Assembly (NCBI RefSeq): GCF_010093205.1
Contig: NZ_PDWN01000009.1
Span: 62,001-126,000, forward strand
Length of the DNA: 64,000 nucleotides
From: Pseudoxanthomonas daejeonensis
GTDB lineage: Bacteria; Pseudomonadota; Gammaproteobacteria; Xanthomonadales; Xanthomonadaceae
Direction of reading: 5' to 3'
Positions 1 through 64,000 of the stretch are shown piece after piece (the first letter of the stretch is position 1; every line of letters starts with the position of its first letter). Position numbers and translations under genes: made by a program. Below the pieces are notes generated by a model, which worked only from the letters and a program-made list of their open reading frames with translations, had not been told where the DNA came from and ran no database searches.

Positions 1-140
1 TGGCGGACAACATCCGCCTGGAAGACGCCCCGTTCTGGTCGGCATCGCAGGCCCAGCTGCTTCGCGACGAGCGGATCGAGGATGCCGACTGGGCCATCGT
101 CGTCGACCAGCTCAACCTGGCATTGCGCGCGCCGGCCTGA
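1..140 (+). CDS. 3' end of an unidentified gene (partial)
   Basis: The frame read from base 3 is open from the window edge to a TGA at 138-140 and gives about 45 residues ending in LNLALRAPA. The composition is soluble, acidic and helical, with no membrane segment or motif I recognise. The start and most of the protein lie outside the window. It converges on the yjdM-like gene on the other strand, with 38 bases between the two stops. No function is assigned. Confidence 0.55.
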   Translation, partial: ADNIRLEDAPFWSASQAQLLRDERIEDADWAIVVDQLNLALRAPA

Positions 141-178
141 AGTAACCGGGTGCGCCGCCAGGGTCGTCGGCGGCGCGC

Positions 179-514
179 TCAGGCCTTGCGCAGGAAGATG
201 GTCTTCAGCACCAGGCCCTTGATCTTCTCCGAGTTGCCTTCGATGTGCTCGGCGTCGTCCTCGACCAGGCGGATGTTGCGGATCACGGTGCCCTGCTTGA
301 GCGGGATCGAGGAACCCTTCACCTTCAGGTCCTTGATCACCACCACGGTATCGCCGGCCACCAGCACGTTGCCGTTGCTGTCGCGCACGACCACGCCGGC
401 GGCGGCAGCCTCCTCGGCGCCCCATTCATGGCCGCAATCCGCACAGATCCACAGCGCGCCATCGACGTAGGTATTTTCCAGTCCGCACTGCGGGCAGGTG
501 GGCGACGTGGGCAT
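179..514 (-). CDS. yjdM: YjdM/PhnA family zinc-ribbon protein
   Basis: Small soluble protein of 111 residues, the same length as E. coli YjdM (formerly called PhnA). An N-terminal zinc ribbon is visible as CPQC near residue 8 and CADC near residue 25, followed by a C-terminal SH3-like part with DSNGNVLVAGD and VVVIKDLKVKG. The family was linked historically to phosphonate use, but its biochemical role is not firmly established. I chose the ATG at 514 (MPTSPTCPQC) because it gives the family length. In-frame ATGs at 526 and 601 would add residues unlike the family. It lies downstream of a small lipoprotein gene on the same strand, 97 bases away. Confidence 0.85.
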   Translation of the reverse strand: MPTSPTCPQCGLENTYVDGALWICADCGHEWGAEEAAAAGVVVRDSNGNVLVAGDTVVVIKDLKVKGSSIPLKQGTVIRNIRLVEDDAEHIEGNSEKIKGLVLKTIFLRKA

Positions 515-611
515 GACTGTTTCCATTCCGGATGCAAGGCGCGCCATTTTACCCGCACCTGCCGGCGGCGGTAATCCGTGGAGCGTCAACGACGCCGGCA
601 CACCATGGAAT

Positions 612-1103
612 CTACCGGGGCTCGCCCGGTGGCGGCATCGAAGCCGGGCGGGCGCAGCCGTTCACCGGCGTGCCACCGTCGATGACCAGCACCGCTGTGT
701 AGGGAAAGCTCGCACCGGCCATGGTGTCCTGGCATTCGCGGGCGACGATCTTGAGCTCGACCAGTCCGTTCGCGTCGGACGCGCGCAGTGTGCGCGTATC
801 GCCTGCGACATCGTTGGTGCTGATGGCCAGCTGGCGCTCGCTTTCGATGCCGCGCAGGGTCAACACCGGCCCGGAGGCCTGGGCGTGCCAGAACGGCTCG
901 TTGGTGGAGGCGATGACGTCGCCCTGCAGGGCCGTATCGGCAGCCGTCCCCGCGGATGCGGGCGGCGTCGCTGCAACTTCGCCGGCGGCTGCGACTGCGG
1001 CGTCGGCGCTGGTGTCCTGAGGCGCATCCTTCCGGCACGCCGCAAGGGCGAGGCACAGGATCGCGGTCAGGCAGAGGTTCGCGGCAAGCAGGGGTGTGCG
1101 CAT
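612..1103 (-). CDS. Small lipoprotein with a COG3650-like domain
   Basis: A predicted lipoprotein of 163 residues. A hydrophobic signal (LCLTAILCLALAAC) ends in the lipobox LAAC, so Cys near residue 22 would be lipidated. A low-complexity Ala/Thr linker follows. The folded part carries the pattern ASTNEPFWHAQ and later FPYTAVLVIDGG with two cysteines, as in the uncharacterised COG3650/META-like lipoproteins of Proteobacteria. An AAGGAG ribosome-binding site lies 7 bases before the ATG at 1103. An upstream ATG at 1136 has no such site. Function unknown; probably an envelope protein. Confidence 0.7.
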   Translation of the reverse strand: MRTPLLAANLCLTAILCLALAACRKDAPQDTSADAAVAAAGEVAATPPASAGTAADTALQGDVIASTNEPFWHAQASGPVLTLRGIESERQLAISTNDVAGDTRTLRASDANGLVELKIVARECQDTMAGASFPYTAVLVIDGGTPVNGCARPASMPPPGEPR

Positions 1104-1158
1104 GGTGCGTCTCCTTGTTGCGGGAAAGGCCATCATGCATCAACTGCGGCAGGTGGCC

Positions 1159-1187
1159 AAAAAAACAGCGGATGCCCGGTGCGCATC
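1159..1187 (-). terminator. Possible intrinsic terminator after the cardiolipin-synthase-like gene
   Basis: On the minus strand, a short GATGC/GCATC stem with a 7-base loop is followed five bases later by a run of seven T. It sits just past the TAG of the phospholipase D gene and before the small lipoprotein. The stem is short, so this is a weak call. Confidence 0.35.
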
Positions 1188-1209
1188 GATGCCACGCCCG
1201 GCGACGCCG

Positions 1210-2778
1210 CTACAGCTGCGATTCCACCGGCAGGATCCGCATCAGCCACGCCAGCGCCTTCTGAGAGCCGGTAGCCTCCGGATCGCCGGTCCAGGTTTTC
1301 TCTCCATCGCTCCAGCGCAGGTCGCCGTGGTCCAGGGTGACCGACCAGGCGTGGTCGGGCGCGGTCTGGCGCGCGAACAGCAGCGCCAGTTCCGACGCGA
1401 GCGCCGGATGCCCGACCAGCACGCCCTGCTCGGTGTTCAACGAGGTCGAACGCGGATCCAGGTTGTAGGAACCGACGAACACCCCCTCGTCGACGATCAT
1501 CGCCTTGGTGTGCAGGCTCGAGCCGGAGGATCCGGCAAGGCTGAACTTCGCCGGGGTCCCGCTGGGCTTGAGCTCCCACAGGCCGATGCCGCCTTCGAGC
1601 AGGTCGCGGCGGTAGCGACTGTAGCCGCCATGCACGGCCGCCACGTCGTTGGCGGCCAGCGAATTGGTCAGGATGCGCACGTCGATGCCGCGCCCGGCCG
1701 CACCGACCAGTTCGGCCGTGCCGCGCTCGCCTGGCACGAAATACGGCGAGATCACCAGCAGCCGCTGGCGCGCGCCGGCGATCTGGGGCAACAGCGCGGC
1801 GACCACCTCCGAACGCTTTTCCAGCGGCAGGCGCGCCTTGAGCGGATCGTCGCTGACGAAACGCCAGGTCCCGCTCCAGTGCAACTGCGTGCCTCCGTCG
1901 ATGATGTCCTGCACGCGCGGATCTTCGCGCAGCACCGTGGCATAGCCGCTGCCGGCCAGTTCCTCGACACTGGCTTCGAGCACGGTACGCAGTCGCTCAA
2001 GTTTCTCGTCGCTGACCGCTTCGGGGGACAGCTGGTGGATCGGGTAGTTGGACGGTGAATTCCAGAAGCGATCGAAGTTGCTCGCTGCCGCATCCACCAC
2101 CGGGCCGACCATGAGCATGTCCAGGTCGATGAAGTTGGCGCCGTCGCTGGCATTGAAGTATTCGTTGCCGAGGTTGCGCCCGCCGACCAGCGCCATGCGT
2201 CCGTCGGCGATCCAGCTCTTGTTGTGCATGCGGTGGTTGAGCCGCTTGAAGCCGGTGCTGAATTCGCCGGCCATGCCGAGCTTGCCCGAACGACTGGCCA
2301 TCGGGTTGTACAGGCGCACCTCGATCCGGGGATGCGCATCCAGCGCGGCGAGCCCGGCGTTCTTGGCGCGCGCGTCCAGGTCGTCGACCAGGATGCGCAC
2401 GCGCACGCCGCGGTCCGCCGCCTGCAGGGCCTGGCGGGCCAGCAGCCTGCCGGTGAGGTCGGCATGCCAGATGTAGGTCTGGATATCCAGGCTGCGCGTG
2501 GCCGCCTGCGCGCTGTAGGCACGCAGCGCGTACGCCTGGGTGCCATCGCTCACCAGGTGGAAGCCGGACTGCCCCGGGTTCGCCGTCGTGAGCGGGACCA
2601 CCCGGCCGGCGATCACGCCCTCCGTGGCGGCGGGCAACGCCGGTTCGTCGGGCAGTTCCGCGCGAGGCGGCAGCCGGGCACAGCCGGCAACGACACCGAG
2701 CAGGACGACCAGGGCCAGGCTGCGGCAGCATCGCGCAGCTCCGGAAAGGTCGTAGGACACATTCATGCCGGTTGCCAT
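1210..2778 (-). CDS. Phospholipase D-like lipoprotein, cardiolipin synthase (ClsC-like)
   Basis: Enzyme of 522 residues with two HKD motifs, HNKSWIAD near residue 183 and HTKAMIVD near residue 421, the paired catalytic signature of the phospholipase D superfamily. The architecture fits ClsC-type cardiolipin synthases, which join two phosphatidyl groups in the membrane. The N terminus has a hydrophobic stretch ending VVAGC, so it may be anchored as a lipoprotein. The frame stays open upstream to 3771, but that part runs antisense through crcB and rarA. The start is either ATG 2778 (AGGGG six bases upstream) or ATG 2766. Phosphatidyltransferase activity is inferred from the motifs only. Confidence 0.85.
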   Translation of the reverse strand: MATGMNVSYDLSGAARCCRSLALVVLLGVVAGCARLPPRAELPDEPALPAATEGVIAGRVVPLTTANPGQSGFHLVSDGTQAYALRAYSAQAATRSLDIQTYIWHADLTGRLLARQALQAADRGVRVRILVDDLDARAKNAGLAALDAHPRIEVRLYNPMASRSGKLGMAGEFSTGFKRLNHRMHNKSWIADGRMALVGGRNLGNEYFNASDGANFIDLDMLMVGPVVDAAASNFDRFWNSPSNYPIHQLSPEAVSDEKLERLRTVLEASVEELAGSGYATVLREDPRVQDIIDGGTQLHWSGTWRFVSDDPLKARLPLEKRSEVVAALLPQIAGARQRLLVISPYFVPGERGTAELVGAAGRGIDVRILTNSLAANDVAAVHGGYSRYRRDLLEGGIGLWELKPSGTPAKFSLAGSSGSSLHTKAMIVDEGVFVGSYNLDPRSTSLNTEQGVLVGHPALASELALLFARQTAPDHAWSVTLDHGDLRWSDGEKTWTGDPEATGSQKALAWLMRILPVESQL

Positions 2779-2855
2779 CCCCTGCCCCTGCTCAGGCCGG
2801 TCCCGTCGGGACGCGCTCAGGCCGCAACCGATCCTCACCGATACCGCGGGGCGCT

Positions 2856-3248
2856 TCAAGCGCCCATGCGCAGCACGCGGTAGGTGTACAGGCCCAGCGC
2901 GGTCAGCAGCAACGAACCGAACAGGTGCAGGGCCACGCCGAGCACCGCGGTGCCGTACTGCTGGCGGGTCAGGTGCTGGACGATCTCGGCCGAAAAGGTC
3001 GAAAAAGTGGTCAGGCCACCCAACAGTCCGGTGACCAGGAACAGGCGCCATTCCGGCGCGATGCCCGGCCGGAACGTGATCCAGCCCAGCGCGATGCCGA
3101 CGACGTACGCGCCGACCAGGTTGGCCGCCAGCGTCCCCAGGGCTACCGGACTGCGCGACGGATTGAGCCAGGCCGACAGCCCCCAGCGCATCCAGGCACC
3201 GATGGCCGCGCCACTGCCGACGGCGATGAAAGAACGCACCAGGTCCAC
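2856..3248 (-). CDS. crcB: Fluoride ion channel CrcB/Fluc
   Basis: Inner-membrane protein of 130 residues with four predicted helices. Fluc proteins form dual-topology dimers that export fluoride. The signatures are present: GTLAANLVGAYVVG in the second helix and GGLTTFSTFS in the third. I chose GTG 3248 because an AAGGAGG site lies five bases upstream and the length matches the family. An upstream ATG at 3281 would add 11 unrelated residues. It follows rarA by 36 bases on the same strand, so it is probably the last gene of the ftsK-lolA-rarA operon. I see no fluoride riboswitch in the short gap. Confidence 0.92.
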   Translation of the reverse strand: MDLVRSFIAVGSGAAIGAWMRWGLSAWLNPSRSPVALGTLAANLVGAYVVGIALGWITFRPGIAPEWRLFLVTGLLGGLTTFSTFSAEIVQHLTRQQYGTAVLGVALHLFGSLLLTALGLYTYRVLRMGA

Positions 3249-3284
3249 CGCATCCTCCTTCTGCCCGCGTCTGGGCGGCATGCG

Positions 3285-4655
3285 CTATCGCTGCGGTTTG
3301 CGCGCCTGTTCGCGTGCCGCACGCAGGCGATCGAGCTTTTCCTTCAACCGGATCTCGAGCCCGCGCTCGACGGGCGAGTAGTAGGTGCGCTCGCCCATGG
3401 CATCGGGAAAACCGGTCTGGTCCAGCGCGATGCCGTCGTCGCTGTCGTGGTCGTACTGGTAGCCCTTGGAATAGCCCAGCTGCTTCATCAGCCTGGTCGG
3501 CGCGTTGCGCAGGTGCAAGGGCACCTCGGCGGTGCCGTATTCGCGCACGTCCGCCCGCGCGGCGTTGTAGGCGTTGTAGGCGGCGTTGGACTTGGCCGTG
3601 CTGGCCAGGTAGATCGCGACCTGGGCCAGGGCCAGGTCGCCCTCCGGGCTGCCCAGCCGTTCGTACGTGTCCCAGGCGTCCACCGACATCTGCAGTGCGC
3701 GCGGATCGGCCAGGCCGATGTCCTCGACCGCCATCCGGGTCAGGCGCCGGGCCAGGTAGGACGGATCGCAACCGCCGTCGAGCATCCGCGCCAGCCAGTA
3801 CACCGCCGCGTCGGGATTGGAGCTGCGCACGGATTTGTGCAGCGCCGAAATCTGGTCGTAGAACTGCTCACCGCCCTTGTCGAAGCGCCGGGTGCGATCG
3901 GCCAGGACCTGCAGCAGGGTCTGCTCGGTGATGCGGCCGCCTTCGTCGACCGCCAGTTCGGCGGCGATCTCCAGCAGGGTCAGGGCGCGGCGCACGTCGC
4001 CGTCGGCCGCGCCGGCGATCTCGCGCAGCAGTGCGGATTCCACTTCGATGCCCTGCCCGCCCAGTCCGCGTTCGCCGTCCTCCAGCGCCCGCACCAGTGC
4101 GGAAGCGATGTCGTCGACCGACACCGCTTCCATCACGTGCACGCGACAGCGCGACAGCAGCGCCGAGTTGAGCTCGAACGAAGGGTTCTCGGTAGTGGCG
4201 CCGACGAAAACGATACTGCCACGCTCGATATGCGGCAGGAACGCATCCTGCTGGCCCTTGTTGAAGCGGTGCACTTCGTCCACGAAAAGCACCGTGCGGC
4301 GTCCTTCGGCGAAGCGTTGCGCGGCCTCGGCCAGTACCTGTCGGACTTCCGGCAAGCCGGACAACACGGCCGAGATCGCACGGAAATCAGCCTCGGCGTA
4401 ACGGGCCAGCAGCAGCGCGAGCGTGGTCTTGCCGCAGCCCGGCGGGCCCCACAGCACCATCGAATGCACCCGGCCCGATTCCACCGCGCGTCGCAACGCT
4501 GAACCCGGTGCCAGCAGACGGCGCTGGCCAACCATTTCATCCAGGGTGCGCGGGCGCATGCGTTCGGCCAGCGGGCGCATGGCTTGCTGCCCTGCCTCAT
4601 CGACGGCCAGCAGGCCGTCGGAAACCGGTTCGGGGTTGCGACGGGTTCTACTCAT
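3285..4655 (-). CDS. rarA: Replication-associated recombination protein A (AAA+ ATPase)
   Basis: RarA/MgsA of 456 residues, a clamp-loader-like AAA+ ATPase acting at stalled replication forks. Walker A is GPPGCGKTT near residue 70 and Walker B is LFVDEVHRF near residue 122. Sensor 1 is GATTENPSF, and the C-terminal tetramerisation region has AYNAYNAA and LHLRNAPTRLMKQLGY. The length is normal for the family. It lies between lolA and crcB on the same strand, and lolA-rarA is a conserved pair in Gammaproteobacteria. Confidence 0.96.
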   Translation of the reverse strand: MSRTRRNPEPVSDGLLAVDEAGQQAMRPLAERMRPRTLDEMVGQRRLLAPGSALRRAVESGRVHSMVLWGPPGCGKTTLALLLARYAEADFRAISAVLSGLPEVRQVLAEAAQRFAEGRRTVLFVDEVHRFNKGQQDAFLPHIERGSIVFVGATTENPSFELNSALLSRCRVHVMEAVSVDDIASALVRALEDGERGLGGQGIEVESALLREIAGAADGDVRRALTLLEIAAELAVDEGGRITEQTLLQVLADRTRRFDKGGEQFYDQISALHKSVRSSNPDAAVYWLARMLDGGCDPSYLARRLTRMAVEDIGLADPRALQMSVDAWDTYERLGSPEGDLALAQVAIYLASTAKSNAAYNAYNAARADVREYGTAEVPLHLRNAPTRLMKQLGYSKGYQYDHDSDDGIALDQTGFPDAMGERTYYSPVERGLEIRLKEKLDRLRAAREQARKPQR

Positions 4656-4718
4656 GACGCCATCCTAGCGCCTGCGGTCGCAGGCCCGGCGAGCGGCCCC
4701 GGAGTCACTGTGGTTGGA

Positions 4719-5360
4719 TCACTGGCCGACGACGTCGACGTCCTTGCCCGGGACGAACTTGAACGTGCCCGGTGCGAACGACGGATTGCGCTTCCAGCCC
4801 TCGAAGCGGATCTCGGTCTTCTGCCCGACCAGGTCGAGCACCTGCATCCGGGCCAGGCCCTGCGCTCCGAAGCCCAGTCGCGCCATCTGGAAATTGGCTT
4901 CGGCATCGACCTTCGGGGTGAGGGTGAGCCACTGCAGGCCTTCGTTGGCCGCCGCTTCCTCGCTGACGTCGAACTGGCGGTCCAGCCGGGCCGGGTCGAA
5001 CAGCGCGACCAGCGGGCTGTTGCGCTCCTCCTCGCCCTGCGTCTTGACGGTGGCCTGCTGCAGGTCCGGTTCGTAGACCCAGACCTTCTGCCCATCGGCG
5101 ACGATCATCTGCGCGAACGGCTTGACGTATTCCCAGCGGAACAGGCGCGGCGCGGCGACGGCGACGGTGCCGCTGCTGCTTTCCTTGGCCCGGCCGTTGG
5201 CGTCGAACACCTGCTGGGTGAACCGCCCTTCCAGGCCCTTGAGCCCGGAGGTGAAGCGGGTGAGCTCGTCGCGGGCGCCGGCGACGGCATTGCCCGCAAG
5301 GAGCAGCGACATGGACAGGCCAAGAACGATTCGGGAAACGGTGCGCGGGGAGCGATGCAT
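4719..5360 (-). CDS. lolA: Outer-membrane lipoprotein carrier LolA
   Basis: Periplasmic chaperone of 213 residues that takes lipoproteins from LolCDE and hands them to LolB. A signal peptide (IVLGLSMSLLLAGNAVAG) is followed by the mature start ARDELTRFTSGLKGLEGRF. Family landmarks are FTQQVFDANG, PRLFRWEYVKPF and the C-terminal FKFVPGKDVDVVGQ. I chose ATG 5360 because it places the signal peptide correctly; the upstream ATG 5435 would add 25 residues. It lies 92 bases after ftsK and 63 bases before rarA on the same strand. Confidence 0.95.
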   Translation of the reverse strand: MHRSPRTVSRIVLGLSMSLLLAGNAVAGARDELTRFTSGLKGLEGRFTQQVFDANGRAKESSSGTVAVAAPRLFRWEYVKPFAQMIVADGQKVWVYEPDLQQATVKTQGEEERNSPLVALFDPARLDRQFDVSEEAAANEGLQWLTLTPKVDAEANFQMARLGFGAQGLARMQVLDLVGQKTEIRFEGWKRNPSFAPGTFKFVPGKDVDVVGQ

Positions 5361-5452
5361 GGGGCGTCGGTCGCGAGGGTGGAGTGTGGCCGCCAGTGTG
5401 GCGCGACGAACCTGAACAGGCGTCGAGAATTCCACGACAGGCGGGCCGGTGT

Positions 5453-7810
<2,358 letters not shown>

Positions 7811-7924
7811 GTCTGAAGATTGATCCTATGGTCCGGAAGCGCGGGTCTGGAAGCGCTCGCAGAATGCGATGTTAGGCCTTGATCTTAAACGCTTCTGTCA
7901 GCCATTGCCTAGCGCTGCATGGCA

Positions 7925-7944
7925 TCCCCGGATTTGTCCGGGGA
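7925..7944. repeat. Perfect 8-base inverted repeat in the ftsK/trxB divergent region
   Basis: TCCCCGGA and TCCGGGGA flank a TTTG loop. The hairpin stands in the 221-base gap between the divergent ftsK and trxB genes and has no T run, so it is more likely an operator or leader structure than a terminator. The rest of the gap holds a CATAAT that could be a trxB -10 element (8015-8020), without a convincing -35. Confidence 0.45.
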
Positions 7945-8019
7945 CCTGCGCCGCGGCCGGACCCGTCCTTGATTCGCCCCGGTACGGCCGCCACTCTATA
8001 CGCCGACCTTCCCTCATAA

Positions 8020-8985
<966 letters not shown>

Positions 8986-9070
8986 TGCGATGCCGCCGTC
9001 CCGACCCGGTACGGCGGCACGCTGACCGTCCGCGACGTCCTGGCGCCATGGCTCGGGGCAAGCGTCCGCG

Positions 9071-10201
9071 ATGACCCTGCAGGTCCGCTTGCTGCCTGCG
9101 CTGGCGCAGGTCGACGCGGTGCAATGGGACGCGCTGCACGACGGTGCCAATCCATTCCTCTGCCATGCCTTCCTCGAAGGCCTGGAGCGCCATGGCTGCC
9201 TGCGCGAGGACTGGGGCTGGACCCCGCGCCACCTGACCCTGTGGGAGGGCGAGCGACTGGTGGCGGCGGCACCGGGCTACCTCAAGGCCAACTCGCACGG
9301 CGAGTTCGTGTTCGACCACGCGTGGGCCCATGCCTACGCGCGCCACGGACTGGATTACTACCCCAAGTGGCTGTTCGCGGTGCCCTACTCCCCGGTTACC
9401 GGGCCGCGCCTGCTCGCGCGCGATGAGGCCTGCAGGCGTGCACTGCTTGTCGAGATCGCGCGGCGGACCGCGGCCGATGCCGTGTCGTCGGCCCACGTCA
9501 ACTTCCACACCGAAGCGGAGGACCGCCTGTTCGACGAGGACTGGCTGTCGCGGATAGACGTGCAGTACCACTGGCACAACCAGGATGGCTGGGCGGATTT
9601 AGATGCCTTCCTTGCCGCGATGGACCACAAGCACCGCAAGAACATCCGCCAGGAACGGGCGAAGGTGCAGCGCGCCGGGGTCACCTTCCGTCGAGTGCAT
9701 GGCGACGAAGCCACGCCCGGGGACCTCGATGCGATCCACCGCTTCTACCTGCAGACGTTTCGCGACTACGGCAACGCACCCGCACTGACCCGGGATTTCA
9801 TTGGACATATTGCGCGAATAATGCCTCGCAATATATTGATAATATTGGCAATACGTAATGGCGTCGCGGTCGCCGGTGCGCTCTGCCTGCGCGGTACCGA
9901 CGCGCTGTACGGCCGCTACTGGGGCGCGGACGGGGTATTGCCGGGGCTGCACTTCGAGACCTGCTACTACCAGGGCATCGAGTACTGCCTGGAGCATGGT
10001 CTGGCGCGGTTCGAGCCCGGCGCGCAGGGCGAGCACAAGCTGGCCAGGGGCTTTCTCCCGACCCTTGTCCGCAGTCGCCACCGGATCACCCATCCACAGT
10101 TCCGGCAGGCGCTGCGCGACTGGTGCACCGAGGAGACCAGTTCCGTGCAGCGGTATGCCGCCAACCTGGTCGCCCACTCGCCCTTCCGGGCATCGTCCTG
10201 A
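9071..10201 (+). CDS. FemAB-like peptidoglycan/acyl transferase family protein (COG3146)
   Basis: Cytoplasmic protein of 376 residues of the COG3146/DUF482 group, related to FemAB and GNAT acyltransferases. Markers are FLEGLERHGC near the start, HVNFHTEAED, KHRKNIRQER, the GAL-LRG strand, LYGRYWGAD and FETCYYQGIEYCLEHGL. The substrate is unknown. It sits 85 bases after trxB and before aat on the same strand. One patch is odd: at about 9800-9860 the codons turn AT-rich with five ATA isoleucine codons in about a dozen, unlike the rest of the gene, while the reading frame stays intact. Confidence 0.85.
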   Translation: MTLQVRLLPALAQVDAVQWDALHDGANPFLCHAFLEGLERHGCLREDWGWTPRHLTLWEGERLVAAAPGYLKANSHGEFVFDHAWAHAYARHGLDYYPKWLFAVPYSPVTGPRLLARDEACRRALLVEIARRTAADAVSSAHVNFHTEAEDRLFDEDWLSRIDVQYHWHNQDGWADLDAFLAAMDHKHRKNIRQERAKVQRAGVTFRRVHGDEATPGDLDAIHRFYLQTFRDYGNAPALTRDFIGHIARIMPRNILIILAIRNGVAVAGALCLRGTDALYGRYWGADGVLPGLHFETCYYQGIEYCLEHGLARFEPGAQGEHKLARGFLPTLVRSRHRITHPQFRQALRDWCTEETSSVQRYAANLVAHSPFRASS

Positions 10202-10229
10202 TGGGCGCGGGCCACCCTAGACTCGCGTG

Positions 10230-10979
10230 ATGGCTGCCCGACCCTACCTGCTGCCGGACGACCCCGGCGCGCCGTTTCCGCCGGCCAGCCAGGCCCTGCG
10301 CGAACCCGACGGCCTGCTTGCCGTGGGCGGCGACCTGTCGCCCGGGCGCCTGCTGGCGGCCTATCGCGGCGGCATCTTTCCCTGGTACTCGCGGGACCAG
10401 CCGATCCTGTGGTGGAGCCCTGACCCGAGGATGGTGTTCCGCACCGATGCGGTGCACCTGTCCTCGCGGCTGCGTCGCGAACTGCGCCGCAGCCGCTGGT
10501 GCATCCGCGCCGATACCGCGTTCGATGCGGTGCTGGCCGCGTGCGCCGAGACACCCCGCCCCGGGCAACGCGGCACGTGGATCACGCCGGAGATGCGACT
10601 GGCCTATGCGCGCCTGCACCGCCTGGGCCACGCCCACTCGGTGGAGGTGCTGGATGGAGACGGACAGCTTGTGGGCGGCATCTATGGCGTGGCGATCGGG
10701 CGGATGTTCTTCGGAGAGAGCATGTTCAGCGCCCAGCCCGGAGGCTCGAAGGTGGCCCTGGCGGCACTGGCCCGCCAGCTGGATGGATGGGGCTGGCCGC
10801 TGCTCGATGCCCAGGTCGAGAATCCCCACCTCTACACGCTGGGGGGCGAGACCTGGCCGCGCGCGCGCTTCCTGGAATCGGTGGAAAAGCTGGTAGGCCA
10901 GCGTGGCCGGGATGGAAGCTGGACCGCGGCATTCGGCACCCTGCAGGCCTCGACGCTAACCGTTGCGACCGCCTGTTAA
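10230..10979 (+). CDS. aat: Leucyl/phenylalanyl-tRNA-protein transferase
   Basis: Aat of 249 residues adds Leu or Phe from tRNA to N-terminal Arg or Lys, marking proteins for ClpS/ClpAP. Signature segments are GLLAVGGDLSPGRLLAAYRG, GIFPWYS, WWSPDPRMVF, GTWITPEM and FFGESMFS. I use ATG 10230; the directly preceding GTG 10227 is also possible. The gene lies between a FemAB-like gene and infA, and clpA and clpS are encoded 2 to 5 kb away, so the N-end-rule machinery clusters here. Confidence 0.96.
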   Translation: MAARPYLLPDDPGAPFPPASQALREPDGLLAVGGDLSPGRLLAAYRGGIFPWYSRDQPILWWSPDPRMVFRTDAVHLSSRLRRELRRSRWCIRADTAFDAVLAACAETPRPGQRGTWITPEMRLAYARLHRLGHAHSVEVLDGDGQLVGGIYGVAIGRMFFGESMFSAQPGGSKVALAALARQLDGWGWPLLDAQVENPHLYTLGGETWPRARFLESVEKLVGQRGRDGSWTAAFGTLQASTLTVATAC

Positions 10980-10987
10980 CATAATTT

Positions 10988-11016
10988 TTGCCTTTGCCGC
11001 CAGCCTGGCGTAAAAT
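10988..11016 (+). promoter_or_regulatory. Sigma-70 promoter of infA
   Basis: TTGCCT (10988-10993) and TAAAAT (11011-11016) are separated by exactly 17 bases in an AT-rich stretch right after aat. The predicted start is about 30 bases before the infA ATG. This is the best sigma-70 match I found in the window. Confidence 0.75.
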
Positions 11017-11055
11017 ACCCGGCTTTCCGCCCGCCCGCGCCTAATCTGGAACCGC

Positions 11056-11274
11056 ATGTCGAAAGACGACTCCATCGAGTTCGAAGGCACCGTCGCCGAG
11101 ACGCTGCCCAACACCACGTTCAGGGTACGCCTGGAGAACGGGCATGAAATCATCGCCCACATCTCCGGCCGCATGCGCAAGAACTACATCCGCATCCTCA
11201 CCGGCGACAAGGTGAAGGTGGAGATGACGCCGTACGACCTGACCAAGGGACGCATCACCTATCGCATGAAGTGA
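11056..11274 (+). CDS. infA: Translation initiation factor IF-1
   Basis: IF-1 of 72 residues, the standard length, an OB-fold protein that occupies the ribosomal A site during initiation. The start [13 protein letters not shown], the core [19 protein letters not shown] and the end KGRITYRMK match the family throughout. It has its own promoter upstream and a strong terminator 35 bases after the stop, so it is probably monocistronic. Confidence 0.98.
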
Positions 11275-11308
11275 TCGCCCACGGCATGATCGCCATGCGT
11301 GCGAAAGA

Positions 11309-11335
11309 AGGCGGCCATTGGCCGCCTTTTTCTTT
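11309..11335 (+). terminator. Intrinsic terminator of infA
   Basis: Stem AGGCGGCC/GGCCGCCT with an ATT loop, followed by TTTTCTTT. All eight pairs are Watson-Crick. The rest of the gap to the next gene holds a conserved leader described separately. Confidence 0.9.
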
Positions 11336-11435
11336 GCGCGTCCTGATGGAAAAGCACGGCTGCTGAAGTGGGCAGTCACGCACACCCGTGCGTGCGATAT
11401 GAACGTGCCATTACTGTCGGCACCTCCATGACCTT

Positions 11436-11526
11436 GGTCATTGTCACCATAGGCAGGTTCACGAATCCGGGGTGGCGCATAGCCTGTGCGCGGTCCAATC
11501 CGGACCGGACCCGACCCCATATCGCC
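11436..11526 (+). promoter_or_regulatory. Conserved upstream region of the first small secreted paralogue
   Basis: The block holds GGTCATTGTCACCATAGGCA, then TAGCCTG 44 bases later, then an inverted repeat GGTCC-AATCC-GGACC just before the ATG at 11527. The same elements at the same spacing precede the second paralogue (12037-12125). No standard -35/-10 pair is obvious, so the exact role (promoter, operator or leader hairpin) is inferred from conservation between the two copies. Confidence 0.5.
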
Positions 11527-11892
11527 ATGAACATCAAGCGTCTTTGCACTGCAGTGTTCCTCGCCAGCGCAGCGTTCGCCGCCAACGCCGCTGAAAGCAC
11601 TTCGATCACCGATTGCGTCGACCTGAGCACCAACCAGGAGATCGTTCGTGGCGGTGGCGCCCAGAACATGTTGCTGCGCGACGGCGACGCCCACTACCTG
11701 GTCGGCTTCCGCGGCGACTGCAGTTCGCTGGCCACCGCGACCAGCATCGAGATCAGCACCGATGGTGCGGCCAACCGCCTCTGCCCGAAGGGCAGCAAGG
11801 TCAAGACCAACCGTTCGACGTGCAGCGTCGGCAAGGTCGAATCGCTCGAAGCCGAAGAGTTCGCCAGCCGCAAGAAGCGCATCTCGCGCTGA
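11527..11892 (+). CDS. Small secreted protein, paralogue 1 (DUF6491-like)
   Basis: Protein of 121 residues with a signal peptide (MNIKRLCTAVFLASAAFAANA) and a mature part with four cysteines placed as C-VDLS, GDCSSL, RLCPKGS and STCSVGKV. The layout resembles small periplasmic DUF6491-type proteins of Xanthomonadaceae, but I cannot name the family with certainty. Two disulfides are plausible. It is the first of a tandem pair; the copy at 12126 shares cysteine positions, length and upstream region. The basic C-terminal tail (SRKKRISR) is unique to this copy. The ATG at 11527 is chosen because it begins the signal peptide. Confidence 0.75.
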   Translation: MNIKRLCTAVFLASAAFAANAAESTSITDCVDLSTNQEIVRGGGAQNMLLRDGDAHYLVGFRGDCSSLATATSIEISTDGAANRLCPKGSKVKTNRSTCSVGKVESLEAEEFASRKKRISR

Positions 11893-12036
11893 TTTCCGGC
11901 GCAGGACCGTCGCCTACCGTCTCCTCGTCGTGGCGGGCGGCGGCGGTCCTGCCATCTACGTGGCTTCAAGTCGGGCCCGGCGTCGATAGCTCGATGCACC
12001 GCCGGAAGTCACCGCCCCCATCGGGCCAATGACGAC

Positions 12037-12125
12037 GGTCATTGTCACCACAGGCAGATTCGCGGCCCGTGCGGCGGTCCTAGCCTGAGTCCGGTCCAAT
12101 CCGGACCGGCGCCAGCCACACTGCC
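12037..12125 (+). promoter_or_regulatory. Conserved upstream region of the second small secreted paralogue
   Basis: Carries GGTCATTGTCACCACAGGCA, TAGCCTG 44 bases later, and the inverted repeat CCGGTCC-AATCC-GGACCGG before the ATG at 12126, matching the first copy at 11436-11526. The sequence between these elements has diverged, which suggests they are the functional parts. Confidence 0.5.
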
Positions 12126-12476
12126 ATGGATACCAAGCGTTTTCTCGCTGCCGCTTTCCTTGCGGGCATCGCCTTCGCGGCTACCGCCAACGAAGCCCCC
12201 GCGCTCACCACATGCATCGACCTGGGCCCGGACCGTGACATCACGCGCCACGGCAGCACGTCGTCCTTCAGCCTGCGCGACGGCGAAAGCTACTATCACG
12301 TCGAATTGCGTGGCGCCTGCCACTCGTTGGCTTCGGCCCGGTCGGTTTCGATAAGGTCCCAGGGTGTCGACAACCGCGTGTGCCCGAAGGGTACCCGGGT
12401 GCAGACCCGCTACGACATCTGCCAGGTGAAGCGGATCGAGGCGATCGGAGTTTCGCCTGCTGCGCACCCGCATTGA
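12126..12476 (+). CDS. Small secreted protein, paralogue 2 (DUF6491-like)
   Basis: Protein of 116 residues with a signal peptide ending near ATANEAPA and four cysteines in the same pattern as its upstream neighbour: TTCIDLGPDRDI, LRGACHSLA, NRVCPKGTRV and YDICQVKRIEA. It looks like an old tandem duplicate, since the layout is kept while many residues differ. It lacks the basic tail of copy 1. Function unknown; a periplasmic or secreted location is predicted. It converges on clpA. Confidence 0.75.
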   Translation: MDTKRFLAAAFLAGIAFAATANEAPALTTCIDLGPDRDITRHGSTSSFSLRDGESYYHVELRGACHSLASARSVSIRSQGVDNRVCPKGTRVQTRYDICQVKRIEAIGVSPAAHPH

Positions 12477-12546
12477 ACCCGCGGACCATGGCTGCCGCTG
12501 GGTACGAGGCGTGGGACATTCCGGTCGCCGCGCATGCTGGCCACTA

Positions 12547-12576
12547 GCGCGCCGGGGCTCTCGCCACCCGGCGCGC
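12547..12576. terminator. GC-rich hairpin between convergent genes
   Basis: GCGCGCCGGG and CCCGGCGCGC form a perfect 10-base stem with a 10-base loop, between the stop of the second secreted paralogue and the stop of clpA. No T run follows on either strand, so termination is only suggested by position. Confidence 0.4.
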
Positions 12577-12584
12577 GCGCAGGG

Positions 12585-14870
12585 TCACACTGTCGCGGGC
12601 AACAGCCGTTCCGGTTCGGAGTGGCTCTCCACCACGAGCACCCCATCGACGACGTCGATGTCGACCCGGCCACCGTCGACCAGCTTGCCGAACAGCAGTT
12701 CGTCGGCCAGAGGGCGCTTGATCTTGTCCTGGATCACACGCGCCATCGGCCGGGCGCCCATCAGCGGGTCGAAGCCGTGCTGCGCCAGCCACTCGCGGGC
12801 GGTCGGCGAAGCCGACAGGGCCACGTGCTTCTCGTTGAGCTGCATTTCCAGCTCGATCAGGAACTTATCGACCACGCGCAGGATGTGTTCGAAGCCCAGC
12901 GGCTGGAACTGCACCACCGCGTCGAGGCGGTTGCGGAACTCGGGGCTGAAACCGCGGCGGATCGCTTCCATCGCGTCGGTCGAGTGATCCTGCCGGGTGA
13001 AGCCGATCGAACGCCGCGACGCCTGCGCCGCCCCTGCATTGGTGGTCATCACGATCACCACGTTCTTGAAGTTCGCTTCGCGCCCGTTGGTGTCGGTCAG
13101 CACGCCGCGGTCCATGACCTGCAGCAGGATGTTGAAGATGTCCGGGTGCGCCTTCTCGACCTCATCCAGCAGCAGCACGCAGTGCGGCGTCTTGACGATC
13201 TTCTCGGTCAGCAGGCCGCCCTGGTCGAAACCGACATAGCCCGGAGGCGCGCCAATCAGGCGCGACACCGAGTGCGGTTCCATGTACTCGGACATGTCGA
13301 AGCGGACCAGTTCGATGCCCAGCTGCAACGCCAGCTGCTTGGTCACTTCGGTCTTGCCCACGCCGGTGGGCCCGGCGAACAGGAAGTTGCCGATCGGCTT
13401 GTCCGGGTTGGCCAGGCCGCTGCGCGCCAGCTTGATCGCCGAGGCCAGGGTCTCGATCGCCGGATCCTGGCCGAAGATCACCATCTTCAGGTTGCGCTCC
13501 AGGTGCTGGAGCACGTCCTTGTCGGTGGCGCTGACCTGCTTGGCAGGGATCCGCGCCATCTTGGCGACGATGGTCTCGATCTCCTCGACGTCGATCAGCT
13601 CCTTGCGCGTGCTGGGCGGCAGCAGGCGCTGGCGCGCGCCGGCTTCGTCGATCACGTCGATGGCCTTGTCGGGCAGCAGCCGGTCGGCGATGTGCTTGAC
13701 CGACAGCTCCACGGCCGCCTGCAGCGCCTCGTCGGCGTAGGTGACGCCATGGTGGGCCTCGTAACGGGGCTTGAGGCCCTGCAGGATCTCGTAGGTCTCG
13801 CCCACGGTCGGTTCGACGATGTCGATCTTCTGGAAGCGGCGGGCCAGCGCCCGGTCCTTCTCGAAGATGCCGCGGTACTCCTGGAACGTGGTCGAGCCAA
13901 TGCAGCGCAGCTCGCCGGACGCCAGTGCCGGCTTGATCAGGTTGGAGGCATCCATGGTGCCGCCGGAGGCCGAGCCGGCACCGATGATGGTGTGGATCTC
14001 GTCGATGAACAGGATCGCGCCGGGGATCTTCCTGATCGACGAAAGCACGCCCTTCAGGCGCTTCTCGAAGTCGCCGCGATACTTGGTCCCGGCCACCAGC
14101 GCGCCCAGGTCCAGTGCGTAGATCACCGCATCCGACAGCACGTCCGGGACCTCGCCTTCGACGATCCGCTTGGCCAGGCCCTCGGCGATCGCGGTCTTGC
14201 CCACGCCGGCCTCGCCCACGTACAGCGGGTTGTTCTTGCGCCGGCGGCACAGCACCTGGATGGTGCGCTCGATCTCGTCGGCGCGGCCGACCAGCGGGTC
14301 GATCTTGCCGATCCGCGCCTGTTCGTTGAGGTTGGTGGCGTACTCGGCCAGGGCATCGGTCTTGCCGTCGCCCTCGCCGGCCTCGGCCTTGCCCTCGCCG
14401 TCGCTCGGCGCCGACGAGCCGCTGTCCTGTTCGTCGCCGAGCTTGGCGATGCCATGGGACAGGTAATTGACGACGTCCAGCCGGGTGACGTCCTGCTGGG
14501 TCAGGAAATAGACCGCGTGCGAATCCTTCTCGCCGAAGATGGCCACCAGCACGTTGGCGCCGGTCACCTCCTTCTTGCCGGAGGACTGCACGTGGTAGAC
14601 GGCCCGCTGCAGCACGCGCTGGAATCCGAGCGTGGGCTGGGTGTCGCGGCCGTCGTCTTCGGCCAGGCGCGAGACGGACGCCTCGATGGCCTGGTCGAGC
14701 TCGCCGCGCAGGCGGACAGAATCGGCCCCGCACGCCCTGAGCACGGCCTGGGCGGAAGGATTGTCGAGCAGCGCCAGCAACAGGTGCTCGACGGTCATGA
14801 ATTCATGACGTGCTTCTCGAGCGCGCTTGTAGCACTGGCCGATGGTCTGTTCGAGGTCTTTGCTGAACAT
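12585..14870 (-). CDS. clpA: ATP-dependent Clp protease ATP-binding subunit ClpA
   Basis: Unfoldase of 761 residues that feeds substrates to ClpP. It has an N-terminal Clp repeat domain (residues 1 to 145), a linker rich in Glu/Ala/Gly, AAA+ module 1 with GEAGVGKT near residue 218 and [12 protein letters not shown], and module 2 with GPTGVGKTE near residue 500 and [13 protein letters not shown]. The [13 protein letters not shown] pore-loop region is typical of ClpA and no ClpB middle domain is present. It follows clpS on the same strand, and the ClpS adaptor binds the N domain. Confidence 0.97.
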
Positions 14871-14994
14871 GGTGGACTCCGGCGGTATGCCAACAATATG
14901 CGGCCTGTTACCCGGAATTCCACAACCCCCTCGGATCGCTGCGTTCAGCCTGCGGCACGCCGGGGCGACCGGGCCCTCCGGCCCGGCAGGCCGC

Positions 14995-15315
14995 TCAGGC
15001 CTTTTCCATGCTGCACAGCAAGGGATGCTGGTTCATCCGCGAGAATTCATTGACCTGGGCGACCTTGGATTCGGCCACTTCCCGCGTGAAGACGCCGCAG
15101 ACGCCGCGGCCGCGGGTATGCACGTGGAGCATCACCTGGGTGGCCCGTTCCATGTCCAGGGCGAAGAACTGCTGCAGCACCGCCACGACGAAGTCCATGG
15201 GGGTGTAATCGTCGTTGAGCAGGACCACCTGGTACATCGGCGGTGGCGCGACTTCGGGCTTGCCCGGATCGACCAGGGTCCCGTGTTCGTGTTCGTGTCG
15301 GGGGGTGTGGGGCAT
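14995..15315 (-). CDS. clpS: ClpS adaptor protein
   Basis: Adaptor of 106 residues, the E. coli length, that delivers N-end-rule substrates to ClpAP. The core has [17 protein letters not shown], which includes the DD and Met of the N-degron pocket, and [16 protein letters not shown] with the conserved histidine. I chose ATG 15315; the longer open frame to 15414 adds residues not seen in ClpS. clpA follows after 124 bases, and together with nearby aat the pathway is complete here apart from clpP. Confidence 0.96.
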
Positions 15316-15412
15316 GGCCGCGATTATAACGGTCGCCTGCCGATGGACTCGATCGCGCTGGCTGCCGGACAATACCGTCGCGCCACCATCACAACTCAAA
15401 CCAGGGATTCCC

Positions 15413-15904
15413 ATGTCGCTGCGTCGCCTCGCCGTCCTGCTCCTGCTGGTCCTCCTCCCGCTTTCCGCCCTCGCAGCACCGAAAGCCGATCCGTCGGTAG
15501 CCGCAATGCTCGACGAGCTGGGCTACAAATACGAAGTGGATGGCGATGGTGATTACAAGATGATCATGGCCCTCGAGGGCAAGGACAACGCCGAGCGCAG
15601 CCAGCTGGTATTCGTCCGTTCGCCGGTGGAGACCTATGGCAGCCATCGCATCCGCGAGATCTGGTCGCCCGCCTACAAGTCCAGCGGCGCCTTCCCGGGG
15701 CCGGTCGCCAACCGGCTGCTGGAAGCGTCGAACGACCTCAAGCTCGGCGCCTGGGTCAAGCACAACGGGCATGCGCTGCTCGTGGTGAAGCTCGACGCCG
15801 CAGCCGGTGCCGAGGCGCTGGACCAGGCGATCAACGCCGCGGTGACCAGCGCCGACGAAATGGAGCGGGAACTGGCTGGCGACCCCGACAGCGACGAGTT
15901 CTGA
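15413..15904 (+). CDS. Secreted protein of unknown function (YbjN-like)
   Basis: Protein of 163 residues with a clear signal peptide ([14 protein letters not shown]). The mature part ([23 protein letters not shown], then [24 protein letters not shown]) has the alpha-beta look of YbjN and type III chaperone-like folds and ends in an acidic tail. The first in-frame ATG giving the signal peptide is 15413. It diverges from clpS, and the Nudix gene starts four bases after its stop, so the two may be co-transcribed. The role is not known. Confidence 0.7.
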
Positions 15905-15908
15905 GCCG

Positions 15909-16367
15909 TTGGCCACCCTGCCCGTCCGCGATTGGCATCCCGACGTGACCGTGGCGAGCGTGGTCGTCCGTGACGGGCGCCTGTTGCAGGTCGAAGAGCG
16001 CATCGAGGGTCGCCTGGTCCTGAACCAGCCGGCCGGCCACCTCGAGCCGGGCGAGACCCTGGCCGAGGGGGCGGTGCGCGAGACCCTCGAGGAAACCGGC
16101 TGGGAGATCGCCGTGGAGGCCTTCATCGGCACCTACCAGTGGACCGCGCCGGGCGGGCAGCAGTACCTGCGGTTCGCCTTTGCCGGCCGGGCAGTGGCCC
16201 ATGATCCGTCACGCCGGCTGGACGAGGGCATCGAGCGTGCCGTCTGGCTGACGCCGGCCGAACTGCGCGCGCGGGCCGGCGACCACCGCAGCCCGCTGGT
16301 CTGGCAGGTCGCCGCCGACTGGCTGGCCGGGCGGCGCCATCCGCTGTCGCTGGTGCAGGCGCTGTGA
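15909..16367 (+). CDS. nudJ: Nudix hydrolase, NudJ-like
   Basis: Protein of 152 residues with a complete Nudix box, [20 protein letters not shown] followed by TGW, starting near residue 43. In E. coli NudJ hydrolyses HMP-PP and nucleoside di/triphosphates and is encoded just before mnmA-hflD, the same order as here. No ATG is available. The start is likely TTG 15909, four bases after the previous stop. The substrate is inferred from synteny and length, not from specific residues. Confidence 0.85.
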
Positions 16368-16395
16368 CCCTGCCGGCCTGCATGGAGGCCTGTCG

Positions 16396-17496
16396 ATGAG
16401 CGCGCCGCGCACGGTGGTCGGCGTGTCCGGTGGCGTCGACTCCTCGGTGGCCGCCTGGCTGCTGGCCCGCTCCGGCGAGTCCATCGCGGGCCTGTTCATG
16501 CAGAACTGGGACGACGACGGCAGCGGAGAGTGCCGTGCCGAGGAGGATCGCCGCGATGCGGTCGCCGTCTGCGGCCGGCTCGGCATCCCGTTCCACTTCC
16601 GCGACTTCTCGAAACAGTACTGGGCCGGCGTGTTCGAGCACTTCCTGGCCGAATACGCCGCCGGGCGCACGCCCAACCCGGACGTGCTGTGCAACCGCGA
16701 GGTCAAGTTCAAGCACTTCCTGGACGCGGCCCGCGAGCTGGGAGCCGAACGCATCGCCACCGGCCACTACGCGCAGGTCGTCGAATCCGGCGGCCGCTGG
16801 CGGCTGCTGCGCGGCGCCGACCGCGACAAGGACCAGAGCTACTTCCTGCACCAGCTCGGCCAGGCCCAGCTGGCCGCCACCGTCTTCCCGATCGGCCACC
16901 TGCCCAAGGCGCAGGTGCGCCAGATGGCGCGCGAAGCAGGGCTTGCCAACCATGCCAAGAAGGACTCGACCGGCATCTGTTTCATCGGCGAGCGCGATTT
17001 CCGCGAATTCCTCGGCCGCTACCTGCCGGCACAGCCGGGCGAGATCCGAGATCCGGACGGGGTGCGGATCGGCATGCACCCGGGCGTCTTCTACTTCACC
17101 CTCGGCCAGCGCGAGGGCCTGAACATCGGCGGCGTGCGCGGCCGGCAGGCGGCGCCGTGGTACGTGGTCGGCAAGGACGTGGCGGGCAACGTCCTCTATG
17201 TCGACCAGGACCGCGACAGTCCGTGGCTGCAGTCGCACGCGCTGCGCAGCGAGGCGATGCACTGGGTCGAGGGCGCACCGCCGGCGACCACGTTCGACTG
17301 CACCGCGCAGGTCCGCTACCGGCAGCAGGAAGAACCCTGCCACGTGCGCGTCGAGGAGGACGGCAGCGTCTCGGTGCGATTCGTGCGCGCCCAGCGTGCA
17401 GCCACGCCCGGACAGTCGCTGGTGCTCTACGACGGCGTGGCGTGCCTGGGCGGTGCCGTGATCGATTCCACCGACGCACCGTCGCCGGGGCGCTAG
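16396..17496 (+). CDS. mnmA: tRNA-specific 2-thiouridylase MnmA
   Basis: Enzyme of 366 residues that thiolates U34 of Lys, Glu and Gln tRNAs. The PP-loop is [15 protein letters not shown] near residue 8. The two catalytic cysteines are in [12 protein letters not shown] and [10 protein letters not shown], and the C-terminal substrate region has [12 protein letters not shown]. The length is normal. It lies between the Nudix gene and hflD, the gene order known from E. coli. Confidence 0.97.
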
Positions 17497-17666
17497 GACG
17501 CCCTTTTCTCTCTGCCGCTGGCGATATGGAGGGCGATCGGCGCCAGGCGCGGGACGAACGTCACACTGCGGCGCCGCATTTCCTCGCCCGCCACCTGCGA
17601 CGCCCGCTGCGCTCGCGATCGGGCATGGGCGCGGCCGCGGTCGCAACCGCCGGTTAGAATGGACGC

Positions 17667-18278
17667 ATGACTTCTCCCTACGATGATCGCGTGCTGGCGC
17701 TGGCCGGCCTGGCCCAGGCGCTGCAACAGGTACGCCGTATCGCCGAGACCGGCCAGAGTGAAACCGGCGCCGCCCGCCCGGTGCTGGACAGCGTGTTCCG
17801 CATCGATGCCGACTCCACCGCCCAGATCTACGGCGGCGTGCGCACGCTCGAACCCGGCCTGCGCGTGCTCGCCGACTACCTCGGCAGCCGTGGCGACGAC
17901 CCGATGCTGCCGCGGCTGGCGTGGGCCACGATCCAGCTCGAGCGCCGGTTCACCGGCGAGCCCAACACCCTGGCCGCGGTGGCCAACGGCATCGCCGCGA
18001 TCGCCCCGCAGGCCGAAGAACACGACAGCACCCATCCGGAGGTGCTGGCCGCGCTGGGCGGGCTGTATGCGGACACCATCAGCCACCTGCGGCCGCGGAT
18101 CATGGTCCAGGGCAACCCGCACTACCTCGGCCAGCCCGGCGTGGTCTCGGAAATACGCGCCCTGCTGCTGGCCGCGGTGCGCTCGGCGCTGCTGTGGCGC
18201 CAGCTCGGCGGCCACCCGTGGCAGTTCCTGCTCGCCCGCCGGGCGATGATGGAAGCGGTCGGCGGACAGCTGCGCTGA
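17667..18278 (+). CDS. hflD: HflD, high-frequency lysogenization protein homologue
   Basis: Peripheral membrane protein of 203 residues. In E. coli HflD affects lambda CII and is encoded between mnmA and purB. Here the family pattern is seen in [35 protein letters not shown] and the C-terminal [21 protein letters not shown]. purB does not follow; a chemoreceptor gene does. A TAGAAT lies directly upstream (17655-17660), only six bases before the ATG. Confidence 0.92.
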
Positions 18279-18312
18279 GCACGCTACCGGCGCGTGAAGG
18301 CGCCGGTCGTGC

Positions 18313-18339
18313 TAAAGCCCCCCGGGCTGCGGCCGATAC
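18313..18339 (+). promoter_or_regulatory. Sigma-28 (FliA) promoter of the chemoreceptor-like gene
   Basis: TAAAGCCC and GCCGATAC separated by 11 bases, a close match to the flagellar sigma-28 consensus. The -10 ends 28 bases before the ATG. This ties the gene to the late flagellar regulon although it lies 10 kb from the flagellar cluster. Confidence 0.75.
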
Positions 18340-18367
18340 TGCGAACGTAGCTCCGCAGAGATCGCCC

Positions 18368-19561
18368 ATGGACCCCCGACTGATTATCCGCATGGCAGCA
18401 CCGCTGGTGCTGACACTCCTCACCCCTCTCGCCATCGGCTTTGACTGGCCGCCTGCGGTGCGCTGGGCCATCCTGACGACCCTTACCCTGAGCTGGTTCG
18501 GCTTCGCGGCATGGCTGCTGTTGCGCGGGGCCGGCACGCCGGCGCGCTCGCCCGAACACCAGCGCGTCCTGCGCGAGCAGGAACAGCTGCTCGGCGACCT
18601 GCGCAGCTTCGTCGGCAAGGAAATCGACGGTTCGCGCCACGAGGTCGAACGCGCCCGTGAACTGATCCGCCAGGCCGTTGCCGGGCTGGGTGGCAGCTTC
18701 GATGCGATGAACCGCAAGTCGCGCCAGCAGGGATCGGCGATGGCCCGGATCATCGCCGACCAGGACGGCGCCGGCGGCGTGGATGTCGCCCGCTTCGCCC
18801 AGCACGCCAGCTCGCGCATGGAGCAACTGGTGGAGGCGCTGGAACAGGTCGCCGGGCAGAGCACCGTCACCGTGCAGCACATCGACCAGATGGCCCAGCA
18901 CCTCGACGGCATCTTCGCCCTGCTGGAAGACGTCAAGTCGATCGCCGACCAGACCAATCTGCTGGCGTTGAACGCAGCGATCGAAGCGGCCCGCGCCGGC
19001 GAGGCCGGGCGTGGCTTCGCGGTGGTCGCCGACGAGGTGCGCAACCTCTCCGAGCGGTCGACCACCTTCAACGAGCAGATCCGCAAGCTCGCGCACAGTT
19101 CCAAGGACGCGATCCAGAAGGTCCGCGAAACGGTCACGCAGATGGCCTCGCGCGACCTGGACCGCTCCCGCGAAGCCCGTGCCGAAGCCGCGCAGATGCT
19201 GCAGAACGTCGCGGCGATCAACAGTTCGCTGGGCGATGGCATGCGCGAGATCTCCGAATGCGGCCGTGCCATCGACGGCTCCGTCGCCGAAGCGGTGCGC
19301 GCCCTGCAGTTCGAGGACATCGCCACCCAGGCCCTGGGCGGCGCACACGTGCACCTGGACCGCCTCGATGCGATCAACCGCGAAGCGCTGGCCCTGCAGG
19401 AGCTGCTCCATCGCAGCAACGGCGCGGCCGACGAGGATGTGATGCGCGCATTGCAGCGCCTGGGCCAGCGCCTGCGCGACCTGCGCGGCGACTGGGAGCA
19501 GCCGCCGCACAAGCCGGTCGCCCAGCAGAGCATGGGTGCCGGTACCGTCGAGCTGTTCTGA
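18368..19561 (+). CDS. Methyl-accepting chemotaxis-like protein with minimal periplasmic part
   Basis: Protein of 397 residues. Two hydrophobic segments near residues 8 to 27 and 33 to 52 are split by only a few residues, so there is almost no periplasmic sensor and no clear HAMP domain. The signalling hairpin is intact: [20 protein letters not shown] followed by [18 protein letters not shown] near residue 200. Long coiled-coil helices flank it. Such receptors sense cytoplasmic or membrane cues, or act through other receptors. A sigma-28 promoter precedes it. The ATG at 18368 is the first that includes the membrane segments. Confidence 0.88.
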
Positions 19562-19562
19562 G

Positions 19563-19883
19563 ATGGAGCACTACGGGATGCCGCCGCGCGATACCGGTGC
19601 GGCCCTCCCCGCCAAGCCCCGGCCCCTAGCCGGGGCCTTGGCCTTTGCCGGCAGCGAGGCGGCCATGGGAGCCGCCCCTGTCCCGGCTCCCGATCAGTCG
19701 GTGGCCACCGCGAACGCCGGGAGTGAAGCTGCCTCCCCCGCCGCCCGCAAGGCGGTCCTGTCCCGCCTGGAGCAGCTCGCCAACGACGAGATCGGAGCGG
19801 CACGGGCGCTGGTGGAAGCGAAGCAGATGGCCGACGTGCTGGCCGCCTGCATCGATTGGGACCTGGACTCCTCGACCGGCTGA
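19563..19883 (+). CDS. Small hypothetical protein after the chemoreceptor
   Basis: Open frame of 106 residues starting one base after the receptor stop. The first half is Pro/Ala-rich and contains a hairpin-forming sequence, so the real start may be ATG 19665 (GAGG nearby), giving 72 residues. The C-terminal half (VLSRLEQLANDEIGAARALVEAKQ) is a plausible amphipathic helix. No family recognised. A small cytoplasmic partner of the chemoreceptor is possible but only by position. Confidence 0.45.
   Translation: MEHYGMPPRDTGAALPAKPRPLAGALAFAGSEAAMGAAPVPAPDQSVATANAGSEAASPAARKAVLSRLEQLANDEIGAARALVEAKQMADVLAACIDWDLDSSTG
19614..19639 (+). terminator. GC-rich hairpin after the chemoreceptor gene
   Basis: AAGCCCCGGC and GCCGGGGCCTT form a stem of at least nine pairs around CCCTA. 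It lies 53 bases after the receptor stop, inside the first part of the small open frame, and no T run follows. It could attenuate transcription or simply be coding sequence. Confidence 0.35.
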
Positions 19884-20046
19884 GGCTTCGGCAGGCTGAC
19901 GCCGTCATCGCAACGCGCCAGGCGCGCGCCGCCTGCAGCCTGCACTGCCCCCAGTTGCAACGCGTGCCCCGGGAAAGCCTCAGGCGTCCTCGCGACGCTG
20001 ACGTGACCGGGCCTGCGCACCTGCGCAGATCGGCTTCAGTACCGTC

Positions 20047-20060
20047 CACGTGATCACGTG
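20047..20060. repeat. Perfect 14-base palindrome CACGTGATCACGTG
   Basis: A self-complementary 14-mer in the gap after the small hypothetical gene, 20 bases outside the terminator of the minus-strand GGDEF-EAL gene. It could be a protein-binding operator. No promoter is visible next to it. The remaining gap from 19884 holds nothing else I can identify. Confidence 0.4.
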
Positions 20061-20080
20061 ACCTCCAGATCCCTTCCACG

Positions 20081-20105
20081 AAAAAAGGGCCGCCACCGGC
20101 AGCCC
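20081..20105 (-). terminator. Intrinsic terminator of the GGDEF-EAL gene
   Basis: On the minus strand GGGCTGCC and GGCGGCCC pair (one G-T pair) around a GGT loop and are followed by six T. It lies just beyond the stop codon of the gene at 20128. Confidence 0.85.
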
Positions 20106-20127
20106 CTTCCAGATCCCGGGGGAGTCC

Positions 20128-22920
20128 TCAGCGGCCGTGCGATGCCAGGCCCGCGGTCCAGCCGGCAGGGCCGGCCTCGGGCGACAGCTGGCGCAGCCAC
20201 TGCGCCAGTTCGCGTGGCGGCAGCGGCCGCGTGTACAGGTAGCCCTGGATCTCGTCGCAGCCCCAGCGGGCGAGCTGCGCCTGTTCTTCCAGCGTTTCCA
20301 CCCCTTCGGCGACCACGCGCATGCCCAGCGCATGGCCCAGGTGGATGATCGCCTGGGTGACTTCACCGGCATTGGCATCACCCAGCATGTCGGTGACGAA
20401 GCTGCGGTCGATCTTCAGGCGCTGCACCGGGAATCGGTTGAGGTACTGCAGGTTGGAGAAGCCGGTGCCGAAATCGTCCACCGCCAGCTGCACGCCATGG
20501 CGTTCGAACACCTGGAAGCAGTGCCGGACGTTGTCGCTGTCCACGATCAGGGCCGACTCGGTCAACTCGAGTTCCAACCGGCCCGGCGGCCAGCCGGCAC
20601 GCTGGCACAGGGTCACCACGCGTTCGGCGAAACCGCGGTCGCGCAGCTGCACGCCGGAGACATTGACTGCGATCCGGCCGAAATCGAGCCCGGCCGCATG
20701 CCAGGCCACGGCCTGGCGACAGGCCTGCGCGATCACCCACTCGCCCAGCCGCACGATCTCGCCGCACTGCTCGGCCACCGGGATGAACTCGCCCGGATGG
20801 CAATGGCCGGCGGGCCGGTGCCAGCGCAGCAGGGCCTCGATGCCCGGCGCCTGCCCATCGCGCAGGCTGACCTGCGGCTGGTAGACCAGGCTGAATTCCT
20901 CGCGTTCCAGCGCCCCGCGCAGCGAATGCTCGATCTCGAGCCGGCGCCGCGTCTGGCGGTGGATGTCCTGGTTGTGCAGCTGCCAGCTGTTGCGGCCGCG
21001 TTCGCGCGCGGCCCGCAGCGCTGCATGCGCCGCGCGCAGCAGGTCGTCGAAGGCATCGCCGTCGCGGCCGAGCAGCGCGATGCCGACGCTGGCGCCGACC
21101 TTGAGCTGTTCGCTGCCGAAGGCCAGCGGCTCGGAGAGCGCGGCGATCAGCCTCGCCGCCAGTGCCTCGGCGGCATCCGGGTCGGTCGGCCCGCGCAGCG
21201 CGACGAGGAATTCGTCGCCGCCAAGCCGGCCGAAGAACTCGCCGTTTCCGAGCGCGTGGTGCATGCGCCCGGCGGCGGCCTTGAGCATGGCGTCGCCGGC
21301 CGCATGGCCGAACGAATCGTTGATGTTCTTGAAGCCGTCCAGGTCCACCAGCAGCAACGACAGGCCGCCCTCGCCTGCTTCGTCCTGCGCCGCCATGATC
21401 GCCTCCTCGGCCTGGGCGCGCAGCAGGAAGCGGTTCGGCAGTCCCGTGAGGAGGTCGTAATGCGAGAGCAGTTCGATCCGCTCGCTGGTCTCGCGCTCGC
21501 GGGTGATGTCGCGGTACAGCGCGACCAGCCGCGGCGCCAGGCCCTGGCGCGTATCCATCTCGACCAGGACCTGCACCCACACGCGTTGTCCGCTGTGGCG
21601 GTAGAAGCACAGCTCCAGTTGTTCGGGCGGACCGCCTTCGACCAGCCGCGCCAACGCGGCCTCGAACGCCTCGCGCGAGTCGCGCGTGTACAGCGCCAGG
21701 GCATCGTCCAGGCCCAGCGGGCCCGGCGGCATGCCGTGGATGCGGCAGCATTCTTCGGTCCACTGCACGCGCCGGCTGACCGGCTCGATCTCGCAGCCGC
21801 CGATGTGGCCCAGCGACGAGACCCGGTCCAGCAGTTCGGTACGCCAGCGCAGCAGGGCATCGGCGTTGCGCTGCGCGGTCACGTCCTGGACCTGGCCGAG
21901 CACGCGGACGATGTGCCCGTCCGCGTCCATTTCCGGGCGCGCCCACGCCTGCAGCTGCAGGGGCGCACCCAGCGCATCGCCCACTTCCAGGTGGAAGTGC
22001 ACCGGCTGGCCGTCGCGGCGCATGCGCCGCCACGCGCCACGCAGTGTCGAGGCTGCCGCGCGCGGCAGCCGCCGCAACCAGGCCCGGGCGCTGTCGCGCG
22101 GCTGGAACGGATGGCCGGCCAGGTGGTAGAGATCCGCCGGCCACCAGCCGCTGTCGCTGCGCGGATCCCAGGACCACGGCACCATCGCGGCGACGCGCTG
22201 GACGTCCTCGAGCAGCGCCTGCTGCCGGCGCAACTCGGACTCGAGCTGCTTCTGTTCTTCGATCGCGGTATGGGTGCCGACCATCCGCAGGGGCCGGCCG
22301 TCGGCCGACCAGGCCACGACGCGCCCGCTGTCGCGGACCCAGCGCCAGCTGCCGTCGCGGTGGCGCACGCGGTGCTCGCCGGCATAGACCCCGGCATGCC
22401 CGTCCAGGTGCGCCTGCACGCCACGGCGCACGCGCTCGATGTCGTCGGGATGGACCAGCGACAGCGCCGACTCCAGGCTGGTATCGGGCGCGTCGTCGGC
22501 GGTGTATCCAAGCATCGCCAGCCAGCTCTCCGAGCGGAACAGGCGGTTGGCGGCGATGTCCCAGTCCCACAGGCCATGCCCGGCACTGTCCAGCGCCACC
22601 TGCCAGCGGCCGACGCCTTCCGGATCGGGGATCCCCAGGGTGTAGGCCAGCACGCCCCCTTCCGGCGCGCGCACCGCGCGCAGCCATCCATCGAGCCGGC
22701 GTTGCGGCCCCGGCAGGCTGCAGGCCACTGCCTGCAGGCCGTCGGCGGCCAGGATCCGGCGCAGGTCCTGCAGCATCGGCGCGTAGCGGGCCGCCGCATG
22801 CTGCAGGCCCAGCGCCTGCGCGGCCGGGTTCGCGGCCAACGGCATGCCGTCGCGATCGAGCACCAGCAGGGCGCTGTCGATCGGATGCTGCATCAGGCTA
22901 GCGATCGCACCCGCGTCCAT
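20128..22920 (-). CDS. PAS-GGDEF-EAL cyclic-di-GMP signalling protein
   Basis: Protein of 930 residues without membrane segments. PAS-like domains fill the first 490 residues (for example SAGHGLWDWDIAANRLFRSE near 115). GGDEF has an intact RLGGDEF near residue 566, and EAL has GIEALLRW near residue 692 with VNVS, ELTES, DDFGTG, KIDRSF and AEGVET all present. Both cyclase and phosphodiesterase activities are therefore possible; many such tandems act mainly as phosphodiesterases. The ATG at 22920 has GGAG nearby. The open frame reaches 25212, but that part is antisense to the next gene. It is divergent from the sensor kinase at 23080. Confidence 0.92.
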   Translation of the reverse strand: MDAGAIASLMQHPIDSALLVLDRDGMPLAANPAAQALGLQHAAARYAPMLQDLRRILAADGLQAVACSLPGPQRRLDGWLRAVRAPEGGVLAYTLGIPDPEGVGRWQVALDSAGHGLWDWDIAANRLFRSESWLAMLGYTADDAPDTSLESALSLVHPDDIERVRRGVQAHLDGHAGVYAGEHRVRHRDGSWRWVRDSGRVVAWSADGRPLRMVGTHTAIEEQKQLESELRRQQALLEDVQRVAAMVPWSWDPRSDSGWWPADLYHLAGHPFQPRDSARAWLRRLPRAAASTLRGAWRRMRRDGQPVHFHLEVGDALGAPLQLQAWARPEMDADGHIVRVLGQVQDVTAQRNADALLRWRTELLDRVSSLGHIGGCEIEPVSRRVQWTEECCRIHGMPPGPLGLDDALALYTRDSREAFEAALARLVEGGPPEQLELCFYRHSGQRVWVQVLVEMDTRQGLAPRLVALYRDITRERETSERIELLSHYDLLTGLPNRFLLRAQAEEAIMAAQDEAGEGGLSLLLVDLDGFKNINDSFGHAAGDAMLKAAAGRMHHALGNGEFFGRLGGDEFLVALRGPTDPDAAEALAARLIAALSEPLAFGSEQLKVGASVGIALLGRDGDAFDDLLRAAHAALRAARERGRNSWQLHNQDIHRQTRRRLEIEHSLRGALEREEFSLVYQPQVSLRDGQAPGIEALLRWHRPAGHCHPGEFIPVAEQCGEIVRLGEWVIAQACRQAVAWHAAGLDFGRIAVNVSGVQLRDRGFAERVVTLCQRAGWPPGRLELELTESALIVDSDNVRHCFQVFERHGVQLAVDDFGTGFSNLQYLNRFPVQRLKIDRSFVTDMLGDANAGEVTQAIIHLGHALGMRVVAEGVETLEEQAQLARWGCDEIQGYLYTRPLPPRELAQWLRQLSPEAGPAGWTAGLASHGR

Positions 22921-23079
22921 GCCTGCACTCCATGCAATCGCCCGTAGCGGGTCGTCAAGGAGGTAGCGGCCGCCATGGACGTTTGTTGAGCCGTGCCTGT
23001 GCGCCCGCCCGCATCGGGCACGCATGCGCTGTGCACGCCGGGGGCACTGATATGCTTGCGATCCACGCCGGGGGGATCG

Positions 23080-25161
23080 ATGCGCGCACAGGAAAAGCCA
23101 GACACGCAGGGCCCCGCCCCGGCGGTCGGCATGCCACTGGTGGAATCGAAGGCGCGCGGCCTGGTGTGGCGCATCGCCCTGTTCTACGTCCTCCTGGGCA
23201 TCTGCTGGATCCTGTTCAGCGACCAGCTCATCGCCAGCCTGTTCGCCGACGTCCGCACCGTCACCCGCCTGCAGAGCTGGAAGGGCGTGGTCTACATGGT
23301 GGGTACCGGCCTGCTGCTGTACCTGCTGCTGCGTCCGCTGGTCGATCGCCTGCTCCTTGCGCAGCAGCGACTCGTGAATTCCGAGTCGCGCTACCGGGAG
23401 ATGTTCGAGGCCAGTCCCAGCCCGATGTGGACCTACGACCTGGAGACGATGCGGATCCTGGATTCCAACCCGGCGGCCAGCAGCTTCCTGGGCTGGTCGC
23501 GTGGCGAGTTGCGCGGCATGGAGATGCACATGCTGTGGCCCAGCGAAAGCCGGGAGTACTACGACGCCGGCGTGGCCGCCATCCGCGCCGCGCCCGACCA
23601 GCCCTACGCGCGGATCGAGCGCTTGCGGACCAGCGACGGCAGCCATCGCGACGTCGAGATGCGCAGTTCGGAACTGGTCTTCGTCGGCGGCAACCGCATC
23701 CGCCTGATCGTGACTTTCGACCGTACCCTGGAGCTGCAATCGCAGCGCTCCCGGGAGCAGGCCATGGCGCGCCTGCAGGAAGCACAGCGGCTGGCCCGGC
23801 TGGGCTCGTTCGAGATCGATTCGCAGACCCGTCGTGGCCACTTCAGCCCGATCCTGCAGCACCTGCTGGGCCAGGCCGGTGGCGACGACCGGGCCCGCGC
23901 ATTGCAGGACGTGCTGGTCGCCGCGGATCCGGTCAACCAGGCGCGCCTGGACCAGCTGCTCGACGAACTGGCCAGCGGGCAGGCGCAGAAGATGGACGTG
24001 CTGCTGCCCTTCATCGGCACCGGCGGGCAGGAGCGCCTGCTGCGCCTGCGCGTGCAGGCCGTGGACGAGGACCGGCGCCGGCTCCTGCGCGGAACCGCGC
24101 AGGACGTCACCGAGGAGCAGCAGACACGGCGGTTGCTGGGCGAGCGCGAACAGCAGTTCGCGGAACTGATGAGGATCCTGCCCGATGGCGTGATGATCCT
24201 GTCCGGCGAACACGTGATCTACGCCAATCCGGCCTGCGCAGGACTGTTCGCCCGGCAGAGCGAGCGCCTGCTGGGCGAGCCGCTGTCGGCGCTGGTCGAC
24301 GCACCCGACCTGGTGCGGCTGCGCGAATACCTGCAGTCGGGCGCTCCCGGCGAGGAGCCCTCGCCCTGCATGCGCCGCGAGGATGGCAGCACCTTCCGGG
24401 TCGCCCTGTCGTGCAGCGACGCGCGCTACGGTGGGCAGCAGTGCAAGCTGCTGGTCATGCGCGACCTGAGCGAGCCCGAGCGCATGCGCTACGACCTGGC
24501 CAACAGCAACCAGGAACTGCAGGCGATGGGCCGGCAGCTGTTCACCGCGCAGGAGGACGAACGCCGGGCGATCTCCCGCGAGCTGCACGACGACATCGGC
24601 CAGGCGATCACCGCGATGAAGCTGTCCGCGCACGCCGCGATGGGCGAAGCCGACGCGGACCGGCGCCAGGAAGACCTGCATGCGCTGGCCGAAACCGCCG
24701 ACACGACCCTGGACAAGCTGCGCAACCTGTCCATGCTGCTGCGCCCGCCGCAGCTGGATGCGCTGGGCCTGGAGGCGGCTTTGCGCTGGCACGCGGGCAC
24801 GTTGATGCGCAACTCGCCGGTGCACCTGGAGCTGGATATCCAGGCCCTGCCGCAGCGCCCGGAGCGTGAGGTGGAGCAGGCCTGCTTCCGCATCGCCCAG
24901 GAGGGACTGACCAACGTCCTGCGCCATGCCCGTGCGCGCAGCGTGAGCCTGGCGTTGGAGGATGGCGAAGGCACCTGCCTGCGGCTGCGGATCGAAGATG
25001 ACGGCCGCGGCTTCGAGCCGGCCGATGCCAGCGGCCTGGGCCTGGTGATCATGCGCGAACGCGCGCAGAGCGTCGGCGGCCAGCTGCGCATCGACGCCCT
25101 GCCCGGCCGCGGCACCCGCATCCACCTCCAGCTGCCGTACGCGCAGCAGGCCACGTCCTGA
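23080..25161 (+). CDS. Membrane sensor histidine kinase (PAS, HisKA_3, HATPase)
   Basis: Protein of 693 residues. Two membrane helices (LVWRIALFYVLLGICWILF and GVVYMVGTGLLLYLLL) enclose a short loop. Two PAS-like regions follow (about residues 100-215 and 350-460), then a NarX/DegS-type dimerisation domain with the phosphoacceptor in RRAISRELHDDIGQAI near His503, and a HATPase_c domain ending in GRGTRIHLQLPY. A GGGGGG site precedes the ATG at 23080. The next gene, starting five bases after the stop, carries a receiver domain but not a LuxR-type output, so the usual partner of a HisKA_3 kinase is missing. Confidence 0.9.
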   Translation: MRAQEKPDTQGPAPAVGMPLVESKARGLVWRIALFYVLLGICWILFSDQLIASLFADVRTVTRLQSWKGVVYMVGTGLLLYLLLRPLVDRLLLAQQRLVNSESRYREMFEASPSPMWTYDLETMRILDSNPAASSFLGWSRGELRGMEMHMLWPSESREYYDAGVAAIRAAPDQPYARIERLRTSDGSHRDVEMRSSELVFVGGNRIRLIVTFDRTLELQSQRSREQAMARLQEAQRLARLGSFEIDSQTRRGHFSPILQHLLGQAGGDDRARALQDVLVAADPVNQARLDQLLDELASGQAQKMDVLLPFIGTGGQERLLRLRVQAVDEDRRRLLRGTAQDVTEEQQTRRLLGEREQQFAELMRILPDGVMILSGEHVIYANPACAGLFARQSERLLGEPLSALVDAPDLVRLREYLQSGAPGEEPSPCMRREDGSTFRVALSCSDARYGGQQCKLLVMRDLSEPERMRYDLANSNQELQAMGRQLFTAQEDERRAISRELHDDIGQAITAMKLSAHAAMGEADADRRQEDLHALAETADTTLDKLRNLSMLLRPPQLDALGLEAALRWHAGTLMRNSPVHLELDIQALPQRPEREVEQACFRIAQEGLTNVLRHARARSVSLALEDGEGTCLRLRIEDDGRGFEPADASGLGLVIMRERAQSVGGQLRIDALPGRGTRIHLQLPYAQQATS

Positions 25162-25166
25162 ACGCC

Positions 25167-26885
25167 ATGCCCCCGATCCTGCCCGCATACGACCACGGCG
25201 GCGTAGCGGCACCGCCGCGCCTGGGCGCCGCCAACCCGGCGCTGCAGGCGATGGTCGACGACGCCCTGGCCGGTGGCGCGCCGCTGATGGTGGTGCACCT
25301 GGACATCGACCACTTCGCCTCGGTCAACGAGAACATGAGCGTGGCCGTGGGCGACCTGGCGCTGGACCTGCTGGCGCGCCGGCTGGAGGCTTCGCTGGAG
25401 GGCCGTGGCCGGCTGTGGCGGCATGGCAGCGACGAGTTCGTCGCCGCGATTCCCCTGGTTGCCGGCAGCCCCGATGCGACCGACGTGGCCTGGGCGCTGC
25501 AGCGCGAAGCGGAGCTGCCGCTGAGCGTGCTTCCGTACACCCTGTTCCTTACCGTCAAACTGGGCGTGAGCTTGTGCCCTGGCCACGCACAGGACGCCGA
25601 CACGCTGCTGCGCACGGCCGAGATCGCCTCGCGCCAGGCCACCCATGGCGACGAGCGCATCCAGTTCTACGGCGGCCAGAGCCTGCAAAACGTCCACAAC
25701 GAAAGCGTGATCGCGCGGCAGATCGTCGATGCGATCCCCAATGGCGAACTGCGCCTTCGCTTCCAGCCGGAGATCAGCGCCCGCGACGGCCGCGTGATCG
25801 GCATGGAAGCATTGGTGCGCTGGCAGTCGCCTAGCCTGGGACTGCTGGTGCCCGAGCGCTTCATGCCCACGGCCGAGCGCCTGGGCGTGATCGTCCAGAT
25901 CGGTGGCTGGGTGCTGGAGAACGCGATCGAGCAGCTGCGGCTGTGGCGCGAATCGGGCTTCGACGACCTGTTCGTCACGGTCAACGTCTCGACCCTGCAA
26001 CTGCAGCGGCCCGGCTTCCCGGACGAGGTGCTCACCCTGCTGCGCCAGGCCGGCGTGCCGCCCGAGTGCCTGGTGCTGGAGATCAACGAAAGCGCGCTGG
26101 CCGCCAACGTCATCCCGGTCTACGAAGGGCTGGTCGCGCTGCGCCGCGAAGGCGTGGGCCTGGCCCTGGACAACTTCGGCACCGGCGATTCGAGCCTCAG
26201 CGCGCTGGTGCGCTACCCGGTCGACAAGCTCAAGATCGACCGCAGCTTCATCCGCAGCTCTCCTGCCGGCGAGCGCGAGACCGCGATCGTGCGCGCGATC
26301 ATCGCGATGGGCCACCAGCTCAACATGAAAGTGATCGCCAACGGCGTGGAGACCGAAGCACAACTGGGCTACCTGCGGCGCAGCGACTGCGACGTCTTCC
26401 AGGGTTACCTGTTTGGCGAGCCGATGCCGGCCGACGCCGCCGGCCTGGCCCTGCGCCGGCGCTACCTGCGCCCGGAACTGTTCGCCGCCAGCAAGCAGGA
26501 CCAGACCCTGCTGCTGGTCGACGACGAGGAGAACGTGCTGCGCTCGCTGGTGCGCCTGTTCCGCCGCGACGGCTACCGGATCCTGGCCGCGGGCAACGTG
26601 CGCGATGCATTCGACCTGCTCGCCACCAACGACGTGCAGGTGATCCTCTCCGACCAGCGCATGAGCGACATGAGCGGCACCGAGTTCCTGGGCCGGGTGA
26701 AGATGCTCTACCCCGATACCGTGCGCATGGTCCTGTCCGGCTACACCGACCTGGCCACGGTCACCGACGCGATCAACCGCGGCGCGATCTACCGGTTCCT
26801 GACCAAGCCGTGGAACGACGACGAACTGCGCGAGCACATCCGCCAGGCGTTCCGTACCCACCAGGTGCGCCCGCCGATGGCGTGA
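25167..26885 (+). CDS. Degenerate GGDEF-EAL protein with C-terminal receiver domain
   Basis: Protein of 572 residues. The GGDEF motif reads HGSDEF near residue 87, so cyclase activity is unlikely. EAL begins GMEALVRW near residue 212 and keeps VNVS and EINES, but DDFG is DNFG and AEGVET is ANGVET, so two residues of the metal and catalytic site are replaced by Asn. A receiver domain follows (LLLVDDEENV near 446, SDQRMSDMSG, SGYTDLATVTDAINRGAIYR, FLTKPW) of the type seen in RpfG-like regulators. I predict a phosphorylation-controlled c-di-GMP effector rather than an enzyme. It is translationally close to the upstream kinase. Confidence 0.9.
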   Translation: MPPILPAYDHGGVAAPPRLGAANPALQAMVDDALAGGAPLMVVHLDIDHFASVNENMSVAVGDLALDLLARRLEASLEGRGRLWRHGSDEFVAAIPLVAGSPDATDVAWALQREAELPLSVLPYTLFLTVKLGVSLCPGHAQDADTLLRTAEIASRQATHGDERIQFYGGQSLQNVHNESVIARQIVDAIPNGELRLRFQPEISARDGRVIGMEALVRWQSPSLGLLVPERFMPTAERLGVIVQIGGWVLENAIEQLRLWRESGFDDLFVTVNVSTLQLQRPGFPDEVLTLLRQAGVPPECLVLEINESALAANVIPVYEGLVALRREGVGLALDNFGTGDSSLSALVRYPVDKLKIDRSFIRSSPAGERETAIVRAIIAMGHQLNMKVIANGVETEAQLGYLRRSDCDVFQGYLFGEPMPADAAGLALRRRYLRPELFAASKQDQTLLLVDDEENVLRSLVRLFRRDGYRILAAGNVRDAFDLLATNDVQVILSDQRMSDMSGTEFLGRVKMLYPDTVRMVLSGYTDLATVTDAINRGAIYRFLTKPWNDDELREHIRQAFRTHQVRPPMA

Positions 26886-26925
26886 GCGCGATGCGCTCCG
26901 CCGGGCCCCGCATCGCCCGGGCGCT

Positions 26926-28188
26926 TCAGGCCGCCGGCTGCGGCTGTCGCACCGGCAGCACGATCCGGAAGCGCGAGCCTTCGCCGATGCGGCTGTCCAC
27001 GTCGATCCGGCCGTGGTGCTTGGCGACGATGCCGTAGGAGATCGACAGGCCCAGGCCGGTGCCCTTGCCGACCGGCTTGGTGGTGAAGAACGGATCGAAG
27101 ATGCGCTGCTGCGCCTCCGGCGGGATGCCCGGGCCGCTGTCGGCGATCTCGACCCAGACGTGGTCATCCTCATGACCGGTTTCCACGCGGATCGTGCCGC
27201 GCTCGCCGAGCGCCTGGCCGGCGTTGATCAGCACGTTCATGAACACCTGGTTGAGCTCGGACGGCAGGCACTCCACCGGCGGCAGCGTGCCGTAGCGCTT
27301 CTCCAGCGTGGTGTTGTACTTGAGCTCGTTCCAGATGATGTTGAGCGTGGATTCCAGGCCGGCGTGGATGTCCACCAGCTTCCACGACTCGTCGCGCTCG
27401 CTGCGCGAGAAATCCTTCAGGTCGCGCACGATCCGGGTCACCCGCTCGATGCCCTCGCGCGATTCGGTCATCAGCTGCGGCAGGTCGCGGCTGATGAAGT
27501 CGATGTCCAGGCGCGAACGGGTCTGGTCGATCTCCGGGATCATCGCGCGCGGGTCGGCCGAGCGCAGGGCGCGCTCGTAGGCCTCGATCAGCGCGAACAG
27601 GCTGTGCAGGTATTCCTGCAGGCTGCCCAGGTTGGAATGCACGTAGCCGATCGGGTTGTTGATCTCGTGGGCCACGCCGGCGGCGAGCTGGCCGATCGAA
27701 GCCAGCTTTTCGGCCTGCAGCAGCTTCTCCTGCGCCGCGGTCAGGCGCACGTTCAGTTCGGCATGGCGGCGCAGCAGGTCCTGCTCGTAGAAGCGGATCT
27801 GCCTCAGGTCCTGCATCACCACCAGGAAGTGGCCGCCCTCGTTCTGGTCGAAGTAGAGGTGGACCATCAGGATCGCGTCCTGTCCGAACGACAGGTGGCC
27901 GTTCCAGCGCCCGCTCGCGCGAGCCTGGACCAGCGCGTCCAGCGGCAGCAGCTGCTCCAGGCTCAGGCCGCTGGCGAGATCGCGCGGATAGCATTCCCGG
28001 CACAGCGCATGCGCCGACGGATTGGCGTAGAGCAGGCGACTGTCGGCGCCATACAGCAGCACGCCCTCGAGCATGCGGTCGCTCAGGGCCTGGATGGTCT
28101 GCACGGAGGGGACGCGTGCTGCGTCTGGAGTTTCGGTCACGGCACTGCCAGCAGGGTTCGCAGGATCCGATTCTAGCCGGCTGCGCAT
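26926..28188 (-). CDS. PAS sensor histidine kinase (soluble)
   Basis: Protein of 420 residues with no membrane segment. A PAS-like region ([20 protein letters not shown]) is followed by a coiled coil, then HisKA with [19 protein letters not shown] (phosphoacceptor His near 173), and HATPase with the N box and [19 protein letters not shown] and [14 protein letters not shown] chose ATG 28188 because it starts 19 bases after the flgN stop and avoids overlap. The upstream frame is out-of-frame flgN sequence. It follows flgM-flgN on the same strand, so it is likely co-expressed with late flagellar genes. The receiver in the convergent gene at 25167 is a candidate partner. Confidence 0.85.
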
Positions 28189-28207
28189 CGGCAGCCGCGT
28201 GCGGCGA

Positions 28208-28552
28208 TCACACCACCGCCAGTTCGCGGCGCGCCTGCAGCTGCTGGGCCTGGCCCTGCGCGTCGTAGGCCGGCGCGCTTTCGGCGCGGCCGAGGTGGCG
28301 CAGCGCCCAGTTGACCTCGCGCCGGCGGCGCGCCAGCAGTGCGCCATTGCTGCGGTTGGTCTCGGCCAGTACGGCCAGGCGCTCGGCGATGCCGCCGGGC
28401 AGGTCCGCTTCCAGCCGCCGTAGCGCCGCCAGCTTGTCGTGGGTGGAGCGCACCAGCAGTTCGATGTCGTGGCCCAGCAGGGCCCGGCGCTCGTCGGCGA
28501 GCGCCGCGGCCAGGCGGTCGAGCGCCTCGTCGCTGGTGGCCGGGGCGTCCAT
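28208..28552 (-). CDS. flgN: Flagellar chaperone FlgN
   Basis: Helical cytoplasmic protein of 114 residues in the position of FlgN, the export chaperone for hook-filament junction proteins FlgK and FlgL. Sequence conservation in FlgN is low. The support is helical content, length, LLVRSTHDKLAALRRLEADL and its start three bases after flgM. The C-terminal helix would bind FlgK/FlgL, which are encoded about 10 kb away. Confidence 0.85.
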   Translation of the reverse strand: MDAPATSDEALDRLAAALADERRALLGHDIELLVRSTHDKLAALRRLEADLPGGIAERLAVLAETNRSNGALLARRRREVNWALRHLGRAESAPAYDAQGQAQQLQARRELAVV

Positions 28553-28555
28553 CGA

Positions 28556-28867
28556 TCAGCCGCCGCCCAGCTGCTTGTCCAGGTCCAGCATGCGCTCGGC
28601 GATCTTCGCCGGGTCGATGCGGTAGGTGCCCGATTCCAGCGCCTGCTTGACCTCGGCCACGCGGGCCTGGTCGATCGCCGGAGCGGCCGACAGCTCGCGC
28701 TGCAGGGCCTGCAGGCTGGTGGCCTCGCCGGTCAGGCGCAGGCTGTCGCCGGGCTGGCTGGCTTCGACCGGGTTGGAGCGATCGGCGCCTGCGGGCGCGA
28801 TGCGGCCACCGACCGGACCGGTGCTGCGCACGGCCGGGGGCGGGGTGCCTTCGATCTTCTGGCTCAT
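28556..28867 (-). CDS. flgM: Anti-sigma-28 factor FlgM
   Basis: Protein of 103 residues, disordered N-terminal half and helical C-terminal half (ARVAEVKQALESGTYRIDPA then KIAERMLDLD), the pattern that holds FliA. FlgM is exported through the hook-basal body to free FliA. GTG 28870 directly before ATG 28867 is also usable as start. A sigma-28 promoter 31 bases upstream means FliA drives its own inhibitor, as in other flagellar systems. Confidence 0.92.
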   Translation of the reverse strand: MSQKIEGTPPPAVRSTGPVGGRIAPAGADRSNPVEASQPGDSLRLTGEATSLQALQRELSAAPAIDQARVAEVKQALESGTYRIDPAKIAERMLDLDKQLGGG

Positions 28868-28900
28868 CACGGTGAGTCCTTCTTGCGGGGTACGCCGGGG

Positions 28901-28928
28901 GTATCGGCAAGGGAGCGGGAGAACTTTA
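28901..28928 (-). promoter_or_regulatory. Sigma-28 promoter of flgM-flgN
   Basis: On the minus strand TAAAGTTC and GCCGATAC with a 12-base spacer, one longer than the usual 11. The -10 ends 31 bases before the flgM start. The box sequences are very close to consensus. Confidence 0.7.
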
Positions 28929-28994
28929 GGCCCGGGTTGAAAATATTTCCGGCGGTCGCCTTCGGCGTGTCCGGAGCGGCGCTTGCGAAGTCTT

Positions 28995-29645
28995 TCATCG
29001 GGTCACCAGGACCTCGCCGCCGGGACCGACCCTGCCCTGCAGGACCCGCCGCGATGACAGGTTCTCGACCGCCACGCGCTCGTTCTCGCCGGCATCGCCC
29101 AGGGCGCGGCCGGAGACCCGCACTTCCACGCCGCCCCGGCGCGACACCAGCGCCACCTGGTCGCCCCGGCGCACCAGCCGCGGTGCGACCAGGTCGCCGG
29201 CGGAAAGAACCGTCCCCGCCGGCAGGACACGCCGGGCCACCTGGCCGACGGCCTGCCCGGCATCGGACAGGGCGGCACCGGCGATCCGCGAGGTGTCGCG
29301 GGTCTCGGTGGCCAGCGCGTCGGCCGGTATGGGCTCGCCCGCGGCCACGCCACGGGCCAGGACCAGCACCGGCTGGGTGCGTCGCAGCTTGACCGGCACG
29401 AACAGCCGCCAGCCATCCGGGCAAGCGACCTCGACCGTGCCAGCGGTGGCCTGCTGCGCCTGCAGCGCCTGCGCGCAGGCGGGCATGCGCAGGGCCGGGT
29501 CGAGGCTGGCCTCGGCCTGGCCGCCCGGCACCGCGCCCAGCGCGGCGGCACGGATCGACTCCACCGGCTGGAAGCCACCGGCAGCCAGCGCCACCATCAT
29601 CGGCAGCGCCAGCAGGAACATGAGCATCGAGCGCATCAGGAGCAC
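28995..29645 (-). CDS. flgA: Flagellar P-ring assembly chaperone FlgA
   Basis: Periplasmic protein of 216 residues needed to assemble the FlgI P ring. A signal peptide (MLMFLLALPMMVALAAG) precedes the SAF-type C-terminal domain with GVAAGEPIPADALATE, RRVLPAGTVLSAGDLV and GQVGRAL-like beta strands. I chose GTG 29645 because GGGAGG lies five bases upstream; ATG 29636 is an alternative. It has its own sigma-54 promoter and is divergent from cheV. Confidence 0.93.
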   Translation of the reverse strand: MLLMRSMLMFLLALPMMVALAAGGFQPVESIRAAALGAVPGGQAEASLDPALRMPACAQALQAQQATAGTVEVACPDGWRLFVPVKLRRTQPVLVLARGVAAGEPIPADALATETRDTSRIAGAALSDAGQAVGQVARRVLPAGTVLSAGDLVAPRLVRRGDQVALVSRRGGVEVRVSGRALGDAGENERVAVENLSSRRVLQGRVGPGGEVLVTR

Positions 29646-29679
29646 GGCGGCCTCCCATGGAATGTCGTGGCAACGACCA

Positions 29680-29695
29680 TGCAAGCGGCGTGCCG
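29680..29695 (-). promoter_or_regulatory. Sigma-54 promoter of flgA
   Basis: Minus-strand CGGCACGCCGCTTGCA, with GG and GC ten bases apart. The predicted start is about 24 bases before the flgA GTG. It lies within the cheV/flgA divergent gap. Confidence 0.75.
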
Positions 29696-29715
29696 CCGCG
29701 ACCCCGCGCGCCCGC

Positions 29716-29742
29716 TCAAGCCATCGCCGTCGGCGCCGATAC
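29716..29742 (+). promoter_or_regulatory. Sigma-28 promoter of cheV
   Basis: TCAAGCCA and GCCGATAC with an 11-base spacer. The -10 ends only seven bases before the cheV ATG, so the transcript would be leaderless or nearly so. Confidence 0.7.
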
Positions 29743-29749
29743 CGGGCAC

Positions 29750-30697
29750 ATGGCGCACAACCTGCTCAACCGCATCGACCAGAGGACCCGGCTCGCCGGC
29801 CACAACCGGCTGGCCCTGCTGCTGTTCCGGCTCGGCGGCCGCCAGCTGTTCGGCGTGAACGTGTTCAAGGTGCAGGAAGTGCTGCGCCGGCCGGCGCTGT
29901 TCCAGCTTCCGGGGCTGCCACCCCAGTTCGCCGGCGTGGCCGACGTGCGCGGCCGCTCGGTGCCGGTGCTGGACCTGGGCCTGGCCATCGGCCATCCCGA
30001 GCGCGATGGGTCCGGCGATGGCGAGAGCACGCACTACCTGGTGGTGACCGAATTCAACCGTTCGGTCCAGGGTTTCCTGGTCAGCGACGTGGAGCGGATC
30101 GTCAACATCGCGGTGGAAGACATCCACCCGCCGCCGGACCTGGGCGCGCAGGCCAGCTACCTGACCGCGGTCACCCGCTTCCAGGATGCGCTGATCCAGG
30201 TCATCGACGTGGAAAGCGTGCTGGCCGACATCACCCAGGCGCGGATGGACGCGACCCTGGACCCCGCGCTGGCGCTGCCCGCCGACGCCCCGCCGCTGCA
30301 GGTGCTGGTGGTGGACGACTCGCGCGTGGCCCGGCAGCAGATCCGCAGCGTGCTGGACCAGCTCGGCGTGGGCGTCACCCTGCTCTCCGACGGCCGCCAG
30401 GCGCTGGACCACCTCTTGCAGGTGCACGCTGCCGGCGAGAACCCGGCCGAACGCTACGCCATGGTCATCTCCGACATCGAGATGCCGGCCATGGACGGCT
30501 ACACCCTGACGACGGAAATCCGTCGCCACCCCGGGCTGGCCGGCCTGTACGTGCTGCTGCACACCTCGCTGTCGGGCGTGTTCAACAACGCCATGGTCGA
30601 GCGCGTGGGCGCCAACGCCTTCGTCGCCAAGTACAGCCCGCACGAGCTCGCCGAGCACGTGCTGGCGCGGCTGCACCAGGTCGCCCGCGCGGCCTGA
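29750..30697 (+). CDS. cheV: Chemotaxis coupling protein CheV
   Basis: Protein of 315 residues with a CheW-like domain (LLLFRLGGRQLFGVNVFKVQ near residue 22, ADVRGRSVPVLDLG) and a C-terminal receiver (VLVVDDSRVAR near 184, ISDIEMPAMDGYTLT, LHTSLSG). It links chemoreceptors to CheA, and its receiver may act in adaptation. ATG 29750 begins the standard MAxxLLxRID start; the upstream frame to 29657 is not CheV-like. There is no Shine-Dalgarno sequence. It is the first gene rightward of the flgA divergence and precedes flgB. Confidence 0.95.
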   Translation: MAHNLLNRIDQRTRLAGHNRLALLLFRLGGRQLFGVNVFKVQEVLRRPALFQLPGLPPQFAGVADVRGRSVPVLDLGLAIGHPERDGSGDGESTHYLVVTEFNRSVQGFLVSDVERIVNIAVEDIHPPPDLGAQASYLTAVTRFQDALIQVIDVESVLADITQARMDATLDPALALPADAPPLQVLVVDDSRVARQQIRSVLDQLGVGVTLLSDGRQALDHLLQVHAAGENPAERYAMVISDIEMPAMDGYTLTTEIRRHPGLAGLYVLLHTSLSGVFNNAMVERVGANAFVAKYSPHELAEHVLARLHQVARAA

Positions 30698-30750
30698 GGC
30701 CCACCGGCGGCGCGGTTCACGGCCCCGGCAGGCGGCCCTCCCGCTCCTTC

Positions 30751-30766
30751 TGGCACGGCGCTTGCC
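30751..30766 (+). promoter_or_regulatory. Sigma-54 promoter of flgBCDEF
   Basis: TGGCACGGCGCTTGCC, a near-perfect sigma-54 site with GG-N10-GC. Transcription should start about 22 bases before the flgB ATG. FleQ, encoded at 49209, is the likely activator. Confidence 0.85.
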
Positions 30767-30798
30767 TGTGTGACGGCAACGGTCCGTCCGGAGGCAGC

Positions 30799-31212
30799 AT
30801 GTCCAATCCGATCTCTTCCTACATGGGTGTCCACGCCGACGCCTTGCCCCTGCGCGAGCAGCGGATGAAGCTCATCGCCAGCAACCTGGCGAACGCGGAT
30901 ACGCCCGGCTACAAGGCCCAGGACATGGACTTCAACGCCGCGCTGGGCGCGGCGCGGATGCAACGCGAAGGCCTGGCGCCGGCCACGGGCCTGGCCACGA
31001 CCCGCGAGGGCCACCTGTCCGATGCGATCGCCACCGGCCAGCTGCCGTTCCAGCTCACCCGCCAGTCCAGCCAGCCCAGCCTCGACGGCAACACCGTCGA
31101 TCCGGATGCCGAGCGCGCCGCCTACGGCCGCGCCGCACTGGAATACCGCGCGTCGCTGAGCTTCCTCGAATCCAAGGTGCGCACGCTGCTCACCGCCATC
31201 ACCGGCCAGTAA
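30799..31212 (+). CDS. flgB: Flagellar basal-body rod protein FlgB
   Basis: Proximal rod subunit of 137 residues. The N-terminal rod signature is LIASNLANADTPGYKAQDMDF near residue 25, and the C-terminal heptad helix is ALEYRASLSFLESKVRTLLTAI. It is secreted by the flagellar type III system. GGAGG lies four bases before the ATG at 30799. First gene of the flgBCDEF unit, under a sigma-54 promoter. Confidence 0.96.
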   Translation: MSNPISSYMGVHADALPLREQRMKLIASNLANADTPGYKAQDMDFNAALGAARMQREGLAPATGLATTREGHLSDAIATGQLPFQLTRQSSQPSLDGNTVDPDAERAAYGRAALEYRASLSFLESKVRTLLTAITGQ

Positions 31213-31241
31213 GACCGGCCCACAGGGAACACGTCGCCGCC

Positions 31242-31649
31242 ATGAGCAACCTGCCGATCTTCGACGTCGCCGGCTCCGCGCTGCAGGCGCAGTCCGTGCG
31301 CCTGAGCACCATCGCCAGCAACCTGGCCAATGCCGACTCGGTGGCCGGTTCGGCCGATGCGGTCTACAAGCCGCTGGAGCCGGTGTTCCAGGCCCAGGCC
31401 AACAGCCGCGACCCCAGCCTCACCGGCGTGCGCGTGCGCGAGATCGCGCAAAGCGAAGCACCGCCGGTGCGCCGCTACGAACCGGGCCATCCGCTGGCCG
31501 ACGCCGACGGCTACGTGTTCTCGCCCGACGTCGATCCGGTCGCGCAAATGGTCAACCTCATTTCCGCTTCGCGCAGCTACCAGGCTGGCGTGGAAGTCAT
31601 CAACACGGCCAAGGATCTCGCCCTGGCCACCCTGACGATGGGCCGCTGA
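31242..31649 (+). CDS. flgC: Flagellar basal-body rod protein FlgC
   Basis: Rod protein of 135 residues. The N-terminal motif STIASNLANADSVAGSADAV and the C-terminal FSPDVDPVAQMVNLISASRS and YQAGVEVINTAKDLALATL match FlgC. It lies 29 bases after flgB and 11 before flgD. Confidence 0.96.
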   Translation: MSNLPIFDVAGSALQAQSVRLSTIASNLANADSVAGSADAVYKPLEPVFQAQANSRDPSLTGVRVREIAQSEAPPVRRYEPGHPLADADGYVFSPDVDPVAQMVNLISASRSYQAGVEVINTAKDLALATLTMGR

Positions 31650-31660
31650 GGAACCCGCGC

Positions 31661-32326
31661 ATGAGCACGATTGGCAGCGATATCTATTCCAGCCTCGGGA
31701 TGACCGGCAACACCTCCACCAAGAAGAAGGAGGAGTCGCTGGGCCAGGCCGACTTCCTGCGCCTGATGACCGAGCAGCTCCAGCACCAGGATCCGCTCAA
31801 GCCGATGGAGAACAGTGCCTTCCTCGGCCAGCTCGCGCAGTTCTCGACCGTGCAGGGCATCCAGGACCTCAACTCGCAGGTGCAGGGCTTCTCCACCTCG
31901 CTGGGCAACGACCAGGTGCTGCGGGGTGCGGCGCTGGTCGGCCGCCAGGTGCTGGTGCCCTCGTCCAAGCTCGCGCTCGGCGCCGACGGTGGCGCCAGCG
32001 GCGCGGTCGCCGCACCCGGCGCCGGCAACGTGACCTTCACCATCACCGATGCCAACGGCCAGAAGGTGCACGACTTCACCCTCGCCGCGACCAAGGCCGG
32101 CGAAGTCGCGTTTAACTGGGACGGCAAGGACGCGCTCGGCAACCGCCTGCCCGCCGGCAGCTACGGCATCACCGCCAGCCACGCCGGCAGCGACGGCACC
32201 AACACCAAGGTCGACACCTACGTGAAGGGCACCGTCGACAGCGTCACCGTCGGTACCGACGGCCTCTACCTCGACCTGCCCGGACTGGGCACCGTTCCCC
32301 TCGACTACGTGCTCCGCGTCAGCTGA
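31661..32326 (+). CDS. flgD: Flagellar hook capping protein FlgD
   Basis: Hook scaffold of 221 residues that caps the growing hook and is later lost. N-terminal QADFLRLMTEQLQHQDPLKP near residue 28 is diagnostic. The C-terminal FlgD Ig-like domain has FTITDANGQKVHDFTLAATK, FNWDGKDALGNRLPAGSYGI. AGGAA precedes the ATG by seven bases. Confidence 0.96.
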   Translation: MSTIGSDIYSSLGMTGNTSTKKKEESLGQADFLRLMTEQLQHQDPLKPMENSAFLGQLAQFSTVQGIQDLNSQVQGFSTSLGNDQVLRGAALVGRQVLVPSSKLALGADGGASGAVAAPGAGNVTFTITDANGQKVHDFTLAATKAGEVAFNWDGKDALGNRLPAGSYGITASHAGSDGTNTKVDTYVKGTVDSVTVGTDGLYLDLPGLGTVPLDYVLRVS

Positions 32327-32373
32327 GCCTCCTTCCCGCACGCGACACGCAAGACTTCATCCAGGAGTCCGCC

Positions 32374-33597
32374 ATGAGCTTCAACACTTCACTGTCCGGC
32401 ATCAACGCGGCCAATTCCGACCTCAACGTCACCGCGAACAACATCGCCAACGTCAACACGACCGGCTACAAGGAATCGCGCGCCGAATTCGCCGACCTGT
32501 TCTCGTACACGACCTACGGCCTGTCGCGCAACGCGATCGGCGCCGGCGTGAAGGTCAGCAACGTCGCCCAGCAGTTCTCGCAAGGCAACATCGACCCGAC
32601 CGGGCGCAGCCTGGATTTCGCGGTCGACGGCGAAGGTTTCTTCACGGTGAACAAGAACGGCAACACGCTGTACACGCGCGCCGGCAACTTCCAGACCGAC
32701 AACCAGGGTTTCGTGGTGACGCCGGACGGTGCGCGCCTGCAGGTGTTCGCGCCCAACGCCGGCGGCAACGGCTTCGACGTGGGCCGCCTGAGCGACCTGC
32801 AGCTGCTGACCACCGACAGTCCGCCGGCGCAGACCTCCAGCGTCGACCTGATGGTGACCTTGCCGGGCAACGCCGCGGCCCCGGTCACCACGCCGTTCGA
32901 CCCGGCCGACCCGAACAGCTACACCTCCTCCAGCGGCGGCGTCACCGTGTACGACTCGCTGGGCGTGAGCCACGTGCAGACCTCGTATTTCGTCAAGACC
33001 GCCACGCCCAACGAGTGGCAGGTCCACAACTACGTCGACGGCACTGCGGTCGGCGCGCCGACCACGCTGCAGTTCTCCTCCACCGGCACGCTGCTGACCC
33101 CGGCCAACGGCCAGGTCGTGATGGACCCGTACACGCCGGGCACCGGCGCCGGCGTGCTCAACATGACCCTGGACCTGTCCGGAAGCACCCAGTACGGCGG
33201 CAGCTTCGCCCTGCGCGACGTGCACCAGGACGGTTATGCCGCAGGCAAGCTCAGCGAGATCAGCGTGGCCGAGGACGGCGTGGTGTTCGCCCGCTACACC
33301 AACGGCGACGACGTGGCCCTGGGCCAGGTCGTGCTGACCAATTTCGTCAATCCGCAGGGCCTGCAGTCGCAGGGCAACAACCAGTGGGGCGCGACCCACG
33401 CGTCGGGCACGCCGCGCACCGGTGCGCCGGACAGCTCGGACTTCGGCCAGATCCAGGCCGGCGCGCTGGAATCGTCGACCGTGGACCTGACCGAGCAGCT
33501 GGTGAACATGATCGTGGCCCAGCGCAACTTCCAGGCCAACGCGCAGATGATCTCCACCCAGGACCAGGCCACCCAGACGGTGATCAACATCCGCTGA
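32374..33597 (+). CDS. flgE: Flagellar hook protein FlgE
   Basis: Hook subunit of 407 residues. The N terminus has SGINAANSDLNVTANNIANV and NTTGYKESRAEFADLF, the middle has the FlgE D2-type beta region with VTVYDSLGVSHVQTSYFVK, and the C terminus has ESSTVDLTEQLVNMIVAQRN then FQANAQMIS. AGGAG lies six bases before the ATG. It follows flgD and precedes flgF. Confidence 0.97.
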   Translation: MSFNTSLSGINAANSDLNVTANNIANVNTTGYKESRAEFADLFSYTTYGLSRNAIGAGVKVSNVAQQFSQGNIDPTGRSLDFAVDGEGFFTVNKNGNTLYTRAGNFQTDNQGFVVTPDGARLQVFAPNAGGNGFDVGRLSDLQLLTTDSPPAQTSSVDLMVTLPGNAAAPVTTPFDPADPNSYTSSSGGVTVYDSLGVSHVQTSYFVKTATPNEWQVHNYVDGTAVGAPTTLQFSSTGTLLTPANGQVVMDPYTPGTGAGVLNMTLDLSGSTQYGGSFALRDVHQDGYAAGKLSEISVAEDGVVFARYTNGDDVALGQVVLTNFVNPQGLQSQGNNQWGATHASGTPRTGAPDSSDFGQIQAGALESSTVDLTEQLVNMIVAQRNFQANAQMISTQDQATQTVINIR

Positions 33598-33646
33598 TGC
33601 GGATGGACCGCACGCAACCCGCCTGTAGACCGAAAAGAGATTTCGC

Positions 33647-34396
33647 ATGGACAAGGCCCTCTATGTCGCGATGACCGGTGCGCGCGCCACCCTGCAGGCG
33701 CAGGGCACGGTGTCGCACAACCTCGCCAACGCCGACACTGCCGGCTTCAAGGCGGCGCTGGCCAACACCGAGGCCTTTCCGGTGCGTGGACCGGGCTACG
33801 CGTCGCGCACCGCGGCCATGCACATCGACGAGGGCTTCGACGCCCGCGCCGGTGCGCAGCAGGTCACCGGAAATCCGCTGGACGTCTCGCTGCAGGCCGA
33901 CCGCTGGCTGGCCGTGCAGGCACCCGACGGAAGCGAGGCCTACACCCGCGCCGGGAACCTGTCGCTGACCCCGAACGGGCAGCTGGTCACCGCCGGCGGG
34001 CGCGCCTTGCTGGACCAGGAGGGCAACCCGATCGCCCTGCCCCCGCACCAGTCGCTGGAAATCGGCCAGGACGGCACGATCTCGATCGTGCCGCTGGGCG
34101 AAGGCGCCGACACGATGGCCATCGTCGGTCGGCTGAAGGTGGTGGAAGCCACGCCAGACCGGCTGGCCCGCGGGCTGGACGGGCTGATGCGCAACACCGA
34201 CCCGCGCCAGCCACTCGCGCAGGCGCCGGGCGCGGTGATGGCCACCGGCGCGCTCGAGCAGAGCAACGTCGATGCGGCCGGTGCGCTGGTGCAGATGATC
34301 CAGCTGCAACGCCAGTTCGAAATGCAGGTCAAGGTGATCCAGCGCGGCGACGACAACGCGCAGGCCTCCAACTCGCTGCTGCGCCTGGGCGGCTGA
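33647..34396 (+). CDS. flgF: Flagellar basal-body rod protein FlgF
   Basis: Rod protein of 249 residues. N-terminal MDKALYVAMTGARATLQAQG and NLANADTAGFKAALAN, and C-terminal LEQSNVDAAGALVQMIQLQR then QFEMQVKVI, fit FlgF. It is the last gene of this unit: about 560 bases of non-coding sequence separate it from flgG, with a new promoter. Confidence 0.95.
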   Translation: MDKALYVAMTGARATLQAQGTVSHNLANADTAGFKAALANTEAFPVRGPGYASRTAAMHIDEGFDARAGAQQVTGNPLDVSLQADRWLAVQAPDGSEAYTRAGNLSLTPNGQLVTAGGRALLDQEGNPIALPPHQSLEIGQDGTISIVPLGEGADTMAIVGRLKVVEATPDRLARGLDGLMRNTDPRQPLAQAPGAVMATGALEQSNVDAAGALVQMIQLQRQFEMQVKVIQRGDDNAQASNSLLRLGG

Positions 34397-34505
34397 GGCC
34401 GGCATCCGGGAAGGCTTGGCGTAGGGGCCGCAAGGCGCAAGGCGCTGCCGTCAGACGGGCCGCGGTGTCGGAGGGCGCTGCAGCAAGAGCTCCCGCTTCG
34501 GAAGG

Positions 34506-34619
34506 GGCCGTCGTGCCCTGGGGGCAGCGCGCATCGCTCCGCTCCGGCGTTCTGCCTCCGAGGATCGAGCGCAGCATATCCCTGTGCTGCTTGCGCCCTA
34601 TCCCCAGGACACGACGGCC
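34506..34619. repeat. Imperfect inverted repeat, 18-base arms
   Basis: Arms at 34506-34523 and 34602-34619 pair at 17 of 18 positions (GGCCGTCGTG-CCCTGGGG type). The 78-base loop contains its own GCAGCA/TGCTGC hairpin. It resembles a decayed repeat module next to the REP-type pair. Confidence 0.55.
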
Positions 34620-34683
34620 TCGGGTCGCTTCCAGGGCGTGGCTTCGTTCTACGACACGCGTCGCCAGTGACCGGGCGCTTTCC

Positions 34684-34777
34684 TGTAGGAGCGGGCATGA
34701 CCGCGACACGGGCGCTGGAACCTCGGGGACATCGCCTGTGCCGACGCCCTCGGGTCGCGGTCATGCCCGCTCCTACA
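34684..34777. repeat. REP-type palindromic pair (GTAGGAGC family), copy 1
   Basis: Arms at 34684-34707 and 34754-34777 are perfect 24-base inverted repeats beginning TGTAGGAGCGGGCATG. Each arm has an inner GCGG/CCGC fold. GTAG-headed repeats of this kind are known as REP elements in Stenotrophomonas and relatives and are moved by RAYT transposases. A second pair with the same arm is at 42008-42140. Confidence 0.85.
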
Positions 34778-34900
34778 AAAGCAGGGCCACGGCATTCGGA
34801 TTTGAGCGGAGCCGCGGCTCGGCCCGAAGCCGGCCACCGCCGGCGCTTCCTACCTGCGCGCCAGGTCATCTCAGCCCCCGCCGATCCCCCGGCCCCGTTC

Positions 34901-34917
34901 TGGCACGCCGCATGCAT
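34901..34917 (+). promoter_or_regulatory. Sigma-54 promoter of flgGHIJKL
   Basis: TGGCACGCCGCATGCAT: GG and GC are ten bases apart, with ATGC instead of TTGC. The predicted start is about 29 bases before the flgG ATG. It makes the second half of the flg genes a separate unit. Confidence 0.75.
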
Positions 34918-34955
34918 CTGCACCGGCGTCAATCCGCCTCACGAGGTATCGCGCC

Positions 34956-35741
34956 ATGAATCAGGCACTCTGGGTCGCCAAGACCGGCTTGGATGCGCAG
35001 CAGACGCGCATGTCGGTGGTCTCCAACAACCTGGCCAACACCAACACCACCGGGTTCAAGCGCGACCGCGCCAACTTCGAGGACCTGCTGTACCAGCAGC
35101 TGCGCCAACCCGGCGGCTCGACCTCGGCGCAGACCCAGCTTCCGTCCGGCCTGCAGCTGGGAACCGGTGTGCGCGTGGTCTCGACCTCCAAGGATTTCCA
35201 GCAGGGCAACCCGCAGCAGACCGGACGCTCGCTGGACGTGATGATCAACGGCCGCGGCTTCTTCGAGGTGCTGATGCCCGACGGCAGCTCGGCCTATACC
35301 CGCGACGGCAGCTTCCAGGTCAACGCCCAGGGCGAGCTGGTCACCAGCAGCGGCTATCCGGTGCAGCCGGGCATCCAGATCCCCGAGGGCGCGCAGTCGA
35401 TGACCATCGGCAACGACGGCACGGTGACCGTGCAGATGGCCGGCGAAGGCCAGTCGCTGGAAGTGGGCTCGCTGAGCGTCACCGATTTCATCAATCCCGC
35501 GGGCCTGCAGGCGCGCGGCGAGAACCTCTACGTCGAGACCACCGCATCGGGCCCCGCCCAGAACGGCACGCCCGGCCTCAACGGCCTGGGCCTGGTCGTG
35601 CAGGGTTCTCTGGAAGGCAGCAACGTCAACGTGGTCGAGGAGCTGGTCAGCATGATCGAGACCCAGCGCGCCTACGAGATGAATGCCAAGGCCATCTCCA
35701 CCACCGACTCGATGCTCGGCTATCTGAACAGCAACGTCTGA
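34956..35741 (+). CDS. flgG: Flagellar distal rod protein FlgG
   Basis: Distal rod subunit of 261 residues, the usual length. N-terminal [40 protein letters not shown] and [11 protein letters not shown], and C-terminal [20 protein letters not shown] then [11 protein letters not shown], are typical. It heads the flgGHIJKL unit behind a sigma-54 promoter. Confidence 0.97.
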
Positions 35742-35772
35742 CGGCCGCCACGGCGCCGCAGGAGACACCGCC

Positions 35773-36459
35773 ATGAAGACCCACGTCCTGACCGCCCTCG
35801 CCTTCCCGTGCGCCACGCTGCTGCTCGGTGGCTGCGTCGCCGCCGGCGACGTGCGCCCCTATCCGGCGATGGCGCCGGTCGTGCCGGTGGTCGCCCCCGT
35901 CGCGCAGGCCACGCCGGGTGCGATCTACCAGGCAGGTCCCGGCCTGTCGCTGTACTCGGACCGCATCGCGCGCGACGTCGGCGACCTGCTCACCATCAAC
36001 CTGGTCGAATCCACCACGGCGCAGACCAGCGCCACCACCCAGGTCGGCAAGACCAGCGACATCAGCATGTCGGCGCCGGAGATCCTCGGCGCACCGGTGA
36101 CGTACAACGGCCGCGACATCCTGTCGGCCACGATCAGCGGCGAGCGCGACTTCGACGGCCAGGGCAAGAGCAGCCAGAGCAACCGGCTGCAGGGCAGCGT
36201 GACCGTCACCGTGATCCAGCGCCTGCCCAACGGCAACCTGGTCGTGCAGGGCCAGAAGAACATGCGCCTGAACCAGGGCGACGAACTGGTCCAGATCCAG
36301 GGGATCGTGCGTCCGGCCGACATCAACCTGGACAACAGCGTGCCTTCCAGCCGCGTCGGCGAAGCGCGGATCGTCTACGGCGGCCGCGGCGCGATCGCCC
36401 AGTCCAACGCGATGGGCTGGCTGGGCCGCTTCTTCAACACGCGCCTGTATCCCTACTGA
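35773..36459 (+). CDS. flgH: Flagellar L-ring protein FlgH
   Basis: Outer-membrane lipoprotein of 228 residues forming the L ring. The lipobox is LLLGGC near residue 19. Signatures are GLSLYSDRIARDVGDLLTIN, LVEST and GQKNMRLNQGDELVQIQGIV, RPADI. AGGAGA lies six bases before the ATG. The gap to flgI is only nine bases and contains the start of a repeat element. Confidence 0.97.
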   Translation: MKTHVLTALAFPCATLLLGGCVAAGDVRPYPAMAPVVPVVAPVAQATPGAIYQAGPGLSLYSDRIARDVGDLLTINLVESTTAQTSATTQVGKTSDISMSAPEILGAPVTYNGRDILSATISGERDFDGQGKSSQSNRLQGSVTVTVIQRLPNGNLVVQGQKNMRLNQGDELVQIQGIVRPADINLDNSVPSSRVGEARIVYGGRGAIAQSNAMGWLGRFFNTRLYPY

Positions 36460-36468
36460 GAGCCCCAT

Positions 36469-36541
36469 ATGCGAGTCCTTCGCAAAAGCCCGCACGATGA
36501 CATGCGAGTCCCTCGCAAGAGCCCGCACATCCATGTGCGGG
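36469..36541 (+). repeat. Structured tandem repeat at the start of flgI
   Basis: A 27-base unit (ATGCGAGTCCTTCGC and following) occurs at 36469-36495 and 36502-36528 with 25 of 27 identical. Each unit folds as GCGA/TCGC. The second runs into CCCGCACAT-CC-ATGTGCGGG at 36522-36541, a perfect 9-base stem. The element covers all three candidate flgI start codons. Confidence 0.75.
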
Positions 36542-37647
36542 GGTTCAATGGGAAAATCCTCTTCGCTCTTGCGCTGCTGGCCGCGTTCCTCCCGGCCGCC
36601 CACGCCGAGCGGATCAAGGACCTGGCCCAGGTCGGCGGCGTGCGCGGCAACGCGCTGGTCGGCTACGGCCTGGTGGTCGGCCTGGACAACTCCGGCGACC
36701 GCACCAGCCAGGCGCCCTTCACCGTGCAGAGCCTGAAGAACATGCTCGGCGAGCTGGGCGTCAACGTCCCGCCCAACGTCAATCCGCAGCTCAAGAACGT
36801 GGCGGCGGTGGCGATCCACGCCGAGCTGCCGCCGTTCGCCAAGCCCGGCCAGACCATCGACATCACCGTGTCCTCGATCGGCAACGCGGTCTCGCTGCGC
36901 GGCGGCTCGCTGCTGATGGCGCCGATGAAGGGTGCCGACGGCCAGGTCTACGCGATCGCCCAGGGCAACCTGGTGGTCGGCGGCTTCGGCGCGCAGGGCA
37001 AGGACGGTTCGCGCGTGTCGGTGAACGTGCCCAGCGTCGGCCGCATTCCCAACGGCGCCACGGTCGAGCGCGCGGTGCCCAGCGCGCTGGATTCCGGTGG
37101 CGACATCACCCTGAACCTGCACCAGAACGATTTCACCACCGTCTCGCGCATGGTCGACGCGTTGAACGGCGCATTCGGTTCCGGTGCGGCGCGCGCGGTC
37201 GACGGCGTCACCGTGTCGGTGGCCGCACCGTCGGACCCGGGCGCGCGCATCGGTTTCCTGGCGCGCGTGGAGAACCTCGAGCTCACCCCCGGCACCGCAC
37301 CGGCCAAGGTCATCGTCAACGCGCGCACCGGCACCGTGGTCATCGGCGCGCAGGTGCGGGTGATGCCGGCCGCGGTCGCCCACGGCGCCCTCACCGTGAC
37401 CATCAGCGAAGCGGTGGACGTCAGCCAGCCCAACGCCTTCGGTGGCGGCCAGACCGTGGCCACGCCCTCCTCGACCATCAGCACCTCGCAGGAGGGCATC
37501 CGCATGTTCAAGTTCGAGGGTGGCACCACCCTGGACGAGATCGTGCGCGCGGTGAACGAAGTCGGCGCCGCGCCCGGCGACCTGATCGCGATCCTGGAAG
37601 CCTTGCGCCAGGCCGGTGCGCTGCGCGCGGAGCTGGAAGTGATCTGA
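36469..37647 (+). CDS. flgI: Flagellar P-ring protein FlgI
   Basis: Periplasmic P-ring subunit of about 370 mature residues. The mature start [20 protein letters not shown] and the body ([28 protein letters not shown]) are standard. The N terminus is not: two copies of MRVxRKSPH, 11 codons apart, precede the hydrophobic signal [18 protein letters not shown]. Possible starts are ATG 36469, ATG 36502 and GTG 36535, and none has a strong ribosome-binding site. I list the longest. The repeat-derived lead may be partly untranslated. It overlaps flgJ by one base. Confidence 0.93.
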
Positions 37648-38807
37648 TGCGTATCGGGGCGCCCTCACCGATCGAACTGGCCAGCACGAACCGGCCCGAT
37701 GCCGCGCGCATCGACCAGGTCGCGCGCCAGCTCGAGGGCCAGTTCGCGCAGATGCTGGTCAAGAGCATGCGCGACGCCAGCTTCGGCGATTCGCTGTTCC
37801 CCGGCGAGAACCAGACCTTCCGCGACCTCTACGACCAGCAACTGTCCAAGGCCCTGACCGAGGGCAAGGGACTGGGCCTGGCGCCGATGATCGCGCGCCA
37901 GCTCGGCCGCCAGTCCGGCGTCGCCCCGCAGGCCGCACCGGCGCTGGACACGCAGTTGCCGGGCGCGGTCGACGCGCGGCCGGGCCCGACCCGGGCCGCA
38001 GCCGCGGCGCTGGCCTATTCGCGCGTCGGCGCCAGCGACAACACCTCCACCGCGGAAGTCGATCGCGCCCTGGACCTGATCGCCGGTCGCGATAGCGACG
38101 GCGGCGCGTCCGCGTCCACGTCGCCGCTGGACGCACTGGTCGCGCGGCTGATGGCCACGCCCCCCGCCGCGGCAACCGGCACGACCGATGCTGCCGCCGC
38201 GAGCGAGGCTGCCGCCAGCTTCGCGCCGCGCAGCCCCGAACAGTTCGTGGCCAAGATCTGGCACCACGCCCAGGCCGCGGCAAAGGAGCTGGGCGTGGAT
38301 GCCCGCGCGCTCGTCGCCCAGGCCGCGCTGGAGACCGGCTGGGGCCGCAAGCAGATCGAGCGCGGCGACGGTGCCAGCGCGCACAACCTGTTCGGGATCA
38401 AGGCCACCGGCTGGAAGGGCGAGCGCGTCACCAGCGGCACCCACGAATTCGTCGACGGCCGGCGCGTCAGCGAGACCGCCGACTTCCGCGCCTACGCCTC
38501 GCCGGCAGAAAGCTTCGCCGACTACGTGCGGATGCTGAAGAACAACCCGCGCTACCGCCAGGCCCTGCAGTCCGGCGGCGACGTGAAGCGCTTCGCCCAG
38601 GCTTTGCAGAGCGCCGGCTATGCCACCGATCCTTCCTACGCGGCCAAGATCGCCTCGATCGCCAACGGCCCGACCATCGGCCGCGCGGTGCAGGCGATCG
38701 CCGGCGTCGCCGCGCGCACGGGGGCCGATGCGGCCACCGGCGCCGGCGCCGTCGTGGCCACCGCCGCCGGCGCGCTCGGCTCCCTCGACGCCGCCTTCCG
38801 GAGATAA
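37647..38807 (+). CDS. flgJ: Flagellar rod-assembly peptidoglycan hydrolase FlgJ
   Basis: Protein of 386 residues with the rod-cap domain (QLEGQFAQMLVKSMRDASFG, DSLFPGENQTFRDLYDQQL) and a C-terminal glucosaminidase domain (ALVAQAALETGWGRKQIERG near residue 215, NLFGIKATGWKGERV). Glu in AALETGWG is the likely catalytic acid. A low-complexity Ala/Pro linker joins them. It digs the peptidoglycan hole for the rod. It starts on the last base of the flgI stop. Confidence 0.96.
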   Translation: MRIGAPSPIELASTNRPDAARIDQVARQLEGQFAQMLVKSMRDASFGDSLFPGENQTFRDLYDQQLSKALTEGKGLGLAPMIARQLGRQSGVAPQAAPALDTQLPGAVDARPGPTRAAAAALAYSRVGASDNTSTAEVDRALDLIAGRDSDGGASASTSPLDALVARLMATPPAAATGTTDAAAASEAAASFAPRSPEQFVAKIWHHAQAAAKELGVDARALVAQAALETGWGRKQIERGDGASAHNLFGIKATGWKGERVTSGTHEFVDGRRVSETADFRAYASPAESFADYVRMLKNNPRYRQALQSGGDVKRFAQALQSAGYATDPSYAAKIASIANGPTIGRAVQAIAGVAARTGADAATGAGAVVATAAGALGSLDAAFRR

Positions 38808-38812
38808 GCCCG

Positions 38813-40693
38813 ATGTCCGTCCTGTCCACCGGTACCGGCGCGCTGATCGCATTCCAGCGGGCGCTTTCCACCGTCAGCCACAACGTCGCCAACGTCAACA
38901 CCGAAGGCTACAGCCGGCAAAGGGTCGAGTTCGCCACGCGCAACCCGACCGACTACGGCTATGGCCAGGTCGGCAACGGGGTGAAGATCGCCGACATCCA
39001 GCGCATCGCCGACCAGCTGGCCACTTCGCGACTGCTCGACAGCGGCGGCGAACTGGCGCGCCTGGAGCAGCTGTCGGGCCTGTCCAACCGGGTCGACAAG
39101 CTGTTCTCCGACAAGGCCACCAATGTCGCCGGCCTGTGGTCGAACTTCTTCGATTCGGTCAGCGCGCTGTCTTCCAACGCGGCCGGCACCGCCGAGCGCC
39201 AGGACCTGCTTGCCCAGGCCGGGTCGCTGGCGACGCGCTTCCGCCAGCTCGACGGCCAGCTGCAGTCGCTGGACGCGGAGGTCAACAACGGCCTGGTCGC
39301 CGGCGCGCAGGAGATCAACCGGCTCGCCGCGGAGATCGCGCGGATCAACGAATCCATCGGCGGCAACGTGGCGGGCGCTTCCCCTGACCTGCTCGACCGC
39401 CGCGATCGGCTGGTCAGCGAGCTGGTCGGCTATACCGGCGGCACCGCCGTGGTCCAGGACGGCGGGATGCTCAATGTCTTCACCGCCGGCGGGCAGCCGC
39501 TGGTGGTCGGCAACCAGCCCTCGTCCGTCACCACCGTCGCCGATCCCTACCGTCCCGAACGCCTGCAACTGGCGTTGAGCAGCCAGGGCACAACCGTGGC
39601 CCTGGACCAGCGCACGCTCGGCGGGCGGATGGGCGGATTGGCCGAATTCCGCGCGTCGGTGCTCGATCCGGCGATGGCCGAACTGGGCCGCATTGCCGTC
39701 GCCATGGCCGACACGTTCAACGCCGGCCATCGCGCCGGCATGGACCTGTACGGCGACATGGGCGGCGACTTCTTCTCGCTGCCCGCGCCGAAGGTCAGCG
39801 GGCACGGGGGCAACGCCAGTGGCGCGGGCCTGCAGGCGACCCTGGCCGACGCCGGCGCCGTCACCGGGCAGAACCTGGTGCTGCGTTTCGACGGCGGCGC
39901 CTGGACCGCGACGCGCGCCGACACCGGCGTGGCCGTGGCCCTGGCCGGCACCGGCACCAGCGCCGATCCGCTGCTGGTGGATGGCATCGCCCTGGTCGTT
40001 TCCACCACCCCGCCGCCTGTCGCTGGCGACCGTTTCCTGCTCCAGCCCACCGCCGGCGTCGCAGCGGGAATGAGCGTGGCGATCAGCGATCCGTCGCGGA
40101 TCGCCGCGGCCAGCCCGGTTTCGGGCAAGGCGGACCTGGACAACGTCGGCACCGGCGCGCTGAAAGGCCTGAAGGTCGTCGACGCCGGCGACGCCAACCT
40201 GCTCGACGACGCGGTGATCGAATTCCTCGACGCAGGCCAGTACACCATCGACGGTGCCGGTCCGTTCGCGTTCACCCCGGGGCAGACGATCAGCGCCAAC
40301 GGCTGGAGCGTGAGCCTGGACGGCGCGCCGGCTGCCGGGGACCAGTTCCGCATCGGCCGCACCAGCGCCCGTTCCGGCGACAACGGCAACGCCGCGCTGC
40401 TGGCCAACCTGGACGATGCGCGCGTACTCAACGGCGGCACCATCAGCCTCAACGGCGCGATGGGCGGACTGACCACGATGGTCGGTTCGGCCGCGCGCCA
40501 GGCCCAGTACTCGTACGACGCCCAACAGGTGATCCACGACGACGCGCAGGCGCTGCGCGATTCGATCTCCGGGGTGAACCTGGACGAGGAGGCGGCGAAC
40601 ATGCTGCGCCTGCAACAGGCCTACCAGGCGGCCGCGCAGATCATTTCCACGGCCGACACGATGTTCCAGTCCATCCTCAACGCGGTGCGCTGA
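38813..40693 (+). CDS. flgK: Hook-filament junction protein FlgK (HAP1)
   Basis: Protein of 626 residues. The N terminus has MSVLSTGTGALIAFQRALST, HNVANVNTEGYSRQRVEFAT, and the C terminus has SGVNLDEEAANMLRLQQAYQ then AAAQIISTADTMFQSILNAV. The middle region is a long beta-rich domain. It joins hook to filament and is chaperoned by FlgN. It ends with TGATGA, overlapping the flgL start. Confidence 0.97.
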   Translation: MSVLSTGTGALIAFQRALSTVSHNVANVNTEGYSRQRVEFATRNPTDYGYGQVGNGVKIADIQRIADQLATSRLLDSGGELARLEQLSGLSNRVDKLFSDKATNVAGLWSNFFDSVSALSSNAAGTAERQDLLAQAGSLATRFRQLDGQLQSLDAEVNNGLVAGAQEINRLAAEIARINESIGGNVAGASPDLLDRRDRLVSELVGYTGGTAVVQDGGMLNVFTAGGQPLVVGNQPSSVTTVADPYRPERLQLALSSQGTTVALDQRTLGGRMGGLAEFRASVLDPAMAELGRIAVAMADTFNAGHRAGMDLYGDMGGDFFSLPAPKVSGHGGNASGAGLQATLADAGAVTGQNLVLRFDGGAWTATRADTGVAVALAGTGTSADPLLVDGIALVVSTTPPPVAGDRFLLQPTAGVAAGMSVAISDPSRIAAASPVSGKADLDNVGTGALKGLKVVDAGDANLLDDAVIEFLDAGQYTIDGAGPFAFTPGQTISANGWSVSLDGAPAAGDQFRIGRTSARSGDNGNAALLANLDDARVLNGGTISLNGAMGGLTTMVGSAARQAQYSYDAQQVIHDDAQALRDSISGVNLDEEAANMLRLQQAYQAAAQIISTADTMFQSILNAVR

Positions 40694-41895
40694 TGACCGA
40701 TCGAATCTCCACCGGAATGATGTACAGCCAGTCCCTGTCGGGCATGCTGGCGCGGCAGAAGCAGCTCAATTCGCTGCAGGAGCAGCTCGCTTCCGGGCAG
40801 AAGCTGGTCACCGCCAAGGACGACCCGGTCGCCGCCGGCAGCGCGGTCGGCCTGGATCGCACCCTGGCCGAGCTGGAGCGTTTCGGCAAGAACGCCAACA
40901 CGGTCGCCAATCGCCTGGGGCTGCAGGAAAACATCCTGGCGCAGGCCGGCGACTACATGACCCGGGTCAGCGAGCTCACCATCCAGGCCAACAACGGCAG
41001 CCTGTCCGATGCCGATCGCAGCGCGATCGCCGCCGAGCTGCGTTCGATCCTGGACGGCATGATCAGCGTGGCCAACAGTACCGACGGCAGCGGACGCTAC
41101 CTGTTCGGCGGCAGTGCCGACGATTCAGCCCCTTTCAGCCGCGTCGCCGGGGGCGTGGCCTACAACGGCGACCAGACCCAGCGCCGGATCGAGATCGCGC
41201 CGGAGACGTTCGTCGCCGATGCCACGCCCGGCAGCGAGATCTTCATGCGGGTGCGCACCGGCGACGGGACCCTGGACGCCAGCGCCGACCCGGCCAATGC
41301 CGGCACCGGCGTGATCGGCGGCTACGGACGCGGCAACACGGGCGCCTGGAACGGCGAGGCTTACCGGATCCTCTTCACCGGCGCCAGCACCTACGACGTG
41401 CTAGATGGCGGCGGCGCCACGGTCGGTGGCGGCACCTGGACCAGTGGCGAGGACATCGTCCATGGCGGACTGCGCGTTTCCATCGGTGGCCAGCCGGCGA
41501 CGGGCGATGCCTTCGACGTCGGCCCGGCCGGCACCCGCGACGTGTTCGCGACCCTGCAGGACCTGATCGGCGCGCTGGAAGCGACGGCGACCACGCCGGC
41601 CGAACAGGCCGCGCGCCAGAACGCGCTGCAGGGCGCGATGCGCGATGTCGCGCGGGCGTCGGCACAGATGATCGACGCGCGCGCCGCCGGTGGCGCGCAA
41701 CTGGCCACGATTGACGAAGCCGCCGCGGTACGCGATGCCAACGGCGTCATCATCCAGGGCACGCTGTCGGAACTGCGCGACCTGGACTACGCCGAAGCGA
41801 TCACCCGCTTCCAGATGGAAAGTACCGCGCTGCAGACCGCGCAGACCGTGTTCACCCGGATGCAGGGCATGTCCCTGTTCAACCTGCTGCGCTGA
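40693..41895 (+). CDS. flgL: Hook-filament junction protein FlgL (HAP3)
   Basis: Protein of 400 residues. The N-terminal flagellin-like helix has MTDRISTGMMYSQSLSGMLA, RQKQLNSLQEQLASGQKLVT, AKDDPVAAG; the C terminus has YAEAITRFQMESTALQTAQT, VFTRMQGMSLFNLLR. It forms the second junction layer under the filament. It overlaps flgK and is followed by a strong terminator, closing the unit. Confidence 0.97.
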   Translation: MTDRISTGMMYSQSLSGMLARQKQLNSLQEQLASGQKLVTAKDDPVAAGSAVGLDRTLAELERFGKNANTVANRLGLQENILAQAGDYMTRVSELTIQANNGSLSDADRSAIAAELRSILDGMISVANSTDGSGRYLFGGSADDSAPFSRVAGGVAYNGDQTQRRIEIAPETFVADATPGSEIFMRVRTGDGTLDASADPANAGTGVIGGYGRGNTGAWNGEAYRILFTGASTYDVLDGGGATVGGGTWTSGEDIVHGGLRVSIGGQPATGDAFDVGPAGTRDVFATLQDLIGALEATATTPAEQAARQNALQGAMRDVARASAQMIDARAAGGAQLATIDEAAAVRDANGVIIQGTLSELRDLDYAEAITRFQMESTALQTAQTVFTRMQGMSLFNLLR

Positions 41896-41935
41896 CACCG
41901 CCGCGCCGACGGCGCACATGTGCCAGACCACCCGA

Positions 41936-41970
41936 AGCGACGCAGCCACCTGCGTCGCTTTTTTTCTTTC
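41936..41970 (+). terminator. Intrinsic terminator after flgL
   Basis: AGCGACGCAG and CTGCGTCGCT form a perfect 10-base stem with a CCAC loop, followed by seven T. It separates the flgG-L unit from fliC. Confidence 0.95.
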
Positions 41971-42007
41971 CGGCGCGATCGCTGCATGCCGCACCCCCTA
42001 TCCCCCT

Positions 42008-42140
42008 TGTAGGAGCGGGCATGACCGCGACACCGGGGTGGTGGCAGGGGCGGCGGCGTTTCCTGCGCCAGGAACCTTGTCTCTTCCAACGGTCTCGGCA
42101 CTGTAACCACCCCGGTGTCGCGGTCATGCCCGCTCCTACA
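42008..42140. repeat. REP-type palindromic pair (GTAGGAGC family), copy 2
   Basis: Arms at 42008-42041 and 42107-42140 are perfect 34-base inverted repeats. The outer part begins TGTAGGAGCGGGCATG exactly as at 34684; the inner ten bases are copy-specific, so the pair is symmetrical beyond the shared unit. It occupies most of the roughly 500-base gap between flgL and fliC. That gap otherwise holds only the flgL terminator, the fliC sigma-28 promoter and the fliC leader. Confidence 0.9.
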
Positions 42141-42266
42141 GAGAACCCGGGCTAAATTTCCGGCGCCGCGTGCCGTTACTGGTACCGGCGGGAAACCGCC
42201 ACGGTGGCGCAGCGACGGGTTGCAGCGGAAAAACCGGGGAAGCCGAAAGATTTTCTCCCGACCCGC

Positions 42267-42293
42267 TAAAGCTTCTTGACAAAGCGCCGTTAT
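42267..42293 (+). promoter_or_regulatory. Sigma-28 promoter of fliC
   Basis: TAAAGCTT and GCCGTTAT with an 11-base spacer. The -10 ends 100 bases before the ATG, giving a leader of about 90 bases with AGGAGA just before the start. Confidence 0.85.
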
Positions 42294-42393
42294 CCAAACC
42301 AGCAGCGGCATCGGTCAACTTGATGACCCCCCTGCGGAGGCTCCGGCCAAGGCTCTGAAACCTTCCCGGGATAAATCGCTTAGGAGAATCAAA

Positions 42394-43218
42394 ATGGCAC
42401 AAGTCATCAACACCAACGTGATGTCGCTGAACGCGCAGCGCAACCTGTCCACCAACAGCGCAAGCCTGGCGACCACCATCCAGCGCCTGTCCTCGGGCCT
42501 GCGCATCAACAGCGCCAAGGACGACGCGGCCGGCCTGGCGATCAGCCAGCGCATGACCACCCAGGTCCGCGGCATGGACGTGGCCGCCCGCAATGCCAAC
42601 GACGGCATCTCGCTGGCCCAGACCGCCGAAGGCGCGCTGAGCTCGATCGGCGACAACATGCAGCGTATCCGCGAGCTGGCCGTGCAGGCCGCCAACGGCA
42701 CCAACAGCGCCGAGGACCGCAGCGCGCTGCAGAAGGAAGTCAAGCAGCTGTCCGACGAAATCACCCGCGTCAAGGACAACTCCAACTTCAACGGCACCAA
42801 GCTGCTGAACGGCTCGACCACCAGCTTCACCATCCAGGTCGGTGCCGACGCCGGCGCGGACAACCAGATCGCCATCAGCACGGTCGACATGAGCGCCACG
42901 GCCACCGCCGTCGCCGCCCTGGACATCTCCTCGGCCTCCGGCGCCACCGCCGCGCTGACCGCGATCGACACCCAGCTGCAGTCGGTCAACACCGCCCGCG
43001 CCGACCTGGGTGCCATCCAGAACCGCTTCAGCTCGGTGATCTCCAACCTGCAGACCAGCTCGGAGAACCTGTCGGCCGCCCGCAGCCGGATCCAGGACAC
43101 CGACTACGCCAAGGAAACGGCCGAGCTGACCCGCACCCAGATCCTGCAGCAGGCCGGTACGGCGATGCTGGCCCAGGCCAAGTCGGTTCCGCAGAACGTG
43201 CTGGGCCTGCTGCAGTAA
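42394..43218 (+). CDS. fliC: Flagellin FliC
   Basis: Filament subunit of 274 residues, short among flagellins. It has the N-terminal D0/D1 helices (MAQVINTNVMSLNAQRNLST), the C-terminal D1/D0 helices (ARSRIQDTDYAKETAELTRT, QILQQAGTAMLAQAKSVPQ, NVLGLLQ) and only about 60 residues between them, so D2/D3 domains are essentially absent. The flg22 region (residues 30 to 51) contains RLSSGLRINSAKDDAAG with Asp at position 43. Ser/Thr-rich surface stretches near residues 130 to 195 could be glycosylated. It has its own sigma-28 promoter and a terminator after it, so it is monocistronic. Confidence 0.97.
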   Translation: MAQVINTNVMSLNAQRNLSTNSASLATTIQRLSSGLRINSAKDDAAGLAISQRMTTQVRGMDVAARNANDGISLAQTAEGALSSIGDNMQRIRELAVQAANGTNSAEDRSALQKEVKQLSDEITRVKDNSNFNGTKLLNGSTTSFTIQVGADAGADNQIAISTVDMSATATAVAALDISSASGATAALTAIDTQLQSVNTARADLGAIQNRFSSVISNLQTSSENLSAARSRIQDTDYAKETAELTRTQILQQAGTAMLAQAKSVPQNVLGLLQ

Positions 43219-43253
43219 CTTCGCAACACAGAGCGGTTCCACGCAATACGGCC

Positions 43254-43277
43254 AGGCCCCTCTCCGGAGGGGCTTGT
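43254..43277 (+). terminator. Hairpin terminator after fliC
   Basis: GCCCCTC and GAGGGGC enclose a stable TCCG loop, with a short T-rich tail (TTGT). It lies 37 bases past the fliC stop. Confidence 0.75.
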
Positions 43278-43311
43278 CCGTTTCCGGCCTTCCAGCCGCC
43301 GCCTCCTCCCA

Positions 43312-43327
43312 CGGCATGGAACTTGCC
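43312..43327 (+). promoter_or_regulatory. Sigma-54 promoter of fliD
   Basis: CGGCATGGAACTTGCC: GG-N10-GC with good flanks. The predicted start is about 140 bases before the fliD ATG. Confidence 0.7.
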
Positions 43328-43480
43328 TGTGGAACGGGACCACGGAAGCCCCCGGCTCAAGTCCCGCGGGCATCCGGCCGATAGAGGTTTCAGCAATCCC
43401 GCGCGCCTGCGTGTGGCGCGCACTGGCAGGGCCAGGCCGCGGCCGTGGCAGGCCTGTCGTGACTGGCGAGGAAGAGGAAC

Positions 43481-44821
43481 ATGGCGAACACGATCTCCGC
43501 GTCCGGCTCAGGCCTGGACATCCCCACCCTGGTCTCCCAGCTGGTGACGGCCGCGCGCACCCCGACCGAAACCCGGATCAACAAGGCCGGCTCCACCGCC
43601 ACCTCCAAGCTGTCGGCGATCGGGCAGATCAAGAGCGCCATGACCTCGCTGCAGACCGCGCTGGCGAAGATGGGCGAGGCGGCCGATACGCCCGCGTTCA
43701 AGGCGACGGTGCAGTCCGGGGCGGGCTTCACCGCCACCACCACGTCCAAGGCGGTCGCCGGCGACTACAACGTCGAGGTGGTGAGGCTGGCCAGCGCGCA
43801 GAAGCTGTCCTCGGCCGCCTTCGCCAAGGACGCCACGGTCGGCAGCGGCACCCTGTCCATCACCTGGGGCAGCGGCAAGGACGACAACGCCAAGGTCGCG
43901 ATCGGTGCCGATGCCACGCTTGCCGACATCGCCGCGGCGGTCAACCGCGCAGCGGGCGGCAAGGGCGTCACCGCCAGCGTGGTCACCGCCGACGATGGCC
44001 AGCACTTGGTGTTCAGCGCCACGACCACTGGCGCGGCGGGCACGCTGTCGATCAGCGCCAGCGGCGGCAACGGCGGCCTGGCCGCGCTGACCAACGGCGC
44101 TGGCGGCGGACTCACCCAGGCCGTGGCGGCCACCGATGCGCTGGTGCGGGTGGACGGCTTCGAGCGCACTTCCAGCAGCAACACCATCGGCGACCTGGTC
44201 CCGGGCGTGAACCTGACCTTGACCAAGGCGCTGGCCGGCACTTCGTACTCGGTCAACGTCGCCTCGGACAACAGCAGCCTCAAGAGCTCGATCGCCGCCT
44301 ACGTCACCGCCTACAACAGCGTGGTCGGCACGCTCAAGTCGACCAGCGCCTACAACAGCGATACCCGCACCGCCTCGGCGCTGACCGGCGACTCGCTGGT
44401 GCGCACCCTGCAACAGCAGCTGCGCGGCCATGTCAGCGCCAACGTGGGCGAGCTCAAGGCGCTCGGCGTGAGCGTGTCCAAGGATGGGGTGATGGCCTTC
44501 GACGCCACCGCCTTCGACAGCGCGATCGCCGGCGATCCCGAAGCGGCCAAGGCCCTGCTCGGCAAGGAGGGCGGCTACGGCGGCGCGGTGGCCAAGCTGA
44601 TGGACAACCACCTCGATTCGATCGACGGCACGCTCGTCCTGCGCAGCAACAGCATCAACAAGCAGATCTCCGGCCTGGAGGACCAGCTCGACCGCCTCGA
44701 CGAGAAAATGGCGCGCCTGAGCACCCTCTACACCACGCAGTTCACCGCGATGGAAACGATGATCGTGCAGATGCAGGGCAGCGCCAGCTCGCTCAACAAC
44801 CTGCTTTCGCCGTCCGACTGA
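43481..44821 (+). CDS. fliD: Flagellar filament cap protein FliD (HAP2)
   Basis: Protein of 446 residues that caps the filament and folds incoming flagellin. The N terminus has MANTISASGSGLDIPTLVSQ, LVTAARTPTETRI, and the C terminus has LVLRSNSINKQISGLEDQLD, RLDEKMARLSTLYTTQFTAM and MQGSASSLNNLL. AAGAGG precedes the ATG. Sigma-54 promoter upstream; fliS and fliT-like genes follow. Confidence 0.96.
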   Translation: MANTISASGSGLDIPTLVSQLVTAARTPTETRINKAGSTATSKLSAIGQIKSAMTSLQTALAKMGEAADTPAFKATVQSGAGFTATTTSKAVAGDYNVEVVRLASAQKLSSAAFAKDATVGSGTLSITWGSGKDDNAKVAIGADATLADIAAAVNRAAGGKGVTASVVTADDGQHLVFSATTTGAAGTLSISASGGNGGLAALTNGAGGGLTQAVAATDALVRVDGFERTSSSNTIGDLVPGVNLTLTKALAGTSYSVNVASDNSSLKSSIAAYVTAYNSVVGTLKSTSAYNSDTRTASALTGDSLVRTLQQQLRGHVSANVGELKALGVSVSKDGVMAFDATAFDSAIAGDPEAAKALLGKEGGYGGAVAKLMDNHLDSIDGTLVLRSNSINKQISGLEDQLDRLDEKMARLSTLYTTQFTAMETMIVQMQGSASSLNNLLSPSD

Positions 44822-44830
44822 TGCCGGCGC

Positions 44831-44858
44831 TCAAGCCCGCGGGCAGGCCTGCCGATAA
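44831..44858 (+). promoter_or_regulatory. Possible sigma-28 promoter of fliS
   Basis: A perfect GCCGATAA (44851-44858) with a weak -35, TCAAGCCC, 12 bases upstream. The -10 ends 86 bases before the fliS ATG. The spacer equals that of the flgM promoter. It would give late fliS expression independent of fliD. Confidence 0.45.
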
Positions 44859-44944
44859 GGACCGTATCCGGCATTGCGGCCCCACCCGCGAAGGCTGTCC
44901 CGCCTTTCGATCCCGACCGGTCCCGCTCTCCGAGGAATGACTCC

Positions 44945-45358
44945 ATGTACGGTTCCAGCCGCCACTTCGCCGAGCAGTACCGCAAGACCGGTGTCTCCGC
45001 CAAGGTCAACGAGGCCGATCCGCACCGGCTGATCTCGCTGCTGTTCGAAGGCGCCGGGCAGCGCATCCGCCGGGCCCAGGCCTGCCTGGCGCAGGGCGAT
45101 CCCGCGCACAAGGGCAAGGCGATCGGCGAGGCCTGCGCGATCATCGGCCACCTCAACGGCTCGCTGGACCACGAGGCCGGCGGCGAAGTGGCGTCCAACC
45201 TGTCCGCGCTGTACGACTACATCGTCCGCCGGCTGATCGAGGCCAACCTGCACAACGACCGGGCCGCGCTGTCCGAGTCGCTGGACCTGCTCGGCGAGAT
45301 CGAATCGGCATGGAACGCCATCCCCGAGGCGCAGCGCGCCATGGCGGTCGAGTCATGA
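44945..45358 (+). CDS. fliS: Flagellin export chaperone FliS
   Basis: Helical chaperone of 137 residues that binds flagellin C-terminal helices before export. Signatures are EADPHRLISLLFEGAGQRI, RRAQACLAQGD, and LNGSLDHEAGGEVASNLSAL then YDYIVRRLIEANLHND. The ATG at 44945 has GAGGAA upstream. The fliT-like gene overlaps its stop (ATGA). Confidence 0.96.
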   Translation: MYGSSRHFAEQYRKTGVSAKVNEADPHRLISLLFEGAGQRIRRAQACLAQGDPAHKGKAIGEACAIIGHLNGSLDHEAGGEVASNLSALYDYIVRRLIEANLHNDRAALSESLDLLGEIESAWNAIPEAQRAMAVES

Positions 45359-45660
45359 CCGGCACGGCGGCACGGCTGGACGCACTGCGCGGGGCGATGG
45401 CTTCGATCCGTGCCACGCTCGAGCGCGACGACCTGGCCGCCCTGCCCTCGATGATCGACGACTACGACGTCGGCGTCCGCGAGTTCTGCGCCCTGCCCGA
45501 TGCGCGCCTGTTCGCCGGCGAGATCGGTGCGCTGCGCGACCTGCAGCTGGACACGATCGAACGCATGCGCGAGCGCAAGGGCCTGCTGCTCGACCTGATC
45601 CGCCAGCAGCGCCAGTCGACCCAGGCCGCGAGCGCGTACGCACGCGCCGGCACGCGCTGA
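45355..45660 (+). CDS. fliT: FliT-like small helical protein
   Basis: Protein of 101 residues overlapping the fliS stop by ATGA, in the place of fliT. FliT is the FliD export chaperone. The sequence is almost all helix (LDALRGAMASIRATLERDDL, ALRDLQLDTIERMRERKGLL, LDLIRQQRQS). FliT is poorly conserved, so the name rests on position, length and helical content. Confidence 0.65.
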   Translation: MTGTAARLDALRGAMASIRATLERDDLAALPSMIDDYDVGVREFCALPDARLFAGEIGALRDLQLDTIERMRERKGLLLDLIRQQRQSTQAASAYARAGTR

Positions 45661-45698
45661 TCCCCGCCCACCTCCCGCATACCGACCGCAGCCACGCC

Positions 45699-45938
45699 AT
45701 GAACGCCACGCTCGACGCCCTGCATGCCGACCTGCTGGACCTGCGTGACGCGCTGGACGGCGAGGACTACGGCAACGCCGGCGACGTGCTGGCCCTGCAC
45801 GACCGGCGCATGCGCCAGTACATCGACACCGTCGGCCTGCAGGCACCCATGCAGGCGTTGCGCGACCTTTTGCGGATGCAGCACCTGCTGCACGAGGATC
45901 CGCGCGTGGTGCCGCGTCCCCATGGGCTGTCGTCGTGA
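45699..45938 (+). CDS. Small helical protein in the fli cluster
   Basis: Protein of 79 residues (MNATLDALHADLLDLRDALD, RRMRQYIDTVGLQAPMQALR, DLLRMQHLLHED). No family recognised. Its helical character and place between the fliT-like and PilZ-like genes suggest a second small export or assembly factor. The downstream gene starts within its stop (GTGA), so the two are translationally coupled. Confidence 0.65.
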   Translation: MNATLDALHADLLDLRDALDGEDYGNAGDVLALHDRRMRQYIDTVGLQAPMQALRDLLRMQHLLHEDPRVVPRPHGLSS

Positions 45939-46507
45939 GCGCGCACTGGCCCGACGCGGCCGCCGGCGTCGAAGCGGCGCTGTTCGACGAGACACTGGCC
46001 TGCGAAGCGATCCTCCCGGCCGGCTTCGCGCCCGGCACCGGCGCCGCGCAACTGCAGCAGGCCGAGGCCCTGTTGAAGGGCCTGGCCCAGGTCGAGGACC
46101 TGCGGGGCGAGGACAGCGGCGAAGAGAAGCGCGGCGAGCTGCCGCAACTGGCCCAGCGCATGGACGCCAAGCTGGACCTGCTGCTGGTCCTGCTGGGGCG
46201 GCTGGTCCGCCAGTCAGCGCACGCGCTCCCCGCGCAGCCGCTGCGCTGGTCGGTGCACGGCCTGCGCCTGGCGGTGCCGGACGACGCCGGACTGGCCATC
46301 GGCAGCGCCGGCATCGTGCGCCTGCAGCCCTCAGAATGGCTGCCCGACGACCTGGAACTGCCCGCGACCGTGGCCGCCAGCGCCCTGGTCGACGGCCAGG
46401 CCTGGCTCTGGCTGCGCTTCCGGCCGTTGCCGGCCAGCCTGGAAGATGCGCTGGAACGGCACCTGTTCCGGATGCACCGCCGCGAGGTCGCCGCGCGCAG
46501 GCGTTGA
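45935..46507 (+). CDS. Atypical PilZ-like protein
   Basis: Protein of 190 residues. A helical N-terminal half (AQLQQAEALLKGLAQVEDLR, GELPQLAQRMDAKLDLLLVL) precedes a beta-rich half (LRWSVHGLRLAVPDDAGLAI, GIVRLQPSEWLPDDLELPAT, WLWLRFRPLP) that resembles the PilZ barrel found in this place in Xanthomonas flagellar clusters. The RxxxR and D/NxSxxG residues that bind c-di-GMP are not evident, so it may not bind the nucleotide. The start is GTG 45935, overlapping the previous stop. Confidence 0.6.
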   Translation: MSAHWPDAAAGVEAALFDETLACEAILPAGFAPGTGAAQLQQAEALLKGLAQVEDLRGEDSGEEKRGELPQLAQRMDAKLDLLLVLLGRLVRQSAHALPAQPLRWSVHGLRLAVPDDAGLAIGSAGIVRLQPSEWLPDDLELPATVAASALVDGQAWLWLRFRPLPASLEDALERHLFRMHRREVAARRR

Positions 46508-46579
46508 GACGGGCGTCCTTTCCCCTGCCGCCCCGCTGGGCTAAGGTGGGGGCCGGTTCCGGGGAGCCCCCATCCGCCC

Positions 46580-47212
46580 GTGCGTGTCCTGATCGTTGAC
46601 GACCATACCCTCGTACGGGCCGGCCTGAGCCGGCTGCTGCAGACCTTCACCGGGGTGGATGTGGTCGCCGAGGCCATGAATGCGGACCAGGCGATCGACC
46701 TGGCCGTGATGCACCGCCCGGACCTGGTCCTGCTCGACCTGTCCCTGCCCGGCCGCAACGGGCTGGAGGCGCTCAGCGGCATCCTCGGCAAGGTGCCCAC
46801 CACGCGCGTGGTGATGATGTCCATGCACGACGATGCGATGCACGTGCGCGATGCGCTGGATCGCGGCGCGGTCGGCTTCGTGGTCAAGGACGCCGCGCCG
46901 CTGGAGCTGGAACTGGCGCTGCGTTCGGCTGCCGGCGGCGATGTTTTCCTCAGCCCGCGCATCTCCTCGAGGATGATCGCCCCGCTGCTGGGCAAGTCCA
47001 AGCCGGTCGGGGTGGCGGCCCTGCCGCCACGCCAGCGCGAGATCCTGTCCCAGATCGGTCGTGGCCTGAGCAGCAAGGAGATCGCCGCCGACCTGGGCAT
47101 CAGCGTCAAGACGGTGGAGACCCACCGCGCGCGGATGATGGAGGCACTCGGATGCCGCCGCGCCAACGAACTGGTCCTGCTCGCGGTCAAGCACCTCAAC
47201 GAACTGGGTTGA
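46580..47212 (+). CDS. NarL/LuxR-family response regulator
   Basis: Protein of 210 residues with an N-terminal receiver (VLIVDDHTLVRAGL, LVLLDLSLPGRNGLEAL with Asp near residue 54) and a C-terminal LuxR-type helix-turn-helix (LPPRQREILSQIGRGLSSKE, IAADLGISVKTVETHRARMM). No kinase lies next to it; the HisKA_3 kinase at 23080 is of the class that pairs with such regulators. Start GTG 46580. A loose TTTCCC/TAAGGT pair 17 bases apart (46519-46547) may be its promoter. Confidence 0.9.
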   Translation: MRVLIVDDHTLVRAGLSRLLQTFTGVDVVAEAMNADQAIDLAVMHRPDLVLLDLSLPGRNGLEALSGILGKVPTTRVVMMSMHDDAMHVRDALDRGAVGFVVKDAAPLELELALRSAAGGDVFLSPRISSRMIAPLLGKSKPVGVAALPPRQREILSQIGRGLSSKEIAADLGISVKTVETHRARMMEALGCRRANELVLLAVKHLNELG

Positions 47213-47391
47213 CGCCGGTTTCCCAGCGGACCGTCGGCCGCGGCGCCGGAAATCCGTGGCCATGTCGGGGAAACCCCTACGCCATGTAGGGAAATCGACT
47301 ACCCGACTCGGGGACGCCCCGATTCAATTCCCGTCATGCCGGGCGCACGATGCCCCCATCGCGCCAGGGAGCCCGGCGCACGGGGATCAAA

Positions 47392-48819
47392 ATGAAAGCC
47401 AGCGTCTCGGTCCAGCTCGGCCAGCAACTGCACCTCACACCGCAGTTGCTCCAGTCCATCCGCCTGCTGCAGCTCGATGCGCAGCAATTGCAGATGGAAG
47501 TGGCCCGCGTGCTGGAGCAGAACCCGATGCTCGAGCTCGACGAGGAATCGAGCGCCGGCGACGCAGATGCAGGGAACGTGCCGGAAGGCGCGGCCGAACA
47601 GCAGCTCGAAACAGCCGCCTTCGACGAACTGCCCGAATCCTCGATGTGGGACGTGCCCGGCGCCAGCTGGAGCGGCGAAGGCGAAGACCGCATGCACCGC
47701 ATCGCCGAGCCCGGTTCCAGCGACCCGTGCGTGCGCGTGCTGCAGCGCCTGGAGCTGGAACTGGACAGCCGGCAGCTGGAAATCGCCGGCTTCTGGCTGG
47801 AGCACTGCGACGACGCCGGCTACCTCGACGGCGACCATGAAGCACTGCTGCTGCGCGCCTGCGCCCGCTTCGACGTGAGCGCCGAGCGGATCGAAGCGGT
47901 CCGCCAGCGCGTGCTGCACGGCGAGCCGGCCGGCATGGCCGCGCGCGACCTGCACGAATGCCTGCAGGCGCAACTGGCCGCGCTGCCGGCGCCGTGCGCC
48001 GGTCTCAACCTGGCCGTGCGCATCCTCGACCAGTGCCTGCCGGCGCTGGCCGCCCACGACCATGCGGCCATCGCCCGCCAGCTGCAGGCCGACGAAGGCG
48101 ACGTCGCCGAGGCCGTGCGGCTGGTGCTGTCGCTGCAGCCGCGCCCGGCGCAGGCCGAGGTCGACCCGGTCGATTCGGGCTACATCATTCCCGATGTGGT
48201 CGTGTGGCAGGCCGACCGCCAGTGGCGCGTGGCCCTGAATCCTGCGACCGCGCCGAAACTCTCGGTGAACGGCACCTACGAACGCGCCCTGGCCCAGTCC
48301 GGGGAAAGCGAAGGCAGCAGCCGCCTGCGCGAACTGCTGCAGGAAGCGCGCTGGCTGACCCGTGGCCTGTCGATGCGCTACGACACGCTGCTGCGCACCG
48401 CGCGCGTCATCGTCGAGCGCCAGGCCGCCTTCCTGGAGCGCGGCGACGAATGCATGGCCCCGCTCACGCTGAAGGAAGTCGCCGACGAGATCGGCATGCA
48501 CGAATCCACCGTCTCGCGCATCACCAGCGGCAAGTACGTGCAGACCCCGCGCGGCACCTTCGAGCTCAAGCACTTCTTCGCCGTGCGCCTGGAAGGCGCC
48601 AATGTCTCCGGCGCGGCGGTCAAGGCGATGGTGCGCCGGCTGATCGAGTCCGAACCGGCGGCGCGCCCGCTGGCCGACGACGCCATCGCCGCGCTGCTGG
48701 CCCGCCAGGGGGTGCACATCGCCCGGCGTACCGTGGCCAAGTACCGCGAACAGATGTCCATTGCCCCGGCGCGCGAGCGCCGCCGCGTCGCCGCCCCGCT
48801 GCTGGCCCGCGCGGGCTGA
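47392..48819 (+). CDS. rpoN: RNA polymerase sigma-54 factor RpoN
   Basis: Sigma-54 of 475 residues. Region I (QLGQQLHLTPQLLQSIRLLQ), the core-binding domain, the helix-turn-helix (MHESTVSRITSGKYVQTPRG) and the RpoN box (ARRTVAKYRE near residue 450) are all present. ATG 47392 with GGGGA upstream gives the standard MKASxxxQLGQ start. As it lies inside the flagellar cluster before fleQ, it matches the rpoN2 position of Xanthomonas. It should read the sigma-54 sites listed in this window. Confidence 0.96.
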   Translation: MKASVSVQLGQQLHLTPQLLQSIRLLQLDAQQLQMEVARVLEQNPMLELDEESSAGDADAGNVPEGAAEQQLETAAFDELPESSMWDVPGASWSGEGEDRMHRIAEPGSSDPCVRVLQRLELELDSRQLEIAGFWLEHCDDAGYLDGDHEALLLRACARFDVSAERIEAVRQRVLHGEPAGMAARDLHECLQAQLAALPAPCAGLNLAVRILDQCLPALAAHDHAAIARQLQADEGDVAEAVRLVLSLQPRPAQAEVDPVDSGYIIPDVVVWQADRQWRVALNPATAPKLSVNGTYERALAQSGESEGSSRLRELLQEARWLTRGLSMRYDTLLRTARVIVERQAAFLERGDECMAPLTLKEVADEIGMHESTVSRITSGKYVQTPRGTFELKHFFAVRLEGANVSGAAVKAMVRRLIESEPAARPLADDAIAALLARQGVHIARRTVAKYREQMSIAPARERRRVAAPLLARAG

Positions 48820-48831
48820 GGAGGAGTTCCC

Positions 48832-49208
48832 ATGCGCAACATCCGTGTCCTGCTGGTCGACGACCACGACGGCTTCATCAACGCCGCGATGCGCCACTTC
48901 CGCAAGGTCGAATGGCTGGAGATCGCCGGCACCGCCGGCAACGGCCTGGAAGCGATCGAACGTTCCGAGGCGCTGCGCCCCGATGCGATCCTGATGGACC
49001 TGGCCATGCCGGAGATGGGCGGGCTGCAGGCCACGCGCCTGATCAAGGCCCAGGACGACCCGCCCTACATCGTGATCGCCAGCCACTTCGACGATTCCGA
49101 GCACCGCGACCATGCCATGCGCGCCGGCGCCGACAGCTTCGTCAGCAAGCTGTCCTACCTGCAGGAAGTGATGCCGATCCTCGAGCGCCTGGCGCAAGGG
49201 AGCGCTCC

Positions 49209-49212
<4 letters not shown>
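48832..49212 (+). CDS. Single-domain response regulator
   Basis: Protein of 126 residues consisting only of a receiver: [15 protein letters not shown], phosphoacceptor Asp in [16 protein letters not shown] near residue 55, ASHFDDSEH and SFVSKLSYL with the conserved Lys. There is no output domain. It lies 12 bases after rpoN and its stop overlaps the fleQ start (GTGA), so it may tune RpoN or FleQ function or serve as a phosphate sink. The partner kinase is unknown. Confidence 0.88.
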
Positions 49213-50657
<1,445 letters not shown>

Positions 50658-50671
50658 GCAGCGCCCGGCGC

Positions 50672-50687
50672 GGGCACGCGCCTTGCA
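50672..50687 (+). promoter_or_regulatory. Sigma-54 promoter of the first glycan unit
   Basis: GGGCACGCGCCTTGCA, an excellent sigma-54 site 14 bases after the fleQ stop. The predicted start is about 63 bases before the GTG of the next gene. Confidence 0.8.
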
Positions 50688-50760
50688 TGACGGGAGCGGG
50701 CGCCCGCGCTGAGGCCGGTGCGCGCACGCATGGACCGCGCGGCACGAGGAGCGAGCGATA

Positions 50761-51783
50761 GTGGCAGGCCTGGAAATCGACATCGACCACCTGTTCCAGG
50801 CCGAACTGGGCAGCAGGTTCGTGCATGTGCGCCACCCGGGCGACGAAAACCTGATCCACCAGTCGCGGCGGGACGAAGGCGCGGGCGCGGCCCTGGCCCA
50901 CCTGTCCGGCCATGGCTTCCTCGTCTACAAGTTCGCCAGCGAAGGCGGTGCGGTCACGTCGTTCGTCCATGCCGCGATCGCGCCGGCATTCTGGGCGCGG
51001 CATACGGATTTCGGCCTGCGCGAGCACGGCGGCATCTGCTACAGGCTGGAGATGCCGGCGCACGGCGCCGCACGCCGCCTGCTGGTGATCTTCTCGAGCA
51101 TGTCGCAGGTCGACCAGATGTACGAGGCCGGTTTCTCGGCCCGCTATTTCATGCGCAACCTGAGCCAGGCGCCGAAGTACACGCCGCCGGATACCGCGAT
51201 CCTGCGGATCGCCGACCTCGGCGGCGTGGTCGGCGCGTTCTATACCGATACCCTCGCCCAGCCCGACAACGAGGCGCGGGTGTCCGCGCTCATCGCCAAG
51301 GTCATGGCCGACCTTGCCGTCGACCCGCGATACACCGTCCTGTACGGAACCTCCAAGGGCGCTTCCGGTGCCCTGCTGCACTCGCTGAGGACCGGGCTGA
51401 AGGCGGTCTGCGTGGAGCCGATCCTGTCGGACGACTACTACGTCAACCGCTACCGCGACTCGCACTTCACCCGCGGCCTGTTCCCGCGCGACAAGCGCGA
51501 ACTGTTCGCCGCCCACCTCTCGGCCGATGGCCCCGGGGCCGAGCGCGTGGTGGTCTATTCCAGCCGCTCGCCGCAGCTGCCCTACATCCGCGAGATCGCC
51601 ATGGACTCCCCGCGCGGCCGCGAAATGGCATTCATCGACGTGCAGAGCCCGACGATCATGGATCACCCCGACGTGGCGCCGGCCTCGCTCGGCCTCCAGG
51701 TCTCGCTGGTCAACCAGATGCTCTGCGGCGTCGAGGTCGGGGCGCACCAGCTCGATGCGCTGCGCGCATCGAACGCGGCCTGA
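50761..51783 (+). CDS. XcbB/CpsF-like capsule-type protein (alpha/beta-hydrolase fold)
   Basis: Protein of 340 residues without signal or membrane segments. The strand [20 protein letters not shown] and the elbow [17 protein letters not shown] near residue 195 (Ser nucleophile) indicate an alpha/beta-hydrolase fold, and overall it resembles the XcbB/CpsF group linked to capsule synthesis. The biochemical role of that group is not settled to my knowledge. Start GTG 50761 with AGGAG upstream. First gene of the sigma-54-driven unit with the methyltransferase. Confidence 0.65.
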
Positions 51784-51795
51784 CGGATCGCACCG

Positions 51796-52455
51796 ATGCA
51801 CGGCAACCCCCGCCTGGCCCCTGCCTTCCAGCGTGTCCGCGAACGCCTGCCAGGCGTGCCGGAACTGCGCACCCGCACCTTCGCCCCCGGCGAAGACCCC
51901 TGGTACAGCTACAAGCTCACCGCGCTGGACGAGGCGGTGCGCGGGGTTGGCCTGCCCGGCGATTTCCTCCAGCTGGGCGTCTACAAGGGCGAGTGCGCGC
52001 GCTTCCTGCACACGCGCATGTCCGCGGACCGGACGCTTTACCTGCTCGACAGCTTCGAGGGACTGCCCGAAGACTGGATGGGCCCGTGGAAGAAGGGTGC
52101 ATTCGCGCTTGGCGAAGGCGAGCTCCCCACCTTCGAGGCAGCCAACGTCGAGGTCGTGCCAGGCTGGTTCAGCGACACGATCGCCGGCGTCGCCGCGCGC
52201 CTGGACCAGCCGCTTGCCCTGCTCCACGCCGATGCGGACCTGTACAGCTCGACCTTCGAAGCGCTCGAGGGCCTGGATGCGCGGATCGCGCCCGGCACGG
52301 TGATCCTGTTCGACGAATATTTCATGCAGGCCGGCAACGACTTCCGCGACGACGAGCATCGCGCCCTCCTCGACTGGTGTACGCGCTGCGGGCGGGATTT
52401 CGAGTACCTGTGGAAGTCGGAGTGGGTGCAGGTCGCGGTCCGGGTCACCCGCTGA
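51796..52455 (+). CDS. TylF/MycF-type SAM-dependent methyltransferase
   Basis: Protein of 219 residues. The SAM motif is FLQLGVYKGECARFLHTRM near residue 56, followed by YLLDSFEGLPEDW and LLHADADLYSSTFEALEGL, the pattern of macrocin O-methyltransferase-like enzymes that methylate sugar hydroxyls using a metal. It lies 12 bases after the XcbB-like gene. A likely role is methylating a sugar of the surface or flagellar glycan. Confidence 0.8.
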   Translation: MHGNPRLAPAFQRVRERLPGVPELRTRTFAPGEDPWYSYKLTALDEAVRGVGLPGDFLQLGVYKGECARFLHTRMSADRTLYLLDSFEGLPEDWMGPWKKGAFALGEGELPTFEAANVEVVPGWFSDTIAGVAARLDQPLALLHADADLYSSTFEALEGLDARIAPGTVILFDEYFMQAGNDFRDDEHRALLDWCTRCGRDFEYLWKSEWVQVAVRVTR

Positions 52456-52478
52456 CGACAGCACCCGGCCGGGCGGCC

Positions 52479-52494
52479 CGGCACGCGGCTTGCA
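52479..52494 (+). promoter_or_regulatory. Sigma-54 promoter of the tagD unit
   Basis: CGGCACGCGGCTTGCA. Identical over 16 bases to the site before the aminotransferase at 58143. The predicted start is about 28 bases before the tagD-like ATG. Confidence 0.8.
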
Positions 52495-52533
52495 TGGTCC
52501 GGTGGGCATCGCCAAAGCCCTTCCGGAGTCCGC

Positions 52534-52926
52534 ATGACCATCGTCCTGACCTACGGCACCTTCGACCTGCTCCACGTCGGCCACGTCAACCTGCTGCGGC
52601 GCGCACGGGCCCTGGGCGACACCCTCCTGGTCGGCCTGTCCTCTGACAGCTTCAACGCGATCAAGCACAAGCGCGCGACCCAGAGCTACGCCGACCGCGA
52701 AGCGGTGCTGCGCGCGATCCGCTACGTCGACGATGTCTTTCCCGAGGACGCCTGGGAGCAGAAGGCCGGCGACATCCGCCGCTACGGCGCCGACGTCCTG
52801 GTGATGGGCTCGGACTGGCTCGGCCATTTCGACGAGCTCGCCCGCTACTGCGAAGTCCGCTACCTGGCGCGCACCGAGAACATCTCCAGTTCCTCGCTGA
52901 AAGCCAGCATCCGCGCCGTGCAGTAA
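52534..52926 (+). CDS. tagD: Glycerol-3-phosphate cytidylyltransferase-like (TagD)
   Basis: Enzyme of 130 residues, the size of TagD. The nucleotidyltransferase signatures are GTFDLLHVGHVNLLRRA near residue 8 and the end motif TENISSSSLKASIR, comparable to ISTTxIK. TagD-type enzymes make CDP-glycerol, the donor for TagF-type polymerases; close relatives make CDP-ribitol or other CDP-alcohols. The next gene and the gene at 59345 carry TagF-like domains, which supports CDP-glycerol. Confidence 0.87.
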   Translation: MTIVLTYGTFDLLHVGHVNLLRRARALGDTLLVGLSSDSFNAIKHKRATQSYADREAVLRAIRYVDDVFPEDAWEQKAGDIRRYGADVLVMGSDWLGHFDELARYCEVRYLARTENISSSSLKASIRAVQ

Positions 52927-52954
52927 CCCGCCCTGCACCCACGACGGCATCCCG

Positions 52955-55900
52955 ATGGACGACCACAGCAGATCCCACGACTCCGCCCCGGCCATCGAGG
53001 CCGGTGCGGGGCACGCCACGACCGGCACGGACACCGTGCCGGCGTGGTTCGACGCCGCCTTCTACCAGGCGCACAACCCGGACGTCGCCGGCGGCGCGAA
53101 CGCGGCCTGGCGCCACTTCCGCAGCGATGGCTGGCGCGAATTCCGCAACCCCGCCGCCGGCTTCGACCTGTGGTGGTACCAGGCCGCGCACCTGGAAGGC
53201 GACCATCGCCGCGATCCGGTCGCCCACTACCTCGGCAGCGGCCACGCCGCCGGGCTGGAGACCACGCTGGCCTGCGGCGAACGGCTGGACGTGGCGCGCA
53301 AGACCCAGTTCAACCTGCGCACCCTGGCCCTGCTCGACGGACTGCAGGCGGCAGGCACGGTGTTCGGTCGCATCGCCGCCAACCTCGCGCAGTTGCGCCT
53401 GTGGGACGTGGCCGACATGTTCGCCGTGCGCGCCTGCGAACTGGAGCCCGAGGTGGCCGCGCACCACGCCCTGCTCGGTGCGATCGTGGCCAAGCGCAAC
53501 GGCTGGCGCCGGGTGGTGACGGCCATGCGCGCGGCGACCACGCTGGAGGATGGGCGTGCCGACTGGTTCCACGCGCTGGGCCTGGCCTGCGAACGCCTCG
53601 GCTGGCTGGACGACGCGGCCGGCGCCTACGCAAGCGCGCTGGCGCTCGACGGCGGCGACGCCGACACCCACTACCGGCTCGGGCGGATCGAGGAACAACG
53701 TGGGCGCATCGATGCCGCCGAGGCCTGCTATGTGCGGGTCATGGCGACGGACCCCGAGGTCGCGATGCTGGGAATCGGCCTGCGCCACGAGCGCGAGAAG
53801 GACTGGACCGGCGCCGAGCGCGCCTACCGGTTGCGCCTGGCCGACCCGGCCCATGCGGCAAACGCCCGCCTGCATTTCGCGCACGGCTACCTGCTCGAGA
53901 CGCTTTACCGCTGGGAGGAAGCCGCGGATGCCTACGCGAACGCGCTCGCCCTGGAACCGGAGCAGGCCGGGTGGCACTACCGCCGCGGCTGGATGCTCGA
54001 GCGCCTGGAGCGTCCCGCGGAGGCAGCCACGGCCTACGCGTGCGCGCTGGCGCGGCAGGAAGACGCCGACTGGCGCTACCGCCAGGGCACGTGCCTCCAC
54101 GCCGCAGGCGAGACCGATGCGGCGATCGACGCATGGCTGCGCTGCGTGCCGGAAGAGCCGCCGTTCGCGCCGCCCAGCAGCGTCGACGATGCGGCGCGGC
54201 GCAATGCCCTGCTCGGCGACCTGCAGGCGCGCACGACCGATCCCCACCTTCATTTCGAACTGGGCCTGGCGTGCGAGCGCCTGGGCCTGCATGCCGAAGC
54301 CGCCGCGGCCTACCGCGCCGGCATCGACCGCCACGATGCGCACGCGCCGCGCTGGAATTTCCGCCTGGGCGTCGTCCTGCATCGCGCCGGTCGCGGTGCC
54401 GAAGCGTGCCACGCCTTCCTGGCCACCCGCCTGTTCCGGCGCGATTTCGACATCGTCCCCGAAGCGGCGGCTGTCGAAGGCCAGCCACTGCCGGCGCGCG
54501 ACATCAAGCTGGAGTACGCCGAGTTCATCGAGACCTTGCCGGTCCGCGACGAGGTCGTGCTCTACGAGAGCTTCCACGGCGACTCGGTGAGCTGCAACCC
54601 GCTGGCCGTGTTCCGCGCCGCGCGCGAGCGCCTGGCCGGACGCGACCTGCTGCACGTGTGGGCGGTCAAGCCGCACGCGGCCATTCCCGAAGACCTGGCC
54701 GCGATGCCGGACGTGGTCTTCGTGCAGCACGGCAGCCCGCTGTATGCGCGCTACCTGGCCACCGCCGGCTGGCTGGTCAACAACAACACCTTCATGCCGT
54801 ACTTCGTGCGACGGCCGGAGCAGCGCTACCTCAACACCTGGCATGGGACCCCGCTGAAGAAGCTGGGCATCGACATCCCCGGGGCGCTGTTCGACCACAA
54901 GAACGCGCTGCGCAACCTGCTGCAGGCCACCCACGTCGCGATGCCCAACGCCTTCACCCGCAAGACGCTGCTGGCCTCCATGCAGGTGGAGGACGTGATC
55001 GGCGCCCGCATCGCCGACACCGGCCAGGCGCGGATCGACCTCATGCTCGGCGCCGACGCCGAGGCGCGCGCACGGCTGAAGGCGCGGCTGGGCCTGGCCG
55101 CGGACGCGAAGGTCATCCTGTACGCCCCGACCTGGCGCGGCAGCCTCGACGGCGCCTCGCTGGACGCGGCGCTGGTGTCCGAAGCGATCGCACGCCTGGC
55201 CGGCCACGGCGCGCGCGTGCTGTTCAGCGGCCACCACATGGTCGCGCGCACGCTGGGCCCGCTGCCCGACGGCGCGATGGCCGTTCCCGCCGGCATGGAC
55301 ATCACCGAGCTGATGTCGGTGGTGGACGTGCTGGTCACCGACTACTCCTCGATCCTGTTCGATTTCCTGCCCAGCGGTCGTCCGGTGCTGCTGTACGTGC
55401 CGGACCTCGAGCAGTACCGCCGCGAGCGCGGCCTGTACCTCGATCCGGACAGCCTTCCAGTGCGGGCCTGCGCCACCCCCGATGCGCTTGAACAGGCACT
55501 CGCCGCGGCCCTTGGCGGAGCGGCGGTCGCCGGGGCGGCGGCCGAGGCGGCGCGCCGGGATTACTGGCCGCTGGAAGACGGTGGATCGGCCGCACGCACC
55601 GTCGCGTTCTTCTTCGAGGACGACACGCGCCACGTGGTCCCCCGGGCACCGCGCAGCAAGCGCACCCTGCTCTTCCAGGTCGGCAACTTCAGTCCCAACG
55701 GCGTGACTGCCTCGTTCAACCGGCTGGCCGGCTCGCTGGACCCGTCGCGCGTGTCGGTCACGGTGACCGTCGATCCGTGGACCCTGGAAAGCTACCCGCC
55801 GCGCCTGGAGCGCTTCGCCGAGCTGCCCGCGCACGTGGCGCGCTGGGGCCGGATCAGCTACCCGGTGGCCAACCGCGAGCAGCAGTGGCTCAGCGCACGC

Positions 55901-56845
55901 CAGGGCGGCCGGGAGGTGCTCAACGCACGCCAGCTGCGCCTGCTCGACACCTACTACGTGCGCGAGTACGCACGCCAGTTCGGCAGCGCCGACTTCGACG
56001 TGGTGGTCGACTTCTCGGGCTACGCCGCGTTCTGGACCGCGCTGTTCGCGCGCGGCCGCCCGGCCGGGACGCGCTGCGCGGTCTACCTGCACAACGACAT
56101 GGACCAGGAGCTGCGCAGCCGCCATCCGCAACTGGCCAAGGTGTTCGAGCAGTACCCGTTGTGCGACGCGCTCGTCTCGGTTTCCGACAGCCTCGATGCG
56201 GTCAACCGGCGCCGCTTCGCCGGTGCGCCGGGGCAGCAGCCCGACCGCTTCCACAGCGTGGAGAACTGCATCGACCCCGGTTTCATCCGCGCCCGCGCCG
56301 GGCAGGAGCTGCCGCCGGGGCTGGCACGCTGGCGCGAAGGCCACATGCTGCTGGGCACGGTCGGCCGGCTGTCGCCGGAGAAGGGCCATCGCCGCCTGCT
56401 CGACGCGTTCGCCCGGGTGCGGCGCGCGCATCCGGCCGCGCGCCTGGTGATCGTCGGCGAGGGGCCGGAGCGGCCGGTGCTGCAGCAGCGCATCGCCGAG
56501 CTGGGACTGGAAGACGACGTGCTGCTCACCGGTGCGCTCGCCAATCCCTATCCGCTGATGCGCGAGCTCGACCTGTTCGTGCTGTCGTCGCACTACGAGG
56601 GCCAGGGCATCGTCCTGCTGGAGGCCTTGACCCTCGGCCGGCCGGTGCTGTCGACCGACATCCCCGGCCCGCAGAGCGTGCTGGCCGATGGCGCCGGACA
56701 ACTGGTCGCCGATTCCACCGATGGCCTGGCCGAGGGAATGTGCGCCTGGCTGGACCGCCCGCAGGCGGGCCCCGCCTGGGACGCGGATGGATATTCGCGG
56801 CGGGCGCTGGCCCGGTTCGAGCGCGCCGTGGCGGGCATCGACTGA
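52955..56845 (+). CDS. TPR - CDP-glycerol glycerophosphotransferase - GT4 fusion protein
   Basis: Protein of 1296 residues. The first part has WFDAAFYQAHNPDV and VAHYLGSGHAAG, a repeat common at the start of large glycosyltransferases, then TPR-like helices to about residue 510. A TagF/CDP-glycerol:glycerophosphotransferase domain spans about 530 to 890 (YESFHGDSVSCNPLAVF, TWHGTPLKKLG near 628, VTDYSSILFDF near 795). A GT4 glycosyltransferase ends the protein (VGRLSPEKGHRRLLDAF near 1135, SSHYEGQGIVLLEAL). Joining polyol-phosphate transfer and sugar transfer in one chain suggests alternating units. No membrane segments are seen. It lies 28 bases after tagD. Confidence 0.9.
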   Translation: MDDHSRSHDSAPAIEAGAGHATTGTDTVPAWFDAAFYQAHNPDVAGGANAAWRHFRSDGWREFRNPAAGFDLWWYQAAHLEGDHRRDPVAHYLGSGHAAGLETTLACGERLDVARKTQFNLRTLALLDGLQAAGTVFGRIAANLAQLRLWDVADMFAVRACELEPEVAAHHALLGAIVAKRNGWRRVVTAMRAATTLEDGRADWFHALGLACERLGWLDDAAGAYASALALDGGDADTHYRLGRIEEQRGRIDAAEACYVRVMATDPEVAMLGIGLRHEREKDWTGAERAYRLRLADPAHAANARLHFAHGYLLETLYRWEEAADAYANALALEPEQAGWHYRRGWMLERLERPAEAATAYACALARQEDADWRYRQGTCLHAAGETDAAIDAWLRCVPEEPPFAPPSSVDDAARRNALLGDLQARTTDPHLHFELGLACERLGLHAEAAAAYRAGIDRHDAHAPRWNFRLGVVLHRAGRGAEACHAFLATRLFRRDFDIVPEAAAVEGQPLPARDIKLEYAEFIETLPVRDEVVLYESFHGDSVSCNPLAVFRAARERLAGRDLLHVWAVKPHAAIPEDLAAMPDVVFVQHGSPLYARYLATAGWLVNNNTFMPYFVRRPEQRYLNTWHGTPLKKLGIDIPGALFDHKNALRNLLQATHVAMPNAFTRKTLLASMQVEDVIGARIADTGQARIDLMLGADAEARARLKARLGLAADAKVILYAPTWRGSLDGASLDAALVSEAIARLAGHGARVLFSGHHMVARTLGPLPDGAMAVPAGMDITELMSVVDVLVTDYSSILFDFLPSGRPVLLYVPDLEQYRRERGLYLDPDSLPVRACATPDALEQALAAALGGAAVAGAAAEAARRDYWPLEDGGSAARTVAFFFEDDTRHVVPRAPRSKRTLLFQVGNFSPNGVTASFNRLAGSLDPSRVSVTVTVDPWTLESYPPRLERFAELPAHVARWGRISYPVANREQQWLSARQGGREVLNARQLRLLDTYYVREYARQFGSADFDVVVDFSGYAAFWTALFARGRPAGTRCAVYLHNDMDQELRSRHPQLAKVFEQYPLCDALVSVSDSLDAVNRRRFAGAPGQQPDRFHSVENCIDPGFIRARAGQELPPGLARWREGHMLLGTVGRLSPEKGHRRLLDAFARVRRAHPAARLVIVGEGPERPVLQQRIAELGLEDDVLLTGALANPYPLMRELDLFVLSSHYEGQGIVLLEALTLGRPVLSTDIPGPQSVLADGAGQLVADSTDGLAEGMCAWLDRPQAGPAWDADGYSRRALARFERAVAGID

Positions 56846-56846
56846 C

Positions 56847-58133
56847 GTGTCCGGGCCGATCAACGTACTGGTGTTCCCCTGCGGCTCGGAGATCGGGCTG
56901 GAGGTCAACGCCGCGCTGCGGTACGCCAAGGACGTGCGCCTGCATGGCGCGTCCTCGGTCGACGACCACGGCGAATTCGCCTATCGCAGGTATCGCCGGA
57001 TCGATGCCGACACGGTCGACGGCGACCTGGTCGGCGCGCTGAACGCGCTGATCCGCGAATGGGACATCGACCTGGTCGTGCCCGCGCACGACAGCGTCAT
57101 CCCGCTGCTGGCCTGCGCGCGCGAACGCCTGCTCGCCCCGGCCGCGGTGCCGGATGCGGACACCGCCGCGCTGTGCCGCGACAAGCGCCTGGCCCACGCG
57201 CGCCTGCGCCCGCTGGGCATCGTCCCCGACGACGCCGGCGCGCCGGGCGGCGCGTACCCGGTATTCGCCAAGCCGGCCATCGGCCAGGGCAGCCAGGGCG
57301 CCGAGCGGGTCGATGATGTCCTGCGGCACCGGCAGTTGCTGGAGGGCACCACGCCCTACGTGATCAGCGAGTACCTGCCGGGCGACGAATACACCGTGGA
57401 TTGCGTGTCCGACGGCGATGGCGTGCTGCTGCATGCCGCGCCGCGGCGAAGGAGCCGGGTCAGGAACGGGATCAGCGTGCGCACCGAACCGGCCACCGGC
57501 GACCCCGCGCTGGCCGCGATGGCCACGGCGATCGCCGGCGAGCTGCGCCTGCGCGGCGCATGGTTCTTCCAGGCGCGGCGCGACGCCGACGGCGTGCCCA
57601 AGCTGCTGGAGGTCGCGCCGCGTATCGCCGGTTCGATGGCGCTGTCGCGGGTGCGCGGCGTCAACCACGCCCTGCTCCACGTCTACGCCCACCTGGGCCG
57701 CCCGTTCGCGGTGCTGCCGCAGTCGCATCCGGTGCAGCTCGACCGCGCGCTGGGCAACCGCTACCGCGCCACGCTGGACTACCGCCGGGTCTACCTGGAC
57801 CTGGACGACACCCTGATCGTGGACGGGGCGGTCAACCCGGTACTCGCCGGCCTGCTCTACCAGTGGGCCGCCGCCGGCATCGAGATGGTGCTGCTGACCC
57901 GCCACGCAGGCTGCCCGCACCAGGCCCTGGCCCGGCACCGGGTGTGCGCGGACCTGTTCAGCCGCATCGTGCACCTGCGCGACGGCTCGCCCAAGAGCGC
58001 GGCGATCGAGACGGGCGTGCCGGCGATCTTCATCGACGACTCCTTCCGGGAGCGGCAGGACGTCCACCGGGTCGCCGGAATCCCAGTGTTCGACCCGGAC
58101 GCCATCGAGCAGCTGCTGGACCTGCGTGCCTGA
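56847..58133 (+). CDS. ATP-grasp - HAD fusion protein
   Basis: Protein of 428 residues. The first 310 residues are an ATP-grasp ligase of the carbamoyl-phosphate-synthase type (YPVFAKPAIGQGSQGAERV, PYVISEYLPGDEYTVDCVSD, LLEVAPRIAGSMALSR). From residue 315 a HAD domain starts with VYLDLDDTLI and continues LLTRHAGCPHQAL and AIFIDDSFRER. The ligase may form an amide or peptide-like bond on a sugar or polyol; the HAD part may be a phosphatase. Start GTG 56847, one base after the previous stop, so it is coupled to the TPR/TagF/GT4 gene. Confidence 0.82.
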   Translation: MSGPINVLVFPCGSEIGLEVNAALRYAKDVRLHGASSVDDHGEFAYRRYRRIDADTVDGDLVGALNALIREWDIDLVVPAHDSVIPLLACARERLLAPAAVPDADTAALCRDKRLAHARLRPLGIVPDDAGAPGGAYPVFAKPAIGQGSQGAERVDDVLRHRQLLEGTTPYVISEYLPGDEYTVDCVSDGDGVLLHAAPRRRSRVRNGISVRTEPATGDPALAAMATAIAGELRLRGAWFFQARRDADGVPKLLEVAPRIAGSMALSRVRGVNHALLHVYAHLGRPFAVLPQSHPVQLDRALGNRYRATLDYRRVYLDLDDTLIVDGAVNPVLAGLLYQWAAAGIEMVLLTRHAGCPHQALARHRVCADLFSRIVHLRDGSPKSAAIETGVPAIFIDDSFRERQDVHRVAGIPVFDPDAIEQLLDLRA

Positions 58134-58142
58134 GCCCCGCGA

Positions 58143-58158
58143 CGGCACGCGGCTTGCA
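58143..58158 (+). promoter_or_regulatory. Sigma-54 promoter of the aminotransferase unit
   Basis: CGGCACGCGGCTTGCA, 10 bases after the stop of the ATP-grasp/HAD gene. The predicted start is about 51 bases before the ATG at 58221. Confidence 0.8.
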
Positions 58159-58220
58159 TCGACCGGACACGAGGCCCGCAAGGCGAGCCGCGCTCCTTCC
58201 GCCGCATCGAAGCCGCCCGG

Positions 58221-59348
58221 ATGAATGCCAAGCCCATCCAAGTCACCAGCCCGCTGCTGCCTCCCCTCGAGGAGTTCGTCCCGTACCTGGAGCGGATCTG
58301 GGAAAGCCGGATCCTGACCAACGGCGGCAGCATGCATCAGGCGCTCGAAAAGGCGCTGTGCGCCTACCTGGGCGTGGAGCACATCGCCCTGTTCGCCAAC
58401 GGCACCCTGGCCCTGGTCACCGCGCTGCAGGCGCTGCGCATCACCGGCGAGGTGATCACCACCCCGTACTCGTTCGTGGCCACGGCCCATTCGCTGCTCT
58501 GGAACGGGATCAAGCCGGTGTTCGTCGACGTCGACCCGGTCACCTACAACCTGGACCCGGCCAAGGTCGAGGCGGCGATCACCCCGCAGACCACCGCGAT
58601 CCTTCCGGTGCACTGCTACGGCACGCCCTGCGACGTGGACGGCATCGACCGGATCGCCGAGAACTACAACCTGAAGGTCATCTACGACGCCGCCCACGCG
58701 TTCGGCGTGCGCGACGGGCGCGGCAGCGTGCTGCGCCACGGCGACCTGTCGGTGCTCAGCTTCCATGCCACCAAGGTGTTCAACACCTTCGAGGGCGGGG
58801 CCATCATCTGCCCCGACGCGCGTACCAAACAGCGCATCGACCACCTCAAGAACTTCGGCTTCGTCAACGAGACCACCGTGGTCGCGCCGGGCATCAACGG
58901 CAAGATGAACGAGGTCTGCGCCGCGTTCGGCCTGCTCCAGCTCAAGCACATCGACCACGCGCTCGCCCGGCGCGCGCAGATCGACGGACTCTACCGGCGC
59001 CTGCTGACCGGCGTGCCCGGCCTGCGCAGCCTGCGCCCGCCGGCCGGCGTGACGGGCAACCACGCCTACTTCCCGCTGATGGTCGGCGAGGAGTACGCGC
59101 TGCAGCGGGACCAGCTGTACCAGCTGCTGCGCGATCAGAAAGTCCTCGTGCGGCGCTATTTCTACCCGCTCATCAGCGAATTCCCGATGTACCGGGGCCT
59201 GCCTTCGGCCGCTGCGGGCAACCTGCCGGTGGCCAGCACCGCCGCGCGCCAGGTGTTGTGCCTGCCGATCCACCCGGAACTGGCGGACGAGGACGTCATG
59301 CGCATCTGCGACCTGGTCACCGCGCCGGCACGGGTACGGGCGGCGTGA
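58221..59348 (+). CDS. DegT/DnrJ/EryC1-family aminotransferase
   Basis: PLP-dependent enzyme of 375 residues that aminates keto sugars or related substrates. The PLP lysine is in SFHATKVFNTFEGGAI at Lys185; other marks are ALFANGTLALVTALQAL, TTPYSFVATAHSLLWNG, AAHAFG and the C-terminal RRYFYPLISEFPMYRGL. Such enzymes make amino sugars used in flagellin glycans and O antigens. Its stop overlaps the next start (GTGA). Confidence 0.92.
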   Translation: MNAKPIQVTSPLLPPLEEFVPYLERIWESRILTNGGSMHQALEKALCAYLGVEHIALFANGTLALVTALQALRITGEVITTPYSFVATAHSLLWNGIKPVFVDVDPVTYNLDPAKVEAAITPQTTAILPVHCYGTPCDVDGIDRIAENYNLKVIYDAAHAFGVRDGRGSVLRHGDLSVLSFHATKVFNTFEGGAIICPDARTKQRIDHLKNFGFVNETTVVAPGINGKMNEVCAAFGLLQLKHIDHALARRAQIDGLYRRLLTGVPGLRSLRPPAGVTGNHAYFPLMVGEEYALQRDQLYQLLRDQKVLVRRYFYPLISEFPMYRGLPSAAAGNLPVASTAARQVLCLPIHPELADEDVMRICDLVTAPARVRAA

Positions 59349-60646
59349 GCGGGCCGGTGCGCATGCCGCCATGGCGGCGACGGATCGTGCACGCATGGCT
59401 CGGCGTGCCCCTGCTCGCCCTGTGGCGGGTGTTCGACCTGCTGGTGCCCAAGCGGATGGACCGCTGGGCGTTCTTCGTGCATCCGCTCAAGCCGGGCCAG
59501 TTCACCGAGAATGCGCGCGCGGTGTACGAGCACGTCAGGCACGACCCCTCGATCGAGCGCTGGATCTTCGTGCGGGGCGGCTACCGCCCGCCGGGGCTGG
59601 AAGAATCGGCCCATACCCGCGTGCAGGACCTGGACACGCTGGCCGGCCTGTGGGCCCTGGCCCGCTGCGGCGTGCTGCTGCTGACCAATTCGACGAGCCT
59701 GGACATGTCCATGGCGTGGAAGGGCGGCGGCTATTCGGCGCCGCGGCCCTGGCTGCGCCGGCGCGTGGTGGTCAACCTGTGGCATGGGATCCCGCTCAAG
59801 CGCCTGTTCGCCATGGCCAACCCCGCGCAGCGACGGAACGGCGACCGCAACCGCTTCCGCCGCCGCGAGCGCCGCCATTACGACGGCCTGGTCGCCTCCT
59901 CGCCGGTCGATGGCCATGCGATGGCCACGATCTTCCACCCGCTGCCGCCTTCCCGGGTCTGGGTGACCGGGCTGCCGCGCACCGACTTCCTGCGCATGGA
60001 TGAAGCCGTCCTGCCGGATTGCCTGCGCGAGGAACTGCTGCGCGTGCGCGCGCTGCGCGACGGCCGGCGCCTGGTCCTGTATGCGCCGACCTACCGCGAC
60101 GCCAGCGTCGCCCACGAGCGCTGCTACCGGTTCAGCGACATCGAAGTGCAACGCCTGAAGCGGCTGCTCGCCCGCCACGACGCGGTGCTCGGCGTGCGCG
60201 GCCACTACCTGGCCAACGCGCCATCGCCATTCGACCGCGACCGCGACCTCGACGGCCGCATCTTCGAGCTGGAACACGACGCCTTCCACGAGATCGCCCC
60301 GCTCCTGCGCCAGAGCGCGGTCGTGCTCACCGATTACTCGTCGGTGTATATCGATGCGCTGTACCTGGAACTGCCGGTGGTGAGCTTCGCCTGGGACGCG
60401 GACCACTTCCGCGACCACCAGAACGGCCTGCTCTACGACATGGACCTGGCCTTCCCCGGCCCGGTCGCCACCGATTTCGACGCCTTGCTGGCCGCACTCG
60501 ACGCGGCGCTTTCCCGTCCGGCGAATCATCCCGACCCGCACTACTGCATGGTGCGGCGGATGTTCTTCCAGCATGACGACAGCGCCAATTCGCATCGCCT
60601 GGTCGAGCGCCTGCGCCAGGCCGTGGCCGCGCGGGGCGCACGATGA
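59345..60646 (+). CDS. CDP-glycerol glycerophosphotransferase family protein (TagB/TagF-like)
   Basis: Protein of 433 residues. Signatures are NLWHGIPLKRLFAM near residue 144, SSPVDGHAMATIF, LYAPTYRDASVAHERCYRFS and VVLTDYSSVYIDALYLELPV near residue 329. A short hydrophobic N-terminal stretch (VHAWLGVPLLALWRVFDLLV) may attach it to the inner membrane, as TagB/TagF attach peripherally. It is the second TagF-like domain in the island. Start GTG 59345 overlaps the aminotransferase stop, and its own stop overlaps the next start (ATGA). Confidence 0.88.
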   Translation: MSGPVRMPPWRRRIVHAWLGVPLLALWRVFDLLVPKRMDRWAFFVHPLKPGQFTENARAVYEHVRHDPSIERWIFVRGGYRPPGLEESAHTRVQDLDTLAGLWALARCGVLLLTNSTSLDMSMAWKGGGYSAPRPWLRRRVVVNLWHGIPLKRLFAMANPAQRRNGDRNRFRRRERRHYDGLVASSPVDGHAMATIFHPLPPSRVWVTGLPRTDFLRMDEAVLPDCLREELLRVRALRDGRRLVLYAPTYRDASVAHERCYRFSDIEVQRLKRLLARHDAVLGVRGHYLANAPSPFDRDRDLDGRIFELEHDAFHEIAPLLRQSAVVLTDYSSVYIDALYLELPVVSFAWDADHFRDHQNGLLYDMDLAFPGPVATDFDALLAALDAALSRPANHPDPHYCMVRRMFFQHDDSANSHRLVERLRQAVAARGAR

Positions 60647-63600
60647 GCGACGGCGGGCAGGCACCCTCCACCGCCGCCGCGCTGGTCAGCGTGGTGATGC
60701 CGGCCTACAAGGCCACCTGGCTGGGGCAGGCACTGGAAAGCGTGCGCAGGCAGACCCATCGCCCGCTCGAACTGGTGGTCTGCGACGACTCGCGCGACGA
60801 CCGGGTCCAGGCGCTGGTCGAGGCGTTCGCCGCCACCGCCGGCTTCCCGGTGCACTATTCGCGCAACCCCTCGCGCCTGTGGGAGACGCGCAGCACCGCG
60901 CGCGCCATCGCGCTCGCATCCGGCGAGTACATCAAGTTCCTGCACGACGACGACGTGTTGCACGACGGCTGCATCGCCGCGCTGGTCGACGCGTTCGCGC
61001 GCGCGCCCGACGCGGTGCTCGCCACCGCGCGGCGGCGGCGGGTCGACAGTAACGGCGCGCTGTTGCCGGACACGCCGGCCACCGCCTTCCCGCGCCGGGA
61101 CCTGCTGCTGGACGGCCACGACCTGGTCGATTTCCTCGCCGACCGCACGATCAACTTCCTCGGCGAACCGAGCGCGGTCATGTGCCGGCGTGCGCCGCTG
61201 CTGGAGATGGGCGACGACCTGCCGGTGCTGGATGGCGTGCGCGTCGCCTGGGTCGCCGACCTGGCCCTGTACGCCAAGTTGCTGCGTCGTGGCCCGGTGG
61301 CGATGCTCGGCACGGCGCTGCTCGACTTCCGCGTCTCGCGCCAGCAGTTCAGCCAGGCCGGGCGGGACCGGCCAGGCGTCGGAGATCCGGGCCACGAGGC
61401 GTTCCGCCACGGCATCCGCGCGCTGGGCTGGTATCGCGGCGACCGCGACACGCGCATGGTCGCGGCGGCCCCCCTGGACCGTTCCGTGCCCGCAGAACCG
61501 CTCGACCTGGTGCAGGCGCTGGAGGACGCGCACGCGGCCGGCCTGGGCCAGTGGCAGAAGCACGACTGGCAGGCCCGCCGTCGCCTCCTGCCGGCGCAGG
61601 CGCTGCTTTACGACGCACACCTGGCAAGCCTGCCGGGCCTGCCGGTACTGGGCGTGCTGGTGGTCCCCGACGCGCGCGCGCCGGACGGACTCCGCACCAC
61701 GCTTTCGAGCCTGGCCACCCACGCGCCCGCGCAGGCGCGCATCGATGTCCGCGTGGCCGGTGATGCGACGCTGCCGGCAGACGCACCGATGCCCGCGCAA
61801 GCGGTGACCTGGCAACCGGGCGCGACCGCCGCCTCGCTCGATGCCGCGCTCGCCGGCTGGGACGTGGACTGGGTGCTGGTGGTCGAGGCCGGCAGCGAGT
61901 TCACCGGCAGCGGCCTGCGTCGCCTGCTGCCCGAGCTGGCCACGGCCGGGGGCCTGCAGGCGCTCTACGCCGACGAGTGGTATCGCGACGACGACGGCCA
62001 CATCGCGCCGGCGCTGCGGCCGGATTTCAACCTCGACCTCCTGCTCGGCAATCCGGCCGCAATGGCCGGGCACTGGATCTTCCGCCGCCAGTGCGTGCGA
62101 GATGCGGGCGGGTTCGATCCGGCACACGAAGGCGCGGCGGAGCTGGACCTGATCCTGCGCCTGGTCCTGCGGCACGGGCTGGCCGGCTTCGGCCACCTGG
62201 CCGAACCCCTGCTGTCCTGCGCGCCACCGCGCCTGGCCGACGAGGCGCAGCGCGGCGCGATCCTCCGGCACCTGCATGAGCGCGGCTATTCCGCGGCGAC
62301 CGTGACCGGCTGCGCCCCCGGCCTGCACCGCATCGACTACGGACACGAAGGGCAGCCGGCGGTGTCGATCATCGTGCTGGCCGGCGATGCGCTGGCACCG
62401 CTGGAGCGCTGCGTGCTGTCGGTGCTGGAAAACACCGCCTGGCCGCACTACGAGCTGGTGCTGGTCGACCGTGGCGCTCCGGCCAGCCTGCGCCAATGGA
62501 TGGACCAGGTCGTTCCGCTCGCCGCCGGCCGGGTCCGCGTGGTCGATGCCGGCGCCGGCACGTCGCCTGCCGCCGCCCGCAACCTCGCGGCGGAATCGTT
62601 GGCCGATGGATTCGTGCTGTTCCTCGATGCCGAAGCCGCCGTGCTGGACCCCCGATGGCTGCACGGCCTGCTCAACCATGGCCAGCGTCCCGAGGTCGGC
62701 ATTACTGGGGCCAAGACGGTTGCCGCCAACGGCACCATCACCCATGCCGGACTGGTACCGGGGTTGCATGCCGGCAGGGGACGCGTGTTCGCTGGCCAGC
62801 CGGTCGGCGCAGGCGGCTACATGGGCCGGCTGCAGGTGGCGCAGGACTACGCCGCCGTCTCAAGCAGCTGCATGCTGGTCGAGCGCGAAGTATTCGCGGC
62901 GCTCGGCGGCTTCGACGCCGATGCCTTTCCGGACCAGGGCTCCGACGTCGACCTGTGCCTGCGCGCCGGTGCGGCCGGCCGCCTCACCGTGTGGACCCCC
63001 GACGCGCTGCTGCTGCATGCGGCCGATGCCGCGGCCACCGACGCCCCGACGCAGCAAGCGCTTTACGCACGCTGGCTTCCGGTGCTGGCGCGCGACCCGG
63101 CCTACAACCCGAACCTGCGCCTGGACGTGCCCGGCGGCTTCGAACTCGAGGAGACCGCCCTCTCCCGCCGGCCCCTGCCCGCCGGCCTGCTGCCCCGCGT
63201 GCTGGCCCAGCCCAGCGACGCCCATGGCAGCGGCCACTACCGCGTGTTGCAGCCGTTCCTGGCGCTGCAGGCGGCGGGCCTGGTCGAAGGCGCCGCGCCG
63301 CCGCGCGCACTCGACGTGGTGGAGGTCGAACGCTTCAGCCCCGACGTGATCGTGATGCAGCGCCGCGTCGGCGAAGAGGACATCGCGCGCATGGCCCGCC
63401 TGCGGCGCTTCTCGCCGGCCTTCAAGGTCTACGAGCTGGACGATTGGCTGCCCGACCTGCCGGCGCGCAACATCCATCGCCGGCACATGCCGCGCGATGT
63501 AGGCGAACGGCTGCGGCGCGGCCTGGCCCAAGCCGACCGCTTCGTGGTCTCCACCCAGCCGTTGGCCGAGGCCTGTCGCGGCTGGCACCCGGACATCCGC

Positions 63601-64000
63601 GTGGTCGAGAACCGGCTCGATCCGCGCTTGTGGACCGGCCTGCCCGCGACGGCGCGCAAGCCGGGCGCCAGGCCGCGGGTCGGCTGGGCCGGCGGGGTCA
63701 GCCACGATGGCGACCTGGCGATGATCGCCGACGTCGTCCAGGCGCTGGCCGGCGAGGTGGACTGGGTGTTCTTCGGCATGTGTCCCGAGCAGTTGCGGCC
63801 GCACGTGGCCGAGTTCCATCCCGGCGTGCCGATCGGCGCATACCCGCGGGTGCTGGCCGCGCTTGGCCTGGACCTGGCGCTGGCGCCGCTCGAAGACCAT
63901 CCTTTCAACACCTGCAAGAGCAACCTGCGCCTGCTCGAATACGGCGCCTGCGGCTATCCGGTCGTGTGCAGCGACCTGTTGCCCTATCGCGGCGACCTGC
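60643..64000 (+). CDS. Large multi-domain glycosyltransferase (partial, runs off the window)
   Basis: Open frame from ATG 60643 to the window end, at least 1119 residues. It begins with a GT2 domain (VSVVMPAYKATWLGQALESV, FLHDDDVLHDG near 100), continues with two more GT2-like units (ALYADEWYRDDDGHIAPALR near 445; VSIIVLAGDALAPLERCVLS near 575, SSSCMLVEREVFAALGGFDA), and then a GT1/GT4-like region (VYELDDWLPDLPARNIHRRH, FVVSTQPLAEACRGWHPDIR, VGWAGGVSHDGDLAM near 1012). It overlaps the previous stop (ATGA). It probably assembles several sugars of one glycan. The C terminus is not seen. Confidence 0.9.
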   Translation, partial: MSDGGQAPSTAAALVSVVMPAYKATWLGQALESVRRQTHRPLELVVCDDSRDDRVQALVEAFAATAGFPVHYSRNPSRLWETRSTARAIALASGEYIKFLHDDDVLHDGCIAALVDAFARAPDAVLATARRRRVDSNGALLPDTPATAFPRRDLLLDGHDLVDFLADRTINFLGEPSAVMCRRAPLLEMGDDLPVLDGVRVAWVADLALYAKLLRRGPVAMLGTALLDFRVSRQQFSQAGRDRPGVGDPGHEAFRHGIRALGWYRGDRDTRMVAAAPLDRSVPAEPLDLVQALEDAHAAGLGQWQKHDWQARRRLLPAQALLYDAHLASLPGLPVLGVLVVPDARAPDGLRTTLSSLATHAPAQARIDVRVAGDATLPADAPMPAQAVTWQPGATAASLDAALAGWDVDWVLVVEAGSEFTGSGLRRLLPELATAGGLQALYADEWYRDDDGHIAPALRPDFNLDLLLGNPAAMAGHWIFRRQCVRDAGGFDPAHEGAAELDLILRLVLRHGLAGFGHLAEPLLSCAPPRLADEAQRGAILRHLHERGYSAATVTGCAPGLHRIDYGHEGQPAVSIIVLAGDALAPLERCVLSVLENTAWPHYELVLVDRGAPASLRQWMDQVVPLAAGRVRVVDAGAGTSPAAARNLAAESLADGFVLFLDAEAAVLDPRWLHGLLNHGQRPEVGITGAKTVAANGTITHAGLVPGLHAGRGRVFAGQPVGAGGYMGRLQVAQDYAAVSSSCMLVEREVFAALGGFDADAFPDQGSDVDLCLRAGAAGRLTVWTPDALLLHAADAAATDAPTQQALYARWLPVLARDPAYNPNLRLDVPGGFELEETALSRRPLPAGLLPRVLAQPSDAHGSGHYRVLQPFLALQAAGLVEGAAPPRALDVVEVERFSPDVIVMQRRVGEEDIARMARLRRFSPAFKVYELDDWLPDLPARNIHRRHMPRDVGERLRRGLAQADRFVVSTQPLAEACRGWHPDIRVVENRLDPRLWTGLPATARKPGARPRVGWAGGVSHDGDLAMIADVVQALAGEVDWVFFGMCPEQLRPHVAEFHPGVPIGAYPRVLAALGLDLALAPLEDHPFNTCKSNLRLLEYGACGYPVVCSDLLPYRGDL

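Follow-up and report, generated by a model that had tools for sequence, protein, structure and literature searches.

Near-identical sigma-54-type sites probably place a three-unit glycan island of Pseudoxanthomonas daejeonensis in the flagellar regulon

Between the flagellar genes fleQ and fliE, the genome of Pseudoxanthomonas daejeonensis carries an island of eight genes in three units, which raises the question of how these genes are switched on and where the glycan they may produce is attached. We analysed a stretch of 64,000 nucleotides (the window), which ends inside the island; the last gene runs on to C37:126176, and fliE, which comes next, bears a site of the same kind as those described below. 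In our reading, which we hold with good confidence, three sites (A, B and C) are sigma-54 promoters that place a filament-glycosylation island of three units in the flagellar regulon, probably in its early (class II) tier. The region is composed as follows:

47392..48819, + strand: rpoN (rpoN2-like), RpoN box present
48832..49212, + strand: single-domain response regulator in the vemR position (name after an extract of PMC6637908)
49209..50657, + strand: fleQ, sigma-54 activator, GAFTGA loop present
50672..50687, + strand: site A, predicted sigma-54 -24/-12 site (GGGCACGCGCCTTGCA), 89 bp 5' of the XcbB/CpsF-family gene start
50761..51783, + strand: unit 1, XcbB/CpsF-family protein (NCBIfam NF033892, 2.1e-72; PDB 9hvz, 1.9e-42)
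51796..52455, + strand: unit 1, TylF-type methyltransferase
52479..52495, + strand: site B, predicted sigma-54 site (CGGCACGCGGCTTGCAT), 55 bp 5' of the cytidylyltransferase gene start
52534..52926, + strand: unit 2, TagD-like glycerol-3-phosphate cytidylyltransferase relative (TIGR01518; PDB 2b7l, 1coz)
52955..56845, + strand: unit 2, TPR, CDP-glycerol glycerophosphotransferase domain and GT4 glycosyltransferase in one protein
56847..58133, + strand: unit 2, ATP-grasp ligase; its C-terminal stretch is HAD-like, with DxDxT recognised only by eye
58143..58159, + strand: site C, predicted sigma-54 site (CGGCACGCGGCTTGCAT), 78 bp 5' of the aminotransferase gene start
58221..59348, + strand: unit 3, DegT/DesI-like nucleotide-sugar aminotransferase, vioA counterpart
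59345..60646, + strand: unit 3, second glycerophosphotransferase-domain protein
60643..64000 and on to C37:126176, + strand: unit 3, large GT2 glycosyltransferase, 1177 aa

The initial annotation had placed rpoN and fleQ just upstream of the island and had described GG-N10-GC elements with CACG and TTGCA flanks at 50672, 52479 and 58143, all heading island units and the last two identical over 16 bases. Both genes are indeed directly 5' of the island, with the VemR-like receiver gene between them, and exact cores were found at all three positions; B and C are identical, over 17 bases rather than 16. GG and GC at a spacing of 10 bases, the invariant feature of sigma-54 promoters, are present in A, B and C (GC at 50685-50686, 52492-52493 and 58156-58157), and GGCACG and TTGCA are perfect. 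Compared with the consensus YTGGCACGrNNNTTGCW, as printed in an extract of PMC6637908, the base 5' of GG is G, C and C instead of T; C at this place is also frequent among the fliE sites of relatives. All three sites lie on the sense strand, a short distance 5' of start codons. The only island gaps longer than 30 bp (103, 78 and 87 bp) are those at the unit heads, each with one perfect site, and the exact core was found at none of the other five gene junctions, which measure at most 28 bp or overlap. It is well supported that A, B and C, as predicted promoters, carry every sequence mark of the flagellar sigma-54 type.

A scan of both strands of the window returned five copies of the exact core (GGCACG-N4-TTGC), the 14 bases having their lowest coordinates at 29681 (minus strand), 30752, 50673, 52480 and 58144. 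The first two belong to flgA and flgB, whose sites had been reported to match those of the island, and both bear the exact core. Further features of the window that matter here are:

29680..29695, - strand: predicted sigma-54 site of flgA (CGGCACGCCGCTTGCA), about 50 bp upstream of flgA
30751..30766, + strand: predicted sigma-54 site of flgB (TGGCACGGCGCTTGCC), about 50 bp 5' of flgB (30799)
34901..34916, + strand: sigma-54-like site 5' of flgG (TGGCACGCCGCATGCA), for which the X. citri flgG site in an extract of PMC6637908 serves as comparison
42394..43218, + strand: flagellin, 274 aa, probable acceptor, preceded by a sigma-28-like site and a weaker sigma-54-like one

The 3.56-Mb genome contains 15 exact cores (the reversed pattern, 7), of which 7 fall within the 41.6-kb flagellar stretch (binomial P = 1.8e-10) and 3 within the 13.5-kb island (P = 2.4e-5). 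The enrichment at flagellar genes, which the initial annotation gave as a check, thus holds, here with the exact pattern in place of a weight matrix. Five of the remaining eight copies lie inside called genes and three outside, two of the latter no more than 90 bp from the start of a gene in sense orientation.

We then compared the locus among relatives. Eighty were fetched, eight of which lacked fleQ-to-fliE in the stretch, leaving a sample of 72. The fleQ-fliE interval is shorter than 0.8 kb in 33 of these and at least 5 kb in 26, with insertions at the same place in several genera; Stenotrophomonas acidaminiphila JCM 13310 also carries an island of this type. As a local positive control, the fliE site scored at least 10 of 12 in 71 of the 72 relatives, and 9 in the remaining one. 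A 22-column weight matrix trained on the fliE sites of the 33 island-free genomes proved too strict, as it recovered just 8 island sites from 39 loci (all sense and intergenic, with 0.1 expected), and was replaced by the core pattern with one mismatch allowed. With this pattern, 39 of 86 gaps before genes in the 26 islands of at least 5 kb contain a sense site and 47 contain none; the same gaps yielded no antisense site, and 0 and 1 matches to the reversed pattern. This count is confined to gaps of up to 350 bp, since longer ones may contain genes that escaped calling.

Gene by gene, matches with at least 40% identity and 55% coverage were scored (one locus, L050, was dropped as lying on the same contig as L072), against a baseline of 8% of random 250-bp windows with a site. 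The aminotransferase gene has a site (at least 10 of 12) in 30/30 relatives scored; it adjoins fleQ in 22 of them and lies farther off in 8. The G188 aminotransferase, a 27% paralogue, falls outside the 30 because of the identity and coverage thresholds. A site also precedes the cytidylyltransferase gene in 6/7 relatives and the XcbB gene in 2/2. For genes that are internal to units here, the counts are 0/7 (ATP-grasp), 0/4 (TPR fusion), 0/3 (TylF) and 2/7 (second phosphotransferase). Both sites of the latter (in L048 and L075) are weak; at 125 and 140 bp 5' of the gene, they fall where the preceding aminotransferase gene should end. In eight genomes, each of the 8 aminotransferase genes at the flagellar locus is preceded by a site (11-12 of 12); for the 3 paralogues located elsewhere, the 250 bp upstream contain none. 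The large GT2 gene was rejected as a constant promoter carrier: a site is present in only 14/30, and some of the 16 genes without one closely follow another gene.

What might the island make, and for which acceptor? The proposed chemistry would start from a dTDP-4-keto-6-deoxy sugar, supplied through the genome's RmlB, whose gene is located elsewhere, and aminated by the DesI/VioA-like enzyme. The ATP-grasp, TylF and XcbB/CpsF proteins could then modify the aminated sugar, and CDP-activated groups would be added by the cytidylyltransferase together with both phosphotransferase domains. The cytidylyltransferase scores 152.7 bits against TIGR01518, below the 165.4 cut-off for the glycerol-3-phosphate type, so this donor is only a candidate. 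The C-terminal piece of the ATP-grasp protein gave no Pfam match. Finally, the large GT2 enzyme would transfer the glycan to flagellin ahead of export; the island enzymes would be present before or during flagellin synthesis and act in the cytoplasm. Among the products of the eight genes, none is a clear membrane protein and none carries a flippase, polymerase or exporter domain, which suits cytoplasmic glycosylation.

Flagellin or the filament had been named as the probable target, and a comparison among genomes did not bear this out: neither flagellin length nor Ser/Thr content covaries with the island. Mean Ser/Thr content of the central part, cut by fixed offsets, is 0.24 in 11 island genomes versus 0.22 in 14 without (p = 0.14); 29 of 30 genomes were scored (all except G206), and setting aside four with intervals of 0.8-5 kb gave n = 25. 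This result and the presence of XcbB/CpsF and TagD-like proteins, families typically associated with capsule and wall-polymer synthesis, would fit an envelope polymer such as a capsule or LPS, co-regulated with motility, for which flagellin is not the acceptor. The lack of transport and polymerisation functions (flippase, polymerase, exporter) and of a clear membrane protein, the recurrence of the insertion at one fleQ-fliE place in several genera, and the precedent of flagellin glycosylation in X. oryzae (extract of PMC8657755) argue against such a polymer, which we regard as unlikely. Flagellin remains the presumed target of a filament glycan.

As to timing, the glycan had been assigned to the flagellar schedule. 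The flagellar-type sigma-54 sites agree with this. Sigma-28-like sites precede fliC and fliD (10 of 12, a score that 3-4% of length-matched random segments attain), and no such site was found in the island gaps. The flagellar schedule may therefore consist of two tiers, with the island presumably expressed ahead of flagellin. This order is blurred by a weaker sigma-54-like site of fliC itself (at 41971, 10 of 12) and by binding of RpoN2 to the fliC promoter, as described for X. campestris in partial sources. Since the flagellar switch sequence stands before all three parts of the island, the cell very probably makes the island sugar while building its flagellum.

Which proteins act on these promoters is a separate matter. 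The genome encodes two RpoN proteins and five strong activators (FleQ and four others), so the pairing of RpoN and activator is not fixed by sequence. A FleQ-like box, GTCA-N6-TGAC, is of the P. aeruginosa type and may not be that of this family; allowing up to two mismatches, it occurs in 9 of 11 site segments versus 314 of 400 random ones and is not enriched. The promoters might accordingly be real and yet driven by another activator or by the second RpoN (C1) in response to a non-flagellar signal. We find this quite unlikely, given that the sites share the flagellar sub-consensus of the fliE, fliL and flgA sites and adjoin fleQ, and that the equivalent island of X. oryzae depends on RpoN2/FleQ (extract of PMC8657755). 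Of the control by FleQ and RpoN suggested earlier, the sigma-54 part is well supported by the sequence marks, and FleQ is a candidate activator. With the X. oryzae precedent, we infer that the flagellar RpoN and FleQ would drive the island promoters. That the sites are chance matches in DNA of 70% G+C, with the eight exact matches elsewhere in mind, or functionless copies of one element, is scarcely credible, and we rejected it on their sense-strand placement in unit-head gaps, their clustering genome-wide and their recurrence in front of the same genes in different genera.

The idea of such regulation is not new, since control of gigx1-gigx10 by RpoN2/FleQ has been reported in Xanthomonas oryzae (Yu et al. 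2018, as covered in an extract of the review PMC8657755). The island resembles gigX of X. oryzae pv. oryzae, as far as this is described there, in being a gene set of the flagellar glycosylation type, with RpoN2/FleQ control and a flagellin glycan being presumed here. Like gigX, it is inserted directly after fleQ and combines a VioA-type nucleotide-sugar aminotransferase with a large glycosyltransferase. Unlike gigX, it has a CDP-type cytidylyltransferase, two glycerophosphotransferase domains and XcbB/CpsF, TylF and ATP-grasp genes, and three near-identical promoters, one per module. The gigX island is said to include acyl-carrier and acyl-synthase genes; Pfam domains of these kinds were found in none of the eight genes here. 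In X. citri (PMC6637908) and X. campestris, according to partial sources, vioA adjoins fleQ, as the aminotransferase gene does in most relatives, whereas here it belongs to the third unit; the fleQ-vioA junction of X. citri is described as not co-transcribed (extract of PMC6637908). The PAO1 b-type locus of Pseudomonas aeruginosa (PA1088-PA1091) and the Clostridioides difficile Type A locus, as presented in an extract of PMC11833859, bring together a methyltransferase, a nucleotidyltransferase for a proposed CDP donor, a phosphotransferase and a GT2 enzyme. The same kinds occur together here, a likeness by domain kind only, and the present island adds the aminotransferase, ATP-grasp, XcbB/CpsF and TPR-GT4 fusion proteins. 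The PAO1 b-type and Type A flagellins bear an amino-acid glycan joined through a phosphodiester. The cytidylyltransferase, both glycerophosphotransferase domains and the product of the first gene belong to domain families of teichoic-acid and capsule synthesis (TagD, TarF, XcbB/CpsF); unlike those gene sets, the island has no polymer exporter domain, lies between flagellar genes and bears flagellar-type promoters.

What is new is the distinct cargo, with its CDP-type cytidylyltransferase, pair of glycerophosphotransferase domains, XcbB/CpsF and TylF, the provision of each module with a promoter, and a history of modules that crosses genus boundaries. Of the two aminotransferase trees, the second was built without G188 and nine near-identical rows, and both omit L048 (Pseudoxanthomonas sp. 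NC8), for which the matches were partial. The island looks like an assembly of swappable modules, each with its own switch; in the open-licence literature we found neither this design nor glycerophosphotransferase genes in such islands. We tentatively propose, as a possibility that may well prove wrong, that the fleQ-fliE interval of the Xanthomonadaceae is a plug-in slot for flagellar-glycan modules, each with its own sigma-54 promoter, loaded here with a teichoic-acid-like, CDP-donor, phosphodiester-linked filament decoration. As a module would bring its own promoter, one arriving from another genus would immediately be on the flagellar clock, independent of its new neighbours.

A sigma-54-controlled flagellin-glycosylation island had been reported in one rice pathogen; here the design extends over several genera and outlasts replacement of the cargo, which itself suggests a phosphate-linked flagellar glycan beyond Pseudomonas aeruginosa and Clostridioides difficile. 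Modules with their own flagellar promoters would offer a simple signature in sequence by which filament-glycan genes could be found, and would explain how coats can be swapped without breaking the order of assembly. If the plug-in proposal is true, the near-identical promoters would act as the interface through which genera could exchange filament coats.

Five exact matches to the sigma-54 core GGCACG-N4-TTGC lie in the window: one precedes flgA (minus strand), one precedes flgB, and the other three are at 50672, 52479 and 58143 (sites A, B and C). As the initial annotation had it, the last three head the units of the glycan island and share their core with the flgA and flgB sites. Each of the three gaps of more than 30 bp between island genes holds one of them as its sole exact site, at 89 (A), 55 (B) and 78 bp (C) from the start codon, and the tight junctions between island genes have no sigma-54 site. 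The identity of B and C, put at 16 bases, extends to 17. Only 15 exact sites exist in the 3.56-Mb genome, and the enrichment check proposed earlier, run with the exact core instead of a matrix, came out positive: seven lie within 41.6 kb of the window's contig (P = 1.8e-10), the two beyond the window being upstream of fliE and of fliL. Five of the remaining eight fall inside called genes. One-mismatch sites were found 5' of flgG, flhB, flhA and flhF. The sigma-54-like site upstream of flgG (34901-34916), with ATGC replacing TTGC, resembles the X. citri flgG site; PMC6637908 describes X. citri flgG as co-regulated by VemR.

The gene order is flagellin, fliD, fliS and, further on, a LuxR-type response regulator, rpoN, a VemR-like receiver (48832-49212), fleQ, the island, fliE and fliF. 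The island units are:

Unit 1, site A at 50672: XcbB/CpsF family member (50761-51783) and TylF methyltransferase
Unit 2, site B at 52479: cytidylyltransferase, TPR/glycerophosphotransferase/GT4 fusion and ATP-grasp protein (56847-58133)
Unit 3, site C at 58143: DesI/VioA-like aminotransferase, glycerophosphotransferase and 1177-aa GT2

The sole genome match of the TagD model (E <= 1e-3) is an island gene, and the island also holds the only two strong glycerophosphotransferase domains of the genome (a third match is weak) and its single DegT aminotransferase at E <= 1e-30. Among matches with a name, the top one to the cytidylyltransferase is from Pseudoxanthomonas sp. NC8, at 90% identity, which may make Pseudoxanthomonas the window's genus. 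The donor product of this enzyme is uncertain because the protein scores below the glycerol-3-phosphate cut-off. A dTDP-glucose 4,6-dehydratase is encoded elsewhere in the genome, so that the island aminotransferase could be fed by it. No membrane protein was found among the eight island proteins: the ATP-grasp protein has one marginal stretch (1.63 vs a threshold of 1.6), whereas FlhA, FlhB and FliP show 4 to 7 in the same check. In its C-terminal part the ATP-grasp protein also carries DxDxT, a motif characteristic of HAD phosphatases and unrecognised by Pfam. The XcbB/CpsF family has solved structures, and one molecule name bearing the label ACoA hints at acyl transfer.

A FleQ search of 247 genomes of the family gave 135 matches at E <= 1e-80, the lower-scoring of which include other activators; downstream stretches were taken for 80 of these, mostly the best matches, and 72 contained both fleQ and fliE. 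The fleQ-fliE interval is below 800 bp in 33 relatives, 800-1900 bp in 9, 1.9-5 kb in 4 and 5-18 kb in 26, with extremes of 166 bp and 17.9 kb (L054-L133). Its cargo varies even inside one genus, as in G010 and G172 compared with the window. In stretches L056, L075, L092 and L115, fliE was not found within the 20 kb starting at fleQ, which would mean either a larger island or another gene order. The fliE site itself scores at least 10 of 12 in 71 of the 72 relatives and 9 in the other.

Sigma-54 sites track genes more than places. Counting a score of at least 10 of 12 within 250 bp as a site, which 8% of random windows also reach, the aminotransferase has one in 30/30 relatives scored, whether it adjoins fleQ (22) or lies 0.8-7.7 kb farther on (8); in one of the 30 the site is weaker and far (10 of 12 at -237). 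Sites likewise precede the cytidylyltransferase (6/7) and the XcbB gene (2/2). For the GT2 gene the count is 14/30. Among genes internal to units in the window, there were none for ATP-grasp (0/7), the TPR fusion (0/4) and TylF (0/3), and two, both weak, for the second phosphotransferase (2/7). In eight genomes, all flagellar-locus aminotransferases have a site (8/8), and none of the paralogues elsewhere (0/3).

When one mismatch is allowed, the relatives' 30 islands of at least 1.9 kb contain 54 sense and 6 antisense sites between called genes (backwards pattern, 3 and 5); inside genes the counts are 19 and 24 (13 and 10). Of the 86 gaps of 45-350 bp that precede a gene in the 26 islands of at least 5 kb, 39 carry a site in sense orientation and none in antisense. 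All these counts come from kin genomes and hence not from independent events. All five genera with islands of this size show sites (gaps with a site: g1 3/6, g7 23/45, g17 9/29, g29 2/3, g44 2/3), the g17 counts being rough because the gene caller left long gene-free stretches in some islands (L093, L095, L100, L103). These stretches would be either foreign DNA of other composition that escaped the caller or decayed genes.

The FleQ tree (31 rows) holds the window's genus together with 100/100 support, whereas the aminotransferase tree (21 rows, distant paralogue removed) rejects that grouping (AU p = 5e-6), and likewise those of g44 and g7. Judged from these trees, the histories of the island modules cross genera. 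Transfer between genera is the simplest reading, although ancient variants retained in some lineages and lost from others would leave a similar picture. The promoter may have travelled along with its module or may have been formed anew at the insertion point.

The flagellin, which the initial annotation named, alongside the filament, as the probable target, showed no association between its features and island presence. The window's copy (42394-43218) is a short form: it has 274 residues, about 40 of them in the central part. Of 29 scored genomes, most have a flagellin of 375-432 residues. Five others share the short form (G203, G043, G060, G194, G172), of which G060 and G194 are island-free.

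For gigX, a gene set for flagellin glycosylation, control by sigma-54 is already known (PMC8657755), and the PAO1 b-type glycan involves enzyme kinds similar to those of the island (PMC11833859). As far as literature searches go, the one-promoter-per-module layout across genera and the phosphotransferase-rich cargo are new.

FleQ of the window carries GAFTGA and RpoN the RpoN box. Sequence does not fix FleQ as the activator of the island sites, because the genome encodes two RpoN proteins as well as five strong activators, and a search near the sites turned up no box of the FleQ kind (the box sought was of the P. aeruginosa type, which may not be that of the family). In X. citri, no co-transcription across the fleQ-vioA junction is reported (PMC6637908), which suits a separate promoter downstream of fleQ. 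Against a sigma-28 consensus, the island gaps reach at best 6-7 of 12, the level of random DNA, and the upstream regions of fliC and fliD reach 10 of 12, as do 3-4% of random segments of the same length. A weaker sigma-54-like site at fliC (10 of 12 at 41971) and the binding of RpoN2 to the X. campestris fliC promoter (PMC7280030) count against a clean two-tier order. Sigma-54 but no sigma-28 sites at the island, and sigma-28-like ones at fliC and fliD, agree with the three tiers described for Xanthomonas oryzae, in which GigX1-10 are class II and FliC is class III (PMC8657755); the glycosylation enzymes would then be there ahead of flagellin.
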